From NCBI GenBank assembly GCA_017506865.1, contig JAFCMP010000212.1, positions 1-64,000 on the forward strand: DNA of 64,000 nucleotides. The letters run 5' to 3'. Below, piece after piece: positions 1 to 64,000 of the stretch; position 1 is the first letter of the stretch, and every line of letters starts with the position of its first letter. The DNA comes from Tribonema minus. Lineage: Eukaryota; Sar; Xanthophyceae; Tribonematales; Tribonemataceae. The notes below the pieces were generated by a model. It saw only the letters and a list, made by a program, of their open reading frames with translations. It did no database searches and was not told the origin of the DNA. A program made the position numbers and the translations under genes.

Positions 1-1209
1 GGACCAGGCCGCGCACTTGCTCCATTGGCGTATCGATACCCCGGGCCGGGTGCCAGTTTCAGGTGCTTTGCTGCCAGCACCTGTGCCGTGACTCGTCTGC
101 TGGGGCGCATGCTTCACGGCGCTCTAGTCGTGCGGCAGCCAGGCCTTACCCCCCGTCGCTTCGCCTGAGAGGGCAGGCATGCTGTTTGCTGCCTGGAGTC
201 AGCCTCCGTCCAGTCGGCATCGAAGTTCGTTTGTGCCGACGCCGTAGCTGCGTTGTTGGTTTGGGGGCCCGCAGCGCCGCTGCTGCTGACAGCGTCTTTC
301 TCAGTAGCTCCGCAAAGTCGCCAGACAGCAACGCTGCCAGCCGGGCCGCAGGCGGCCATACCGGTTCCTCCGGTTGCCTACCAAAGGCCATTGCTGCTAG
401 TAGGTGCAGCAGCCTGTAGCCGCGCTGCACTAGAGTCTGAGAACCCTGATGAGCAAACGCCCCGGCACCATGGTGGTATGCGCACCCGTGCCGCCTCACG
501 TGCACTGTCTGTGGCGTCCGCCAGTAGTCGCGTGGGCTCGTGCTCCACTAGGCCGTGCCACTGGGTGCACTGCAGCTGAGTGCGGAAGGGGTTGGCAGTC
601 GTTGGTGAACGTAGCAGCAGTAGATCCGCCTCATTGGTCTTGTTCAAGTGCGTGGACGACCTGAGGGCGTCGAGAGGTCCCAAGCCAGGGATGCTCGTGC
701 GCGGGCTGTGAGGGCTGCCCACTGGTGGTGGTGGTCGGGATGGGGGCGGGTGACCGGCATCGTCCGGCGGGTCCAAGTCCATGTCCGCCCATCCCACGGC
801 CGTCCCGTGGGGGGGGCTGCTGTCCTGCAGCCTTAGGCTGTTAGACTGAGTCGGGCTGCCGGCGCTGCCAGGCGGTGCCGCAGCAGCTGCCGTTCGGCGC
901 GGCGTGCACGCCGGTTGCCGTGGCCGCGGGGCGTTTCTTGCTGGACTTTGAGTTGGCAGCGCCATTAGCTGGCACCGCCGGTGGCTTTGGGAGGTGTCGC
1001 TGCGGCAGCCCCCGCCGCCGCGGCCGCGCCGTCGCTACCCGCGCCCCGCCCTCGGACTGGCCCGGGGGTACTGCCGGCGTGTGCGCGCGTGGGGGCGCTT
1101 CCATTCCGTCGACACGTGTGGCATGGCGAGGTCAGCGCGCATTGCCTCTGCCCCGCGCTGGCTGACATATGGACCAGACCGCAGGCACCTGTGCATGCAC
1201 TCAGCTTCC
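1..1209 (-). other. GC-rich degenerate continuation of the OTU retroelement
   Basis: Several overlapping open frames exist on both strands, none clearly dominant. The minus-strand frame at 505-146 has scattered His and Cys that may be another finger remnant. No RT, APE or RLE motif could be recognised. It is probably the same retroelement, decayed. Confidence 0.35.
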
Positions 1210-2486
1210 TTACCGCCCGTAGGAAGTCTTCTGCCGTGCAACCATAATGGTGCTCATCTCCTGCACACGCTTGGCATGGTGTGCCCCAGTGTTGCAGGTA
1301 CTGCTGCCTGAAGGGGCACGGTCACCAGATGGGTCGTGATCAACCTGCTGCCGGATGCCCTTGGCGTATGCTGCCGCCGGATTTTGCTGACAGTGTGATG
1401 TGCTCGCCTCAGGGTTCAGCATCGACCTCGTGCAGCTACCACCGTTGAAGTGGGCCACTACCGGTGCCATGCGGCTCGCAGCTGACAGTTTGCCTCGCTG
1501 TTTGCTGTCCTCTTTCTGACCAAGCTGCCAAAATGCCAGTGTGCATAGTGGACACCTCAGTGGCTCAGGCTGCTGTGGCAACTGCAGCGCAGTACGGGGC
1601 TGTGTCCGACTCGGAGCCGTGATGTGGGTGCTGTCAGCTTGAGTGGTCGCCGACGCTGTCACAGTGGTTGGCAAGGGCGGAGCTGCCGCAGGGGCGACAA
1701 GCAGTTCAAAGTGTCCCACATTTGTATATAGCCCAGGCGGCGTCCACAGCACATCCAGATGGCAGTCAGGCTGAGCTGGAGTTGCCGGTGCGAATACCGC
1801 TGGCAGCCCCATCAGTTGTGCCAGCACCAGCCCTGTTGATTTTTGCGTGCTGCCAGTGGCCTGAGGCTCGGCCTGCCACACCGTCACCGAGACCGCGTAG
1901 ACCGCTGCAACAATGGCCCACACAGACAAACCGAGGGGCCGTCCCCACACGCCCTCTTCCTGTAGGCGTTGCAGCAGGAGCGTGTGCCCGCTGTCCGCGC
2001 TGTCCGTTTCATTTGTGCCGTACTCGATTGCGAGGCAGCGAGCGCGTGTCCCGTACGTGTCAAATGTTCACGTGTACACGCAGGTTGGGCTGCTGCATGC
2101 GCGGTCAGTTGACGCATCGATGACATGCTGGCCCCTTGTTTGCCCGCCCCCTGCGTGACGTATGCCACCATCCCGTCCAGCAGTGCCTCTCGCATGGCAA
2201 TCACCAGCGCTGGGGCCGGCAGTCCGTGCTCATCTGCGACGCTGCCTATGCCGTGTAGAGCTGTATGAATCAGGCAGTTGCCGTTGCCCACGTTGCTCAC
2301 GGGGCGAAGCTCCCCACCACGTGCTAGCGTCGCTGTGTTTTCCCCAAGCGCCTGTTTGTGGAGTGCCTGCAGGCCCGTGTGCCAAGTGGAAAAACCATAG
2401 TTGGTGGCTTTTGCCAGCGCGTCTTGCTGCTCCTCCACGGTGACTGTATGGCACACAGTTGAGGGTATCCGGGTCGCCGCCGTCAC
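1210..2486 (-). pseudogene. OTU-type cysteine protease, frameshifted
   Basis: The 2,486-1,884 frame contains VGNGNCLIHTALHGIG, the Cys box of OTU proteases (usual form GDGNCLFxA), with the nucleophile Cys at 2,274-2,276. The matching His box, VGHFELLVA, with His at 1,711-1,713, is in another frame (1,950-1,210), preceded by an OTU-like GVWGRPLGLSVWAI stretch. A frameshift near 2,000-2,040 therefore splits the domain. Downstream of the His box is a CPLCTLAF cluster with later His and Cys, possibly a zinc finger. OTU domains remove ubiquitin in cells; in retroelements they are thought to process the polyprotein or act on host ubiquitin. The same frame as the upstream zinc-finger segment leads into the Cys box, so they belong to one ancestral protein. 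The Asp of the triad was not identified. Confidence 0.6.
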
Positions 2487-2627
2487 GGTGGTGACCTTCG
2501 CCGGCCCGGATATTGGTGCTGAGGGGGCAGAGGCACCGCCCCTCGGCGGTGTGGTGGCTGGTGCCAGGGGTGCACGAGAATTGTCGCACCGGGCCTGTCG
2601 CTCCTGCGTCCGCCGTCTGTGTTTACC

Positions 2628-4082
2628 TCAGCGTCGACTGCGCTTTCCACTGGCAACCATAGCCGTGACAGGTGCTGTCTCGGTCATTGTTGCGTGGGTG
2701 CTGTTATCACCAGCCTGCGTTACGTCTGACTCACCACGTTTCCCGGCTGGCTGGCGAGGCGACCTGGCAACGACCGGTTCCCTAAGGGAGAGTTGGTCAA
2801 ACACCGTTGCCAGGTCATTACCCTCTTCTCGGAGGGAGAGCAAGCTGAACGTGACCGTCAGGTCATGCATCTGACTCACCAGCGGTGCGAAGGGAGTCCG
2901 GCCCAGCAGGGTCTGTGTTGCTGGCGCGTCGCTGGCCGCCGGCCGCATATGCAGTCGGCGTGACGTGCGGCAGGGTCCAAGCTTGGTACCCGTCGGCCAA
3001 GCGCAAAGCACCGTGACGCGCGCCCGATTGGGGGCAAGGGCCAGTGCACGTACCCTGCGCGCGAGTGCGCCAGCCGCCCCCAGCAAGCCTTGCCAGTGTG
3101 ATCCCGTCGGGTCCCTGGGGCATTCGCTAGACTGAGCGCCCGCTGCGACAGCAGCCGCGGCACTGCCAGGTGTGCTGGGCACACGATCGTCGCCGCTATC
3201 GCTAGCACGACTTTCGCCAGGCAGCACACCCATTGTGCTGCTCCGGGTCAGTCTCGGCAGCGGCGCAACTGCCACACCTTCCAACGTAGATGCATGGGCT
3301 TGCCTGGGGTCTACCCCCAGGTGCTCGCATCCGAGGATTTTGCGTATGGGACCACATTTGCTAGCGGCGGCGAGCAGCGCAGCTGTTGGCTTCAGGCTAT
3401 TCCCCCCACCAACAGCTGCACCACCCGCCGGCGCTGCCGCCGCGCATGTCGTTGGTCGGGTGTGTATGTCAGCAATGTGATCATGGCCTGATGCACGGTC
3501 ACAGCCTGACAGTGTGCATGCTGTCGCGGCGACCGGGCCTGCGAGGCAGTCGGCGCAGCGCCACACGTCGCACTGGTCCAGGGCCCCTAGATCACCAGAT
3601 GGTGTCGTGGCGCTTGCTGCTGTGCGTCTGATGAAGAGGTTGCCGCACCCATCGCAGACCTGCTCCAGGCCGCCGCATATTGGTCGGTGGTCTAGGAAAA
3701 GCTAAACAATGTTATGCAGTTCTGCAAATTGCTTCCCTTTCCCTGTGTGGCGCGTGCGCTGGTGTGCACATGCGTGTGCCGCTGGGCAATTCTTTCCCGG
3801 GGCCCGAGGATTTGCTCGCACTATGAACTTGTCGCACATGCGGCAGTCCAGCCCCGGGATATTGACCTTCCGGTTGGCAGCGGGTGTCTTGGCGGGCGCC
3901 AAAACTGTCATAGCGGTGATGCCGGATATTGGGTGCCCGTTGCGACTGTTACCGTCAGAGGTGACGCTGCCGCCTGACAGAGAGGCGCCGCTGCCAGCTG
4001 GCTGCAAAGACCGGGATGTGATTCGTCTCTGGTGACCCGCCGGCCCAGGGTCGCCAACTTCCATCGGTACAGGCATGGTCAC
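2628..4082 (-). pseudogene. Zinc-finger N-terminal region of the OTU retroelement, interrupted by TAG
   Basis: Two open segments (4,082-3,702 and 3,701-2,628) share one frame and are separated by a single TAG at 3,702-3,704. The first ends with a C-x2-C...H...H-like cluster (LDCRMCDKF followed by several His). The second opens with CDGCGNLF and WRCADC, again C-x2-C pairs, then runs into a Pro/Ala/Ser-rich stretch. A similar pair, C-x2-C...H...H then C-x2-C-x2-LF...C-x2-C, stands at the N-terminus of the intact family A element at 53,051, so a nucleic-acid-binding N-terminus of a retroelement protein is likely. The segment ends in TGA at 2,628, after which the same frame stays open into the OTU segment; CGA to TGA would explain that stop. 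The start codon is not determined. Confidence 0.5.
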
Positions 4083-4150
4083 GGTGACCGGCTTTGCCAG
4101 CGCACCGCCAGACTGTGGCTCTGGACGGGTGACGCTGCCAGTGCTATTGT

Positions 4151-4808
4151 ACTGTTTTCATGACTGAGAGCCTGAAGCTCATGTATAACACCATTAGGAT
4201 ATGGTGGTACTGCTGCCCGGTATCGCTCCCTGGCCCCGGGGCATTATTGTACGAATAAAATGGCTGTAACCCCAGACCGAAGGAAACCGGTATGAGCCGG
4301 CCGAGTGAAGCTGTCTGGCAGTGCCTGCCAAAGAAAGGAATTTTATGAAGCAATCCGAATTACTGGAGGTTTCGGACGGTGCACGCCCTGAGAAATGGTC
4401 TAAATGCTGAAAAGAGCTTTGCACCTTTGCCACTTTGTATCATCTCCTTCGATGAGTGAATTTCATGTTGACGTTGAAGTTTCAATATAAGTTGAAGTTT
4501 TCAATAGCGAAGATCTGCAGATAAGACAATGGATGATACCTTGGGGGGAACAAAAACAAGGTTAAAAACGCAATGAAGAACAAAGGAAAAATATGATGCA
4601 AGAAAGTGCTCTCTGGAATTAGCGGGGCCTTCTAGGGGAGGTGGGGTTGGGGGCCAGGGAGTGGAAGGTAGGGCTTTTCGCCAGTTCCAAGTTTGTGTGC
4701 ACATTTTTGAGGTGCTCCCCTACTCGAACACCACAAATTGATGGGGGGGGCAATGCAGTTGTAGGGCTCCACCCTCTACACAGTGTCACACGCAGTTGAG
4801 CCGGCAGC
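4151..4808. other. Low-GC spacer, no gene seen
   Basis: AT-richer sequence with repeated GTTGAAGTTT-like words near 4,470-4,500. No convincing ORF, RNA gene or repeat boundary was found. Confidence 0.4.
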
Positions 4809-5321
4809 GTGGAGGGCTGCGTCAGCATACCTACAACTAGTAGTAGTATTTGTAACCCATCCGGCTTACAGGCTGAGGGTGCTGCACTCGAACCTCTCGG
4901 TTTGATGGCTGCTGCTGCAGCGGCTGCTGCTGCTGCTGCTGAGGAGCGCGACATGCAGGACCTATGCAACGCGCGTGTAGCGCAGCGCACAAGGGACGGG
5001 TATGCCAGGAATAGTGCAACTGCTGCAGTTGTTGTGAACAAACGAGAAGCATCTGCTCACACCAGCTTTTGTGCAGCAGATTTGACTCAAGGTGCTGCCG
5101 AGGACGCGATGCACAACAGAGCGCGTCTGAAGGCAGCACTACCAGGCTAGCTGAAGCCGTCCAACGATCTGGGACCAGAGCCTTTGTATTGCGAGCAACC
5201 GACAGCAGAAGACTTCATGCAATGGATGGTGGAGCTCAGAAACGCCAACAACTTTTCGAAGGGCAGCATAATGATCAGTGATCTGCTTTCCACAACCTTG
5301 AAGTTTATCAGGACTACCTGA
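4809..5321 (+). pseudogene. Unrecognised coding-like segment with in-frame TAG
   Basis: A plus-strand frame runs from about 4,809 to a TAG at 5,148-5,150 and continues in the same frame without a break to TGA at 5,319-5,321. After a (GCT/GCA)n poly-Ala tract (about 4,905-4,943) the translation is non-repetitive and protein-like on both sides of the TAG, for example PTAEDFMQWMVELRNANNF. A splice acceptor is possible at 4,868-4,870 (CTTACAG). I do not recognise the family. Either an exon with a nonsense change or a decayed mobile-element ORF. The first codon is GTG, so 4,809 is only the start of the open frame. Confidence 0.3.
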
Positions 5322-7213
5322 AAGGGCGCCATCTACAATACCAACCTCAAACCGAAGCTCACGCCAGTTGGCTCCGAGCGGCTCAGCTGCGATGGTTAGA
5401 GCTCGTCGCCGCATGTAGTCAAAACACAGGCAAGCCAGGTCAAAGCTGCAATGGCAATGCTGCTGCAGCGCCATTTGCTTGTGCCGATATGGCTATAGCA
5501 TATATGGCAGCACGTTGAGTCATTGCAACTGTGCCACGCGCACTGCAGCTCTGCACGTTCTGCGGGCGCCGCTGCTGCTGCGTGCCAAGCCTGCAACATC
5601 TGTATGGCGCCATCATTTTCACTCACACTCTGGGGTTTACAATGCACACAGTTTTCGCTACAAACATTGCAAACATGCTGCAGACACGTCCCCAACTGTT
5701 TGAGCTGCAAATGTAGGTTAGCATCGTTCTGATCGCATGCTAGATACTTTTTACTCTGTTGAATTTTTTTATTCACTGATGTCCTGATTTGGCTTTTGAC
5801 TACGTTGGTATGGTGCGCCAGGTGGCAGTGAGGCATGTGCCAGTGAGGGACAGCCAACAACCGCTGAGCATGAACCTGTACTGGACGCTGGCTCTGTGCT
5901 TCATGACTGAAGCTATAGCCGCCAACGACCACCTCAAATGCACCTCTTTTTTGTGCTCCCTGATGCATGCGGAGCCTCGTGTGCACAGTGTCCACCTGTG
6001 ACGACATACTGCCGGAGCACATGCACGGAGTGGAGGGGTGATGCACTGGCTGTCTTCTTCAGCAGGCAGAAAATTGATCAAGCTGGGCTGCAGACAAAGC
6101 ACCCGCGTCACATATATACTTTCACCTGTTAGCACCCGAGATTAGCCCAATCTCCACACTGCGAGTGTTCTCAATGGGGTCCCGAACTCTGCACCGGATA
6201 GTAGCTATGCTATTGGTTGCAGTCAGAGGTGCACTCAAACGGGCAAGGGACACGGCTCTGTACCGGAAAGGGGCAGTATGACAGGTATGGAAGAATCATC
6301 ATGTCATCACTTGTAAATCCACACCAGGTATTCCCACAAGCATGTATCATCAGCAGCAAGCTTCAACTTGAAGGTGGCCTGGCCTTCTTAGCAGAGATCT
6401 CTATAGCGTCACCTCTTGAACTCTGATGCATCACAGCAGGCAGCAGCAGCGCCTGCGGTGTGTGCACCGGCGTGCGCGGGCGTGCGTCGCGCGGCGTGTG
6501 CGTGCGTCGCGCATGCGCGATATGACATCACTTGCCCCAACGCTGGATCGTCGAAGATCGCGCACACAATCATTAATATACACCCATTGAGGTTGGGAGA
6601 CGGGCTCTTGCAAGGTGCATGGTGTCATGATACGCTCTGTACTCACACAAATGCCGGTGTAAGCGCACTGTTCAATCACAGTGACTGTAGCGGTATACGT
6701 GTTGCAATCAAGCAAATGCCAATGCAAGCGTGCTGCTCACCGTAGCGCCATCCACGCCGCTGCGGCGCTGCGGGCTCACGACGGCGGCGCTTACAACAGG
6801 TTCCCACGGTGATCGCGCGCGAGGCAGTGCTCACTTGGTCATGTTGAAGTTGAGTGAAGTTGGGGCCTGTGTGAACTGTGATGCTCGAGGCGCCATTGCT
6901 CATCCATCTTCAAGTCGCTGAGCTGTTGCTGCACCTCAATGTGGTTTGAGTGCCCCCTCACACCCTCAAAGTTGCCTTGAAAGTCTGTGCGGCGCTCAAG
7001 GAGACGACCATTGGTGAGCTGTCAGACACTCGGCTGAGCACAGACGCATCACTGATGCATAGTGTTCCCTACATTCATTCACAAGGTCTTGTCAGGATGC
7101 GCCCCTCACGCTCTCTGCTGTGGCGTCACCTCTTGAACCCTGATGCACTGCACACGCCTGTTCTGCTGCGGCCAGCTAACAGACATGGGAAACTTGGTTT
7201 TGTGCGCGCGCAG
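5322..7213. other. Spacer without a supported gene
   Basis: Only short overlapping ORFs on both strands. A CpG-dense, GCGTGCG-rich patch lies at about 6,465-6,530. Several 20-40 bp stretches are repeated loosely, but no element boundary was found. Confidence 0.35.
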
Positions 7214-8795
7214 GTGAGGCGGGAACCCTCCGCCAAGACCTGGATGCGGCCGTGCACGCAGTGTAGGCCGTGCAGGAGGCTGGCGCAGAGCCGGAGGAGT
7301 TGGCTGAGCTGCAAGCCGTTCACCAGGAGGCTGAGGGACGGCATGAGCGCGCTTGCAGCGGCGAGGGGACGGCGAAGGGCGTGGGGTGACGCAAGAACGG
7401 CAGGGCCAATGGTGAGCACATTCAAAACCTGTGGTATGGTGAGCCATAGGTGATGTTGTACTTGGCGGTTGGCGGTCACATCGCACTTGAAGTTGTGCCT
7501 TGGTGGTTGTTGGAGTCCCTTTTTCACATCGTCAGCCAGGCGGTGCAGGTGTGGGTGGGCACTAAGGCTTAATTCCTGTCGCGGGGACCCAGGCCGACAA
7601 TGAACTGGCGCGCGCTGCGCATGCGGCAGCGGCGGCGGCGGGCGTGGAGGAGAAGGAGCGTGCTCGAACAGACGCTGTTGCCAGGCGCGGTGCTCTCGCC
7701 ATCAGGGCGGCTCCGTGACTTTGAGGTTTGACTGCGTTCTGGTTGTGGCGCGTCACATCGACAATGTTATGCTGCTGCCGCGCCGCTGCTGCTGATGCAA
7801 CGCGTGCCTTCATCATTTTCATCTAGTTGTATCCTGGTGCCCTACCCTAACTGAACCCTTCGCTTGTGCAATCGGATAAAAAAATGTTGCTTTGGCACCT
7901 GGGCTCTCATGACAGCTTCTAAAATACAGTAATGAATGAGGTGTACTCACAGGCTTCCTCACACGAGCTTGATGTCATTTGCTTTTGACGAGTTTGTGCA
8001 GGTCGCAGGCCCAACACATTCTGGGACAACGGCGCGGCAGTTGACTCTGTCACAGACCTGCAGGCGGTGCACGCCCTGGCCCAGAAATTTGTGAAGGGTG
8101 GCACTGCCATCGCGATCAATGTTGTGCGGGACACCGGAGGGGGCGGGCGGTCGTTTGTGATTTGTACAGGTCATGGCCCTGCTGCAGGCAACATGTACAT
8201 TGTTAAGCTGTTCAAGGAGTACCTGGGCCGGGAATGCATTGAGCTGTGGAAGGCACACTTCGACCTGGCGAACTCCAATGTGCCAGCGGCGGCCGCGCCA
8301 ATATCTGCAGCGGCACCGGCAGCGGCTGCGGCAGCGCCCGTGCAGCCGGCAGCCGCGACACGGCAACAGATGCAGGCAGTCCCGGTGCCACGCGCTGGCG
8401 CGCAGCCTGCGCCGCTGGCCAAGGCACCGTCCCACGCTCACGCGGTGCCCAATGCTCCAGGGCCCGCGAGCAAGGTAGTACACGTATGGCCGGCGGCGGC
8501 GGCGGTGGTGCCGGCAGCGCGCGCCGCGGCAGTGGCGGCGGCGCGCGCCGCGTCAGTGCCACAGTGGTGGCAGCGGCGGCGACGGTGGCGGCGGCAGCGG
8601 CGGCGACGGTGGCGGCGGCAGCGGCGGCGACGGTGGCGGCGGCAGCGGCGGCGGCACCCATGGTGCATTCGCGGCACTTCTGCGCCGAAGACTTGTTTGA
8701 CGGCGGCGGCAGCGCGCGTGGCGCTCGAGGAGTTTGAGCGGCGGCGCCGCATCAAGGACCGGCGACGGCGGTACTGCGCGGCGGAGCCGGGGTAG
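7214..8795 (+). CDS. Possible three-exon gene encoding an Ala/Glu-rich protein
   Basis: Three plus-strand segments look like exons: 7,214-7,389 (after CGCGCAG; Glu/Ala/Gln-rich, coiled-coil-like, with an in-frame TAG at 7,264), 7,593-7,718 (after ACCCAG; NELARAAHAAAAAAG, also helical) and 8,002-8,795 (after TTTGTGCAG). The last is the best supported: it stays open for 264 codons, starts with a non-repetitive domain (TFWDNGAAVDSVTDLQAVHA, then VKLFKEYLGRECIELWKAHF) and turns into a low-complexity Ala/Arg tail with a 24-bp tandem repeat. I recognise no family. The TAG in the first segment and stops closing the first two argue for a pseudogene or wrong exon limits. Local GC is far above the flanks, as in mobile elements. 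Confidence 0.3.
8581..8655 (+). repeat. 24-bp GGC-rich tandem repeat, about three units
   Basis: The unit GACGGTGGCGGCGGCAGCGG plus CGGC repeats head to tail, in a frame open on both strands. A minisatellite inside the low-complexity tail of the preceding ORF. Confidence 0.85.
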
Positions 8796-9559
8796 GGGGA
8801 GAACCCAGAGAGGGCGCTGTGGGTGGACATGTCCGCACACTGTGGCACGTGGCCAAGGCGTGTCGGAGTGATGACGCGCCAGGGCTGCTGCAACGTAAGC
8901 TTGGAGCGCTGACGTCTTTATTGGCACATATTAGGTGGGGTGGAGTGGAGGGGGGGGAGGGGGGGGGGGGGGGGGGGGGGTTGTATCCTGCGGTGTGATT
9001 TGTGTGATCGGTGGTGTGTGCGCGTTTTCACGATGCAACGAGAGAAGAGGCGAAAACATGCTGTGGGGGTCACGGTGTCATGTGAGCTCTGCTGCTGCTT
9101 CTGCTGTGCGCGACGCTTAAGGATATGTGTTGCCATGACCTGAGCATACTTGCATGCCTATGTAACTCAAGTCGAGGCAGTTTGTCAGGTTCAATTGCCT
9201 CAAGCCCCTACACACACCCCAGGGGTGGTGGTGGGTAGATTGTCGGCGGCACAGCTCTCCTCCGGATGAGATTGCTGTCCAGAATGCAGACAAGCCACAG
9301 TAAGGACACACAAGAAAGACATACATCAAAATACGTTTTTGTTAATGCAACGGTAGGGCGTGCGTGGTATGAAACAGCATGCGCAAGTTACACGATGCAA
9401 CCGCTGGCAGCAGCACCTTCGCTGCATGAATGCAGAGGGAATTGTGTTGTTGGGTTGCGCGCATAGCAGGACTGCGGAAGGTAAATTGCTGTGTTCCCCC
9501 CCCCCGGTCCGCAGCGCAGCTGTGGTGACCTAGTGAATACCTAGCATGCAACCATACCT
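8796..9559. other. Spacer with a long G-run, no gene seen
   Basis: A run of G from 8,950 to 8,980, broken once by A at 8,958, follows a TGGAGTGGAG stretch; it could form a G-quadruplex and is a likely assembly weak point. The rest has no supported ORF. Confidence 0.6.
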
Positions 9560-9965
9560 AGCCATCCATGAGGGCCGTCCAGAAGGCGTCGCTCTTACGA
9601 CCGTTGCTGCAAACGGCGAACAATGCTAGAGTGACAGGTCCATGTGAGACGACGCTCATGGATCGGAAAGGAGCAAGATCACGGTTCGCAGCACCTATTA
9701 GTAATTTATTTTTGGGGCAACAGTGCATCAGGCGCTGTCCTGCCCAGCCACTCGCATCAATTTTCCGTCCGTTGCCACCTCCTTTTCTACACCTTCACTT
9801 ATGCCAAGCTCAGTGTTCCGCCCTCAAGCTGGTCACGCGCGCCATCAGCGCAGGGGTACCACTAGTCATGCATGCAAACAGGGCCATCCACGAGAATGGC
9901 GCTACCAGGGTTATCGCTCGTACGACCGTTGCTGCGATGGCGAATCGTGCAAGGAGAGCGACCAA
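9560..9965 (+). repeat. Diverged direct repeat, about 80 bp, two copies
   Basis: 9,560-9,636 and 9,880-9,962 align by eye: both read GCCATCCA, then GAG, then a TCGCT.TACGACCGTTGCTGC core, then GGCGAA and similar downstream bases. An open frame (9,568-9,996) spans both, but its translation is not recognisable. Origin unknown. Confidence 0.55.
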
Positions 9966-9999
9966 GACAGCCACCATAATTATATCTATCCGCTAGGGC

Positions 10000-10017
10000 C
10001 GAGCGACCAAAGTCGCT
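10000..10017 (+). repeat. Perfect 7-bp stem hairpin at the A1 junction
   Basis: GAGCGAC-CAAA-GTCGCTC lies immediately before the point where similarity to the full-length family A element begins (about 10,018). It may be a target feature or chance. Confidence 0.5.
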
Positions 10018-13000
10018 CAAGCAGCCGACATGCCAGCAGAACTCAGCCTGTTACAGGGGGAGGGAATTGAGCCAGAGACGGTTGCCAAGCTCATCCAGCG
10101 AGCAAGCCCTTACAGTGGAGCAGGCCCATCGGGGCTGCGCTACAGCCACCTGCAGGATGCGCTACGCACAAGCTGGGGACGGCAAGAGTTTGCTGCTGTC
10201 CTCACACGGTGGCTTCAGACCGTTATGCGGGAGGCTGCGCGGCTGCTGGATGCCTTCTGGCAGTTGCATGGCGCGGGGCGCCTGACGCCACTTGCAGAAC
10301 AACAGGAAGATGGTACAGCTAAGCAGCGGCCCATCGTTTGCGGCGAGGTGCTGCAGCGACTATGCACTTCGGTGTACGTGGCAGACCGCAAAGACTTCCT
10401 GGCGGAGCTCCTTGAGCCAGACGGGCAGTATGGGGAAGCCGTCTCAGCAGGAGCGGAGAAAGCGGCCATGGCCGGCAAACTCGCGTATGAGCTCGGTCAC
10501 TGGCAGTTCATGCTGGACCTCAAGAATGCCTTCAACATGGTGTTCGTCCTGGCGGCAGCGGAATGGGTAGCAGCACAGCTGCCGGACTTCCTCGACTACT
10601 TCATCGGCACATACGTTCGCACTCGGCCACGCCTGCAGTTCCAGCACGTCGACGGCTCCACGCGCATCATCATGTCTCAGCGCGGGTTTAAGCAGGGGGA
10701 CCCCGCGGCACCGATGCTCTTCTGCGGCGCCATTGCTCAGTGCTTGAAACGGTTCAATGAGGCGGCGGCCGCGCAGCGCGCGCGGAGGCGGATGGGCGCC
10801 TACATGGACGATGCCAACGTCCGAACAGGCGCTTGCACGCTGACTCAGGATGACATACAGGCGGTGGCGCAGCTCAAACAACACTTTGCGGAGGTGGGGC
10901 TGGAGCTAAACCTCACCAAGTCACGCGCGCTGCCTGGCAGGGGGCATGTGGTGACAGACCACGAGCGGCAACTGCTGCAGCAGCTGGGCGTTCAGCTAGT
11001 GGGGGATACGGATGAAAATCAGAACCGTGGAGCTGTGTTGCTGGGGGTGCCGGTGGGCCACAGCAGCTTTGTGGACGCATGGCTGCGCAGGGAAGCGGGT
11101 GCAGGCGGGGCAGGGGCTCGATTTGCAGAGCGATGCGCGCGCCTGACATCTCCGAGGGCTATGTTCAGGTTACTGCGCTACTGCGTGGTGCCTCGCATGA
11201 CGTACTGCCTGCGCACCATTCGCACTACGCAGACAGCGCCAGCCGCCAAGGAGTGGAATCGGGTCACACAGTGGGTGCTTGAGCACTCAATGGGCCTGCA
11301 GCCACCAGGCCAGACCTGGCGCCAGTTTGAGCAAAGTGGGGCCCACTTCCATCTGGCAGCGCACGGCCCAGCCTTACAGCAAGCGCGACTCCCAACACGG
11401 CATGGCGGCCTTGGCATTACCAGCGCCTGCGACATCGCTGATGCTGCGTATGTGGCGGGCACGTTGCAAGCGCTGCAACCAGCACTCTCTGGATGGGCGG
11501 GGGTGCTGCAGCAGGCGGCTCCTCAAGCGGCTGCAGACAACGCTGCTGAGGATGCGGCAACACAAGCGGCACCGGCAGCAGCGGCAGCAGCACCAGCACC
11601 AGCAGCATCAGCAGCGGCAACTGTTACAGCGGCAGCGGCGGTTGCCAGTGGAGGCGCGACCGCTCCGGCAGCGGCAACTGCATCAGCGGCTGGCCGCGCT
11701 TATGGCGCAGCCATTCCGGCAACACACGACGCAGCTGCCGCTGGATCAGGGGCCGCGGCGGCAGCACAGGCGGCACCAGCGGCAGCAGCAGCAGCGGCGG
11801 CGCACGGCGCAACTACTCCGGCGGCGGCAGCAGCGGCGGCAGCAGCAGCTGCTCCAGCATCAGAGGGTGCTGCAGCAGCGGCAGCACATGTTGCACCTCA
11901 AGTGGCCTCGGCGGCATCACTAACTGCAGCATCAACAGCAGCGGCTGCGGGCATAGGCAACACAGCTGCTACAGGCCCTACTAGCCTAAGGGCTGCTGCA
12001 GCACCTGCAACAGGAGCAGCGTCGGCAGGCGGCGCCGCAACCGTGCCGGCTGCGACAGCGGCAATGGCGGTGGCAGCGGCCAATGCGGCAGGTGCTGCAC
12101 CAACACCTGCGGCAGCAGCAACACCACTGGCAGCAGCAGCAACGGCAGGCGGCGCAGCTGCAGCACCAGCGCACGCAGCAGCGGCAGCCGTCAATGCAGG
12201 CGCTGCGCGTTCCACACCAGCAATGCTACAAGGCGCAGCAGCAGCAGAGGTGGCGCGCCTGCCCCTCATGCGGACGATCGCCACAGCTGCCACATCTCTA
12301 CGTGCAGCAACAGGTGACAAGCTGGAACATATACTGCCACCAGCGCTAACGCCACTGCAGCAGCAACCACCTACGCAGCAGCCGCCGCTGCGGCCGACAG
12401 CAGGTGGTGGCACTGGTGCGGATGCTGCTTGCGTACTTGACGCCAGTGCTCTGCAGTTGCAGTGTAGCCTGAAGCGCCCCAATCAGAGTGCGCTTGCAGA
12501 TGCCGTCGCTACCGAGCTTGCAGATAAGGTGGAGGCGGACCTGCAACAGCTGCCGCAGGGCACGCAACGCACGCAAGCACTTGCTTGATTCCGGTCGCAG
12601 CGCCACATGCACTCGATCGGCATGGCATTCCTCAACGAGCCCATGTACTCCACAACGGCTTCGTTCGATGGCCTATCCTGGCAGCTGGCCGTCAAACGCG
12701 CCATCGGAGTAGAGGAGCAGACGGCAGGCTGCAAGCTGTGCGGGAAGTCGCCGGGCGGCACCCTGCATGCACGGCTGTGTCAAGCGCCACGCGTCAAGGC
12801 GCACGACACCATCGTCCACAATAGCGTCAAGAGGGCCACGCAGCGCATCCTGCGGCAATACCTCAAAACGGGACTGGTGGACGAGGACTACACGCCGTTT
12901 CTGGGGTCCGCCGGGCCGCCGGGGAGTCGCAGGATGGACATCGTGCTGCCTGCCGACGCCTTCCCGGTGACCGGCTACGACGACCCGACACGCCACCTAC

Positions 13001-13551
13001 CGCTCATGGTGGACGTTACCTGCTTCGAGGCACAGGTGGCGTCGCGGGCGGCGAAGACTGCAGCAGACCCCGAGCGATGCTGCCGCAACCAAGAGGCCGC
13101 CAAGACTACCCACTATTCTGGTCATTATGATCAGAATTGCTACAAACTTGCCACTTTGGCAATAGGGTCATTTGGCAGCATCGGGGAGCAGGGGCGGAAG
13201 CTGCTGGAGGCTGTGGCGACGGAGTATGCCAGCAGGATGTCAGTGCCCGGAGGAGCGCGCCCTAAAGCTCTCAAGGGCATCGCCCTGGCGCGCTTACGCT
13301 CGGCACTGTCGGCAACGCTCCACATGGCGTACTCTGGCCGTGTCATGACACACATGGCAGAATCCAGGGGGGGGGGGGGCACATGGAGGAGGACGTAGGG
13401 GAGGACCCCGAGATGCCATTTGGCGGCGGCGGCGTTCGAGTGGTTGTCGTTGCGACACTTTCAGACTGTCATACGACATGTAGATTCCTTACAGCTAGAT
13501 GCCAATCATCTGGGCTTTTTCGCGCCCTGAGCGAGAATTAATAAAAAGTAC
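10018..13551 (+). mobile_element. RLE-type non-LTR retrotransposon, 5'-truncated copy (family A, copy A1)
   Basis: Homology to the full-length copy at 47,605-53,138 starts at about 10,018, at the codons before MPAELSLLQGEG, and continues to the shared 3' end ...TTAATAAAAAGTAC at 13,551. The N-terminal zinc-finger and Gly/Arg-rich region is missing, as expected for abortive target-primed reverse transcription. The two copies are very similar in translation, with few substitutions and Ala-repeat length changes, so the insertions are recent. The 3' UTR has a GGGC-TTTTTCGC-GCCC hairpin near 13,512-13,527. No clear target-site duplication was found. Confidence 0.85.
10030..13398 (+). pseudogene. 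Reverse transcriptase / restriction-like endonuclease polyprotein (A1), broken
   Basis: RT domain with PSGLRYSHLQ, LDLKNAF (about 10,515), QGDPAAPMLF and the catalytic YMDD at 10,801-10,812. After the RT thumb comes a low-complexity Ala-rich stretch of roughly 270 residues (11,500-12,320), then a C-x2-C-x8-H-x3-C knuckle (12,730-12,780) and a PD-(D/E)XK-like nuclease region (MDIVL, LMVDVTC, then EAAKTTHY). The frame is closed by TGA at 12,586-12,588 where the sister copy has CGA, a CpG-to-TpG change; the same frame resumes directly. A run of 13 G at 13,367-13,379 shifts the last residues. By RT and RLE motifs it belongs to the R2-like/RLE side of non-LTR elements. Not functional as read. Confidence 0.85.
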
Positions 13552-13610
13552 ATGTGTGCCTTCGGTACATGTGTGCCTTCGGTACATGTGTGCCTTCGGC
13601 ACACATGTAC
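13548..13610 (+). repeat. 17-bp tandem repeat (x3) ending in a 12-bp perfect hairpin
   Basis: GTACATGTGTGCCTTCG occurs three times from 13,548 and is followed by GCACACATGTAC, the exact reverse complement of its first 12 bases, giving a stem with a CTTCG loop. It begins exactly at the GTAC that closes retroelement A1 and ends in GTACTTTTATTAT, an inverted likeness of the retroelement tail. Confidence 0.85.
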
Positions 13611-13773
13611 TTTTATTATATTCCACTTGTGGCTGTGGAAATGCCATGTTGTAGGTGTGTCGCCTTGTTCTCACTCTTGGATGTAGCATGCAAAGCTTGC
13701 ACGCCACACCCCGCCCCCCACATGTACTACGATACTTGGTTCAAAAACAGCTGTTAGCAGAATCACGCAATTA

Positions 13774-14126
13774 GTGCAAGTCATTGCATCATCCTGGGCC
13801 TTCGTGCGATTGTGCAGGTCATATGGGCGACTAGGCACGCACGCTAACTTGTTCAGCAAGGACTACAAAAATTTGGCAATGCACTCAGCACTGTGCTCAA
13901 AAATGGGAAAGGGAGACGTGTTTCACAAGCCGCGGTTGCTCAGCGCCAGATCCCCACCAGTTTAGGCATGCACGTCATAGGCACAGAAGCTGCAGCCGTG
14001 CATGCCATGGCAAAGCGCATCATAGCGTATACTGCCAATGTGACACAAGCAAAGCACAATTTAAATGCTGGCAATGTTGCAGCCGCAGCACCGGCAAATA
14101 AGCTCTTGAAACGCTGCATACATTGA
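13774..14126 (+). pseudogene. C-terminal RLE remnant of retroelement family B, first copy
   Basis: The frame reads SSWAFVRLCRSYGRLGTHAN, NLAMHSALCSK, then after a frameshift AVAQRQIPTSLG and MAKRIIAYTANV. This matches the minus-strand ORF at 16,743-16,102 (SSWAFVPYVQESYGRLGKQT, LAMHSALCSGGG, GLAKRQI, AERVMAYTRG). The block resembles the last part of the RLE domain in family A (LATLAIGSFGSIGEQGRKLL). A 5'-truncated or eroded retroelement end; flanks carry no visible TSD. Confidence 0.6.
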
Positions 14127-14644
14127 TGTTAACAATATGTGCCTTCTTCATGCGGCTTTCAAGTCTCATCAGCACACAATGCATGTTTTGAATCCATATC
14201 TCCAGGAACGGCACGCAACAGGCGGGCACAAATTCTGCAAGACAATGTTGGCCACATCGCAATGGCACAGAGTTTATTGGATGCCTACATTCATTCTTGT
14301 GCCAGTGGTTATGCTTGCATTAAGCTTACAGCACTTGATTGGAAAGCATGTGCCTGCCGGCCAAACAGGCAAAGCATGGTTAAAGTGTGCGCGGAGGCAG
14401 CAACGCTGGGATACGTAGCGCAGCCAGTAATGCTTCCTGATTCAGGTTGTCGCATCATGATGATGCCTACATCTGTGTGCCAGATGGTGGCTTCTATTGG
14501 TGCCTCAATTTGCATGATGACATTCATCAGCATCAGTATGTATACACACAGTGAAAGTACAGTTTGCAGCAATATACCATGCCGTCATGCATCCAGAGAC
14601 TTGCATTCATCAAAGCAAGTGCCATGCGTACCGCAACGTGGTAT
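14127..14644. other. Spacer; possible further eroded family B similarity
   Basis: Plus-strand frame 14,139-14,660 contains GTARNRRAQILQDNVGHIAM, loosely like the end of the family B protein, but too weak to call. No other feature seen. Confidence 0.25.
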
Positions 14645-14667
14645 TATGTATACCATCTAGTAGCTAG
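14645..14667. repeat. Left 23-bp target-site duplication of the family B insertion
   Basis: Identical over 23 bases to 16,913-16,935 (core GTATACCATCTAGTAGCTAG). The bases just inside, read on the minus strand, are the retroelement tail CCCCTAAAAAGTAC. Confidence 0.85.
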
Positions 14668-14689
14668 GTACTTTTTAGGGGAAGTTCAC

Positions 14690-16030
14690 AGGCGGGACGA
14701 GTAGAGTAACTAGAGTACGAGTGCTACTCTACTTTATTGAAATCGAGTAGTGGAGTAGTACTCTATTGAGAGTGGCATTTTTGTGTAGAGTGGTCGAGTA
14801 GCACTCTAGTTGGCAGGCCCTTTTTGAATCGAGTACGAGTAATTACTCCTTCTGAGCTGCCTTTTTGGTGTAGAGTTCGAGTACTTTACTCTAGTGTTCT
14901 CTCTAGTATTCTAGTACACTAGAGTATACTCTACATATTAGAGTACATACTCTTACAAATTGGAGTACATTATAATACATGTTTAAAGAACATATTCTTG
15001 CATTCTTGCAAGCACGTTGTCTACTGCGCAGACAAAGGAGTCCTGAATGCAATGTACTACAGTGGAGGGTGTGCCAAAAAAAAAACGCGCATTTGCTACC
15101 CTGATCTCAGCAAATGGTGACAAATATGCATATGTGCAGCTGCTACATAGACTGCTGTGAACGTCATTAGATCGCAAGCCCTTAAAATTTCAGCATTCTC
15201 AAACTACGCAACAGATACATAGACGAAACCCATCATCGCTGCACAGGCTCAAACAGTGCCAAACAGCTGCAAACAGCTACCGCCTGGCAAGAGCTTTGCT
15301 TCTCTTTGGACTAGTCAGTCACGATGCCTTCATAATCCCAAGGCAAGGCACGATTTGCAGAGGGGGCTTGGACACTGCGACGAGAGTAGAGTATCACCGG
15401 ACTCCTTCTCCAGCTGCTGCCGCTTCTCCACTCTGACGTTATCTAGAGCAATCGGTGTGACGACGCCGCCAGCAGGGAACGCTCTGCGCCTGTTTCCCTG
15501 CAAATCACGTTGGTTCCTGGTTCCTAGACTGGTTCACCACTATCGATGCAGTCGGCACAGCCAAAGGTTCCAGACTGAGCGCAGAAGCCTATTCGGCGTC
15601 CGCGTCGTCAGTGCTAGCGCTGGGTTTTCTACTGTGCCCTCTTCTCTCGAGATCTCGTGCAAGTTGCCAACTTCACGCACGCCAACTTGAAGTATGCGAC
15701 AGTTGAAGTTGGTGCGAGGAGCCTCGGAGGAGGTCGCGGTGAGACGTAATTTGGCCAGTAAGTACTCTTGCTGATTGAGTGACAGAGTGGATTACTCCAG
15801 TTGCATACCCAACGAGTAATAACCACTCTTTCTCACTCTAACTCGACATCAAAGTGTATTTTTGTGATAGAGTAAGAGTAGCCACTCTAATCGCCGCTGG
15901 ATTTTTGAGGGAGTCACGAGTGTGCACTCGTTCCGGCACGGCAAACGTGTGTAGAGTAGGAGTCCACTCCTTGATGGTTACTCACTCTACAACTCTACTC
16001 TATTTACTCTTTCTCACTCGTACGTATGTA
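14690..16030. mobile_element. Candidate fold-back element with GAGTA-rich arms
   Basis: 14,690-14,985 is dominated by GAGTA, TACTC and CTAGAGTA words; 15,755-16,030 carries the same words mostly in the opposite sense (CACTCTA, TACTCTTTCTCACTCG). The outer ends are an imperfect inverted pair: ACGAGTAGAGTAACTAGAG on the left, and the reverse complement of the right end starts TACGAGTGAGAAAGAGTA. About 770 bp of ordinary sequence lies between. No transposase and no clean TSD, so either a fold-back type transposon or two satellite-like blocks. Confidence 0.4.
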
Positions 16031-16101
16031 CTTGTATTTATAAAGGCCCAAGGGAGGCCGGGTTGCCTATGCAATCGAAAAGCTTGCGTCAACGCAGCAG
16101 C

Positions 16102-16743
16102 CTAGGCTGCGCTGTGCCCTAGGAGCTTGGATACCGGCGCTGCAACACAGCCCAGCATTCGCGCTCCGCGTGTGTACGCCATGACGCGCTCCGCCAACTC
16201 CCGCGCCAGCGATATGCTCAGCTCAATGAGGATCTGACGCTTAGCTAACCCGGCCTTGCGCAACACATCTGCCTTCCCCCCCCCTGAGCACAGTGCTGAG
16301 TGCATTGCCAACTCCTTAACAAAAAGGCTTGTCTGCTTGCCCAGCCGTCCGTACGACTCCTGCACGTACGGCACAAAAGCCCAAGATGACGTCAAGGTGC
16401 CGGTGTGGTGCTTGACCTTCGCGTCCTCCCCCACCCCAGCAGCATAGCCGTCCGTGTTCGAGGCATTTGTTTTGCCTGTCAGGTACGAGCTCGCTGTGGG
16501 TGCGCGCACACTTGTGTCTAGCACTATACTCGTCCCGCCTGTGGGGAAGTTGGTGTGCCAAATTGCAATACACACTGCCGCCGCATTGAAGACCTCTACA
16601 TGACCCTCCCGGGACACGCGACACACACACTCGAACTTGCTGGTCCCTGCCACCGCCACCACCAACCAGCCGCCCGGGGGTTGAACTCGGGCGAGGCAGG
16701 CGGCAGGAGGCGGCGGCGTAGGCAGGGGAAGGGGACGTCGCAA
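16102..16743 (-). CDS. C-terminal restriction-like endonuclease region, family B retroelement (partial)
   Basis: An open frame of 213 codons ending in TAA. From about residue 25 it reads like the end of an RLE protein: IVLDTSVRAP supplies the Asp strand of a PD-(D/E)XK fold, and GVGEDAKVKHH the E-x-K, followed by SSWAFVPYVQESYGRLGKQT and a helical tail. The first 25 residues (Pro-rich) may be out of frame. The upstream RT is absent because the insertion is 5'-truncated. An eroded homologue lies at 13,774-14,126. No independent start codon is expected. Confidence 0.55.
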   Translation of the reverse strand: MRRPLPLPTPPPPAACLARVQPPGGWLVVAVAGTSKFECVCRVSREGHVEVFNAAAVCIAIWHTNFPTGGTSIVLDTSVRAPTASSYLTGKTNASNTDGYAAGVGEDAKVKHHTGTLTSSWAFVPYVQESYGRLGKQTSLFVKELAMHSALCSGGGKADVLRKAGLAKRQILIELSISLARELAERVMAYTRGARMLGCVAAPVSKLLGHSAA

Positions 16744-16912
16744 CTAGCAGCGACACCAGTGGAGGTGCTGGGGTACCCAGGTGGTTTCGCCCTAGCTCCT
16801 TGCCGTTTTCTTCCCCCGCAGCCAGCAAGCGACAATACATCAGTGTTATGGTGAGACAATCGCTCTGTTGTTTGTGCCCTGCCTGCTATCCCCCCAAAGC
16901 TTGTAAAAGTGG

Positions 16913-16935
16913 TATGTATACCATCTAGTAGCTAG
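16913..16935. repeat. Right 23-bp target-site duplication of the family B insertion
   Basis: Exact repeat of 14,645-14,667; beyond it (CTGGCC...) the flanks differ, so the repeat length is well defined. Confidence 0.85.
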
Positions 16936-17801
16936 CTGGCCTTTGCACTGCCTTGTCAAGAGGCCTGACAGCAAGCGGTGATACCATGGCACGTGCACCA
17001 ACGGCCCACCATCCATTGGCACTGTGATGCCGGTACATTCTGAGAGTACCAGGGGAAGCCAGCTCGTTGCGCACTCAGTGAGGCTCATGGGTTTGGGAAA
17101 GCCCCAAAGAACGCGAGGCCGCCTGTATCCCAGCCCGCCGGGCCCCCGAGGATTGTGTGTCCTACTTGAAGGGTTTACGTTGTGAGCAGAAATAACTGCA
17201 CATGTTGAACAAGATGCTGATTGTTCCGTGCATCAAGTGCTGCAGCCATGGCTCATTGAACGCATGCTGCAAACACCACTGTGACATGAGCAGTCTGACG
17301 CCAAGAGGCGCAACAGGGGGCACGTATCATGTTGCGTATTGCAGCAGAAGCATGGATACCCACGTACACAGAATGCAGAAAGGCCCGCTGGACCCCAACA
17401 TATAGATGTCGAAGCAGTACTCATTACGATGCATGTGTGCACACAGTCGGGCAGAGGTAGCTGTACGCACACTGTGCAGCTGTGGCAAAACATGCAGTGC
17501 ACAAATGGAAGGCCGCTGGTCACCCAGTCCATCATCACCTGCACATCCACGCTGCACCTGCGGAAAAACATGAAATATGCTCGACAGATTGAAAGCAACA
17601 CACCGTCGGCAGGCAAGCAAGGCACGCGACAGCGTGCACAACTACTCAGAGGCTCAAGCGTATCTAAAGAGAGGGTGAGGGCGCGCCGCATGCTGCGCCC
17701 ATGAGTGCGTCAATCTTCAGGGACCCCTGACACCGGGGTCGATGTCTCCGCTCGTACTTCTGATGTTGGAAGGGTTGCGACTTTGCAGCGGTGATAAAAA
17801 A
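16936..17801. other. Spacer; Cys-rich minus-strand frame of uncertain meaning
   Basis: The frame 17,691-17,233 (minus) encodes many Cys, but no family is recognisable and codon use is unconvincing. The word TGTGACATGAGCAGTC at about 17,279 recurs at about 25,085 inside an intron of the Pro-Thr gene, so this may be related duplicated intron-type sequence. Confidence 0.3.
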
Positions 17802-18041
17802 CTACTGTAGACGAAAGGAAACACTACACGTCACAGTCCGCTGCACCGCAGACGAAAAAAATATGCGTGATCCCCCTTGGCATTCGTTCGGGCAGCGCTC
17901 GGCCGGGGCAGCAGGCGCGCACACACAGCGGGCCGCAACGGATGTTGTTGCAGCGGAAATGGTCGACTGCGGCAGGTGCGCTGGGGCCTGCGACTCCTTG
18001 CAGCCGGCAGCGTCGCCTGTGAAGTAATAGTCCGACGCGAC
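17802..18041 (-). CDS. Candidate terminal exon of the Pro-Thr gene
   Basis: The frame following TACTTCACAG reads [37 protein letters not shown], high in third-position GC, and ends at TAG 17,802. Several Cys suggest a small folded C-terminal domain. The join to the upstream exon is not resolved; the family is not recognised. Confidence 0.35.
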   Translation of the reverse strand, partial: VASDYYFTGDAAGCKESQAPAHLPQSTISAATTSVAARCVCAPAAPAERCPNECQGGSRIFFSSAVQRTVTCSVSFRLQ

Positions 18042-21000
18042 AAACGCGCCAGATTTGGCCATGGGGCCAGAGGCTCTGCGGCTCAGAGAGCTAGCGCCGC
18101 ACGCCTGCAGCTGGAGCCGGAGTTGGGGCGGGGGTTGGGGCGGGGGTCGTGGTTGGTGCGGGTGTCGGAGCTGGCGTTGCAGTTGGTGCTGGTGTAGTGC
18201 CTCCTGCCATGGGACTGGGGGTTGTGACAACAGCGCTCGGCGAGGGGGTCGTGACGGAAGGCGGCCCGGTGGTGGCACCAACCGAGGGGGCAGGGGTGAC
18301 GGCCGCTGTAAAGCACATGAAAGGGAGTGCAGCACGGGCGGTTGAAGTTGTTGTGATGGACCGCGTCATGGCGTGGATTGTGATGCATGTGGGTGGCTGC
18401 GGCATGCTGCACAGGGCAACTCCCTCACGGCCTGCAAAATGGCCTAGGGAGCTCAAGCAGCATTGCTCATCATCCGCCTGTAATGTGTATGCTGAGTGTT
18501 GTTGGCACAGAAGTGGGGGATGTCACAGTGCACAAAATTGTACCACAGTGCAGTTTAGCATGACCCGACAAAGCATGATGCACTGACGCACACAAAAACA
18601 CCAATTTCCTTGTGCTCCTGAGAGCAGGAAACTTGCAGATGACACCATGCTTTAAACACAGCGCGAGAAGGAGAGCACATGAACAATTCTTATTTACTTT
18701 GGTGCATAACGCGCATGTACTTTGCATTTGTTATCGTGTAGTTTGAGAGAAACATGGCATGTGATCATGAAGGGTTGAAATGTAGATGCAAGAACAATGC
18801 TACCATAGTACACTGGCAGGTCAACCTGTGTGGGAGAGTTCTAGGGCAACGAAGCAGAGCAGATGAAGTGGTGATGTGCACAACTCAATCCCCGCAACAA
18901 AGCTCTCAGCACAACAACACATCTACCTATGATGAATGGAGCGCAACAGTTTGACTGCAGATACCAGTGCTCGCTGCCCGCATCTACACTAGCCCATACG
19001 ACAGCCAAAAGCAGCGGGGTTCAACAAATGGACGCTGCAGCGCTTCACCAGCCCCCACCTGTTGGAGCAGAGGTGGTCCCTATAGGTGCAGGAGTGGGCA
19101 TAGGGGTCGGTGCTGGAGTGGTCGCAGGGGTCGGTGCTGGAGTGGTCGCAGGGGTCGGTGCTGGAGTGGTCGCAGGGGTCGGTGCTGGCGTGGTCGCAGG
19201 GGTCGGTGCTGGCGTGGTCGCAGGGGTCGGTGCTGGCGTGGTCGCAGGGGTCGGTGCTGGCGTGGTTGCAGGGGTCGGTGCTGGAGTGGTTGCTGAAGTC
19301 GGCGCAGGAGTCTGTGCAGGGGTCGGTGCTGGCGTGGGCGCAGGAGTCTGTGCTAAAGTTGGCGCAGGAGTCTGTGCTGGAGGGGTTGGTGCTGAAGTCG
19401 GCGCAGGAGTCTGTGCTGGAGTGGGCGCAGGAGTCGGTGCTGAAGTCGGCGCAGGAGTCTGTGCTGAAGTGGGCGCAGGGGTTGGTGCTGGAGTCGGGGC
19501 AGGGGTCGGTGCTGGCGTGGGCGCAGGAGTGGGTGCTGGAGTGGGTGCTGGAGTCGGTGCTGGAGTCGGGGCAGGGGTTGGCTGCGTGTTGTATTCGTGC
19601 AGACGTGGAGATTTGGAGCATGCAGGTGCAACGTGAGTGGGGCTGGTGAGTCGATGTCGATGCGCATAGGCAATGAGTGCGACAAAGATGCACAGATGTG
19701 GAACTATAGAAGTTTGTATGCTTTGAAATGGTATAGTCTGAAGTACTGTACTGTAATACTTCTCTGCTTCAAATATTTTGAAATACATCAATGAATGTAC
19801 ATTAGTGCACCAGTGCAAATGAACTTTGAGTTGAACATGGAGCATTCGACAATGCGCAGCTCAGCTTTCCTGCTCTGATAGACGACACAAATGGGGCATG
19901 GGCTGCAGCACGCAAGAGACGCGACTGTTGGGGCGGGTCAGCACCGCAAGCCACAATGCGCATGCTAAGCTGTACAAGAAGGCAGTTACAGGCCCAGTCT
20001 GGCGGTCTGCTGCAGGCGGCGCAAGGGAACAGACATGGAAAGTGGGCCGCATGCAGGGCAGGCAGTGACCACAAACAGCGCTTCCTTTGAAAGAGTTCCA
20101 GTATACATGTTGATTAACAGCTTGTCTTGCATCGCACCATTGCACAACTCCAAGGCATGGGGCTTCTGCGTGATCCAAGCACAAAGAGGTGGATAGCACT
20201 TGCAAAGCCTGAAGGCAGTACAGCTGACTAGCTAGCATGCATCAGCGGTACGGAACGCCGTGCAACAACTGCGCTCATGTCCAGGGTCAGCATGCGCTGT
20301 TGCATGTCGCCCGCAACGGTATCCGATTTCGCATTCTGTGGTTGCACACATAGATGTTACAACGATCAGAGCCGGACACGTGTTTGGCCATTGAAGAACA
20401 CTGATTGGCTGCGGCCGGAGCTCATCATGCTGGAGCACATACTAACGTGCCGCTATTGCTCTTGCTCCCTTTGTGTCCTTAGCCCAGTAATGCAAGTGGC
20501 TGCTCGTCTCACCTGCGGGGTTGGTTTCCTCGTAGGCTTGGCGGTCGGCTTGGCCGTTGGCTTGCTGGTCGGTGTGGCAGTGGGTACTGACGTCGGCTGC
20601 GCAGTCGGCAGCGCAGTCGGCTTTGCGGTGGGCTGTGCGGTGGGCGTGGCAGTCGGTGTGGCGGTTGGCTGTAGTTGCGGCCCGGGACAGGGGGCAATGA
20701 ACAGAAAGTCAGGCCAGAAAGAAACAGCTGCAACGGTAGAGAAAGTATGCGAGTGGCCACACGCGCATCGAATGACCATGGCCTAGGCCTACAGGACTGG
20801 GGTCACGACTCGGTGCAGAGGAAGCTCATGGCCTGCAGACTATTGCATCTGATGACGTGTCATTTCCTTGATCTGTGCTCGCCCATTGTGACTTTGGCGC
20901 GTCAGCTGCGCCGCAAGGTTCACAGGTAGCAATCACGCAAGATTGTCAAAGGATAGTACGTTGATTGTTGTCCTGTCAGGTCCTGAGCCCTCTGCAATGG

Positions 21001-24000
21001 TGGTCTGAACATGATGACGCTACACCTGCTTGCTGCCATGCGTAAGGTTTGCGATGACATGTGATGATTTCATGATGTGGCGTGCTCAGGCTGTGAATAT
21101 ATGATGGTGTAATTAGACAACAAGCTATTTCAGGCGTGTCGCAAATTTGCTTGTCAGGTTTCATCAAGTGGCAAAAAAAGAAGAAGTGCTTCAAAGTGCA
21201 TGTTTATTGAGAATTCTTCCAAGACCAATGCATATACTAGTAAGCACTCATTGAAGCTGCGTTGTCAGCAAAAGTGCTGCATCGTACAGGCCCCTTCTGA
21301 AAGTGTCATGTGACTTGCAAGTGATTCATGATCAACATTCGACGAGTGCTTCATGTCCATTATCTGAGTGTGATGCTAACGCAGCACCATGCTTGTGTGC
21401 CAATGTTTGCCGCCAGGGACGTTGAACCATTAAAGCCTTGTGATTCCTTGTCTTGCTGTCTGCATGGTGCTTCGACCCTTCGGTACGCTGCCCAGCATAA
21501 TGCTGGCGTTTTGCGGAACACATTTCGTGCTCACTTCCCCTACATACATCTGCCAGATTGGCTATGGGCCCCTTCAGGCGTACCTCAGGTTCAGAGTTCC
21601 CCGGTGCATGTGGGCACTGAAACATCACACAACCGTGTCGCCATCATGGCATGTGTGACGGTGGTAAAACATTCCTTTACACATGACAACGCTGCGGGCA
21701 TGAGCCTACGTACGTCAACATGCATTGCCGCCGCCGCGGTGGTTCATTGACAGCTGTTGTGTAGCCGCCTTCAAGACCTGCCTGCACTCATTGGACGGAG
21801 AGCTGTCGATGCAGCAGCAGCACTGACCTTGGCAGTTGGCGTGGCCGTTGGCAAAGTGGTTGGCAGGGCAGTGGGAACTGCAGTCGGCAGCGCAGTCGGC
21901 TTAGCAGTGGGCTTTGCGGTGGGCTGCGCGGTGGGCATTGCCGTTGGGTTCGCCGTCGTGGGTGACGCCGTAGGCAGAGCGGTGGGGTTGGCTGTGGTGG
22001 GCTTTGCGGTGGGCTTGGCAGTAGGCTGTGAACTCAGCAGCGGCACCCAAACAGGCGACAGAGTCAGTACACAGATGCACATGTCATCACTCACTTGTAA
22101 TGTGCTTAGTGCAATAGTTGAGGTACCGTTCTCGCTTGCAGCTTTGGCAGCCATTGCACACTAGCATGGCATGACTGGAGTAGAGCTCCATGGCTGCTGC
22201 TGTCGTGACTGTCTGCGCTGCTGTGAGAAATCTGCACCCATGCACTGCAACCTCACAAGGAGTGTACCAGGTCAGTTTACACAGATGGGCGCAAATGAAA
22301 ACTGAACTGCAGGGGCACAGTGATGTGACATGTTGCTTAGTTATGGCGCTTGAGGTGAAGGCAAGCTTTCCAAATGAAGCACATTGTTTCTCATCATATT
22401 CACTGCAGCGGTCTCCAGTCGCCTGCCCGCAGGGGCAAGGCAGTTGTACTCGTACGTGACTGCATTCAGGCGGCACACATTCAAGAACATCTAGCTGGCA
22501 AGTAATCTAACAGCTGCACAGTTGACTTGACGCTGCTTTCCGGCATGTGGGCCCACCATGGATACAACAAGCAGCAATCTCCGCTTGGGCACAAGGGAGT
22601 CACTGTGTTGTCAGGTCACACAGAAACGTGCAGGTGATAAGCGAATTGCTCAGTCGGACAGTATGATCATCATGATGTTTGAGGCCGCAGGCAGGTCAAA
22701 TTGCAAACCGGACACTGTCAGCACAAACCAGCGCATGCACACGTCATGCTGATGTGTATAGTGCACAGTGCTCCTGTGGACTGACACTGCATGCAGCCCC
22801 CTGTGACACCTGACCGCCAGAAGTTCTCCACAGCCTCCAAATGGTGCATCACTGCACTGACCTGTGCAGTTGGCAAAGCCGTCGGCAGCGCGGTTGGCAG
22901 CGCAGTGGGGACTGCAGTCGGCTGCGAGGTGGGAGTTGCCGTTGGGTTGGATGTCGGCTTGGCTGTGGGCTTGGCGGTGGGCTTGGCGGTGGGCACGGCG
23001 GTGGGCTTGGTATTTGTTGCCGTGGGTAGCAGGCGGGAGCAAGCGCAACAAGAGCAAGCTGTTACATGGATACGCAGTCACCGCAAAACATGTCTAATAA
23101 TTGGTGAGGAAAGCATGCTCACAAGGGCAACGGAGCACTGCAGTCAAGCTGCATTTCAAGGCGATTCGCACCTATCGATGCATTTCCTCCCTCAGATCAC
23201 CACATCTTTGCCCACCTGTCGCGCTGCAATGCAGGCACCATCGCAGCTAAGTGTGCAATTAACTGTACGTGTACTGCTAAAACTGAGAACCTAGCTTTGA
23301 AGGCACTATGTAAGCCGCACGCATCACCAGTATCTATTAATAAAAGCAGTGCCATCATCAGTCCGCATACACGCAGCTTGTGCAGGGGAACGCTACATTG
23401 CTCTCTACTCAGCACACGCCTCGGTTTTGCAGTCCAACACGTTGCGTGAGCGGCAGCGCCGTCTTTGGTAGAGCTCCTGCAGCAGAGCACTTTCCAGGTA
23501 GAGCATTGACCTCTGTGGTGTGTTCGTTGACTGCGTTCTGCGTCAGCGCAGGGGACAGGGCAGTCTACTGCTGTAGTATGCGGCTGGTGCATCATCAGCA
23601 TGACCACAAATGAGGGAACCGGCGCACCATGCAGCGGGTCCAGTTGTGAGCAACTTGTTTATGGGCCACGAGTCGCCCACGACGCAGTATGCAACAACTA
23701 AGTGCTCTTTTTGTTGTGCGCCCAGGTGCATCGGCGCCTGTACTGTACGCGTTCCAACGCACATTGTGTCTGTCCACGCTGTGTGTCATTTTTCGTTGCG
23801 CCCTACATGTTGTCACCGCAAGCGCACGCCATGTAGCCGTAACAGGCACGTCAGCATGGTGATCCTGCAAATGAAGTTGCATCTAGCTCTGTGTGACAGC
23901 TGCCGGTTGAACAGCTCAGAGTCCATGGACCGCTTCCAAATGGTGCATCACTTCACTGACCTGAGCAGTTGGGACTGCCGTTGGCTGAGCTGTGGGTGTT

Positions 24001-27000
24001 GCTGTTGGATTGGAAGTTGGCGTGGCTGTGGGTTTGGCAGTGGGCTTGGCGGTGGGCTTGGCTGTCGTTGGAGTTGCGGTGGGCTGCAGGTTGCATGTGC
24101 ACGAATGACAAGTTGTACAGAGCACTTGACGGCAGCAGTCACCACAAGACACGCCCAGTGATGGGTGATAAAAGCATACTGTCTTACTTGATGCATCCGA
24201 TACTTCTGTGATGGTCAGTGTCCGCCATTTGCAACAGTTCTAACTGAGTAACCAAATTGGCAGGCCATATTGCGATCTGGATATTCGCACTGTTGGCCAG
24301 GGTGGCCCAAGGTTTCTTTGCAGAGCCAAACGCTGTGGCCACCGTTGCGACACCACAAGCAGCAGTTTTAGCAGCAGCAGCAGTTATGGCGAGTGTTGCC
24401 ATTGGCACCGAACTTGAAAACGAACAAGGCTCTGAATTAAGCAAGTCTCGCCTCCGACAGGTGTGCTGGCAGCCTAGTCGGCCCTCTCTGCATTTTTGGT
24501 GCCGCAGGCGGCAAAACAAGTTTAATGAAAAAGAATCAAAGATCGTGGAGCTCTGGTGACAAGGGATGGTTAGCTGCAAGTGCCTTCCACCAATAACCTT
24601 AAGTTGTGTTGGTTGAGGTTTGGGCGTTTCTGGCCTGCTGCAGCAGCTGCGAATCCTACAACAAACACCCATGCCATGCTTGTGAGGCTTTTACACCCCG
24701 TCACTGCTGGTCGTCCCTGCAACTGGCCTTCCCAAATGCACTGTCACCATGCCCCTGTCACTGCCGTGCCGCAAATGCTGGACAGTGTGCCGCATAAACT
24801 GGACAGCGTCCAGGATATCAGATGAGAAGGTACTCAGAAGGACATTGGAAGACTGCACCCATGCTGCACCACACCTATCGAAGCATTCCCTCCCCTAAAT
24901 ACTCGACTCCTTTGCTCACTACTGCGCTCCCCTACATGCAGCCTCAGGGCACCATCACAAGTGAGTGTGCAACATACTCCTTTCAGTTTGGGTCTACTGG
25001 TACACCAGGCGCTGGACTCAGCACCCTGCTTTGACAGCCTCTGAGCCCGACAGGTCACCGGTCTGTACAATGTCATGCGGCTGCTGTGACATGAGCAGTC
25101 CGCAAGGGCACAGCTTTGTCAGTCTGGGCAGGCATGGCGCCTCGGCAACAGCACGCTTGTGCTCTGGGTGATCATGATGGACCGCTCTCTACTGAGTACA
25201 GTACACGGCTTTGTGCTGCGGTTCGGCAACCTGAGAAAGCGGCAGCACCATCTTTGGATGAGAACCACCAGCCGTGGTGCACCTTCCAGGTAGAGCACTG
25301 ACCTCTGTGTCGTGCTCATGGACTGAGATCTGCAATTGCACTGGGGACAGTGCAGCCAAAACGGCTGGTCACGGCGCATCAGCACGATCATCAGTGACCA
25401 GCGCAATCATCAGCTGGTGCAGGTGTGGACAAGTTATGCTTGGACCACCATGCTTTACCATACAAAAACTGGGTTTTCTTCTCGTGTCCGTCCACGCTGC
25501 GTAGCAGAGCAGAGCCGCCAATTACGGCAATCTGAGGACGTCAACTTTGGCAGGTGTCGAGTTTCATCATGATGTTATGATAATGATGTAAGTTTACGGT
25601 GTGACATGGACTTGCAACAGCATATAACACAGCTATCTTCACTCAGGAGGCTGCTTAGTGTGAGCAACATTCTTGTACCTGTGCAGTTGGCGTGGCGGTG
25701 CGCTGCGTGGTGGGCGTAGCAGTTGGCTTTGCTGTTGTGGGCGATGCCGTAGGCAGAGTGGTGGGTTTGGCAGTGGGCTTGGCAGTGGGCTTGGCAGTGG
25801 GCTGCGGTTTTATAGGTGGCAGACAAACAAGACCCCAAAGTCAGAGCGCAGACCATGTGCAGCGCACACCTCATCACTCCCTTGCATTGTGCGCAGAGTA
25901 ATAGTCACGGGCATGATGTTTGGTGCTCTGGCTGCTGCTGCCGGTTTGCTGTATGCAGCCATTACATGATAGCAGGGCATCGTGCCGCATGTTGAACAAT
26001 TTTTACAATGTTGCTGCTGGTGTGAGCGTCTGCGCTCCTGCAACATGCTGGCACCTGAGCGTTCTACCTGACACGTTGCACCTGACGCGTTGCTGCCGAG
26101 CTAGGATGTACATGAAAACAGAACTGATGCCAGGGCGCAATAAGCTGACGTATTTCAAAAAGAGGCAATCGGGCAACAACAATGCATGCTTGGCACAAGG
26201 TTTAGGAGTAGGGTTGAGGTAGGCTCACTCCCCCAATTCTTCCGTTCAACATGAGTTGTCTGCCAACCTTGCTCCGCTGTCTGACACTAGCCATACACAT
26301 ACACATCGTTATGTAGCAGCAAATTTCAAGATACCAGTGCACAAGAGGGACTAGTGAGTGCAAAACAGTAGCTAGAGTGAAGTATCAGAGTGCATAAGCT
26401 TGAACAAACGCCTGATGCATACCCAGCATAGCTGCCTCACGATCATGCTTGAAGAAGTGCAAACCGCATTCAGCGTCAATTTCATCGACAATGGAAGCGG
26501 CTATTTGTACTTTGATTCATTTCGCTTGAGGGGCAAAAAACCCTGTACCCTAGCAAAACATTGATTTCGTAGCAGGTTGAGGGTACGTGAGGCGAGTGTA
26601 CCCTTGAAGTACCCAGCATAGCTACATCATGCCTGAAAAGCGCTGTGGACCTTGCCAGGCAGATGATCAGGACCTTCCTGACCTGAGCAAACCTCTTGCC
26701 AGACACCTAGGTCAACAGAGCACACTATGTTTCACTAGAGTACTACTCTCGAGCAACTTAGTGAAGTCTGTTGTTCAGGAGTGGAGTTGATATTTGATTA
26801 TATATATATTTGAGTAACTTAAAGGCACTACAACAACAAGCATGCATAGTAAGGGGGGTAGTTGATCACACTTAACGTGCAATATGGCTTTCGATCAAGG
26901 CGCACTTGAACTACAAGGCTCAGTGGGCTGTACCTTGCCTCCTGGAGTTCGGTACCTCATAGTAGTACCGTGCAGCTGGCAGATAATCTATAGAGTTGAC

Positions 27001-30000
27001 TGGCGCAGATTCCGGCCCCTCCATCAGATCTACTGTATTGAGCAGCAAGCTCATGGGGCACAGACATGTGCTGTCACGGCACAATGATTTATACGCGCAG
27101 CCGACAAGCAAACTGCACCGCCAGAGAGGCGTCTGTGGCTACCAGGTGGGGCCTTGCATTTGCACACCAGCCGCTGTCAGCACGTGCCCTTATACATGGC
27201 GTGGGCAGCAAGATTGCACGCTGCTCCTTCGAAACGAAGCTGCCGTTAGACCCCTGTGACACGTGCCAGGCGAAGCGCATTGAAATGGTGCATCTGTGCA
27301 CTGACCAGAGCAGTTGGCTTGGCTGTCAGCGCAGTGGGGACTGCAGTCGGCTCCGAGGTGGGATTAGCCGTTGGGTTGGAGGTCGGCTTGGCTGTGCTGG
27401 GTTTGGCGGTGGGCTTGGTGGTAGGCTTGGCCGTCGTTGGAGTTGCGGTGGGCTGCAAGGAAATACATGCATCAGATGCATGCGCCCAGTGCACATGAGA
27501 GCGTTGAACAATATGCACATGCCCAGTCGTTGACAAGCGTTTGCACTGCGTGGCATCATGCCAAGCCGCCTGTATGTGTATGCGCACGCGCTACAAATGT
27601 ATCATAGCTTGAGGCGACCGTACAGTTAGCTGGCATGGAAATCGAGGTGTGCACCATAACACTGATGGCACAGCATGTTCTGCTGACCGGTCGTGCACAA
27701 TTTGTCATCCCTGTTAAATTCTGCTGTGGGCACACAAGAGCCCTCTAGCAACACTACGGATTCCGCCTACACTTCAATAGACTTCAGTATCAATCAACGA
27801 AATGTACTTGGCAAGTCCAGCAATCAGTGCTATGTGTGCTGCTTGAACTCTGAAAGAGTGTAGCAGCCCTGTGGTGGCACTGGTGCAGAGACTTACCTAT
27901 GTGCATGCTCTTCGACTTAAAGTGTTGCAATTTCAATGTGTTGGGCATAGATGAAGTTGCGCAAGCAACAAAGATGGCACTGCAAGAGCTGCACAGTGAC
28001 TGGCGTACTGCGTCAGTCAACAAAGTGATAATCACAACGAGGCATTGAACCTTAATAAGATGACTAAATGTGCGAGGGTGTGCAATTATGGGTAGATCCT
28101 GTACGCCAGTTTCACAGCCTTGCACCACTAGCAGCACATTCACGCAGTGACAGCAGCACAGCTCAGCATCGTTGGCAGCAGCGGGAGGTCTGACTAAGCA
28201 CTGCTGTGCAGCACTAGTGCACTGGCACCTTCCGTGTTTGTCACAGAGGCGACCGACCCTCAAAATCGGTTGCACTATAAATTATGCCTCATACAGGAGC
28301 CCTAATTAGGTGGTAGGCTAGTAGTCTAGGTAGTTGCATATCTTGAACAATCAAACGAACTCAACGAAGAGGCATCTGGCCACATCACACAGACACAGAA
28401 TGCTTACAGCAGACACTGCTTTCAAACTGCTGTATGTTCTTGTCAGCCGAAGTGAAGCATCCATCACCACACCATACAAGAAACAAGTCTAAGTCTTCAA
28501 GTTGCTGGGGACCCATTTGCATTGCCAAGATTGCCAAGATATAAGCCCATGGGGTGCACCGCGCGAATTCTGAACCCTATCTCAGATTCTTGATGTAACA
28601 TCACATCATCATAATGCTTCACTTGTAATGAATATTTGGTCGAGGGCATGATGATTGGCTTGCCATCATCATGTTGAACATGACTGGCACAAGCCGGCAT
28701 GTGACCAATGGCATCTCTGCAAATCAAACATGCGCTCATGTAGGTAAGCTAGTAAGCGCAGTCGGGCGGTGTACTGTATTTTCTCAGCTGAGCGCTGCTG
28801 TGTTCTTGAGAGCTGAGCACTGTTGTGTACCAGACAACGGCGTACCATGCCACAGTAGGGTGATGCGTGTAGTCAGCTGAGCTATGTGGTGTTGTTGAGG
28901 TGACGGAGCGTTGCTCTGCATGTGAGCGCTGAGCACTGACCTGAGCAGTCGGTGTCGCTGTCGGGCCAGTTGTGGGTACAGAAGTGGGTCTCTTGGTTGG
29001 CTTCGTGGTTGGCTGCAGGGGCAACAGCAGTGAAATTCAATCTGTTAACATTTCATGTACTTCTACTCGTTGTTGTCATTGGCATAGAGTGTGTGATGGT
29101 TCTAGCGCCAGACTCCCGCACTGGATCTCCATGGATGCATCAGACTGGTCGCCCATATTGGTCATGTAATAGGAGTTGCACTACAATTCATCTGGTACCC
29201 TGGCACAAGTACCCACAGCACCCCTAAAACCTGCGCCCTAAGGTCTAATTTGCGAAAAACAGGACCTAAATTTGAAAAAGAGATCCAGCACTGAACCACT
29301 TAGTCTGACTCGATGTCCATTTAAACCCTGCCAGCGTTTGCTGCTGCATTACAAAATGATGGTGAGGTCGTGAGGTAAGTACTGTTGCTGAAGTTGGTTA
29401 AAATCCGTGATGACTCATGAGCACGGAACTTCAATGTGGACTGAGAGCGAAAGTCCACAAATTTCGATTTATGTTCAGTTTAAATGCAACTTGAAGTTCG
29501 TTGTGTGATACCTCCCGACTCTGAGCCTTTTGATACATGATGGTTCATTCCTAGGCATGAATGGAAACGAATCGAAAGATTGTAGAGCTCGAGGTGTCAA
29601 GGGATGTTATTATATTATACCCATATCATAATTGAGCAATTGAGCAATTGAGCAGAATACCATTTTAAAAGACACTTTACACCTGTTGGTCCATTTCAAA
29701 CTCAGCTGGGGTCTGAGGCTTTTTCTTGCGAAAAAGTCAACTTCGATGTCTTGAAACCCATATTCAAGCACGCAATCATGATCACACCTTAGACGACGGA
29801 GCAACGTAGACGATGGAGTCGCGACGGTCCGTCGCAACAGCCCTAGTGAAAACTCTGTCGCGACAGTGTCGCATATGAGTGCCGCACTTGCTGTCGTCTG
29901 CAAGACAGCGTCGTCCAAGGATGCTGCACTTTCCGTCGTCTGCACGACGTCTGTTGCGCATGGTTGCCGCCAGCTCCGTTCCGTTCCGTCGTGCACCGTC

Positions 30001-32861
30001 GTGAATCGTCGTGCAACCACTTCCCTTCAAGAAGCACCACCTGATGCCGTGCTGATTTCACTTCCACTACTGCGAGCACGTTGGGCAGCAGCTGTGACCA
30101 AAGGCACCTACCCAAATACCTTACGCTACCTATGGCGAGCTGAGCTGCTGTTTGTTTGGGGTTCCGCAGTAGTACAGACACTCAAGGTTGGTGGGTGCCA
30201 GAGCCTGCTGTGCCGTATGCTATCAAGCGCCAGGCCTGGGGCTGCAGCATGCGAAGTAGTACGCTGCAAGGAGTGCCTGCTCTCTTCGCTTGGGAAACTA
30301 CTACTACAGCCATTTGGGGTCGTCAGGAACGTTCTGAAGAACAGGATCCCGGAGAACTACATGTACCGAAAACTGTATTTTTGTTGCAACGCTGCTCGTT
30401 GCAACGCTGCTCGTGCAAGGCGTTGGCTACGGCGTGACCGCGCTATGCGGGAAAGTGCTTCATGAGTGCCATAGCTAACTTCAACAACATGTTCAACTCA
30501 GTCGACGGTTTGCGACGTCTGTTGCTGTCGGAGCTTGGGATCTCTGTCGTCTGCACGACTCCGTCGACCTGCCGCTGCTCGATATACTGTTGCCGTTGTC
30601 AGCACCGTCGCGCACGGTCACACCAAAGTCTGTCGTCTCTACGACTCCGTCATCACACCTTGGTCAGATTGGCTGTCGTGCTGCTCGACTCCGTCACGAC
30701 GGACCGTCGTCTAAGGTGTGATCATGATCATGATGGTGAGTGTTTGCCGGAGCGAGCTTACTGATTTCAACCCAATTAGTTTGGGACAACCGTACTACCT
30801 TCTCGGAAATGCGCACCAATTTCAGGGTTTTGTGTAGAGGTTGGGAATGAATGAACACAGTCTCACGCAATTGTAAATCATGATGGCTGTTAATAGGTGT
30901 GCGAGGGCACAGTACCGTGCGCAGTGGTGTAGATGAACAACATCATGCAGTGGTATTCGTTCTAGCAGTGCACTTTCAGAGCTCTCCGCTGCCTGTGGCA
31001 GCTGGCACGGGGATTGACCGTCACAGCACGCGCCCACCATGATGCAAGCTAGCGCACCACTGGTCATCAACGTGAAGGCCAGTTTGTTAAACCATCATGG
31101 TGTCAGACTGAGTGTGTTCACACGTGACACTACACAGCCATGCATCACTGGCATGCCTGCGTTCGTGCTGTTAGCTCTTACATCCCACTTAGTGTCGGCA
31201 CCTTTTAAACTCCACTGCACATTTTCAGATTTTCGGGCGCGGAGGCCACTTCTATTAGTGAGGCAGTCTAAAAAAGCTTGTACTGAAAGTCGCGAAGACC
31301 GTGACAAATTAAAGCTGAAATTGAAGGCGTGATCCCTGTCGTTGTAGATCTCAACCTTAGATATTGTAGATCTCAGCCTGAGATATTTTTCATTAAAAAT
31401 GTGGTTCACAAGTCTTCAAGTTGCTGACCTGGGCAGTCGGCTGAGTAGTGGGGGTGGCAGTAGTGGGGACCGCAGTCGGCACCGCTGTTGGCTTGGCGGT
31501 CACTCCGCTGGTGCCGCTGGCAGTGGGCTTGCGGGTAGGCTGCCGGTCAGCAGCATGGCAGTTCGTGCATCACTCTAAATTCATCAGTGAGTGTTGCAGT
31601 CAAATTAGAACTGGCAGCAGGTGATCCCCTCATCAGTGGCGCCGCCCATGCAAGGTACAGCATGGCCTGGCGCAACTCCAACAGACACACCTACACCGTC
31701 TTGTCCATCATGTTGAAAGTCTTCGATTGCATCACGTATTCAGTAAGTTACCAATACGTAGTGCTATCGTTGACTGAACAATTGCCCCACCGCAAACTAC
31801 ACAATTTGGTTCGTGTCCGTATCAGGCCATTAACTTGAAGCCTGCACAACGTGAGGATGATGCTGACGACACAGTAGCCCATGTCACACTGTACTGCGCC
31901 CCTGTCATCATACTCATACATCAATATTTACCGTGTAATGCTGTGTCTGGGGTGGTATCGCAGGTTCACGCAGACTAGAACACATTCAACATGGCAGCCT
32001 GAGGTCAAACTACAGCACTTGGTGACAAACACACAAAAGATTCTGCAAGTCGTAGTGCCAAAGTTTCTTTCAAGTTGTTCATGAAGCTGCAGTCCTGCAT
32101 ATGTGCTGAGGCAGCATGTATTGCTGCAGAAAACATTGAATTCGACTCACTCGTTGTATGTTACAGTATGACTGTGGCAACAGCAATCACTATGATACTG
32201 TGATAGTATCTTTGTGGCGTGCATACGGACAGAAACAAGTTTCTGTGCTACTTATAAGGCCTAGGCTATTACTGATAGGTTACTTTCTCTTCTAAAAGCG
32301 CAGTCATAGGCCCATATTGTGTTGACCCTGAGGCGTGTCCAGCATCAACTTCACATACATAGTCTCAGGGGCCTTGGACCCCATTACACACACCCTATTT
32401 TCCGCAGCCTTTGACCACTTCGGCGCTATGTCACGCGACACCCAGGTGCTGCTACACGCACTCGCCGAGCAGAGCTTGCAGGGTACTAGCTACAATCTTG
32501 CGCAGCGCGTTGCCTTCTGGCGCCGCCGCACCGCCCTCGCGCTACAGCGCGCGCTCACATGCGTCGTGATTCGATCAAGTTGACAACTGGAATGCAGTCA
32601 AGTTGACAACTGGAATGCAGTCATAGCCCCTGATGGCGACTAGGACGTCAGTGCCTACCGCCGCATCGCACTGTTGCAGGTGCCGCGGCCCTCGCCGGCC
32701 AGCGCCGAACCGCCGCCCCCCCTGCCCCTCAGATATAGTTATCACAAAGCCCTTTTTATTGTGTGCTCAGCCCATGCGGTCCAGGACATAATATACAACT
32801 TCAAGTTGAAGGTGCCCCTAGTCTGAATATTGTTCACCTTGCTGGTAGGCTGTGACGTTGG
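17802..32861 (-). CDS. Multi-exon gene for a Pro-Thr-repeat (wall/matrix-type) protein
   Basis: At least eleven minus-strand exons encode almost only PTxPT repeats ([20 protein letters not shown] and so on). Nearly every exon begins directly after CAG with CCN-ACN and ends in an AG just before GT(CAGTG), and seven exons plus the 24-nt one are exact multiples of three, all phase 0-0. The final PT exons switch to phase 1. Introns are 0.5-2.5 kb. Pro/Thr repeats of this sort are typical stalks in secreted glycoproteins of algae and protists and are usually O-glycosylated; a cell-wall or extracellular-matrix role is inferred. No 5' exon with a signal peptide was identified, so the start is unknown (upstream of 32,861). 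The plus strand is also open across several exons (VGLAVG-type), but splice sites support only the minus strand. Confidence 0.6.
18112..18305 (-). CDS. Pro-Thr gene exon (PSP/PAPT type), 3' end uncertain
   Basis: Acceptor GCTTTACAG at 18,306-18,308; the exon enters in phase 1, completing GCG with the preceding exon. Encodes [17 protein letters not shown]-like and [12 protein letters not shown] repeats. The donor is unclear: a GTGCGG at about 18,097-18,102, or a GC-type donor after GCTGCAG near 18,100. Confidence 0.45.
19059..19581 (-). CDS. Pro-Thr gene exon with a 24-bp minisatellite, about 174 codons
   Basis: Acceptor AACACGCAG, donor ACAG|GTGGGGGC. Encodes [10 protein letters not shown]-type repeats; between about 19,106 and 19,285 the DNA is a near-perfect 24-bp tandem array (GGGGTCGGTGCTGGAGTGGT plus CGCA). 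Unlike the other exons its donor is in phase 1, which matches the phase-1 acceptor of the next exon at 18,305. Confidence 0.58.
20513..20668 (-). CDS. Pro-Thr gene exon, 52 codons
   Basis: Acceptor CGCAACTACAG, donor CAG|GTGAGACG, the most canonical splice pair of the gene. Encodes [20 protein letters not shown] and further units. Confidence 0.62.
21828..22025 (-). CDS. Pro-Thr gene exon, 66 codons
   Basis: Acceptor GAGTTCACAG, donor AAG|GTCAGTGCTG. Longest of the phase-0 PT exons; repeats mix PTA, PTTAN and PTAL units. Confidence 0.6.
22862..23005 (-). CDS. Pro-Thr gene exon, 48 codons
   Basis: Donor CAG|GTCAGTG. The acceptor is less typical (AAATACCAAG before the first CCC), but the resulting length is a multiple of three and the frame is kept. 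Encodes [20 protein letters not shown] and similar. Confidence 0.55.
23100..25670 (-). repeat. Tandemly duplicated intron blocks of the Pro-Thr gene
   Basis: Besides the exons, intron sequence is repeated. Around 23,440-23,540 and 25,225-25,330 both strands align by eye (GCGGCAGC, CATCTTTGG or GTCTTTGG, TTCCAGGTAGAGCA, TGACCTCTGTG). With the similarity next to three exon donors, this supports duplication of whole exon-plus-intron units. Confidence 0.55.
23961..24083 (-). CDS. Pro-Thr gene exon, 41 codons
   Basis: Acceptor GCAACCTGCAG, donor CAG|GTCAGTGAAG. Starts [20 protein letters not shown]. Same length as the 25,679 exon. The adjacent intron shares about 60 bp of similarity with the introns beside the 22,862 and 27,306 exons. 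Confidence 0.62.
25679..25801 (-). CDS. Pro-Thr gene exon, 41 codons
   Basis: Acceptor AAAACCGCAG, donor CAG|GTACAAG. Starts [20 protein letters not shown]; one repeat reads QRTATP, a drifted unit. Phase 0-0. Confidence 0.6.
26000..27250. other. Intron of the Pro-Thr gene, nothing else seen
   Basis: No ORF, repeat boundary or RNA gene recognised. An (AT)n-like TATATATATA lies near 26,800. Confidence 0.35.
27306..27452 (-). CDS. Pro-Thr gene exon, 49 codons
   Basis: Acceptor TTTCCTTGCAG, donor CTG|GTCAGTGCAC. The intron bases after the donor (reverse complement of GAAATGGTGCATCTGTGCAC) match those after the exons at 22,862 and 23,961, showing duplication of exon with intron. Confidence 0.6.
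28941..29012 (-). CDS. Pro-Thr gene exon, 24 codons
   Basis: Acceptor GCCCCTGCAG, donor CAG|GTCAGTGCTC. Encodes [20 protein letters not shown] and PTAQ. Phase 0-0. Confidence 0.6.
29783..30720. mobile_element. hAT-like non-autonomous DNA transposon (938 bp)
   Basis: Perfect 17-bp terminal inverted repeats, CACACCTTAGACGACGG at 29,783-29,799 and its complement at 30,704-30,720, flanked by an 8-bp duplication ATCATGAT (29,775-29,782 and 30,721-30,728). An 8-bp TSD and short TIR fit the hAT superfamily. The subterminal zones are packed with CGTCGT/ACGACG words in both senses, a usual pattern of transposase-binding repeats. No transposase ORF is visible; internal ORFs (for example 29,866-30,465) are not recognisable. 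ATCATGAT is itself a palindrome, so the TSD could partly be chance. Lies in an intron of the Pro-Thr gene. Confidence 0.7.
31429..31539 (-). CDS. Pro-Thr gene exon, 37 codons
   Basis: Acceptor GACCGGCAG, donor CAG|GTCAGC. Encodes [12 protein letters not shown] then [20 protein letters not shown]. Phase 0-0. Confidence 0.55.
31600..32331. other. Intron-type spacer, no gene seen
   Basis: Short ORFs only; no repeat boundary found. Confidence 0.3.
32332..32760 (+). pseudogene. C-terminal remnant of a third RLE-type retroelement (family C)
   Basis: A GC-rich island reads [20 protein letters not shown], then [20 protein letters not shown]. The FG-x-M and helical pattern matches the end of RLE domains in families A and B (GSFGSIGEQGRKLL, ESYGRLGKQTSLFV), though sequence identity is low. 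A 23-bp tandem duplication (32,575-32,597 and 32,598-32,620) disrupts the frame; reading resumes as [10 protein letters not shown], a TAG, then [14 protein letters not shown]. 5'-truncated and decayed. It lies on the strand opposite to the Pro-Thr gene. Confidence 0.45.
32838..32861 (-). CDS. Pro-Thr gene, 24-nt exon
   Basis: Read on the minus strand, TTGTCACAG precedes eight codons PTSQPTSK, followed by donor GTGAAC. Phase 0 on both sides. Very small, but matches the splice pattern of the other exons. Confidence 0.4.
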
Positions 32862-33019
32862 CTGTGACAAGCAGCAGATAAATGACAAAGCACGCAGCGG
32901 TTGAGCGAGACTCTTGAAATATTTGTGCCATGACGCATGGAGTGGTTGAGGACCTTCAAGTGGGTCTAATCTAACAGCAGCAATTTGATGCAGGCGCAGA
33001 GTGTGCCTGGGCAACAGCA

Positions 33020-34860
33020 ATCACGTGTTTTACAATAGGTGCTTTTACACAAAACTGCAGCAATGGGACTGCAATTGGGTGACTCAATAGAAGTGCTGGC
33101 CTCAGGCTGCGGCACTTGCATCTTTGGCATCATGATTTATCATTGGCCTTACTGAATTAAAGTAGAAGGTACTACTACTATAGTAGTACTAGAAGGCATG
33201 GCGGCGCCAGAGCATTACAAGCTCTACGTGCCAAGCCATGGCTGCCAGCGGTCAGTCGCGTCCTCAACATCACTTTGCAAACAGTAAATAAATAGCTTCG
33301 AGGGAGCATTTGGCAACAAATCAAAGCTAAAACTGGGCACCGCTCACTGATGAGCGATGATATGTTAATTTATGAGCGCAACATTGTGTACTACCTCTGC
33401 GTGACACATGAGACTGTTTAGCATGACGAGCTGGGGAACACTTTGCCTTTGACCATGACATGGTGCGTCAATTACCAATGGGAGCGTCTTGACTTTAAAG
33501 ACAAACAATGTTACGGTGTCACGCTTGTTTGAAATTGAATCGAGCATAATGGTTGCACTACGGCAGGACTGCAACTGCTACTGGACACAAAGTAGAAGGC
33601 ATGGTTGAGGCAGCCTCTGATGCTGAGTAAATATATTTATATATACTTCGAAGGAGTATAAAGTATAATCTAAGATTATGCAAGACTTGCTGACTGTTAC
33701 GGTACTACTACAAAAGAAAGGCCACCACATGCCAGGAAGTACAGGGCATGGTCTGCCAGTGGTAGCCTAATTGAGTGTCTAAGACAGCCTTGCATTAAAT
33801 TTTGCTGTTGCATCCAGCAAAAAGGGCGTGTTGTACCGTATGGGACTGTGCCAGCCTGACCAAGATGTCAGATGACTCATCGGATGCCATCAGTGATTGC
33901 TCTATGCGTGCTTTAACTTCAAAGCTCTTTTTAAAATTTTAGATTAGTGCCGCATTACAGCCTGAACATTGAACAAGTCTTTTTTGCGAATTACTAGCCC
34001 AAACATCAAACACGTCTTATTTGTAGCTGTTGAACTGATGGACTCAAACTTACAGCATTGCCAAGATGAAGAGGAAAGTTCAATACACTCAGCTGATCGG
34101 AGTGTGGCGGCAGTACACAAGGTGGTTCTACTCGTTAGAAAAAACAGTAAATGTCCCAGCGCGGCGCCACCTTTGCTGCACAAACGAATTACACAATGTC
34201 GTGCGGAACAACCTGAGAGTGAGAGCACACCGTCAGGACCCGATGGCACTCAGGCAGCCATTTTAAGCACAACCGCCGTGTCTGAGGTGAACTGCGCCCA
34301 GTGAAGGAGCATCAGATGTTGACCATCATGGCAAAACGTAACTTGCTGAACTTGCTATCGTAATACCACAAGATTGTACCAGCAAGTTCTACAAACTGAA
34401 CATGCCGCATTCAACTCATAACGATACTGCCGGTTATGTGACGCAGTTGCACTCAGCAACAAGTACCATACTGCAATTTCAGATTCAGAGCACATTGTTG
34501 ACCGCAGTTATAAAGCCTGAGGACATCAACACTGAATGACGGAAGTCCTAGATTGGCCGGCGGTGTTGCACTTAGTCTACTACTCAGATATGTCTAGGTG
34601 CGAGCTCAATAATGCTACGACAGCAAATGAACTTGTCAACGCCTCAGTGGGGCCATTTTCCTTTATCATTTTGGCATGAGACAAAAGCATTTACAATGCA
34701 TTTTTAAATGCATTTTGCGGTAGGTCTCATGTGCCAATATTTGACAGTGTCTGGTGCATTGTAAGTTAACACTTGTTAAGTACAAGCATTATAGCACTGC
34801 AACACAGTAGTACATGTGCAAAATAGCACATGTGGGGGTTGCCTCAGCAAGTGATGGCGT
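33020..34860. other. Low-GC spacer, no gene seen
   Basis: Contains a GTACTACTACTATAGTAGTA palindromic stretch near 33,168-33,190. No supported coding or RNA feature. Confidence 0.35.
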
Positions 34861-34867
34861 ATCTGGC

Positions 34868-34956
34868 GGCGCCAACTCGTGGGGGCAGTAGTGGGGATTT
34901 TGAGGTGGACAAAGTCCTCCTGGAAGGCCATCTGTAGTTGGCTTAGCAGTCTGTGA
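34868..34956 (-). pseudogene. Possible eroded Pro-Thr exon
   Basis: Minus-strand reading gives TAKPTT after CACAG, then a frameshift, then IPTTAPTS. It looks like a drifted copy of the PT exons 3-16 kb away. No donor recognised. Confidence 0.25.
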
Positions 34957-35032
34957 CCATTCGATAGTGTAGATAGCGCATGTGATAGAGCACATGTGTA
35001 CACAACTTCAAGTTGCATATTTTCTGTTTTGT

Positions 35033-35073
35033 CAAAGGGTTTCCGCCCCTCAAGGGGAAGTTAATAAAGTACA
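35033..35073 (+). repeat. Orphan retroelement-type 3' tail
   Basis: CCCCTCAAGGGG hairpin followed by AAGTTAATAAAGTAC. The same hairpin-plus-tail layout ends families A and B (13,551; 14,668; 44,851; 45,778; 47,605). Probably the last bases of a very short 3' insertion. Confidence 0.4.
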
Positions 35074-35753
35074 TGTCCGAATTTCTCAAATGATTATCAA
35101 AATGGTGCAAGTTCAACTTGCATTTATGAAGACTGTCAGTAATTTCGTATTTCATTGATGATAGTATCTAACACCGTTCATGCCATGCGGTCTTGCTAGT
35201 CGGCGCACTGTTATAGCCACTTCTACAGCGGGGTGGGTGGGTCACGCCTCAGTGGCCCTAGTGTGGCAAGGTGGGTCAAATGTTGTACCGAGATCTGATT
35301 CATCAATGAATACTATACTTCGAAGTATCTGATTCGGTTCATTCAGAAGTAACCTTGTGGAGACTGAGTGTGACAGTGTGACAGTGACTGTGACTTACCG
35401 TTGAGACCTGAAGCCTACGACCTGCAGACCGGACTGGCAGTTCTGCTGCCGACGTCATAGCAATGTACAGTATGACGATCAACAGAGCTCGTACCACGAT
35501 GGCCACTGGATTAGGTGACAACGGCTTCAGCATGACGGACATTCTGTTGATGAAAGGCGCAAGAAAATTGAAACGAAAAGCAAGATATTAGCATTCCCAA
35601 CATGATCATCAGAAATTCGCAGGGCTGAGTACGACAGCCAATGGAATATTGGTTGCCACTGCACTTGTGCGAGCACCTCGTCCAGCAAAACAAGAAACAA
35701 GCAGATCACACATACCAAAAAACAACTGTGGTCATGATGTTGTGCCATGGTGC

Positions 35754-35872
35754 GGGGGGGGGGGGGGGGGGGGGAAGCGACCTCAGGACCCATCCCCTGG
35801 GCTGATAATGCCCAGCGCCTCCCCTGGGCTGATAATGCCCAGAGCCTCCCCTGCACTCCCCCCCCCCCCCCC
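35754..35872. repeat. G21 run, 27-bp tandem repeat and C15 run
   Basis: A run of 21 G (35,754-35,774) and a run of 15 C (35,858-35,872) flank two 27-bp units (35,793-35,819, 35,820-35,846), each containing CTGGGC-TGATAAT-GCCCAG. The G and C runs could pair into a long stem. Confidence 0.8.
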
Positions 35873-35899
35873 TCTCTCATGACCAGGAGAAGAGAGGGT

Positions 35900-36920
35900 G
35901 AGTGGGACATTGCTGCAACACGACTACTTTTAATTTAGTCTAGTAGCTTCTTCGCTGTGTTGGTCGTGCTTCCGCAGCAAAATGACCCATCCGCTGCTTG
36001 CTCAACACTTGGCTTGTGACAAAAATGGTTGAGCACTGCGGCCCGAGTCATTGACAACATGCCCATGCACAATTCAATCATTATGATACACTACATGATA
36101 CTACTGTAACAGTAACTTTTCGAAGACTTCCTAATAGTACAAAAGCAATGCAGTGCAACAAAATGCAATTGCATGTCACGCAGTGATTATCGGTCATCGG
36201 TACGCCCACTAATAGGCTCTGTTGATGCAATCACATGCATCTCAGCACCTACTACTACTAGTAGTAGTACTAGTCTTAGGCTACTGAGTACACGGTACAT
36301 CGCTTTGCGGTAAAGGCGACGGTACGCAAATGCATCACTGTCAGACACGGTGCATTCCACATAATGTTCACTGGCGTTGACTGATCTATTGCTCATGAGC
36401 TGTTGCAGCAGCCTTCAAGTTGCAGTGCTCGAAGAGACTTCTGAATCAATACTCACAACTTGAAGGCCAGTCAATCGTTTGGCAATGCTCTATACGTACA
36501 TGACATTGACAGGAACTGGCTCAGAGTCTGACTCGGAGTCTCAGAGTCTGAGGCAGCCTGGTACAGTTACTGCATACGATGGCAATTAAGCCCCCCACAT
36601 GGTTTAGGGTAGGGGATGGTGATCAAGGGAGGGGTTAAAGGCCATTGCATAGGCGCAAGGCAGACAACATACGATAAGACGGGGGGTGCATGGAATAACC
36701 CTATATGGTATACGGCGGGCTCCGCTAGCATTATCATGATGCGACGCACTGCATTCGGCCTGAAAAGCGCTAGACGGGGGGGTCTTGATCGCCATCATAT
36801 ACGGCAGATGAAGTACAGTAACTGTAACAGTTGTGAGGCGACCCTAGGGTTAGAGGGGGCTAATGGTCATATTCTGCCATACTGGCTTATGCCATATTCT
36901 GCCACAGCAGATGCGTGATG
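35900..36920. other. Spacer, no gene seen
   Basis: Holds ACTACTACTAGTAGTAGTAC at about 36,248-36,270 and TACAGTAACTGTAACAG at about 36,817. TTTAGGG-like words near 36,603 and 36,847 are isolated, not a telomeric array. Confidence 0.35.
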
Positions 36921-36924
36921 CTAA

Positions 36925-37180
36925 TCGTTCCGACACCTGTAAAACCATGCTATAGCCTTAGCGCCTTGCTCTGCTTGTACTTGGTAACCATGGTGGCCCA
37001 CTTGGGCTACTAGTAGTTTGGGAGTTACTAATAGGGGGCACACTCTCACGGCATCACGGGTTATTGCTGGGTCGAGGTAGGAGCGGGTCGGGTAGTCCAC
37101 AGCGACTGGAGCAGATACACACGACACAAACACACACAGCAGGTCCTGGAGACTGGTGGCGCACCCCAGTCCCCACATTG
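36925..37180 (-). repeat. Dispersed repeat family D, first copy
   Basis: The reverse complement aligns with 44,165-44,425 (plus): TGTGGGGACTGGGGTGCGCC, GACTACC.GACC.GCTCCT, CGACCCAG, TAACTCCCA, GCCCAAGT.GGCCACCATG, GGTTTTACAG. Identity looks like 65-75%. The coding frame is unclear; probably a fragment of an old element. Confidence 0.6.
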
Positions 37181-37384
37181 GCAACTGCCGTAAAGGTGCC
37201 GAGATGCATGCATTGTATCGACAACAATCGGGCGCACAGTACTACAGAAATGCTGTTTGTCTCAAGTTGAATGTCATGCTGCGAGACCATCGTGAGTGTT
37301 GTACATCTAATCGAACCGCGCACTGCATGTCCAAGTCGGGTTGTGACTTTCACGTCGCCAACTTGATGAACCACTGACAGTTGA

Positions 37385-38790
37385 CTTCAAGTTGGAATCT
37401 TTGCGATAATAATTATTGTTGTTCAAATCTCAGACTGACTGGCTTCTAAGAGTCATAGGGCTGATTGTCAAATAATTATTTGGCAATTAGCCATCAGGCT
37501 GGATTTTGTATTTTGTCGATTTGGTCCATTCAATTCAATCTGGCAGAATTTAAAAGTTGTTTATTTTGAACAAAAAGCATTGGTGGTCCGCAATGAGTCT
37601 TGAAGTTGTCATAATCAGCCAGCTCGCTGATTCAGATCCAGAAGCGTTGAATCATGACATTGTTTACATATAAACTTGATTTTGGTTGTGGTTTAAAATT
37701 TGTTGCAAGTTCTCCGCATGTTTTGAATTCATTGAGATTGCGTCTAGGGTGTCAGTGTCGGCTGATACACAGTGAAACTTAGGCTGTTGTTCTGATAATC
37801 AGAAGAACAAGACCGAAGTTTGCCAATATAGAAGTGCTAACTTATTAAGACGATGCGGTGGACGTCGCTGCAGCATAGCAGCTGCTGCTGGCAGTGCCTG
37901 GCCTGACTGCAGCGCCTGATGTCTCACGGCTTCAAAGGTTTGCTCAGTGACACAAATTCGAAAATTGAATCCCACAACTAGTTCAATGATGCACTGTACA
38001 CACTGACGGACGCGTCGCGGTCTCCTCCTAGGTCTACTGACTTCGAAAGAACAACAAGCAATGATCGAGATCGTGCGTCAAGGCCATCGCCTTGGTGAGC
38101 TTAGCATACCTGCAGCACGGAGTTTCACGTCCAAGCTTGCCGGCTTTAAGGCACGCACCAGTCTGACACTGCCGCTCCAACTTGAATAGACCAGGTCTCC
38201 CTAGATGCAGTCTCCCGCCGATGAGACTCCAGGCAGCCAAGTTGGACCAGCACTTTGATGAACACGCTTGTTCGACGGCAAATTACAAACTTCATCTGGG
38301 GGGGCGACCAGCGTTCTCGAACCCCCTTTTGCGCAAGCAATATTTGCAACATGTGACAAACGGCAACTGAAGAAGCGCGTTGCACACCACTTGTGGCCTG
38401 CCAAGGTTGGCCTGCCATGTCATGCCATGACTTGTTGCCATGACTTGTTGTACAAGGGATTTGTACAAGGAATGAGATTCCTCGTCTGAATGCAGAACAG
38501 CCGAAAAGCTGAACTAGGCCATCTGCGACTCCGAAGAGCGCATCGCTTCGGGACATTCATCAAATGTTTTAAGCACTGTGTGAGCACTAGTGTGAGCACC
38601 CGGTGGTGTGAGCACTGGTGTGAGCACCTCGAGCACCACGCGTGACGCTACACTGCAGAGGCGCTCTGCCCCCTGCCTTTCGTTTTCAACAAGCTGAACA
38701 ACACAGCAAGCCGGCCAAGTTTGCACGAAGAGTCATCGCATGCATCATCATCGCATAGCATCATCATGATCATCCGACTGGCTCAACACA
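37385..38790. other. Upstream region of the PC-esterase gene, no other gene seen
   Basis: AT-richer DNA to about 37,850, then mixed. Small ORFs around 38,180-38,560 on both strands are unconvincing. No promoter element could be assigned. Confidence 0.35.
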
Positions 38791-38793
38791 CAT

Positions 38794-39744
38794 ATGCTTC
38801 TGGTTCACTTCGCTACTTCGCTTGTTCACTACTTCGCTTGGAGCAGACTCGGAGCTGCATTGCGGCTGGCCGTATTCTGGCTAGGCATGCGGGTGTTGCT
38901 GTCCACCTGGTGCGCCCTTCTGCTCAGGCTGCAGGTGCTGCAGCTACTAGTATCTGCAGCATCTGATCCAGCATCTGATCCAGTGCGCGGCTCGGATGCA
39001 TGGTGTGCGGGTGATCTGCACAACATCATGCCAGGGGCATGGACGGCAATAGCAGACGGTGCCTCCAAGTCCTTTCAATGCTGCGGGTGGGATAATGGCG
39101 ATTTCCAGAACCTCCCAGGCAAGTGCGGACCAGGCGTTGACGACGCTGTCAAAGAGAGCGAAGTTTTTACTGCCACCCCGTCATTCTTCATGCATGTTGG
39201 CGGTCACGGTTGCCATTGCGATGCACAGGGCAGCCGAACAGAGAGAAACCCTCGCGAGCAGTACCAATGGGTACCTGCTTTATGCCGTCTGCACCCATGG
39301 AATGCGCAGAGCTTCTGCCACCACTTGGGCGCACGCAAAATGTTGTTTTTTGGCGATTCAACCATGCAACAGACTGCTGCGACCGTCGTCAACATGGTCA
39401 TTGATGGGCAAGGATCGTGCAGCCACCAGCTGGCTTTCAAGCACGCAGATACGCTCGTTCACCGGGCCTTTAATGTCATGAACCGCGGCCATCACTGGGC
39501 ACAATGGCTGGAGGAGTATTTGGAGCCTGCCGATGCTGCCGTTATTGTGCTCAGCGCGGGAGGCCACATACAGGCCACAGAAGGCTTCTCAGCTTTGCAG
39601 AACTTCGACACCGTCCTCATGGAAGTCATCGACGGCATTCGTCGATTTCGTGTTACACGCCCAGCACTGACGTTCGTGTGGAAGACCCAACAGCCTGGCC
39701 ATGCATGTGCGGGCATTGTGGAGCCACTCACACAACTGCAGGCG
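38794..39744 (+). CDS. PC-esterase exon 1
   Basis: Ends at GCG before GTGAGTGCC. The open frame continues 18 codons past this donor, but that tail is not conserved-looking and lacks the required D-x2-H block, so it is intron. Confidence 0.8.
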
Positions 39745-42700
39745 GTGAGTGCCAGAATTTGGAACACTGCACTGCACTGCAGATGTTACAGCAGTGACTG
39801 AGTGTCGTTACTAGCTTGAATTCTTTTGTGCACTATATTGTATGCAAAGCACCAGGCCAGGCACAACTGTTACAGTTACTGCATCGACCTTCTTGGGGTC
39901 AAGTTGCACTGTGCAACGGACAGAACTGCCACTGGGTAAGTTGAGTTGACGTAGTGTGACCTTTGCGCGCCACTGTTTGACAAACACTTGTCCGAAAAAA
40001 GCAGGTAGCAACGTACAAATCGGTGCACCACAAAAGTGTTGCAAGATGTTATTTGGCACTGCCAAGAATCGTTGTGACACTGTTACAGTATTACTAATAG
40101 TAATGTTTTGACTGCAAACAGAAGGACCCGACTTGGGAAAACAGGACCCAGCCTGAAACCACTTTCAAATCGGTGAAGTCTGATTGAACCCTGCCAGTGT
40201 GCACTACTACACATTTCGACATGAAGTGCAGGTTATTAGGTGAAGGAAGCAGTGTTGAAGTTGGTTAACATTCCGTTGTGAGCGCTGAGCACTGTCAAAA
40301 GTTCAATTCAGAGTTGAACTTAGCATAACTTCACAGTTTATGTTTGAGTCTACGTTCAACATGGGATATCTCAAAATCCTGAGCAAGGAAAAATATTGTT
40401 GCAGCAGCTGTAGCATTGATAATATAAGACACTATAACTGTAACACCCGTATCATCACATTGTCAATTGAGAGAAGCGCATCTTCAGAGGTCACATCAGA
40501 TTCTGTGGGTTCCGCTCTGCATCCCGCTCTGAATTCACTGGTTCTATTTTTTGAAGGTACTACAGTAACTGTAGTACTGATCAGTCTAGCAGTAACCACA
40601 GCCAGCTGGTTGCTAGCATACCACAATAATAAAGCTTGGGCGACATTCAGCCATCAGTGAATAAATGTACCTTTAACTTAAATCTTGAAGCTGTCACGCC
40701 GCTTGGACTTGACATGTGTCTCTCACTATCCTGCCGGACTGAGTGCCATTGGAGCAGCCTGAAGTAACTAAGTTACAGTACAGTGAAACACATGTTGCAT
40801 TCATGTTGACAACAGTTACTGTAACTGTTACAGTACGTGTTATGGTGACATCGCAATTGCTACAGTTACAGTTACTATATCTGTGCAATTGCAATAAATG
40901 TGTCCTGCACCAGAGTGAGTGCTAAAGTTGTCCAATAGCTGCTTAGCTTACACTTAAGGCTCTTGATATCACAAAGATTGGAACTTCCTTCTCGCTTTTG
41001 AGTGGTCCAGGAGCCTCGATCAGCCACATTTTGAAAAGCTGCAATAGGCTGGCACTGCCAGGCAGCAGCTGACAGCTGCTGACAGTGTGTGGACATCATA
41101 ACTCCTAGTCGACGTCTCTCCTTGCCGGCGAACTGACTTGAAACATGGCCAGCCAGTTGCAGTGCATTCGCTAATCATTGCGCCTGCTTGACAAGCATAC
41201 GCTGCAGCAGCTGCTGTCACACGGTGCTGCAGCTTCAACTAGACTCACTTGAAATTCTATCCGGCGGGCTGCTGGTCCTGAATTTGGTCCTGCTCATTGT
41301 AATATCACAATGACCATGAGTAATATGATATACTGTGGTGTGACAGTCTTTTCTTCCTGGAGACATGAGGTGCTCATTGACAATTACAAATTATCACCAA
41401 GCCGAAGCATGATGATCACATTCTGCACTTCAGACTGAGTGTACATGATCCATGTCTGATTTTGTGATTTCATTACCAAATTTCTTTGCTGTCAGTGATG
41501 GATCTAACAGTGTGTTGCCCCACAACCTATATAGCCTGAGGGCGGCCACTGAGTCAACTTGAATTCAAGTTCACCATGTTGCAACAGCCTGTCGGCACTG
41601 CAGCAGCGCTGCAGCTGCCTGGCAGTGCATCATCAGTCACATTCATGTTACAGTACACCAATTTGAAATTTACGTTAAAGCTTTGAATCAGAACTTGATG
41701 TAGGTGGAGGATTCCCCGCTGCGGTACTGTCAGCATACCCCCTTATTCTACAGTAACTACGAGTTGTAGCACTGCTACCTGTATGCACATCTGTATGTGT
41801 GCGTACAGGCGCATTGGCGCCTGTACAGCATGATATACGCGTCCAGGCCTATCGGCGCCTTCCTGTGAACGACATGATGTTGTACAGGCACCGATACGCC
41901 TGGACGCACCTATGCCGCTAGGAGCATACTATGTTGTGCTTACTAATAGCCCTGCAGGCTTGTATTGAAGGAGCAAAATGTAGCCTCATACAGGAGCAAC
42001 CAACTGTCAGAGTGAAGCCTGCAGATGGACCACAAAAATAATATTATGCTCAATTGTGACTGAGGAACGATATGAATGTAACAGGCATGCCAAGCCAACC
42101 TAGTCATCTGAATGCAGCGAACAGATTACCGTACACCTAGGACCTGGAGACCACCTATCACCTGGAGACCACCTATCATACTATGTGGCAGGCTGGGCCA
42201 TAATGACATAATGTTGAATCATGATGTTCACTTGTCAATGAATGTTATAACATCATACTAAAAATGATGGCCAGGTAGCTGATTGTCACTCCAAAACAAA
42301 ATTTCTCAGGTGCTCCATGCTCACAGCAACTTGGTAATTAACTTTAACTCCGGTGCCTTCACGTCATAACTTCAACATCATGTTGACATTTACGAATACC
42401 TTTCTTCGAAACGCTTGGCCGGGTTAGAACCAGACTGTGATTTGATGCTGAGTCTTGTTTTGCAGTGTGAGCCCTGCTTGAAGTTTAAGAAGTTATCCCA
42501 ACAAATATTCATGTCGTTAAGTTGAGCATACAATTGTTACAGTTAGCATGAAGTCTGAGCGACCGTAACCACGCCGCCACAGAGCACATGCACATTGCCA
42601 AGCATACACATATATGTCTATACTTCTAAGTATACTATCATGCTGGCTACAATGTCAAAAGCTCCCGTTCCTCAAGCGAAAGTAGATCGCTGCCAGGTAC

Positions 42701-43171
42701 ACTTTCAGGCTCACTGCCAGTGACATGTAAACTAGATATTGATTTATTAACTGGATAAAACTTTAAGGTATACACTGTGCCCAATGGAGCATGGCATGCT
42801 GTCACAGAGTGATTTACACTGTCAATAATAATTGCCATCGCAAACCCACACTGCAAGGCGTACACCATACACTTGTGTCCATTCTCATCATGCATCCCGC
42901 CTGACATCACCTTCGCGTGCTTGTACTTTATGCATTCGCGCAGGCAGACCACCTTCAGTTTCAACACAGCCTCTTCAGCACATTTGATGACCACGCGATT
43001 CAACAGTTTGAACAAGCGGTGAAGCAACCTGTGCTGCACATGGAGGCACTATACTACAGGGCCGATGCGCACCCAGCAGATTTAGGTGATTGTTATCATT
43101 TCTGTTTGCCTGGACCACTGGACTTAGCCAGTACACTGCTGCATCACATGTTGGTTGCTGGCACACTGTAA
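38794..43171 (+). CDS. PC-esterase / PMR5-TBL-CAS1-like O-acyltransferase or esterase (two exons)
   Basis: Exon 1 is 38,794-39,744 and exon 2 is 42,944-43,171, joined in phase 0 across a 3.2-kb GTGAGT...CGCGCAG intron; 392 residues. The N-terminus has a hydrophobic signal-anchor (about residues 22-55), then a Cys-rich stretch with CCGWDNGDF. VPALCRLHPWNAQSFCHHLG leads into FFGDST, the GDS nucleophile block (Ser189); DAAVIVLSAGGH follows. Exon 2 supplies the C-terminal D-x2-H block, GDCYHFCLPGPLD (Asp366, His369). This two-block layout is that of the SGNH-like PC-esterase superfamily, whose plant members acetylate wall polysaccharides in the Golgi and whose animal member CASD1 acetylates sialic acid. 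A type II Golgi protein acting on wall glycans is inferred. The start is the first ATG of the open frame. Confidence 0.8.
39745..42943 (+). other. 3.2-kb intron of the PC-esterase gene
   Basis: No intact element inside. It holds many TACAGTTACTGTAAC-type words (39,868; 40,556-40,578; 40,808-40,880), the AACTTGAATTCAAGTT palindrome (41,556-41,571) and nested hairpins at 41,803-41,907. It is much longer than the coding sequence and may include eroded insertions. Confidence 0.65.
41803..41907. repeat. Nested inverted repeats
   Basis: GTACAGGCGC-ATTG-GCGCCTGTAC (41,803-41,826) is a perfect 10-bp hairpin; GCGTCCAGGC (41,839-41,848) pairs with GCCTGGACGC (41,898-41,907). A related GCATCGGCGCCTGTAC stands at about 23,728. 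Confidence 0.8.
42944..43171 (+). CDS. PC-esterase exon 2 with the D-x2-H catalytic block
   Basis: Acceptor TTCGCGCAG; reads ADHLQFQHSL, MEALYYRADAHPAD, DCYHFCLPGPLD and ends in TAA. TGTAAC at about 43,579 could serve as a chlorophyte-type polyadenylation signal; this is weak. Confidence 0.8.
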   Translation, partial: ADHLQFQHSLFSTFDDHAIQQFEQAVKQPVLHMEALYYRADAHPADLGDCYHFCLPGPLDLASTLLHHMLVAGTL

Positions 43172-43904
43172 ATGTTCGGAATCGCGATTTATCTTTCGCT
43201 GGCAGTAGCATAACCGGTGACCAGTTCTTTGGTGATCTTCTGCAAAATGAGAGTGAGAGTGTGTTACATGACACTGCCCGCGGTCAATCCGTATGACGCA
43301 CTGTGACTCACTGCATCATGGTAATACACCTTTCAAACCAACCTCTGGCTGGTAGCCTACTGCAACACACAATGTCATTCCTGCGACACTGCCAGTGGCG
43401 CATGTCATTGAGCATGATGATGACCACTTGCCAAGTGAACTCGGACCCCCATCAAGAAGTGGCACTCAGAAAGAGAGGCTCTCTTTCTTCCCTGTCGAGC
43501 CTTCACACTGACGGTCACTGACAGGTGAAATGGTGAGGGCCCCAAATGATGTCACATGACGTCACGTGCATGGGACGTCTGTAACTATGTTACATCATGC
43601 CTGCGTCATATGGCGAAGAGCCTCAGTATACATTCGATTTGCCACTTGTCAACTTATATGACACTGTGCTTTATGGTGCATCTGATGATTCATACCTTTG
43701 TGTGTGTTGTGTCAAAACGTCATCAGCTGATATGACAACCTAGGTGAGTTGTGTACACAATTTATTATAGCACACACTTGAACTCTGAATGTCTGACTCA
43801 CTGACGTGCTGCCGACACACCAACATCATGATTGATCATCGATGATCAGGTCAGCCACAATTTGAATTCCTTCAGTTCGAAACTTCAAATTGTCAACAGA
43901 CATG
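43172..43904. other. Spacer downstream of the PC-esterase gene
   Basis: No gene seen; short ORFs only. Confidence 0.35.
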
Positions 43905-44140
43905 TACTTGGGGCGCAGGCCCGGGGGTGGACGCTGCTGGAGCCTGAGGCTGTTGCCACGAAGTAAGCAAGCAGCCTGCCAGTGGATGTCGGTCCCCGGA
44001 GCAGCTCTAGCATTAAAAGGCAGCATGATAGCACTGGCACGCATACGCTCAGTCTCTCGGCAGCGTTGAACTTCCACATGCCATGGCTTGCTCCTTGTGT
44101 GATGACTGATGCACATGGCAGAGACGGTCATAAGGGGGGG
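43905..44140 (+). mobile_element. Old, diverged family A 3' fragment (A5)
   Basis: Plus-strand sequence aligns with the end of the family A ORF: CTGCTGGAG, CC.GAGGCTGTTGCCACG, CAGTGGATGTCGGTCCCCGG against CAGGATGTCAGTGCCCGG, and CACATGGCAGA followed by a G-run. Several indels; clearly older than A1 and A2. It runs into repeat family D at about 44,139. Confidence 0.5.
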
Positions 44141-44425
44141 CGGACACATGGACGAGGGTTTAGTGGGGCGGGTGTGGGGACTGGGGTGCGCCAGCCTCTG
44201 GTGTGACGCTGTGTATGCCGTGAATATATGTCGCTTTCGGCGACTACCTGACCTGCTCCTGCCTTGACCCAGTAAACTTTTCTGTGCTGTGAGAAGGGCC
44301 CCGGGGGGACATCAACCCTAACTCCCATACTGGCTTGGCCCAAGTAGGCCACCATGTTGGCAAGAACAAGCAGCAGCAAGGCTCTATGTACGGCTTATAG
44401 CTCGGTTTTACAGCCTGAAGTGTCT
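44139..44425 (+). repeat. Dispersed repeat family D, second copy
   Basis: Partner of 36,925-37,180 (reverse strand). Similarity starts at GTGTGGGGACTGGGGTGCGC and ends near GGTTTTACAG. Function unknown. Confidence 0.6.
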
Positions 44426-44850
44426 GATCACAATCCAATGCACATGACGGCAGCATGAGCTGAGCGCTGCCATCTACGGTAATTACCTTGAAGTGACTGG
44501 TAGCAAGATACGGGCTCAACTCTTCTATTGAACTCCGTGCTACCACCAGGACATGCAACTACTAGTATCATCCTAATGCACGCTAATGCAAGCCACAGTG
44601 ACTGTAACAGTAGTCAAGGCATACAGTGAAACCAAAGAAGGCATCATGGCAGGCACGATACAAGTTGCAGTGCGTGCCAACAGCAAGGATGAAAGTGTGG
44701 GAATGAAAGACAATGTCATGGGCGCACATATAGCGTACTACTAGTAACTCAGAAAAGCACCAAGTGAAACATTGCCCACAAATGCCATGAGCCAGATGCA
44801 CACAGAGCAAGACTGTGCGATGCAGTCAGTTACAAATGGGGGTGTACTTT
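44426..44850. other. Spacer, no gene seen
   Basis: Contains GTGACTGTAACAGTAGTCA near 44,598; otherwise featureless. Confidence 0.3.
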
Positions 44851-44957
44851 TTATTAATTCTCGCTCAGGGCGCGAAAAAGCCCAGATGATTGGCATCTAG
44901 CTGTAACGAATCTACATGTCGTATGACAGTCTGAAAGTGTCGCAACGACAACCACTC
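44851..44957 (-). mobile_element. 107-bp family A 3' end (A4)
   Basis: Nearly identical to the last 107 bases of A1 and A2, from CGAGTGGTTGTCGTTGCGAC to TTAATAAAAAGTAC read on the minus strand, then unrelated sequence. A severely 5'-truncated insertion. Confidence 0.85.
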
Positions 44958-45324
44958 GTACCCCTTGTATGTATACAGGAGGGGCGGTCTGCAGCATGTG
45001 CACACACATGTCGCACTCTCCCAACTCACTCAGTCACTGTTTGCACTTCAGGTTTAAGTGCTATCATAATACTTGCAAAGAACAACTCATTTCATTTCAG
45101 GTAGAACAACTGCTGGGAAGTGCTAGCTCTCCATCTGGACACCGGCTCAGCACCTCACCAGTTCAAAGTAAAGATCATCATGGTGTGCAAAAGCACAAGT
45201 ACATAAATTTAAAAGGATGGCTCAGCTGAACACTCAGTCTGTGGAACTTCTTGCAGCACACCTCAGAGGCATCATGTATGATACATAGCGTAAAAGCACT
45301 GCAGCTCTGCTGATGGCAAGTAGT

Positions 45325-45778
45325 CGCGGGCGCAGAAGACTGCAGCAGACCCGCCACAAACTGCCACTGTGGCAATCGGATCATTCGGCAGCATCTGGAA
45401 GCAGGGGCGGAAGCGGCTGGAGGCTGTGGCGACGGAGTATGCCAGCAGGATGTCAGTGCCCGGAGGAGCGCGCCCTAAAGCTCTTAAGGGCTTGCCCTGG
45501 CGCGCTTACGCTCGGCACTGTTGGCAGCGCTCCACATGGCGTACTCTGGCTGTGTCATGACACACATGGCAGAATCCAGGGGGGGAGGGCATATGGAGGA
45601 GGATGTAGGGGATGATCCCGAGATGCCATTTGGCGGCGGCGGCGTTTGAGTGGTTGTCGTTAAGACACTTTCAGACTGTCACACGACATGTAGGTTCCGT
45701 ACAGCAACTTGAAGCTTCAAGTTAGATGCCATTCATCTGGGCTTTTTTGCGCCCTGAGCGGGATTTAATAAAAAGTAC
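45325..45778 (+). mobile_element. 5'-truncated family A copy (A3) with internal deletion
   Basis: Starts in the RLE coding region (GCGGGCGCAGAAGACTGCAG), lacks about 75-90 bp found in A1, then follows A1 to the shared tail TTTAATAAAAAGTAC at 45,778. The ORF end reads HMEEDVGDDPEMPFGGGGV, then TGA, which suggests the natural C-terminus of family A. The 3' UTR has an extra 18-bp palindrome at 45,706-45,723. Confidence 0.8.
45706..45723. repeat. 18-bp palindrome inserted in the A3 3' UTR
   Basis: AACTTGAAGCTTCAAGTT is self-complementary and absent at the same place in A1, A2 and A4, which read straight through. Confidence 0.8.
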
Positions 45779-46111
45779 AGAGAAGTCAGGAAGGCCGAGC
45801 GATAAGGTGCTGCTGCTATGGCAAACAACACCACAGGGCAAAGCAAAGCACTAACACTCACAGCACCACTCAGCCAAAGTGTGTGTGTTAGGAGGCTTGC
45901 TTTCCTGCTACAAAAGCATAGGTCGCAAGACTTGCAGTTGGCAGAAACGTTACACCTGACAGGGTGGGGGTATGGACCTGATGTGTGCAAACACGGTGTG
46001 CAAACACTTGGTGATACTACAGAATCACCACAGTCACCCCCCCTAGGGCTATGCATAGCCCGATAATGGGGAAGCAACCATGACTTCCCTGCTGCAAATA
46101 CACTGCAACAA

Positions 46112-46176
46112 TAACCGCTTGCACATAACGACAATGACCGCTTGCACCTAACGACAATGACCGCTTGCACATAACG
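46112..46176. repeat. 23-bp tandem repeat, almost three units
   Basis: ACGACAATGACCGCTTGCAC plus two or three bases repeats at about 23-bp spacing; the first unit is partial. If this stretch is chromovirus LTR, it could be an enhancer-type repeat; that is speculation. Confidence 0.7.
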
Positions 46177-46559
46177 CTATAGCAAAGCTGCCTCTCACTG
46201 ATGATGCAAAGCACCAAACAGCATGCTAATATGCGCTACGCACGACTTCGCACTAAACCTTACAAGGCTGCATCTATATGCTGCTGCCCACATGTATGCA
46301 GCTACAACTAGAGCAACTGGCATGAGCCCCACGCCACTATGTCCAACGCCTCTTCCCTGCCATGACACCGTACTACGACCCCGCTATGCCCTTACGTAAG
46401 CCCAGCCCACTAACTCCAGCTGCTTCACGCCAATACGCCGCCAGAGTTGCGCTTGATCAGAGCGCGGTCCTTGCGCCGAAAGTTGTGGATGTGGAAGGTG
46501 GTGGGCCCCGCGATGGAAAGCAGATAGCCAAGAGGTGCCAAAGTAGGTGAAGAAGGGGT

Positions 46560-46994
46560 TGAAAGATGGGCTGCGTAGGCTACCAGAGCCCAGCCGCTGC
46601 CGCTATATGGCAGTCGCATACGTCGGCGCTCGAAGCCGGAAGCGTCAACGCCGCTGGGGGCGCTTTCGCTGGCGATGATGGGCGCTATTGAAGACGCCGA
46701 AGGTGCGCGCGTTGCCAAGTCAACGCCGCACGCTGCGAGCGCGTGGTGCGCGTCGCAGGAGACGCCGGCGCAAATGCTGCTACGGCACGGGCCGCTAAGC
46801 ATGCGTTGCGCGCGTGGGAGGTCGTCAGCGCGGGTGCCGCCAGGCCATGGGCCGAGGCGTGCACGCTGCGCACAGTTGACGGTGCCGACATAGGCGCTGC
46901 CGCGACGGCCGTCGCGACGCGCGAGCAGTGCGCCAAGGATGCGCTGCCGCAGCGCAGGCCGCGGCGCGCGTGCTACGCGCAGAGAATGATGTGA
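46560..46994 (+). pseudogene. GC-rich, Ala-rich coding-like island
   Basis: Plus-strand frames read MGCVGYQSPAAAAIWQSH, AIEDAEGARVAKSTPHAA and, after a shift, ATARAAKHALRAWEVVSAGA up to TGA 46,994. Helical, Ala-rich, unrecognised; resembles in style the 7,214-8,795 segments. The minus strand is also open (46,802-46,425). Cannot be assigned. Confidence 0.25.
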
Positions 46995-47591
46995 AGAGCT
47001 AACCCAATCTCCTGTGGTTCTGCGGCAGCAGCCGTTGAGCCAGGTTGATCAAGCCTGACACCAACAAGCTACTGCTGAGCTATGCTGACACCCCAAGCAG
47101 CAAAAGCAGAAGGCAAAGCTTGTCTTCAATTCCCAAACACTGTATCTATTCCCCAAGTGCTCCCTAGCACTACCAGACTGAACACAAATCCAACTGCAAT
47201 AAAACTACTTAAGGGTCTTCTGGAAGCAAGAAGAATCTTCCCACAAATTCCTGCTCTGAACAGACACTGGCAGTTACTGCTGACAACTGTGTAACTGCCA
47301 AGCACCCTGCAAGGCAGCTAGACTGACTCATGGAATGGTAGGGAACAAAATGCACACTCCCCACAGTCGCCCCCGGTGCTCCGCTTGTGTCCCAACAAGC
47401 AGGGAGCAAACAAGACCACTACAACGGAGCTTGCATGTGTATGCAACACCCCCCCCCACACACCTGTGCAAGGCGGTCATGTATGCGCTGCGCACACTAC
47501 CCCCCCCCTGTGACCACCTTGCCCCAAATCTCCAACTGCTTCTCGTCCCCGAAGAGAACCCACCAGTCCTTGGGCGCAGCAAACTCATTGC

Positions 47592-47604
47592 TGTCCAAGT
47601 ACTT
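47592..47604. repeat. Left 13-bp target-site duplication of A2
   Basis: TGTCCAAGTACTT, identical to 53,139-53,151. Removing the element and one copy restores an open frame across the junction, which supports the call. Confidence 0.75.
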
Positions 47605-50600
47605 TATATTAATTCTCGCTCAGGGCGCGAAAAAGCCCAGATGATTGGCATCTAGCTGTAAGGAATCTACATGTCGTATGACAGTCTGAAAGTGTCGGAA
47701 CGACAACCACTCAAACGCCGCCGCCGCCAAATGGCATCTCAGGGTCCTCCCCTACGTCCTCCTCCATGTGCCCCCCCCCCCTGGATTCTGCCATGTGTGT
47801 CATGACACGGCCAGAGTACGCCATGTGGAGCGCTGCCGACAGTGCCGAACGGAAGCGCGCCAGGGCGATGGATGCCCTTAAGAGCTTTAGGGCGCGCTCC
47901 TCCGGGCACTGTCATCCTGCTGGCATACTCCGTCGCCACAGCCTCCAGCAGCTTCCGCCCCTGCTCCCCGATGCTGCCAAATGACCCTATTGCCAAAGTG
48001 GCAAGTTTGTAGCAATTCTGATCATAATGACCAGAATAGTGGGTAGTCTTGGCGGCCTCTTGGTCGCGGCAGCATCGCTCGGGGTCTGCTGCAGTCTTCG
48101 CCGCCCGCGACGCCACCTGTGCCTCGAAGCAGGTAACGTCCACCATGAGCGGTAGGTGGCGTGTCGGGTCGTCGTAGCCGGTCACCGGGAAGGCGTCGGC
48201 AGGCAGCACGATGTCCATCCTGCGACTCCCCGGCGGCCCGGCGGACCCCAGAAACGGCGTGTAGTCCTCGTCCACCAGTCCCGTTTTGAGGTATTGCCGC
48301 AGGATGCGCTGCGTGGCCCTCTTGACGCTATTGTGGGCGATGGTGTCGTGCGCCTTGACGCGTGGCGCTTGACACAGCCGTGCATGCAGGGTGCCGCCCG
48401 GCGACTTCCCGCACAGCTTGCAGCCTGCTGTCTGCTCCTCTACTCCGATGGCGCGTTTGACGGCCAGCTGCCAGGATAGGCCATCGAACGAAGCCGTTGT
48501 GGAGTACATGGGCTCGTTGAGGAATGCCATGCCGATCGAGTGCATGTGGCGCTGCGACCGGAATCGAGCAAGTGCTTGCGTGCGTTGCGTGCCCTGCGGC
48601 AGCTGTTGCAGGTCCGCCTCCACCTTATCTGCAAGCTCGGTAGCGACGGCATCTGCAAGCGCACTCTGATTGGGGCGCTTCAGGCTACACTGCAACTGCA
48701 GAGCACTGGCGTCAAGTACGCAAGCAGCATCCGCACCAGTGCCACCACCTGCTGTCGGCCGCAGCGGCGGCTGCTGCGTAGGTGGTTGCTGCTGCAGTGG
48801 CGTTAGCGCTGGTGGCAGTATATGTTCCAGCTTGTCACTTGTTGCTGCACGTAGAGATGTGGCAGCTGTGGCGATCGTCCGCATGAGGGGCAGGCGCGCC
48901 ACCTCTGCTGCTGCTGCGCCTTGTAGCATTGCTGGTGTGGAACGCGCAGCGCCTGCATTGACGGCTGCCGCTGCTGCGTGCGCTGGTGCTGCAGCTGCGC
49001 CGCCTGCCGTTGCTGCTGCTGCCAGTGGTGTTGCTGCTGCCGCAGGTGTTGGTGCAGCACCTGCCGCATTGGCCGCTGCCACCGCCATTGCCGCTGTCGC
49101 AGCCGGCACGGTTGCGGCGCCGCCTGCCGACGCTGCTCCTGTTGCAGGTGCTGCAGCAGCCCTTAGGCTAGTAGGGCCTGTAGCAGCTGTGTTGCCTATG
49201 CCCGCAGCCGCTGCTGTTGATGCTGCAGTTAGTGATGCCGCCGAGGCCACTTGAGGTGCAACATGTGCTGCCGCTGCTGCAGCACCCTCTGATGCTGGAG
49301 CAGCTGCTGCTGCCGCCGGAGTAGTTGCGCCGTGCGCCGCCGCTGCTGCTGCTGCCGCTGGTGCCGCCTGTGCTGCCGCCGCGGCCCCTGATTCAGCGGC
49401 AGCTGCGTCGTGTGTTGCCGGAATGGCTGCGCCATAAGCGCGGCCAGCCGCTGATGCAGTTGCCGCTGCCGGAGCGGTCGCGCCTCCACTGGCAACCGCC
49501 GCTGCCGCTGTAACAGTTGCCGCTGCTGATGCTGCTGGTGCTGGTGCTGCTGCCGCTGCTGCCGGTGCCGCTTGTGTTGCCGCATCCTCAGCAGCGTTGT
49601 CTGCAGCCGCTTGAGGAGCCGCCTGCTGCAGCACCCCCGCCCATCCAGAGAGTGCTGGTTGCAGCGCTTGCAACGTGCCCGCCACATACGCAGCATCAGC
49701 GATGTCGCAGGCGCTGGTAATGCCAAGGCCGCCATGCCGTGTTGGGAGTCGCGCTTGCCGTAAGGCTGGGCCGTGCGCTGCCAGATGGAAGTGGGCCCCA
49801 CTTTGCTCAAACTGGCGCCAGGTCTGGCCTGGTGGCTGCAGGCCCATTGAGTGCTCAAGCACCCACTGCGTGACCCGATCCCACTCCTTGGCGGCTGGCG
49901 CTGTCTGCGTAGTGGGAATGGTGCGCAGGCAGTACGTCATGCGAGGCACCACGCAGTAGCGCAGTAACCTGAACATAGCCCTCGGATATGTCAGGCGCGC
50001 GCATCGCTCTGCAAATTGAGCCCCTGCCCCGCCTGCACCCGCTTCCCTGCGCAGCCATGCGTCCACAAAGCTGCTGTGGCCCACCGGCACCCCCAGCAAC
50101 ACAGCTCCACGGTTCTGATTTTCATCCGTATCCCCCACTAGCTGAACGCCCAGCTGCTGCAGCAGTTGCTGCTCGTGGTCTGTCACCACATGCCCCCTGC
50201 CAGGCAGCGCGCGTGACTTGGTGAGGTTTAGCTCCAGCCCCACCTCCTCAAAGTGTTGTTTGAGCTGCGCCACCGCCTGTATGTCATCCTGAGTCAGCGT
50301 GCAAGCGCCTGTTCGAACGTTGGCATCGTCCATGTAGGCGCCCATCCGCCTCCGCGCGCGCTGCGCGGCCGCCGCCTCATTGAACCGTTTCAAGCACTGA
50401 GCAATGGCGCCGCAGAAGAGCATCGGTGCCGCGGGGTCCCCCCGCTTAAACCCGCGCTGAGACATGATGATGCGCGTGGAGCCGTCGACGTGCTGGAACA
50501 GCAGGCGTGGCCGAGTGCGAACGTATGTGCCGATGAAGTAGTCGAGGAAGTCCGGAAGCTGTGCTGCTACCCATTCCGCTGCCGCCAGGACAAACACCAT

Positions 50601-53138
50601 GTTGAAGGCATTCTTGAGGTCCAGCATGAACTGCCAGTGACCGAGCTCATACGCGAGTTTGCCGGCCATGGCCGCTTTCTCCGCTCCTGCTGAGACGGCT
50701 ACCCCATACTGCCCGTCTGGCTCAAGGAGCTCCGCCAGGAAGTCTTTGCGGTCTGCCACGTACACCGAAGTGCATAGTCGCTGCAGCACCTCGCCGCAAC
50801 CGATGGGCCGCTGCTTAGCTGTACCATCTTCCTGTTGTTCTGCAAGTGGCGTCAGGCGCCCCGCGCCATGCAACTGCCAGAAGGCATCCGGCAGCCGCGC
50901 AGCCTCCCGCATAACGCCGTTATTAACGGTCTGAGGCCACCGTGTGAGGACAGCAGCAAACTCATGCCGTCCCCAGCTTGTGCGTAGCGCATCCTGCAGG
51001 TGGCTGTAGCGCAGCCCCGATGGGCCTGCTCCACTGTAAGGGCTTGCTCGCTGGATGAGCTTGGCAACTGTCTCTGGCTCAATTCCCTCCCCCTGTAACA
51101 GGCTGAGTTCTGCTGGCATGTTGGCTGCTTTCGCCACAAGCTGATCAACCATGCCGGATAGCTCATGGAGTTGTTCCCCTGGCGCAGCGGGGGGGTGTTT
51201 GGACTGCATGGCGGCAAAGCAGTCATCATCAGGTATCGCCACCGTTTTGGGCTGAAGGAAATGCGCTGCCTGCTGTAGCCCCCCCCGTGTACCCATGCAC
51301 TGTAGGACGTAGGCGTTGATCGCTGCCTCCGTTTGCTGGCGCGCGCGCCAGCGCCGGTACGCACGCGCGTGTGCGAGGAGCGCTGGCACCAACCGGTCAA
51401 GCTCACCGCGTGCCAACATTCTGATTCTGTCGGAGCGAGTGATGCCAGGTGCGCCATCGGTGGAGGTGATGAGTGATGGCATGAGGTGGTGTAGAATCGT
51501 GGATCTTTGCAGTCGCTGCACCCGCCCTGCGGAATCTGGCTCCCGCGCCGCATTGACGAACATCGTCATTGTGTGTGCCAACAGATGTGTTGCTGCGTTC
51601 TCCAGTGCAGCTCCCACATAGCGATGATTGCGTGGTCTAGCAAGGCTTCTAGTTGTCGCGAACTGCAGCTTGCACAGCTCATCGAGGCTGATGCTGTCAA
51701 GCACTGCTGCGACTGCGGGGGTTGAGATGGTCCACGTGAAAAGCCCACCTGCCCCACCTGCTGCGCCTGCAGGGCCTGGCGCTGCCGCTGCTGTCGCCGC
51801 ACCTGCCGCTCTGGGGCCCCCTCCGCCGCCGCCGCGGCCGCCACGACCACAGCCTCGTCCGCCGCTGTCGCTGCTGCGACCGCTGCCACGGCCACCGCGG
51901 CCGTTTTGAGTTCGCGCGCCACTGCCGCTGTTGCTAGCACCGCCGCTGCGGCTGCTGGCATCACTGCTGCGGCCGTTGCCAGCGCCGCTGTCCTTAGTAC
52001 CGGCTGCACTGCCGCCGCCGGCACCGCTGCTGCTGCCGCCTCCGGTTCTGCTGCCGCTAGTCGCTCTGCTACTGCTGATGTCTGCATCATTGCTGCCGCT
52101 GCGAACGCGTCCTCCATTGCCACGTCCGCGCCCTTCACTGCGACCCCGACCCCCTCGTGTAGCACTGCTGCCCCCGCGTTCCGGCCTCTTTGAGCTGCCG
52201 GATGAGCTGCTGCCACCAGCCTGAGCAGCAGGTGCCTGCTGCGCGTGCGCTGGTCCCTTTGCGTAGGGGTTGCCGATGGGTGTGCACGCCGGTTGCTGCT
52301 GTGGCAGCGACGTGGTAGCTGTTGCCGTCGATGCATCAGGTGCTAGCGGTGCTGCTGATGCTGTTGTTGACAATGTTGCCGCCACTGCAGCGGGTGAAGT
52401 GATAGGCCTGCAGTTGCGGCAGTGCTTGCCCGCGCTGGCATCGCTGCTGTCCACTCTGAATGTCTTGTTGGCATGAAACAGGTTTTTGCACAAGGCACAC
52501 TCGGTGTAGATGGTTTGCAAGTGCGAGGTGCTGAGGTCGGAGCGCTCCAGGAACGTTGTTGCTGTCCCACTGTGGTGTTCGCGCTGGTGCTTCGCCGTGA
52601 TGTGGGCGTTTAACCTCTGCTGTAACAAGAGCAGCGACATGCCCTTCTTCACCACGAGGTCGCATAAGTTGCACTTGTACTCCGGGTCCGCACTGCCTCC
52701 ACCTCCAGCTTCGTCGTCTAGCATCAGACGTTGCTGTTCCAGACTGTTATGACCTGTTCTAGAGCGCTTGACTGCACTTTGCTCGCCCGTGTGCTCCCCT
52801 TCGCCTGTTTGATCGGAAATTGACCAACCGTCATTCTGAACCTTCTTGCGTTTGTGCGCTGCGCGTCCGTCTCCAGTTGCTCTGCTGCTGCCACTCGTGC
52901 CATCGTCCTGTTGACAAGCGCCATTGCCATCTGCAGCACTGGTGCTAATATCCTGCGCTTGTGCGCACGCTAGATTGGATTTCTTGCATTTCTGCGCTGA
53001 TTCAGAGTTGGGAATACGGGCCTCCCGCCGCCGCCATGATATTCTTTTCATGATCTCTGCTACGCCATGGTGTTACATGCTACAGCTACATACCTATCCG
53101 CATCTCGTGCTCGTTGTAATGTACATATCCCCAAGCAA
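47605..53138 (-). mobile_element. Full-length RLE-type non-LTR retrotransposon (family A, copy A2)
   Basis: 5.5 kb between 13-bp direct repeats (47,592-47,604; 53,139-53,151). It has a short 5' UTR of about 87 bases, one ORF of 1,770 codons and a 3' UTR ending AATTAATATA, where the tail AAGTAC merges with the duplicated target. Structure (single ORF, N-terminal zinc fingers, RT, Cys-His knuckle, PD-(D/E)XK nuclease) places it with RLE-bearing early-branching non-LTR elements such as R2, NeSL or Utopia-like clades; the exact clade needs a tree. The target is a unique site inside the chromovirus, not rDNA. Confidence 0.85.
47739..53051 (-). CDS. Retrotransposon polyprotein: zinc fingers, reverse transcriptase, restriction-like endonuclease
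   Basis: 1,770 residues. A C2H2 finger (Cys127, Cys130, His150, His155) and a four-Cys finger (185, 188, 211, 214) are followed by a Ser/Gly/Arg-rich, RGG-like stretch (about 275-440). The RT begins near residue 645 (PSGLRYSHLQ, LDLKNAF, KRGDPAAPMLF) with catalytic YMDD encoded at 50,325-50,336. An unusual Ala-rich insert of about 260 residues separates the RT thumb from a C-x2-C-x8-H-x3-C knuckle and the RLE (MDIVL, LMVDVTC, EAAKTTHY). These proteins nick target DNA and prime cDNA synthesis from the nick. The frame has no internal stop, so it may be active. The last residues may be shifted by a G-run: other copies suggest a C-terminus ending ...EMPFGGGGV. Confidence 0.85.
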   Translation of the reverse strand: MKRISWRRREARIPNSESAQKCKKSNLACAQAQDISTSAADGNGACQQDDGTSGSSRATGDGRAAHKRKKVQNDGWSISDQTGEGEHTGEQSAVKRSRTGHNSLEQQRLMLDDEAGGGGSADPEYKCNLCDLVVKKGMSLLLLQQRLNAHITAKHQREHHSGTATTFLERSDLSTSHLQTIYTECALCKNLFHANKTFRVDSSDASAGKHCRNCRPITSPAAVAATLSTTASAAPLAPDASTATATTSLPQQQPACTPIGNPYAKGPAHAQQAPAAQAGGSSSSGSSKRPERGGSSATRGGRGRSEGRGRGNGGRVRSGSNDADISSSRATSGSRTGGGSSSGAGGGSAAGTKDSGAGNGRSSDASSRSGGASNSGSGARTQNGRGGRGSGRSSDSGGRGCGRGGRGGGGGGPRAAGAATAAAAPGPAGAAGGAGGLFTWTISTPAVAAVLDSISLDELCKLQFATTRSLARPRNHRYVGAALENAATHLLAHTMTMFVNAAREPDSAGRVQRLQRSTILHHLMPSLITSTDGAPGITRSDRIRMLARGELDRLVPALLAHARAYRRWRARQQTEAAINAYVLQCMGTRGGLQQAAHFLQPKTVAIPDDDCFAAMQSKHPPAAPGEQLHELSGMVDQLVAKAANMPAELSLLQGEGIEPETVAKLIQRASPYSGAGPSGLRYSHLQDALRTSWGRHEFAAVLTRWPQTVNNGVMREAARLPDAFWQLHGAGRLTPLAEQQEDGTAKQRPIGCGEVLQRLCTSVYVADRKDFLAELLEPDGQYGVAVSAGAEKAAMAGKLAYELGHWQFMLDLKNAFNMVFVLAAAEWVAAQLPDFLDYFIGTYVRTRPRLLFQHVDGSTRIIMSQRGFKRGDPAAPMLFCGAIAQCLKRFNEAAAAQRARRRMGAYMDDANVRTGACTLTQDDIQAVAQLKQHFEEVGLELNLTKSRALPGRGHVVTDHEQQLLQQLGVQLVGDTDENQNRGAVLLGVPVGHSSFVDAWLRREAGAGGAGAQFAERCARLTYPRAMFRLLRYCVVPRMTYCLRTIPTTQTAPAAKEWDRVTQWVLEHSMGLQPPGQTWRQFEQSGAHFHLAAHGPALRQARLPTRHGGLGITSACDIADAAYVAGTLQALQPALSGWAGVLQQAAPQAAADNAAEDAATQAAPAAAAAAPAPAASAAATVTAAAAVASGGATAPAAATASAAGRAYGAAIPATHDAAAAESGAAAAAQAAPAAAAAAAAHGATTPAAAAAAPASEGAAAAAAHVAPQVASAASLTAASTAAAAGIGNTAATGPTSLRAAAAPATGAASAGGAATVPAATAAMAVAAANAAGAAPTPAAAATPLAAAATAGGAAAAPAHAAAAAVNAGAARSTPAMLQGAAAAEVARLPLMRTIATAATSLRAATSDKLEHILPPALTPLQQQPPTQQPPLRPTAGGGTGADAACVLDASALQLQCSLKRPNQSALADAVATELADKVEADLQQLPQGTQRTQALARFRSQRHMHSIGMAFLNEPMYSTTASFDGLSWQLAVKRAIGVEEQTAGCKLCGKSPGGTLHARLCQAPRVKAHDTIAHNSVKRATQRILRQYLKTGLVDEDYTPFLGSAGPPGSRRMDIVLPADAFPVTGYDDPTRHLPLMVDVTCFEAQVASRAAKTAADPERCCRDQEAAKTTHYSGHYDQNCYKLATLAIGSFGSIGEQGRKLLEAVATEYASRMTVPGGARPKALKGIHRPGALPFGTVGSAPHGVLWPCHDTHGRIQGGGAHGGGRRGGP

Positions 53139-53151
53139 TGTCCAAGTACTT
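53139..53151. repeat. Right 13-bp target-site duplication of A2
   Basis: Exact repeat of 47,592-47,604. Immediately inside, the minus strand reads TTGCTTGGGG, the 5' end of A2. Confidence 0.75.
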
Positions 53152-53337
53152 GTCTAGCAACAGCGGCGTCTCGCGCGCGCGCGGATCGCCAAACCAAGAA
53201 ATGTTCAGCGTGTTGCCCCGTGCACGCCTCGACTGAGCGCCGCTGCTCTTGCGTAGAGTAGATACACCCCGGCGTACGACCCCCTCGCACCACTGCAGCC
53301 GCTCCCCCTCAGGCAACTCCGGGAAGCGCCACCGCAT
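53152..53337 (-). pseudogene. Small ORF downstream of the chromodomain, split by element A2
   Basis: ATG at 53,335-53,337 overlaps the chromodomain stop by one base. It encodes MRWRFPELPEGERLQWCEGV and TLNISWFGDPRARETPLLLD up to the A2 insertion. Below 47,604 the same frame resumes (FAAPKDWWVLFGDEKQLEIW) and stops at TAG 47,497, about 98 codons in all. I do not recognise it. The TAATG overlap and the frame restored on removing A2 argue that it was real coding sequence, perhaps an accessory gene or the true end of Pol after a shift. Confidence 0.45.
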
Positions 53338-54414
53338 TAATACCTAGCCCCCATGATTTCTGGGCCAGAAACTTTAAGCAACTCTGCAGTGGGCACCCCC
53401 CTAAACTGCCGGACCCCCTGTGGCAACTTGTATTTGCCCCCCGCAAGCCTAACTGTAGGCCCCCCGCCATTGGCGCGCTGCCGCGCCTGCCGCAAGCGCC
53501 CCTGCACAACTGATGTGCCGCCGTCAGCAAGCGCCACGCCCGCAGCGTTCGCCGTGTTCCAGTACTCCGTCGTTGCGTGCTCGCACGCGTCAAGGAGACT
53601 GGCCGCCTCCCAGGTATCCGCCACGTGCGCGCCCTCCCAGCGCACCAGATACTGTGACTCCCCCGGCCTCCCCCTGCGGTCCCGCACAACCCTGTGCCCC
53701 ACCACCGCTTCCACTCCTTGCCGATCCGACGCCCACGTCACGTCGTCCTCCGTGACCGATCGCGGCGCCGGCGCCGCGAGCGGATTCCTGCTGAGCAAGT
53801 AGCGCACGTAGCCCTCAGGCAGCCCCACGGGCTTGCCGCTCGCTCCGCTAGGGTCACGACACAGCTTGATACGCCACATCGTGACCCGAGTAGGACCGCC
53901 GTCCATCTCCAGCAGCACCACGTTTGATTGCACCAGCATATCCCCGTGATACACTGGCCCAACCGCTATGACCTTGTAAGGCCCCACCCACTGATCTAGC
54001 ATCTTCCTGCTGAGCACTGCGCGCCACGTGGCGCCGTGCTCCGTACTAGAAGTTGCCGTGTGCGTGATGGGCTTAGAGTGTACCCACACGAGATCGCCCC
54101 GCTCCGGCTCGCTGCACAAGTTGAAAGCGCGCGAGCGCCGCGTTGCCGCGCATGATGCGCTCGCGCTTGAGCTCCGCGCGCCTGTGCAGCATCGCCATGG
54201 CGGACGCCTGCCGCCCCTGCATCTCCGCGAGAATTGCGCAGGTGCTGTCGCTGGCGCGCCGCTCGCTCCCCTCTGCAACCTGCCCCAAAATGGTGTGGAG
54301 CGCTACCCGCGGCTCCCTCCCCATCACCAGCAAGAACGGCGAGCAGCCGCGCTCGCGGTTCGAGTGTGAGTTGTGCGCGAAGGCGACGTGGTTGATCCAC
54401 CGATCCCAGTCGCT
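53337..54414 (-). pseudogene. Integrase C-terminal region, GPY module and chromodomain
   Basis: Directly after the TAG the same frame reads SDWDRWINHVAFAHNSHSNR and SPFLLVMGREPR, the end of the integrase core. A shift near 54,130 leads to SEPERGDLVWVHS, the GPY-type module DQWVGPYKVIAVGPV, and a chromodomain, VVGHRVVRDRRGRPGESQYL then WEGAHVADTWEAASL, at about 53,700-53,560. Chromodomains bind methylated histone H3 and steer integration to heterochromatin. Of the aromatic cage, Tyr (QYLVRW) and Trp (DTWE) are visible. The ORF ends in TAA at 53,337, overlapping the ATG of a further ORF (TAATG). Confidence 0.8.
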
Positions 54415-55260
54415 CTAAGCGCTGCTCACCGCCATCGCCAGCATCTGCGCGAGCGACTTCATGAAGCGCTCCGCCTGGCCGTTCGCCTGTGGATGGTACG
54501 CCGCGGTGTATAGCTTGCGGACTCCATGAGCGCGTACACCTCGCGCGCCACCTCCGCCGTGTACTGCGACCCCCGGTCGCTGAGCAGCGAGTGTGGCATG
54601 CTGTAGAGCGTGCTGTACTCGTCCACCAGTAGCTCTGCCGCCCGCACCGCTGTGTTCTCCCCCTCCCGCACCGCGTACACTGCGACGTGTGACGTCAGCA
54701 GGCACATGAATACGTGCACGTACATGCTGCCGCTGGCCGAAACTGGCAGCGGCCCGAAGCAGTCCGTTGAAACCGTGTGTAATGGGTGCGGTGGTAGCTC
54801 CCTGTAGATGGTGGGCATGCGCACGCGCTGGCCGCTGCCCTTGCGCGCCTGGCACGGCCAGCAGTGTTCCACCCAGTGAGTGACTGAGACGCTCCATCCC
54901 GGCCACCACCCATGGCGCTGCACCAGCTCCTTGCTCCTCCTAACCCCCTGATGCCCCGCCCACACCTCCCCGTGCAAGCAGTGAAGCACCTTGTCGCGCA
55001 GCGCGAGCGGTATGACAAGCACGGCGTCGCCGAGCTCGCCGTCAAGTCCGCATTCGCGCCGGCGCAGCAGCTTCACCCCCGCAGCCCACTCCAAGCTGCA
55101 CACCTCCCTATGCTTCTTGACAAGAGCCAGCAGCTCCTTGTCGCAGGGAAGGGCAGTAGCGTCCCCGCAGTAGGAGATCATGGCGCTGCAGAAGGGATCT
55201 GCATCTTGGGCTGCGCGCCAGTCCGCCGCCGTCATGGCGCCGAGCGTGCGCGAGTCAGTG
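54415..55260 (-). pseudogene. Chromovirus integrase: HHCC zinc-binding domain and DDE core
   Basis: The frame from 56,018 continues into LLALVKKHREVCSLEWAAGV and the HHCC module (LHGEVWAGHQGV ... HCWPCQARKG; H-x6-H-x29-C-x2-C). The core supplies the first two acidic residues, VSTDCFGPLP (Asp at 54,764) and LLSDRGSQYT (Asp at 54,578). A one-base shift near 54,525 moves the third, YHPQANGQAERF (Glu at 54,469-54,471), to the next frame, which then meets TAG at 54,415. Integrase inserts the element's cDNA; as read this copy cannot make the whole enzyme. Confidence 0.8.
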
Positions 55261-56720
55261 CTCAGCGTCGCGTCGGCGCCTGCCGACTGATCAGCGGCGC
55301 GCCGGTGCGCGGCAGTGGCGCCCGCCGCAGCCACCTTGGCTGCGGCAGCGCCGCCGGCGCTCAAGCCCGAGGGCTCTGGTGTGGGCGGCCGACGTGGCAA
55401 GGTGGCTGCGGCAGCGCCGCCGGCGCTCAAGCCCGAGGGCTCTGGTGCGGGCGGCCGACGTGGCAGAGAAGGGGCCGCCTCCTCCGCGCCGCGCGCCCCC
55501 TCAAAACCCCCCCGCGGCGGCGGAGAAGAAGGTGTCTTCTCCGCACCGCGCGCCCCTCCCGCGGCGGCAGCGGCGCCGCGCGTACCCGCGCGCGCGTCGT
55601 GCGCGCCGCCGCGCCCTCCTGCCGCAGCGGCGGCAGCAGCGGCGTCGCGCGTACCCGCGCGCGCGTCGTGCGCGCCGCCGCGCTCTCCTGCCGCAGCGGC
55701 GGCAGCAGCGGCGCCGCGCGTACCCGCGCGCGCGCCGTGCGCACCGCCGCGCTCTCCTGCCGCTGCGGCAGTAGCAGCAGCGGCGCCGCGCGCAACTGTG
55801 TGCGCGTCGCGTGCGCCGCCGCGCCCCGCCGCGGTGTCGGTATCGCTCCGTCCAGTGGCGCCCGCGCCCCCGCGATTGAGCTCCGCCCCCACAACCGCTG
55901 TTGTATCAGTGACGGGCGGCGGCACTGCCCCGGCAGCGCCGTTCCGCCCGCCCATGCTTGCCCCGTAACGGTGCTCCACCCCCGCTACCGCTGCTGTGTC
56001 AGTGACGGACGGCGGCACTGCCCCTGCAGCGCCTTTTTACCCGCCCATGCTTGCCCCGTAACGGTGCTCCGCGCTCAGCGCGTCGCTGCTTCCCGCCGCG
56101 GCGCCCGCTGCGCCGCGGCACCCCGCACTCCCGCTGCCGATAGCGTCGCCGCTGAGGCTGCCGCCCGTGGCGGTGGCAGCAGTGCCGCGCCGTCCGGCGG
56201 CAGCGGCAGCGGCTGCCGCCGCAGTGGCAGCGGCAGCAGCAGTGGCGGTGTCGCCGTGTTGCGCCGCCGCCGCGCCGCCACGCAGCGCCGCTGTGGCAGA
56301 GGCGGCGGCAGCAGCATCAGCGTTGCCGCGCTGCGCCGCCGCCGCGTCGCCGCGCTGCGCCGCTGCGGCAGAGGCGGCAGCAGCAGCAGCAGCGTCGTCG
56401 CGCTGCGCCGCCGCCGCGCCGCCGCGCCGCGCATCGCCCCCCTCCGCAGCTCGGACCGCCGCGGCACCAGCTGCAGCTGCGACAGTACTGTCGCTGCCGC
56501 GCGCTGCTGCTGCGGTGGCCGTTCGCGCGGCTGCGCGCGACGCCACGCGCGTGCGCCCAAGCTCCAGCGCGTAAACGTGTGTCGCGCCGACGCCTGCTGA
56601 AGCGTGTGTCGGTCCAAGACCAATCCCCAAGGGCAGCGCCCCCGCCCCCGCGCGGGCTGCTCCCGTCTTCCTCCTCGGAGGTCTCCAGCGCGCAGTGGAT
56701 GCGCGCGCACAAGTCCTCGA
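55260..56720 (-). other. Second low-complexity linker, between RNase H and integrase
   Basis: A short non-repetitive piece (56,802-56,650: ELVEAYRVADAAATAPGSSD, CARIHCALETSEEEDG) is followed by Ala/Gly-rich sequence with frameshifts. It includes a 99-bp direct repeat (EHRYGASMGG...AVPPxVTDT, around 55,905-56,090) with TAA at 56,037 in one copy, units GERGGAHDARAGTRDAAAAA (about 55,580-55,780), and a duplicated LPRRPPxPEPSGLSAGGAAA (55,313-55,455). Confidence 0.55.
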
Positions 56721-57795
56721 TCATCGCGGCCGCGACGCGCGCCGCGCGGTCTGACGAGCCAGGCGCCGTCGCTGCGGCGTCGGCCACGCGGTACGCCTCC
56801 ACGAGCTCGTCAGCCGCTTCCTCCGCTGCATCTGCTGCCGTTGCTGGTATGGGTTGCGACTAAAGCCGTCCGCGTTGCCGTTCCGCGTGCCCTCCTTGTA
56901 CCGTATGGTATGCGGGAATGCCCCCAAGAACTCAAACCACCTCGCCAGCCGCGCCGTCTTGTCATTGCAGCTCTCGAGCCACAGGAGCGCGCGATGGTCG
57001 GTGTCGATGATGAACGGCGTACCCCACAGCAGATGCCGAAACTTCTTGACCCCAAACACCACCCCGAACGCCTCCAGGTCCGTGGTGGTCCAGTTGCGCT
57101 GGTGCTTAAGCGTCGCGCGGCTGGCAAACGCGATGGGGTGCTCCACCCCCGCCGCGTCCGCCTGCGACAGCACCGCGCCAAAGCCGAGCTTCGACGCGTC
57201 CGTGGCTAAGATGAACGGCCGCGTGCCGTCGCCGGCGGCTGCGTGGTCTAGGAAGGTCATCAGCGCGTGTAACGACAGCGCCGTGCTGACCTCCTCCAGC
57301 GCCGCCAGCTGCGCCTCCCCCATGTGAAAGGGCACGTCCTTCGCCATCAGTGCCGTCAGCGGCGCGATGACTTCCGCCATCCCCTTGACAAACCGCCTGT
57401 AGTAGTTCGCCAGCCCCAGCCAGCTGCGCAAGGCGGAAATGTCCTCCGGCACCGGCATCTGCATGAGTGCAGTGACCATGTCAGGGTCAGGCCGGATGCC
57501 GCCAACTTCAACTATATGCCCCAGGAACTTGATGCGCGTGCAGCCGACGTGCATCTTCGCTGGCGCCAGCTTGATGCCGTGCTCGCGCATACGCAGCATG
57601 AGCGCGTGTAGGTCGTCGAGGTGCGTGTCAACGTCCGGCGAGTGCACGATGACGTTGTCGATGAAGGACTGCGCGCGCTCGATGCCCTGCAGCACGATCT
57701 CCATCAGCCGCGTGAAGTGGCCCGGCGCGCCGGCAGCGCCCTGCGGGCAGCGCGTCCACTCGATAGGCCGAATGACGAGGCCATGGCGGTGAGCG
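56721..57795 (-). pseudogene. Chromovirus reverse transcriptase C-terminal half and RNase H
   Basis: Starts in frame at IEWTRCPQGAAGAPGHF. The active-site box is FIDNVIVHS rather than F/YxDD: the second Asp is Asn (AAC at 57,654-57,656), again at a former CpG. RT connection motifs follow (IKFLGHIVEVGGIRPD, SWLGLANYYRRFVKG). RNase H is complete, with FILATDASKLGFGAVLSQ, TDLEAFGVVFGVKKFRHLLW, FIIDTDHRALLWL and the closing GNADGFSR. The last 40 codons are out of frame. RT is probably inactive here; RNase H residues look sound. Confidence 0.8.
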
Positions 57796-58560
57796 GCACT
57801 GCTGCTGCGTCGATCGCCGACACGAAGAACGCGCCGCTGATGTTGATGCCGAGGTAGAGTCGCGCGCCGCCGAGGGAGTTGAAGATGTCCTCGATCAAGG
57901 GCAGCGACACCTTGGGGATGATGCTCATGGCGTTGAGCTTCCTGAAGTTGACCGTGATGCGCGCCGTGCCGTCGGGCTTCATCACGCCCACCACCGGAGA
58001 GCTCCACTCTGACTGTGAGGGGCGTATGATGCCTGCCGCCAGCAGCTTGTCTACCTCCACGCGGATGAGCGCTGTTATCTGGGGGCTGTACCGGTACGGC
58101 CGGTCTGCCACCGGGTGCGCGCCGTCGCGCAGCGCGATGCGGAAAGGCAGCGTGGTGCAGTACCCCAGGTCCCACTTGTCCTTAGAGAAGTCGTCGGCGA
58201 AGAGCGCGAGCTCGAACGCCAGCCGCGCCACTTGGTCCGCTGACCACCCCCCTATTTGCACGTTCACCTTCAGCAGGTGAGGTGCGAGTTGCTGACGTGC
58301 CGACGCTAGCACTGCCGCCACCGCCGGGTCGTCGCTGACCACCTCGCCGAGCGGAGCCTCGAGCTTCTCCGCCGGCGGCATGCTTTCAAACAGCCCCATG
58401 AATGCCCCCACGTGCAGCAGCGTCGCCGCTTGCTGCTCCGTGCCGTCAACCTCCACGCCGAGGGCCAGCGCAGCGGCGCACACCATCAAGGGTGTCGCGC
58501 GCCGCCGCGCGGCCGGCGAGAGCACCGGCGCTAGTTGCGCCCGCAATTGACGTTTCAGGC
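57704..58560 (-). pseudogene. Chromovirus reverse transcriptase, N-terminal half
   Basis: Contains PVADRPYRYSPQITALIRVE, LLAAGIIRPSQSEWSSPVVG and ITVNFRKLNAMSI, standard Ty3 RT fingers and palm. The first catalytic Asp (usual form LDLxxGF) is Asn here: LGINISGAFF, codon AAC at 57,842-57,844. The next plus-strand base is G, so the change is CpG to TpG. The frame then leaves the RT (SSFGLSSGRA); the correct continuation (EWTRCPQGAAGAP) is in another frame, so a frameshift lies near 57,780. Confidence 0.8.
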
Positions 58561-59516
58561 GCGCACGCGTTTCGCTCGCCTCCGCGTCCGAGCGCCGTAT
58601 TAGTTGCGCCGCCCGCGGCGCCGGCCTCTGCAGCGGCGTCGCTGTGATCCGCCACCACGGCGGTGCGTCGTGCCGCGACGTCTGAGGCAGTCCTGTGCCC
58701 AGCCGCAGCGGCAGTAGCGGTGCTGCGCGTGCCCGCGCGCGCGCCGCCAGCGCCGCCGCCGCTTGGCCCATCGGTAGCGCCCGTGCCGCCGTCGCGCCGC
58801 TCCGCAGCGGCAGCAGCGGCAGTGGCGGCATCGCGCGAGCCCGCGCGCGCGCCGCCAGTGCCGCCGCCGCCCAGTCCAGCGGCAGCACGCGTGCTGCCGC
58901 CGCGCTCTCCAGCTGCAGCAGCAGCGGCAGCGGCGGCGTCGCGCGAGCCCGCGCGCGCGCCGCCAGCGCCGCCGCCGCTAAGCTCAGCGGCAGCACCCAT
59001 GCTGCCGCCGCGCCCTCCCGCCGCAGCAGCAGCGGCAGCGGCGGCGTCGCGCGAGCCCGCGCGCGCGCCGCCAGCGCCGCCGCCGCTAAGCTCAGCGGCA
59101 GCACCCGTGCTGCCGCCGCGCCCTCCCGCCGCAGCAGCAGCGGCAGCAGCAGCGTCGCGCACGCCCGCGTGCGCGCCGCCAGTGCCGCCGCCGCTTAGCC
59201 CTGCGGCAGCGCTCCTGCTGCGCTCCCCCTCCGTGGCCGCAGCGGTAGCAGCAGCGTCGCGCACGCCCGCGTGCGCGCCGCCAGTGCCGCCGCCGCTCAG
59301 CTCAGCGGCAGCACCCGTGCTGCCGCCGCGCTCTCCCACCGCGGTAGCGGCGGCGATGTCGTCGCCGCTCTCTGCTGCGGCAGCGTCGCGCACGGCTGTG
59401 CGCGCGTCGTGCGCGACGTCGCGATGCCACATCTTGATGTAGCGCTCCATGTGTGCGGAGCCCCCCTCCGCGCCTATAGAGCCCCCCTTGCTCCGCTCAG
59501 CGTGCGCCGCACGCAC
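58446..59516 (-). other. Ala/Gly-rich minisatellite linker between methyltransferase and RT
   Basis: About eight degenerate units of roughly 110-120 bp, open for 356 codons in one frame (GERGGSTGAAAELSGGG, TGGAHAGVRDAAAAAAA). The frames of the flanking domains contain stops here (TGA at 59,297; TAA near 59,195), so a frameshift on each side is implied. The unit resembles the second linker at 55,580-55,830. Confidence 0.6.
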
Positions 59517-62500
59517 CTGTGCGAGCCCCTGCGCATGATGTCGCAGAAGCCGCCGTCGTAGGGGATTGGCGCGCCGCCGCTGCGCGCCCCCCTCGTGGCA
59601 GCAGCGGCGGCAGCGGCGCCGCGCGCAGCCGTGTGCACGTCGCGCTCGCCGCCGCCCACCCCCAAGTTCAACCTCCGCCTATCGGCCATGTGGCGCGTAA
59701 ACTGGAGGACAGGCGCCGAGGCGCCCACCTCCGTGCTGTACCGCGCCGCGCCCTCCGCAATGCTCAAGCTGTAGTGCTCCTCTGCATCAATGAGCGGCTC
59801 CCGCCAAGCCGCCCTGTACGCCATGTACATCTCGTTGTCTGCCGCCGCTAGCGCCGCCAGCGCACGGTCCACCGCGACGCTCGCCTCAACTCGCCAGGGG
59901 TTGCGCGTCTCGCGGCCGCGCAGCTGCGCTTGCCGCACTGACACCGGCTCCAAGCGCGCCGCCAGCGCGTCAAGAATCTCCCCCTGCTGCTGGTCGCTGA
60001 GGAGCTCCGTTGCTGCGGCCCCCCGCGTGCGCTGCTCTCCCGCCAAGTGCAGCGCGCCCGCTCTGAACAGAGCCTCCCACACGTACCGCGACATGCGCGG
60101 CGGCACCGCGTTGGCAAGCATGCGCATGCTGTCGCTGCGCGCGCCCTGCGCCGGCTCCGGCCAGTCGTAGCCCTCTAACGTGCTAACTTGCAGCAGCTGC
60201 TGCCACGTGAGATGGCGCGCCGCCGCCACCTCCGCAGGGAGCTCCGTTGCGTTGCGCGCATTATGCCTCAGCACGCCGCTGCCGCCGTCGGAGCCGCTGT
60301 AAGGCAGCCGTAGGCACGAGCTGCGCAGCGTGGGGCATGGCTGCCGCGTGGATAGTATCTCCGGCGCCGCCACGTTGCGCGCGCAGAAGCGGTAGAACGG
60401 TACCTCCTGAGCGCTGACGCCGGTCGCCTCCGCGACGCTGCAGTACCCCTCTACCCCCCTCTCGGCCGCCAGAAGCGTCTGCAGCCGAGCATGTACCCCC
60501 GCCCAATCCGCTGCGTCTTCCTCCGCCAGCCCGCTGCCCGCGGGGCGCCCCCGCGTCAACACTAGGAAGACGCGCCGCCGCATAGTGGGTAGGCCGCAAT
60601 CGTCGCCCGTGACGACGTGGTGGCTGAAGCTGAAGCCCAGCGCGCGCGCGGCAGCAAGTGTGTGCTGCCATTGCGGCGTGGACATGAAACCAAGAACGTT
60701 CTCCAGAACGGTCATGCGCAGCGATGGAATCGCCGCGTGTACCAGCAGCATGCTGAGCACGCATTGCCAGCCCTCGTGCGTTTCCCGCTTGCCTGCTTGG
60801 CTGAAATGTGTGCAGGGCGGCCCGCCAAGCCCCACCTCCACCCCCAGCCGCGTCGCCTCCGTGATGAGCGCCAGCTGCACCCCCCGCTCGTTGGCGTCCC
60901 CCTGAATCACCCGCGCCGCGGGGTGATTGCGCGCGTAAAGCGCGCGCGCGCTCTGGCTGAAGTCCGTAGCCAGAGCCGTGTCTAAGTACTCCTTGACTCC
61001 GTGCGTGAACCCCCCCGCTCCGCAGTACATCTCCATCGCCACGGGCTTGCGCAGCCGCGCCAGGCATGGATTGCCGTCCGCGTCGTAGGGGAGCTCCTCC
61101 GCAGGAGTCTCCAGCATGCCCAAGGCACGCCCCACCGCGGCGCCTGGCCGCAGTCTCACGTCCCCCCCTAGAGAGTGCAGCACTACAGGCACCGAACCGT
61201 CCGGCGTGAGCTCCGCCAGCAGCCTGTCCGCCGCTAGCTCGGGGTGCCGCACGCGCACCTCCACGCGCATGCCCGCGTGCGCGCCAGCGTCCGTGGGCCG
61301 CACCGGCGTCTTGCCGTCCGCATGGCATATGCGTATGCTGACCCAGCGCGGCCGGTCGCCGCCGACGTCCGCCGTGCGCGCCGCCACCGCTACCCACTGC
61401 TCAGCAGGATCCCCCCCTGCCGCCACTCTGAGGGTCGGCACGACCTCGTGCGCCGACCCTCTGGACGCCAGCGCCATCGGCTTGTGGCCCGCAAGGAAGT
61501 GCAGGTCCACCGTGCCAGTGTGCTCGCCTTGGCGCTGGTCGACGTTGTGGAGCGAGATGACGTCCCCTCCTAGCAGCATGGGGACCCCCAAGTTAGGCAC
61601 CACGAGGAAGATCCACGTGAGCTTTACTGGTGTGTGGGGTCTTGCCGCGTGGAAGGTGACGCTCAGCGTGGCTGTCTTGTGGACGCGCGTGCTCCCCTTG
61701 GCGAGGTCGAATCCCGTAAGGATGCGCGGGTGCTCCATGATGTGTATGGAGTCGGGGTCGATGGAGCCGTCGTCCAACAGCCGCTTCACGAGCGCGCCGT
61801 CGACGCACGATGCGCCGCAGCCTGTGTCGTACGAGCTGCCGCGAATTTTGGGTGGTGGCCGATGTTGAAGTTGTCGTCGAGCGTTGACGACGAAGTCGAA
61901 CAGCATCTTGGCTCCGCCGTGGCACGTGATGGTGCCAGGTCGTAGTCCTCGTTGCTGGTGCGATGCTGCGCCAATGCGCAGCGCTCGCAATTCTTCCATT
62001 TCCTGCACATGTGCGATGTTGAGCTTGCGCTCTGCAGGGTCAAGGTGAGTCTCACTATGCAACGCTGAAATGAAGGGGTCAGCGTGAGTGACATTGTGGT
62101 GAACTGATGTCGCTGGGGGGTCGTTATTGCCCTCGGCGGCGGGTTTCCAGTCTTTCCAAACATCAACTCTGTTGGCTGAGGTTGCATGGTTTGAGTCAGA
62201 GTCAGAGTCGTCACATTCGCTCTCGCTAGTGTACGCTCCCGCAAATTCATCGTCGCTAAAATCAGGTGCTGCTGTGGGCGCCTGAGGTCCCTCCCCCCCT
62301 TCAGAGAGAGTGCTGCGCCCCTGCGCAGCCTGCGAGATAAGATCACTATTAGCGTCGTTCTCTACGTCAGATTCGTCCGCCCACGACACCCTATGCCGTT
62401 CAGTGTTAAGTGTTGTTGCAGCGGCGCCCGCGCCGCTACCATGTCGCGTCACTGCATGTGACTCATCAGCAGTTGAAGTCGAACTTGCTGGGGGGGTCGC

Positions 62501-62689
62501 AGCGCTTCCTGCGGCGAGCCCCTGATTATCAGTTGAAGTTGAAGTTAGTGCAGCTATGCGCTCGCGCTTTCGCTGCCGCGCGCGCGTACTCGGCGCTGCG
62601 TCGGCCTTCGTACTACGTCTACTCTCTACGCCTATGCCCTCCCTCTTTGCTTCCCCGGGGACGGGAGCGTTGTCCCCCGGGTCGCCCCC
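59474..62689 (-). CDS. Aspartic protease and C5-cytosine DNA methyltransferase region of Pol
   Basis: Uninterrupted frame of over 1,070 codons; residues are numbered from the GTG codon at 62,452. An acidic N-terminal stretch leads to the protease: SYDTGCGAS (Asp209) and VPMLLGGDVI (Asp297 region), the usual DTG and LLG-x-D elements. The methyltransferase spans about 470-795 (61,045-60,070): motif I MEMYCGAGGF, motif IV GGPPCTHFSQAG with nucleophile Cys547, motif VI LENV (Glu584), motif VIII TMRRRVFLV, and motif X ANAVPPRM. Between VIII and X lies a target-recognition-type stretch. It would transfer methyl from S-adenosylmethionine to cytosine C5. All catalytic residues are present. A helical tail and an Ala/Arg/Gly-rich linker follow, to TAG 59,474. 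No host DNMT accessory domain (BAH, RFD, PWWP) is visible. Confidence 0.88.
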   Translation of the reverse strand, partial: GGDPGDNAPVPGEAKREGIGVESRRSTKADAAPSTRARQRKRERIAALTSTSTDNQGLAAGSAATPPASSTSTADESHAVTRHGSGAGAAATTLNTERHRVSWADESDVENDANSDLISQAAQGRSTLSEGGEGPQAPTAAPDFSDDEFAGAYTSESECDDSDSDSNHATSANRVDVWKDWKPAAEGNNDPPATSVHHNVTHADPFISALHSETHLDPAERKLNIAHVQEMEELRALRIGAASHQQRGLRPGTITCHGGAKMLFDFVVNARRQLQHRPPPKIRGSSYDTGCGASCVDGALVKRLLDDGSIDPDSIHIMEHPRILTGFDLAKGSTRVHKTATLSVTFHAARPHTPVKLTWIFLVVPNLGVPMLLGGDVISLHNVDQRQGEHTGTVDLHFLAGHKPMALASRGSAHEVVPTLRVAAGGDPAEQWVAVAARTADVGGDRPRWVSIRICHADGKTPVRPTDAGAHAGMRVEVRVRHPELAADRLLAELTPDGSVPVVLHSLGGDVRLRPGAAVGRALGMLETPAEELPYDADGNPCLARLRKPVAMEMYCGAGGFTHGVKEYLDTALATDFSQSARALYARNHPAARVIQGDANERGVQLALITEATRLGVEVGLGGPPCTHFSQAGKRETHEGWQCVLSMLLVHAAIPSLRMTVLENVLGFMSTPQWQHTLAAARALGFSFSHHVVTGDDCGLPTMRRRVFLVLTRGRPAGSGLAEEDAADWAGVHARLQTLLAAERGVEGYCSVAEATGVSAQEVPFYRFCARNVAAPEILSTRQPCPTLRSSCLRLPYSGSDGGSGVLRHNARNATELPAEVAAARHLTWQQLLQVSTLEGYDWPEPAQGARSDSMRMLANAVPPRMSRYVWEALFRAGALHLAGEQRTRGAAATELLSDQQQGEILDALAARLEPVSVRQAQLRGRETRNPWRVEASVAVDRALAALAAADNEMYMAYRAAWREPLIDAEEHYSLSIAEGAARYSTEVGASAPVLQFTRHMADRRRLNLGVGGGERDVHTAARGAAAAAAATRGARSGGAPIPYDGGFCDIMRRGSHRCVRRTLSGARGAL
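60070..61045 (-). other. C5-methyltransferase domain, complete
   Basis: Domain limits within the Pol frame, given separately because it is the main discovery candidate. The order I-IV-VI-VIII-X is canonical, not permuted. Motif IV has Thr where most enzymes have Gln or Asn after Pro-Cys. The length of about 325 residues fits a bare catalytic domain. Confidence 0.88.
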
Positions 62690-63502
62690 CTATGGGCGCC
62701 TCCTAGTAGGGTACTTGTCGTTCATGCGCTGCTTGAAGTAATCCCTGCGGTCAGGTCTGGGCGACGAATCCAGCCAGTCCTGCCACACTTGGTTCATAAA
62801 ATCGTAGTGGGCTTCCGTTTTGGCCATGCCCCTCTTGCCTGCATTAGCTTTTTGAACAACTGCGTTGTAGGGATTTTTATAAAATACTTTGCAGCAATGA
62901 CCAACATGTCCCTTTCCGTTACAGTTTGTGCAAACGACTTCCTTCATCCACTCTAAAGTGTCGTTGCTCCCCTGCCCTTCCTTCATCATGTAATTGATTC
63001 GAGTTGGCCGGAACCTCTCCCTCGGGGTGCCCGCGGGCATTGCAGGCCTGCCCGCAGGCGTGCCGCCAGCTGGCGCCCTACTACTTTCTCGCTTTACTAC
63101 CAGTGGGGGGTACCCCCCGCCCCCTCTGCCATCGTCTAGAGGGTTGTATGGCGCGGCGGTGTGCGCCTGCGCCGCCCTCTCATTTCGCACCGCGTTCACA
63201 ATCTGCATCAGTGTGATGGGGTACGGCCCCTTAGTGTGCAGCCTGTAGTCAGGGTTGAGGAGTATCCTGTCACACAGCGGCTGCAATGCTGTCCACGTGC
63301 CTTTAAAGAAGTTGAGCAGGGGGACATGCATTCTCCATTTGTACACGTTGTCATCAGCAGGCACGTGTGCCTCTGCCTGCTGGATCAATTGCGTTATGGG
63401 TGACAGCGTGTCGCGTAGCGCGACGCCAACTTCAACTCTTAGCAGCTCCACCTGCATTACAAAGAGTCCTGGGTTAGCCACGTACACCACATCCGTCAAG
63501 GT
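62690..63502 (-). CDS. Chromovirus Gag, C-terminal part with CCHC zinc knuckle
   Basis: In frame with the previous segment. Contains VVCTNCNGKGHVGHCCKVFY, a C-x2-C-x4-H-x4-C nucleocapsid knuckle at 62,891-62,932, which packages RNA. Preceded by a helical region (FFKGTWTALQPLCDRILLNP) and a Pro/Gly-rich linker. Ends at TAG 62,690-62,692; the downstream pol frame is the same frame, so the layout is Gag-TAG-Pol. There is no ATG at the upper end; the first codon after the TAG is ACC. Confidence 0.75.
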   Translation of the reverse strand, partial: TLTDVVYVANPGLFVMQVELLRVEVGVALRDTLSPITQLIQQAEAHVPADDNVYKWRMHVPLLNFFKGTWTALQPLCDRILLNPDYRLHTKGPYPITLMQIVNAVRNERAAQAHTAAPYNPLDDGRGGGGYPPLVVKRESSRAPAGGTPAGRPAMPAGTPRERFRPTRINYMMKEGQGSNDTLEWMKEVVCTNCNGKGHVGHCCKVFYKNPYNAVVQKANAGKRGMAKTEAHYDFMNQVWQDWLDSSPRPDRRDYFKQRMNDKYPTRRRP

Positions 63503-64000
63503 CTACTCGAAGATCTTGAGGCAGAGGTTGTCCGGCATCCCCCGAGCAGCATTGTCTTTGGCAGTTTCCAGCGCACTGTCTAAGGTCATGCTCATATCAC
63601 TAGCGATTTTGGCATGTTCGGGTGAGTAGGTGCTGAAATACCCCCTGATGAAGGTTGAGTAAGCAACAACCACCTCGAATTGCATGTCAGCCTCAGTATA
63701 GATCTTCTCTACTTGATCCGTACGCTTGCGCGAGTTGTATTGTGCGAGTTGAGTGTGGCACGCCTGCTCAAGTAGCCTACGAGTCGTCTTGAAAAACTCT
63801 AATGGCCATGCGGGGTCCTTCTGGTAGTCACGGGGGGGACAGAACAGGTTAGGCGGCTTCTTGCTGGAGTTGAAGTCCACCCAGTACCGGTTACCAGAGG
63901 TCCTAGGGACCCAGTGGCCAGCTGCTGCGTGCGCAAGAGCGGACGCACCGGATGATAGTGAGCCTACCGTACTCGCTGAGTCATCCGTTGAGGGGTCCGA
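63503..64000 (-). CDS. Chromovirus Gag, N-terminal part (cut by window edge)
   Basis: The frame is open from the window edge to TAG at 63,503-63,505. Reads RYWVDFNSSKKPPNL, PLEFFKTTRRLLEQACHTQL and ADMQFEVVVAYSTFIRGYFS, helical and capsid-like, with no recognised motif. The same frame goes on directly after the TAG, so this stop probably interrupts Gag. Confidence 0.6.
   Translation of the reverse strand, partial: SDPSTDDSASTVGSLSSGASALAHAAAGHWVPRTSGNRYWVDFNSSKKPPNLFCPPRDYQKDPAWPLEFFKTTRRLLEQACHTQLAQYNSRKRTDQVEKIYTEADMQFEVVVAYSTFIRGYFSTYSPEHAKIASDMSMTLDSALETAKDNAARGMPDNLCLKIFE

What the first reader, a model, noticed from the sequence alone, without database searches (positions are those of the whole stretch)
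59474..62689. A chromovirus that carries its own cytosine DNA methyltransferase
Seen: one uninterrupted frame holds a retroviral-type aspartic protease (SYDTGCGAS, VPMLLGGDVI) followed by a complete C5-methyltransferase (EMYCGAGGF, GGPPCTHFSQ, LENV, TMRRRVFLV, ANAVPP), and RT, RNase H, integrase and a chromodomain follow on the same strand. Known: capture of DNMTs by retrotransposons has been reported for dinoflagellate and charophyte elements; I know of no described chlorophyte chromovirus with one. Inference: the element could methylate its own cDNA or its insertion site. Together with a chromodomain, which recognises methylated histones, this would link targeting to silent chromatin with writing of DNA methylation.
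Basis: partly seen in the sequence, partly recalled or inferred. Interest (0 to 1): 0.93.

Follow-up and report, generated by a model that had tools for sequence, protein, structure and literature searches.

The report
Jumping genes carrying DNA-methylating enzymes
A yellow-green alga's genome holds well over a hundred virus-like jumping genes that carry a bacterial-type enzyme for chemically marking DNA, built into three different places of their protein chain, which makes the alga a natural test of why a jumping gene would write the mark that usually silences it.

Summary
Window 62689-59474 (minus strand) is one open frame with a DTG protease motif and a complete C5-cytosine methyltransferase (MTase). 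RT, RNase H, integrase and chromodomain follow on the same strand in broken frames, so this copy is dead. The host is not a chlorophyte: the contig matches Tribonema minus (Xanthophyceae). It is no misassembly: 61 of 75 related MTase loci have a related RT downstream, and six copies hold MTase and chromodomain in one 2936-codon frame.

Beyond the finding, the sampled Ty3/gypsy lineages carry an MTase at three polyprotein positions: after Gag (type B), between protease and RT (A, D/E), and between RNase H and integrase (F). The enzymes are nearest to a mainly alphaproteobacterial class and match no DNMT3, unlike the published Klebsormidium and Symbiodinium DIRS captures. They are under purifying selection (dN/dS about 0.2, rough). 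Seventeen of 18 keep the catalytic cysteine; lineage E has lost it. Single capture followed by spread is favoured, not proven. Methylation of the element's own cDNA is the likeliest role (inferred; no CpG depletion of the elements was seen). Chromovirus membership could not be settled. New variant of a known kind.

The parts
62690..64000 (-). Gag-like frames with a CCHC zinc knuckle (CTNCNGKGHVGHCC); run beyond the window end
   Evidence: open frames 63503-64000 and 62690-63499; no Pfam hit for 62693-63499; knuckle read by eye
62690..62692 (-). in-frame TAG between Gag and Pol; also TAG at this junction in A1 C340, A2 C66 and A3 C75 (4 of 4 type A copies checked)
59474..62689 (-). open frame protease-MTase, 1071 codons and stop
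61556..61834 (-). putative aspartic protease core (SYDTGCGAS ... VPMLLGGDVI); lower bound approximate; no Pfam hit
   Evidence: motif at 61834; same block in relatives
60020..61057 (-). C5-cytosine methyltransferase domain; motif I 61036, IV 60826, VI 60706, X 60118
   Evidence: Pfam DNA_methylase; motifs
58592..59398 (-). Ala-rich linker made of a decayed direct repeat (start-to-start 102-108 bp, 6 copies)
57215..58140 (-). reverse transcriptase, frame-broken (N-terminal motifs in frame 0, FIDN block in frame 2); bounds approximate
56916..57224 (-). RNase H (RT_RNaseH, E 7e-34)
54837..55013 (-). integrase H2C2 zinc domain
54459..54791 (-). integrase core (rve, 27 bits, below the cut-off of 32.6), frame-broken at its end
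53556..53714 (-). chromodomain
   Evidence: Pfam Chromo

Best explanation
The window holds a decayed member (lineage A3) of a large group of Tribonema minus Ty3/gypsy LTR retrotransposons that carry a C5-MTase domain of bacterial type inside the Gag-Pol polyprotein. SHOWN: linkage, copy number, three positions, catalytic motifs kept in 17 of 18 sequences, purifying selection, a chromodomain on type A, and one element (C340) with open Gag and Pol frames and 212-bp LTRs. INFERRED: the protease frees the MTase (or an MTase-RT/IN fusion) inside the particle, where it methylates cytosines of the double-stranded cDNA during or just after reverse transcription, so the copy enters the nucleus already methylated. 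This would shield it from sensing or cutting of foreign unmethylated DNA and set its chromatin state at insertion; in type A the chromodomain would steer integrase to modified histones. INFERRED: one capture from a bacterial or phage-type enzyme, then spread among Gypsy lineages by recombination, as one enzyme clade sits at three positions.
For: At least 123 PF00145 matches, all listed ones over the cut-off, 123 of 378 candidates scored; the top four (L001-L004) are not of element type. 61 of 75 type A MTase loci have a type A RT downstream on the same strand within 6 kb. 19 elements were seen with MTase and RT linked (listed in the full report). Pfam gives MTase before RT in B and D, and RT-RNase H-MTase in F. 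Motif IV Cys in 17 of 18 and ENV in 17 of 18. MTase dN/dS 0.19-0.24 in 4 of 4 pairs, against 0.55 for Gag of one pair. C340: TG..CA LTRs 99.06% identical over 212 bp, a putative PBS beginning TGG two bases after the LTR, and a purine tract. All 17 TE MTases in the tree on one side of a branch (94/83), next to a mainly alphaproteobacterial group with viral contig L048. DIRS-encoded DNMTs methylate CG de novo in yeast (PMC5890265, parts 1-4 of 7 read).
Against: No CpG depletion in the elements: window element CpG o/e 1.12, against 0.53-0.87 in the thirteen 4-kb blocks of 1-52000. The CpG/GpC transition-rate ratio between copies is 1.56-2.13 in 4 sets, but TpA is higher than CpG in all 4. Lineage E keeps a domain without its catalytic loop in a 3452-codon frame. 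Several lineages lack the Pro of the PC motif (SSC, PSC, SNC, TRC). In the same yeast test the Klebsormidium Gypsy and the Symbiodinium LINE enzymes gave no methylation, judged inconclusive (PMC5890265). One-origin support is unresolved when DNMT2 and L001/L002 are included. The RT tree does not join the four lineages to the exclusion of Ty3. No methylome or expression data were available.
Confidence: 0.55

Rival explanations
1. The domain acts without catalysis, as a DNA- or RNA-binding or structural module; catalysis is being lost.
For: Lineage E (C33) keeps the domain in a 3452-codon frame but lacks motif IV; variable residue before the Cys in B2b, B7, D, F_C509.
Against: Cys and ENV kept in 17 of 18 sequences although the types are only about 21-30% identical; dN/dS about 0.2.
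Confidence: 0.2
2. The enzyme methylates RNA (the element's RNA or its tRNA primer), like DNMT2.
For: The best solved relatives by profile are DNMT2 tRNA methyltransferases for both families (about 4e-14, 56 bits).
Against: Bacterial enzymes score higher: Rhizobium L116 104.5 bits with an A profile and 135.8 with a B profile (profiles rebuilt locally, so a rough comparison). The 45.3 bits of T. minus DNMT2 with B come from a 196-residue fragment and understate it. The best Foldseek hits are DNMT1 (from a model good only over the catalytic half).
Confidence: 0.12
3. The enzyme acts in trans on host or viral DNA (host-wide methylation or antiviral defence), and the host profits.
For: Proposed for transposon methylases in PMC6338049 (passages); very high copy number; the window outside the element is mildly CpG-poor (0.53-0.87) with TpG and CpA in excess, which host-wide methylation could cause.
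Against: No sign of domestication was seen: the type A, B, D, E and F MTases opened lie in element polyproteins; the element itself is not CpG-poor.
Confidence: 0.1
4. Host MTase gene joined to a retroelement by misassembly.
For: None found.
Against: 61 of 75 linked loci; equally long 2936-codon frames with MTase and chromodomain in C13, C291, C309, C340, C388 and C551; type B polyproteins also in ENA proteins P0006/P0007.
Confidence: 0.01

Closest known systems
KnitGypsy-Dnmt3 of Klebsormidium nitens (PMC5890265, parts 1-4 of 7 read)
   Same: Gypsy retrotransposon with a C5-MTase inside the Pol polyprotein, purifying selection, catalytic residues kept
   Different: That enzyme is DNMT3; the A and B profiles here match no DNMT3 chain at E 10. 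The paper gives it a DIRS-like repeat layout; the C340 element has plain LTRs. Chromodomain, three positions and a stramenopile host are further differences
SymbioDIRS-Dnmt3 and SymbioLINE-Dnmt of Symbiodinium (PMC5890265)
   Same: Hundreds of retrotransposon MTases in one genome; two domain orders in DIRS; orphan (non-DNMT3) enzyme in the LINE
   Different: DIRS and LINE elements, not Ty3/gypsy; no sequence of theirs could be compared here
Chromodomain and Tudor Gypsy elements of Ectocarpus, with a Tudor homolog in T. minus (PMC12477816, passages read)
   Same: Stramenopile Gypsy elements with C-terminal chromatin readers
   Different: No C5-MTase is mentioned in the passages found; the MTase there is a 4mC/6mA type in a Sola1 DNA transposon
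Alphaproteobacterial C5-MTases (Rhizobium L116, Shinella L115, Oricola L156) and viral contig L048
   Same: Nearest enzymes by profile score and tree
   Different: Not part of retroelements as far as read (only L048's neighbours were read); 25-27% identity to the A alignment

Membership tests
Ty3/gypsy LTR retrotransposon | RT-RNase H nearest to Ty3 | tested here: met
   A2 RT: Ty3 4ol8 E 2e-61, next kind 8r0s 'Enzymatic polyprotein' 7.5e-37, other chains 5e-35 and weaker
Ty3/gypsy LTR retrotransposon | order Gag-PR-RT-RH-IN | tested here: met
   types A, B, D/E, F. The protease is a motif reading in A, D/E and F; in B Pfam finds it only below its cut-off (C34, P0006, P0007)
Ty3/gypsy LTR retrotransposon | LTRs, PBS, polypurine tract | tested here: met
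   C340 (A1) only. No LTR pair found for the window copy; no matching target-site duplication seen at C340; the PBS was not matched to a tRNA
Chromovirus | chromodomain at the integrase C-terminus | tested here: met
   window E 2.4e-8, A2 C66, 84 Chromo matches in the genome, not all in elements
Chromovirus | RT inside the chromovirus clade | tested here: inconclusive
   only Ty3 could be added as a reference; polytomy
C5-cytosine DNA methyltransferase | motifs I, IV (catalytic Cys), VI (ENV), VIII, X | tested here: met
   window has all five; 17 of 18 sequences keep Cys and 17 of 18 keep ENV; motif X is loose in B, C, D, E and F
C5-cytosine DNA methyltransferase | methyl transfer to DNA | not testable with these tools
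   needs the protein
DNMT3 (as in KnitGypsy-Dnmt3) | nearest to DNMT3/DRM | tested here: not met
   no DNMT3 chain at E 10 with either profile
Host DNMT1/DNMT2/DNMT5 copy | groups with a host DNMT | tested here: inconclusive
   a 196-residue DNMT2 fragment of T. minus joins the TE side by an open, long-branch fork; host DNMT5/DNMT4 sequences and DNMT1 were not in the trees

The most novel reading that the evidence does not exclude
A bacterial- or phage-derived C5-MTase was captured once by a stramenopile Ty3/gypsy element and became a near-standard module of this alga's Gypsy elements, moving between three places in the polyprotein and across lineages as distant from one another as from yeast Ty3. 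In type A (and perhaps B, with its Tudor-like tail) writer and chromatin reader travel in one polyprotein; in lineage E the writer has died but its domain is kept.
Probability: 0.5. Interest if true: 0.88.

Novelty: new variant of a known kind. Interest (0 to 1): 0.76.

Why it matters
Transposons are usually the victims of cytosine methylation. An alga whose Gypsy elements repeatedly keep a methyltransferase, at three protein positions, with versions that look live and one that looks dead, gives natural replicates for the question left open in 2018 of what the enzyme does for the element. If the origin is bacterial, elements take epigenetic enzymes not only from the host. A polyprotein with a DNA-methylation writer and a histone reader would tie target choice to chromatin marking.

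Tried and rejected
Misassembly or captured host gene: rejected. Chlorophyte host: rejected. An LTR pair for the window copy: none found between 62.6-70 kb and 40-54.5 kb. MTase relatives of A1 among polyprotein-length proteins: none at E 0.001. An MTase-less Gypsy lineage in this genome: none met. C352, C75, C15, C33, C62 and C59 (the loci opened) were in neither MTase match list, yet all six had the domain. C224 (F-like) was cut before the expected place; C517, C401 and others were not opened, so 'near-standard' is not established. CpG depletion as a sign of self-methylation: not seen. Structure of the type B tail: mean pLDDT 48.7, not used for a fold search. MTase model: mean pLDDT 51.4, good only over the catalytic half. 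Bacterial relatives of L048: none found. A viral-contig scan with the B alignment gave one weak locus, L105, not followed. 18S search for the host: not answered, not needed.
Full report
What is there. Window positions 62689-59474 (minus strand) form one open frame of 1071 codons. It holds a DTG protease block and a Pfam DNA_methylase domain of 68.9 bits with motifs I, IV, VI, VIII and X intact. A Gag-like frame with a zinc knuckle (read by eye) lies before it, separated by an in-frame TAG; A1 C340, A2 C66 and A3 C75 have TAG at the same junction. After an Ala-rich repeat linker come RT, RNase H, integrase and a chromodomain on the same strand, spread over three frames; the RT catalytic pair reads FIDN. 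This copy is therefore dead as a retrotransposon, though its protease-MTase frame is open.

Host. The protein P0001 (JKP88DRAFT_245261, Tribonema minus) lies on a contig of 1,118,699 bases, the length of C212, of which the window is bases 1-64000. T. minus is a xanthophyte stramenopile, not a chlorophyte. A paper reports DNMT5, HELLS, CDCA7 and a DNMT4-like protein in it (PMC10538959, passages).

Not a misassembly. The genome (158 Mb, 554 contigs) has at least 123 PF00145 matches, a lower bound since 123 of 378 candidates were scored; the four best (L001-L004) are not element enzymes: L004 looks like DNMT2 and L001-L003 are single-frame genes. A search with the C84 MTase gave 101 pieces, of which 17 full-length ones, the query included, show 100% identity as rounded. 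Merged, these are 75 loci; 61 of 75 have a type A RT downstream on the same strand within 6 kb, and 61 of 86 type A-like RT loci have such an MTase upstream. The 25 RT loci without one include 5 lineage D loci, of which the one opened (C15) has its own MTase, and C75, which has a frame-broken MTase; the other 19 were not opened. Six contigs hold MTase and chromodomain in one 2936-codon frame.

An element with LTRs. At C340 the LTRs lie at 2188-2399 and 14710-14920, 99.06% identical, TG...CA, with TGGTTCCCGAGTACGA two bases after the 5' LTR and a purine tract before the 3' LTR; a second element begins at 15682. Its Pol frame has a canonical ILWDTGASVTAI protease motif at residue 626, before the MTase at 867. 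No matching target-site duplication was seen.

More lineages, three positions. Type A: PR-MTase-RT-RH-IN-chromo. Type B: Gag-zinc motif-MTase-PR-RT-RH, with IN in the same frame where the stretch reached it (C23, C34, C69, and by the same order C4, C352 and C62), with at least 126 matched pieces in the genome. Type D/E: PR-like motif, MTase, RT (C15, C33; in C59 MTase-RT). Type F: RT-RH-MTase, then integrase in the next frame (C509, C112). The protease is a motif reading in A, D/E and F (C224); in B Pfam finds it below its cut-off in C34, P0006 and P0007. MTase and RT were seen linked in 19 elements: C84, C340, C66, window, C550, C75, C4, C23, C34, C69, C352, C62, C15, C33, C59, C509, C112, P0006 and P0007. 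C204 (B3) and C312 (C) were not checked for RT, and C224 was cut before the MTase place. P0006 and P0007 are type B polyproteins from ENA. Their RT is 71-72% identical to B2, an identity that no row of the capped T. minus list shows, so they probably come from another genome.

Catalysis and selection. The motif IV Cys is kept in 17 of 18 sequences and ENV in 17 of 18; E (C33) lacks the motif IV loop and reads ENA. In the genome 27 further RNase H matches score within 0.2 bits of C33's; only C33 was opened, so the abundance of E is an inference. The residue before the Cys varies (PPC, APC, SPC, TPC, SSC, PSC, SNC, TRC). NG86 dN/dS of the MTase is 0.225 (A1-A2), 0.193 (window-C550), 0.208 (B2a-B2b) and 0.242 (B1-B4), with dS 1.3-2.1 and so rough. 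RT of A1-A2 gives 0.122, PR of B2a-B2b 0.070 and Gag of B2a-B2b 0.553; RT dS was saturated in the two B pairs.

Relations. Profiles of A and B against solved chains give DNMT2 (about 4e-14), then DNMT1 for A and M.HhaI for B; no DNMT3 chain appears at E 10. Bacterial enzymes score higher: Rhizobium L116 has 104.5 bits with A and 135.8 with B (local profiles). Trees: with viral outgroups the 17 TE MTases lie on one side (87/86); with bacterial outgroups and without six rows, 94/83, 92% of bootstraps, next to a group (99/96) of ten Pseudomonadota rows, one Latescibacterota row and viral L048. With DNMT2 and L001/L002 included the fork is open and two changes are needed. The RT tree gives A, B, D/E and F each 100, but their order is unresolved with Ty3. 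RT identities: A-D/E 34-37%, A-B 27-34%, F to the rest 25-30%; to Ty3, A 29-31%, B 32-36%, D/E 36%, F 26-30%. DNMT1, 3, 4, 5, 6, SymbioLINE and KnitGypsy sequences were not in the trees.

Methylation traces. CpG o/e is 1.12 in the window element, 0.53-0.87 in the thirteen 4-kb blocks of 1-52000 and 0.70-1.01 in the other element stretches. The CpG/GpC transition-rate ratio between copies is 1.75, 1.92, 2.13 and 1.56, with TpA higher than CpG in all four sets. This neither shows nor excludes light methylation.

Known work. Retrotransposon C5-MTases are known: SymbioLINE-Dnmt, SymbioDIRS-Dnmt3 and KnitGypsy-Dnmt3, the last inside Pol of an LTR Gypsy; DIRS enzymes were active on CG in yeast, the LINE and KnitGypsy ones not, judged inconclusive (PMC5890265, parts 1-4 of 7 read). 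The same paper credits two earlier reports of rare MTase-RT links. The 2025 survey (PMC12344493, one section and passages) does not contain the word Tribonema in its main text. The stramenopile DNMT survey PMC9998398 (passages) has no hit for Tribonema or Xanthophy. PMC6338049 (passages) says in general terms that DAM- and DCM-encoding Gypsy and DIRS elements occur in stramenopiles, red and green algae and charophytes. Searches of the held library listed no report of MTase-bearing Gypsy elements in Tribonema or another xanthophyte; most subscription papers, supplements and preprints were not searchable.

Mechanism. Most likely the enzyme methylates the element's cDNA before integration. Steps shown: domain, linkage, constraint. 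Steps inferred: release by the protease, packaging, substrate, benefit. Lineage E, whose domain lacks the catalytic loop, is the strongest evidence against a universal catalytic need.

Noticed in passing
window 47739-53051 (minus): A 1770-codon open frame with an RT (RVT_1 E 3e-9), zinc-finger-like C/H motifs by eye and no other Pfam hit: probably a non-LTR element next to the Gypsy. The stretch 47600-49318 and window 11821-13550 both match the flank of the C84 element at 97%.
   Followed up: partly
L034, L033, L035, L044, L106: Type B proteases of T. minus read D-C-G, D-N-G or D-P-G at the active site instead of D-T/S-G, while P0006, P0007 and C62 (L112) have DSG or DTG.
   Followed up: partly
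L047:1548-3002, L044:7858-9225, P0006 3049-3084: Type B C-termini carry a chromo-like stretch (by eye) and a Tudor-like stretch: Pfam PTM_DIR17_Tudor E 0.0028, 0.00015, 0.0074 in 3 of 4 scanned, not in P0007; all below cut-off.
   Followed up: partly
L001, L002, L003 (C223, C181): The three best PF00145 matches of the genome are 367-390 codon single-frame MTases of another kind; L002 and L003 are 97% identical over 3.4 kb, so the gene lies in a duplicated or mobile segment.
   Followed up: partly
L111 (C33): Lineage E: 3452-codon frame, MTase domain without its catalytic loop: probably a retained dead enzyme.
   Followed up: partly
C311:6595-7950: An open frame of 6208 codons contains a type B RT.
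   Followed up: no
B2a against B2b (L034, L033): RT-RNase H is 90% identical while the MTase is 63% and Gag 47%: the MTase changes much faster than RT.
   Followed up: yes
L045 (C312): A further MTase type (C), also in L014 and L016; its link to an RT was not checked.
   Followed up: no
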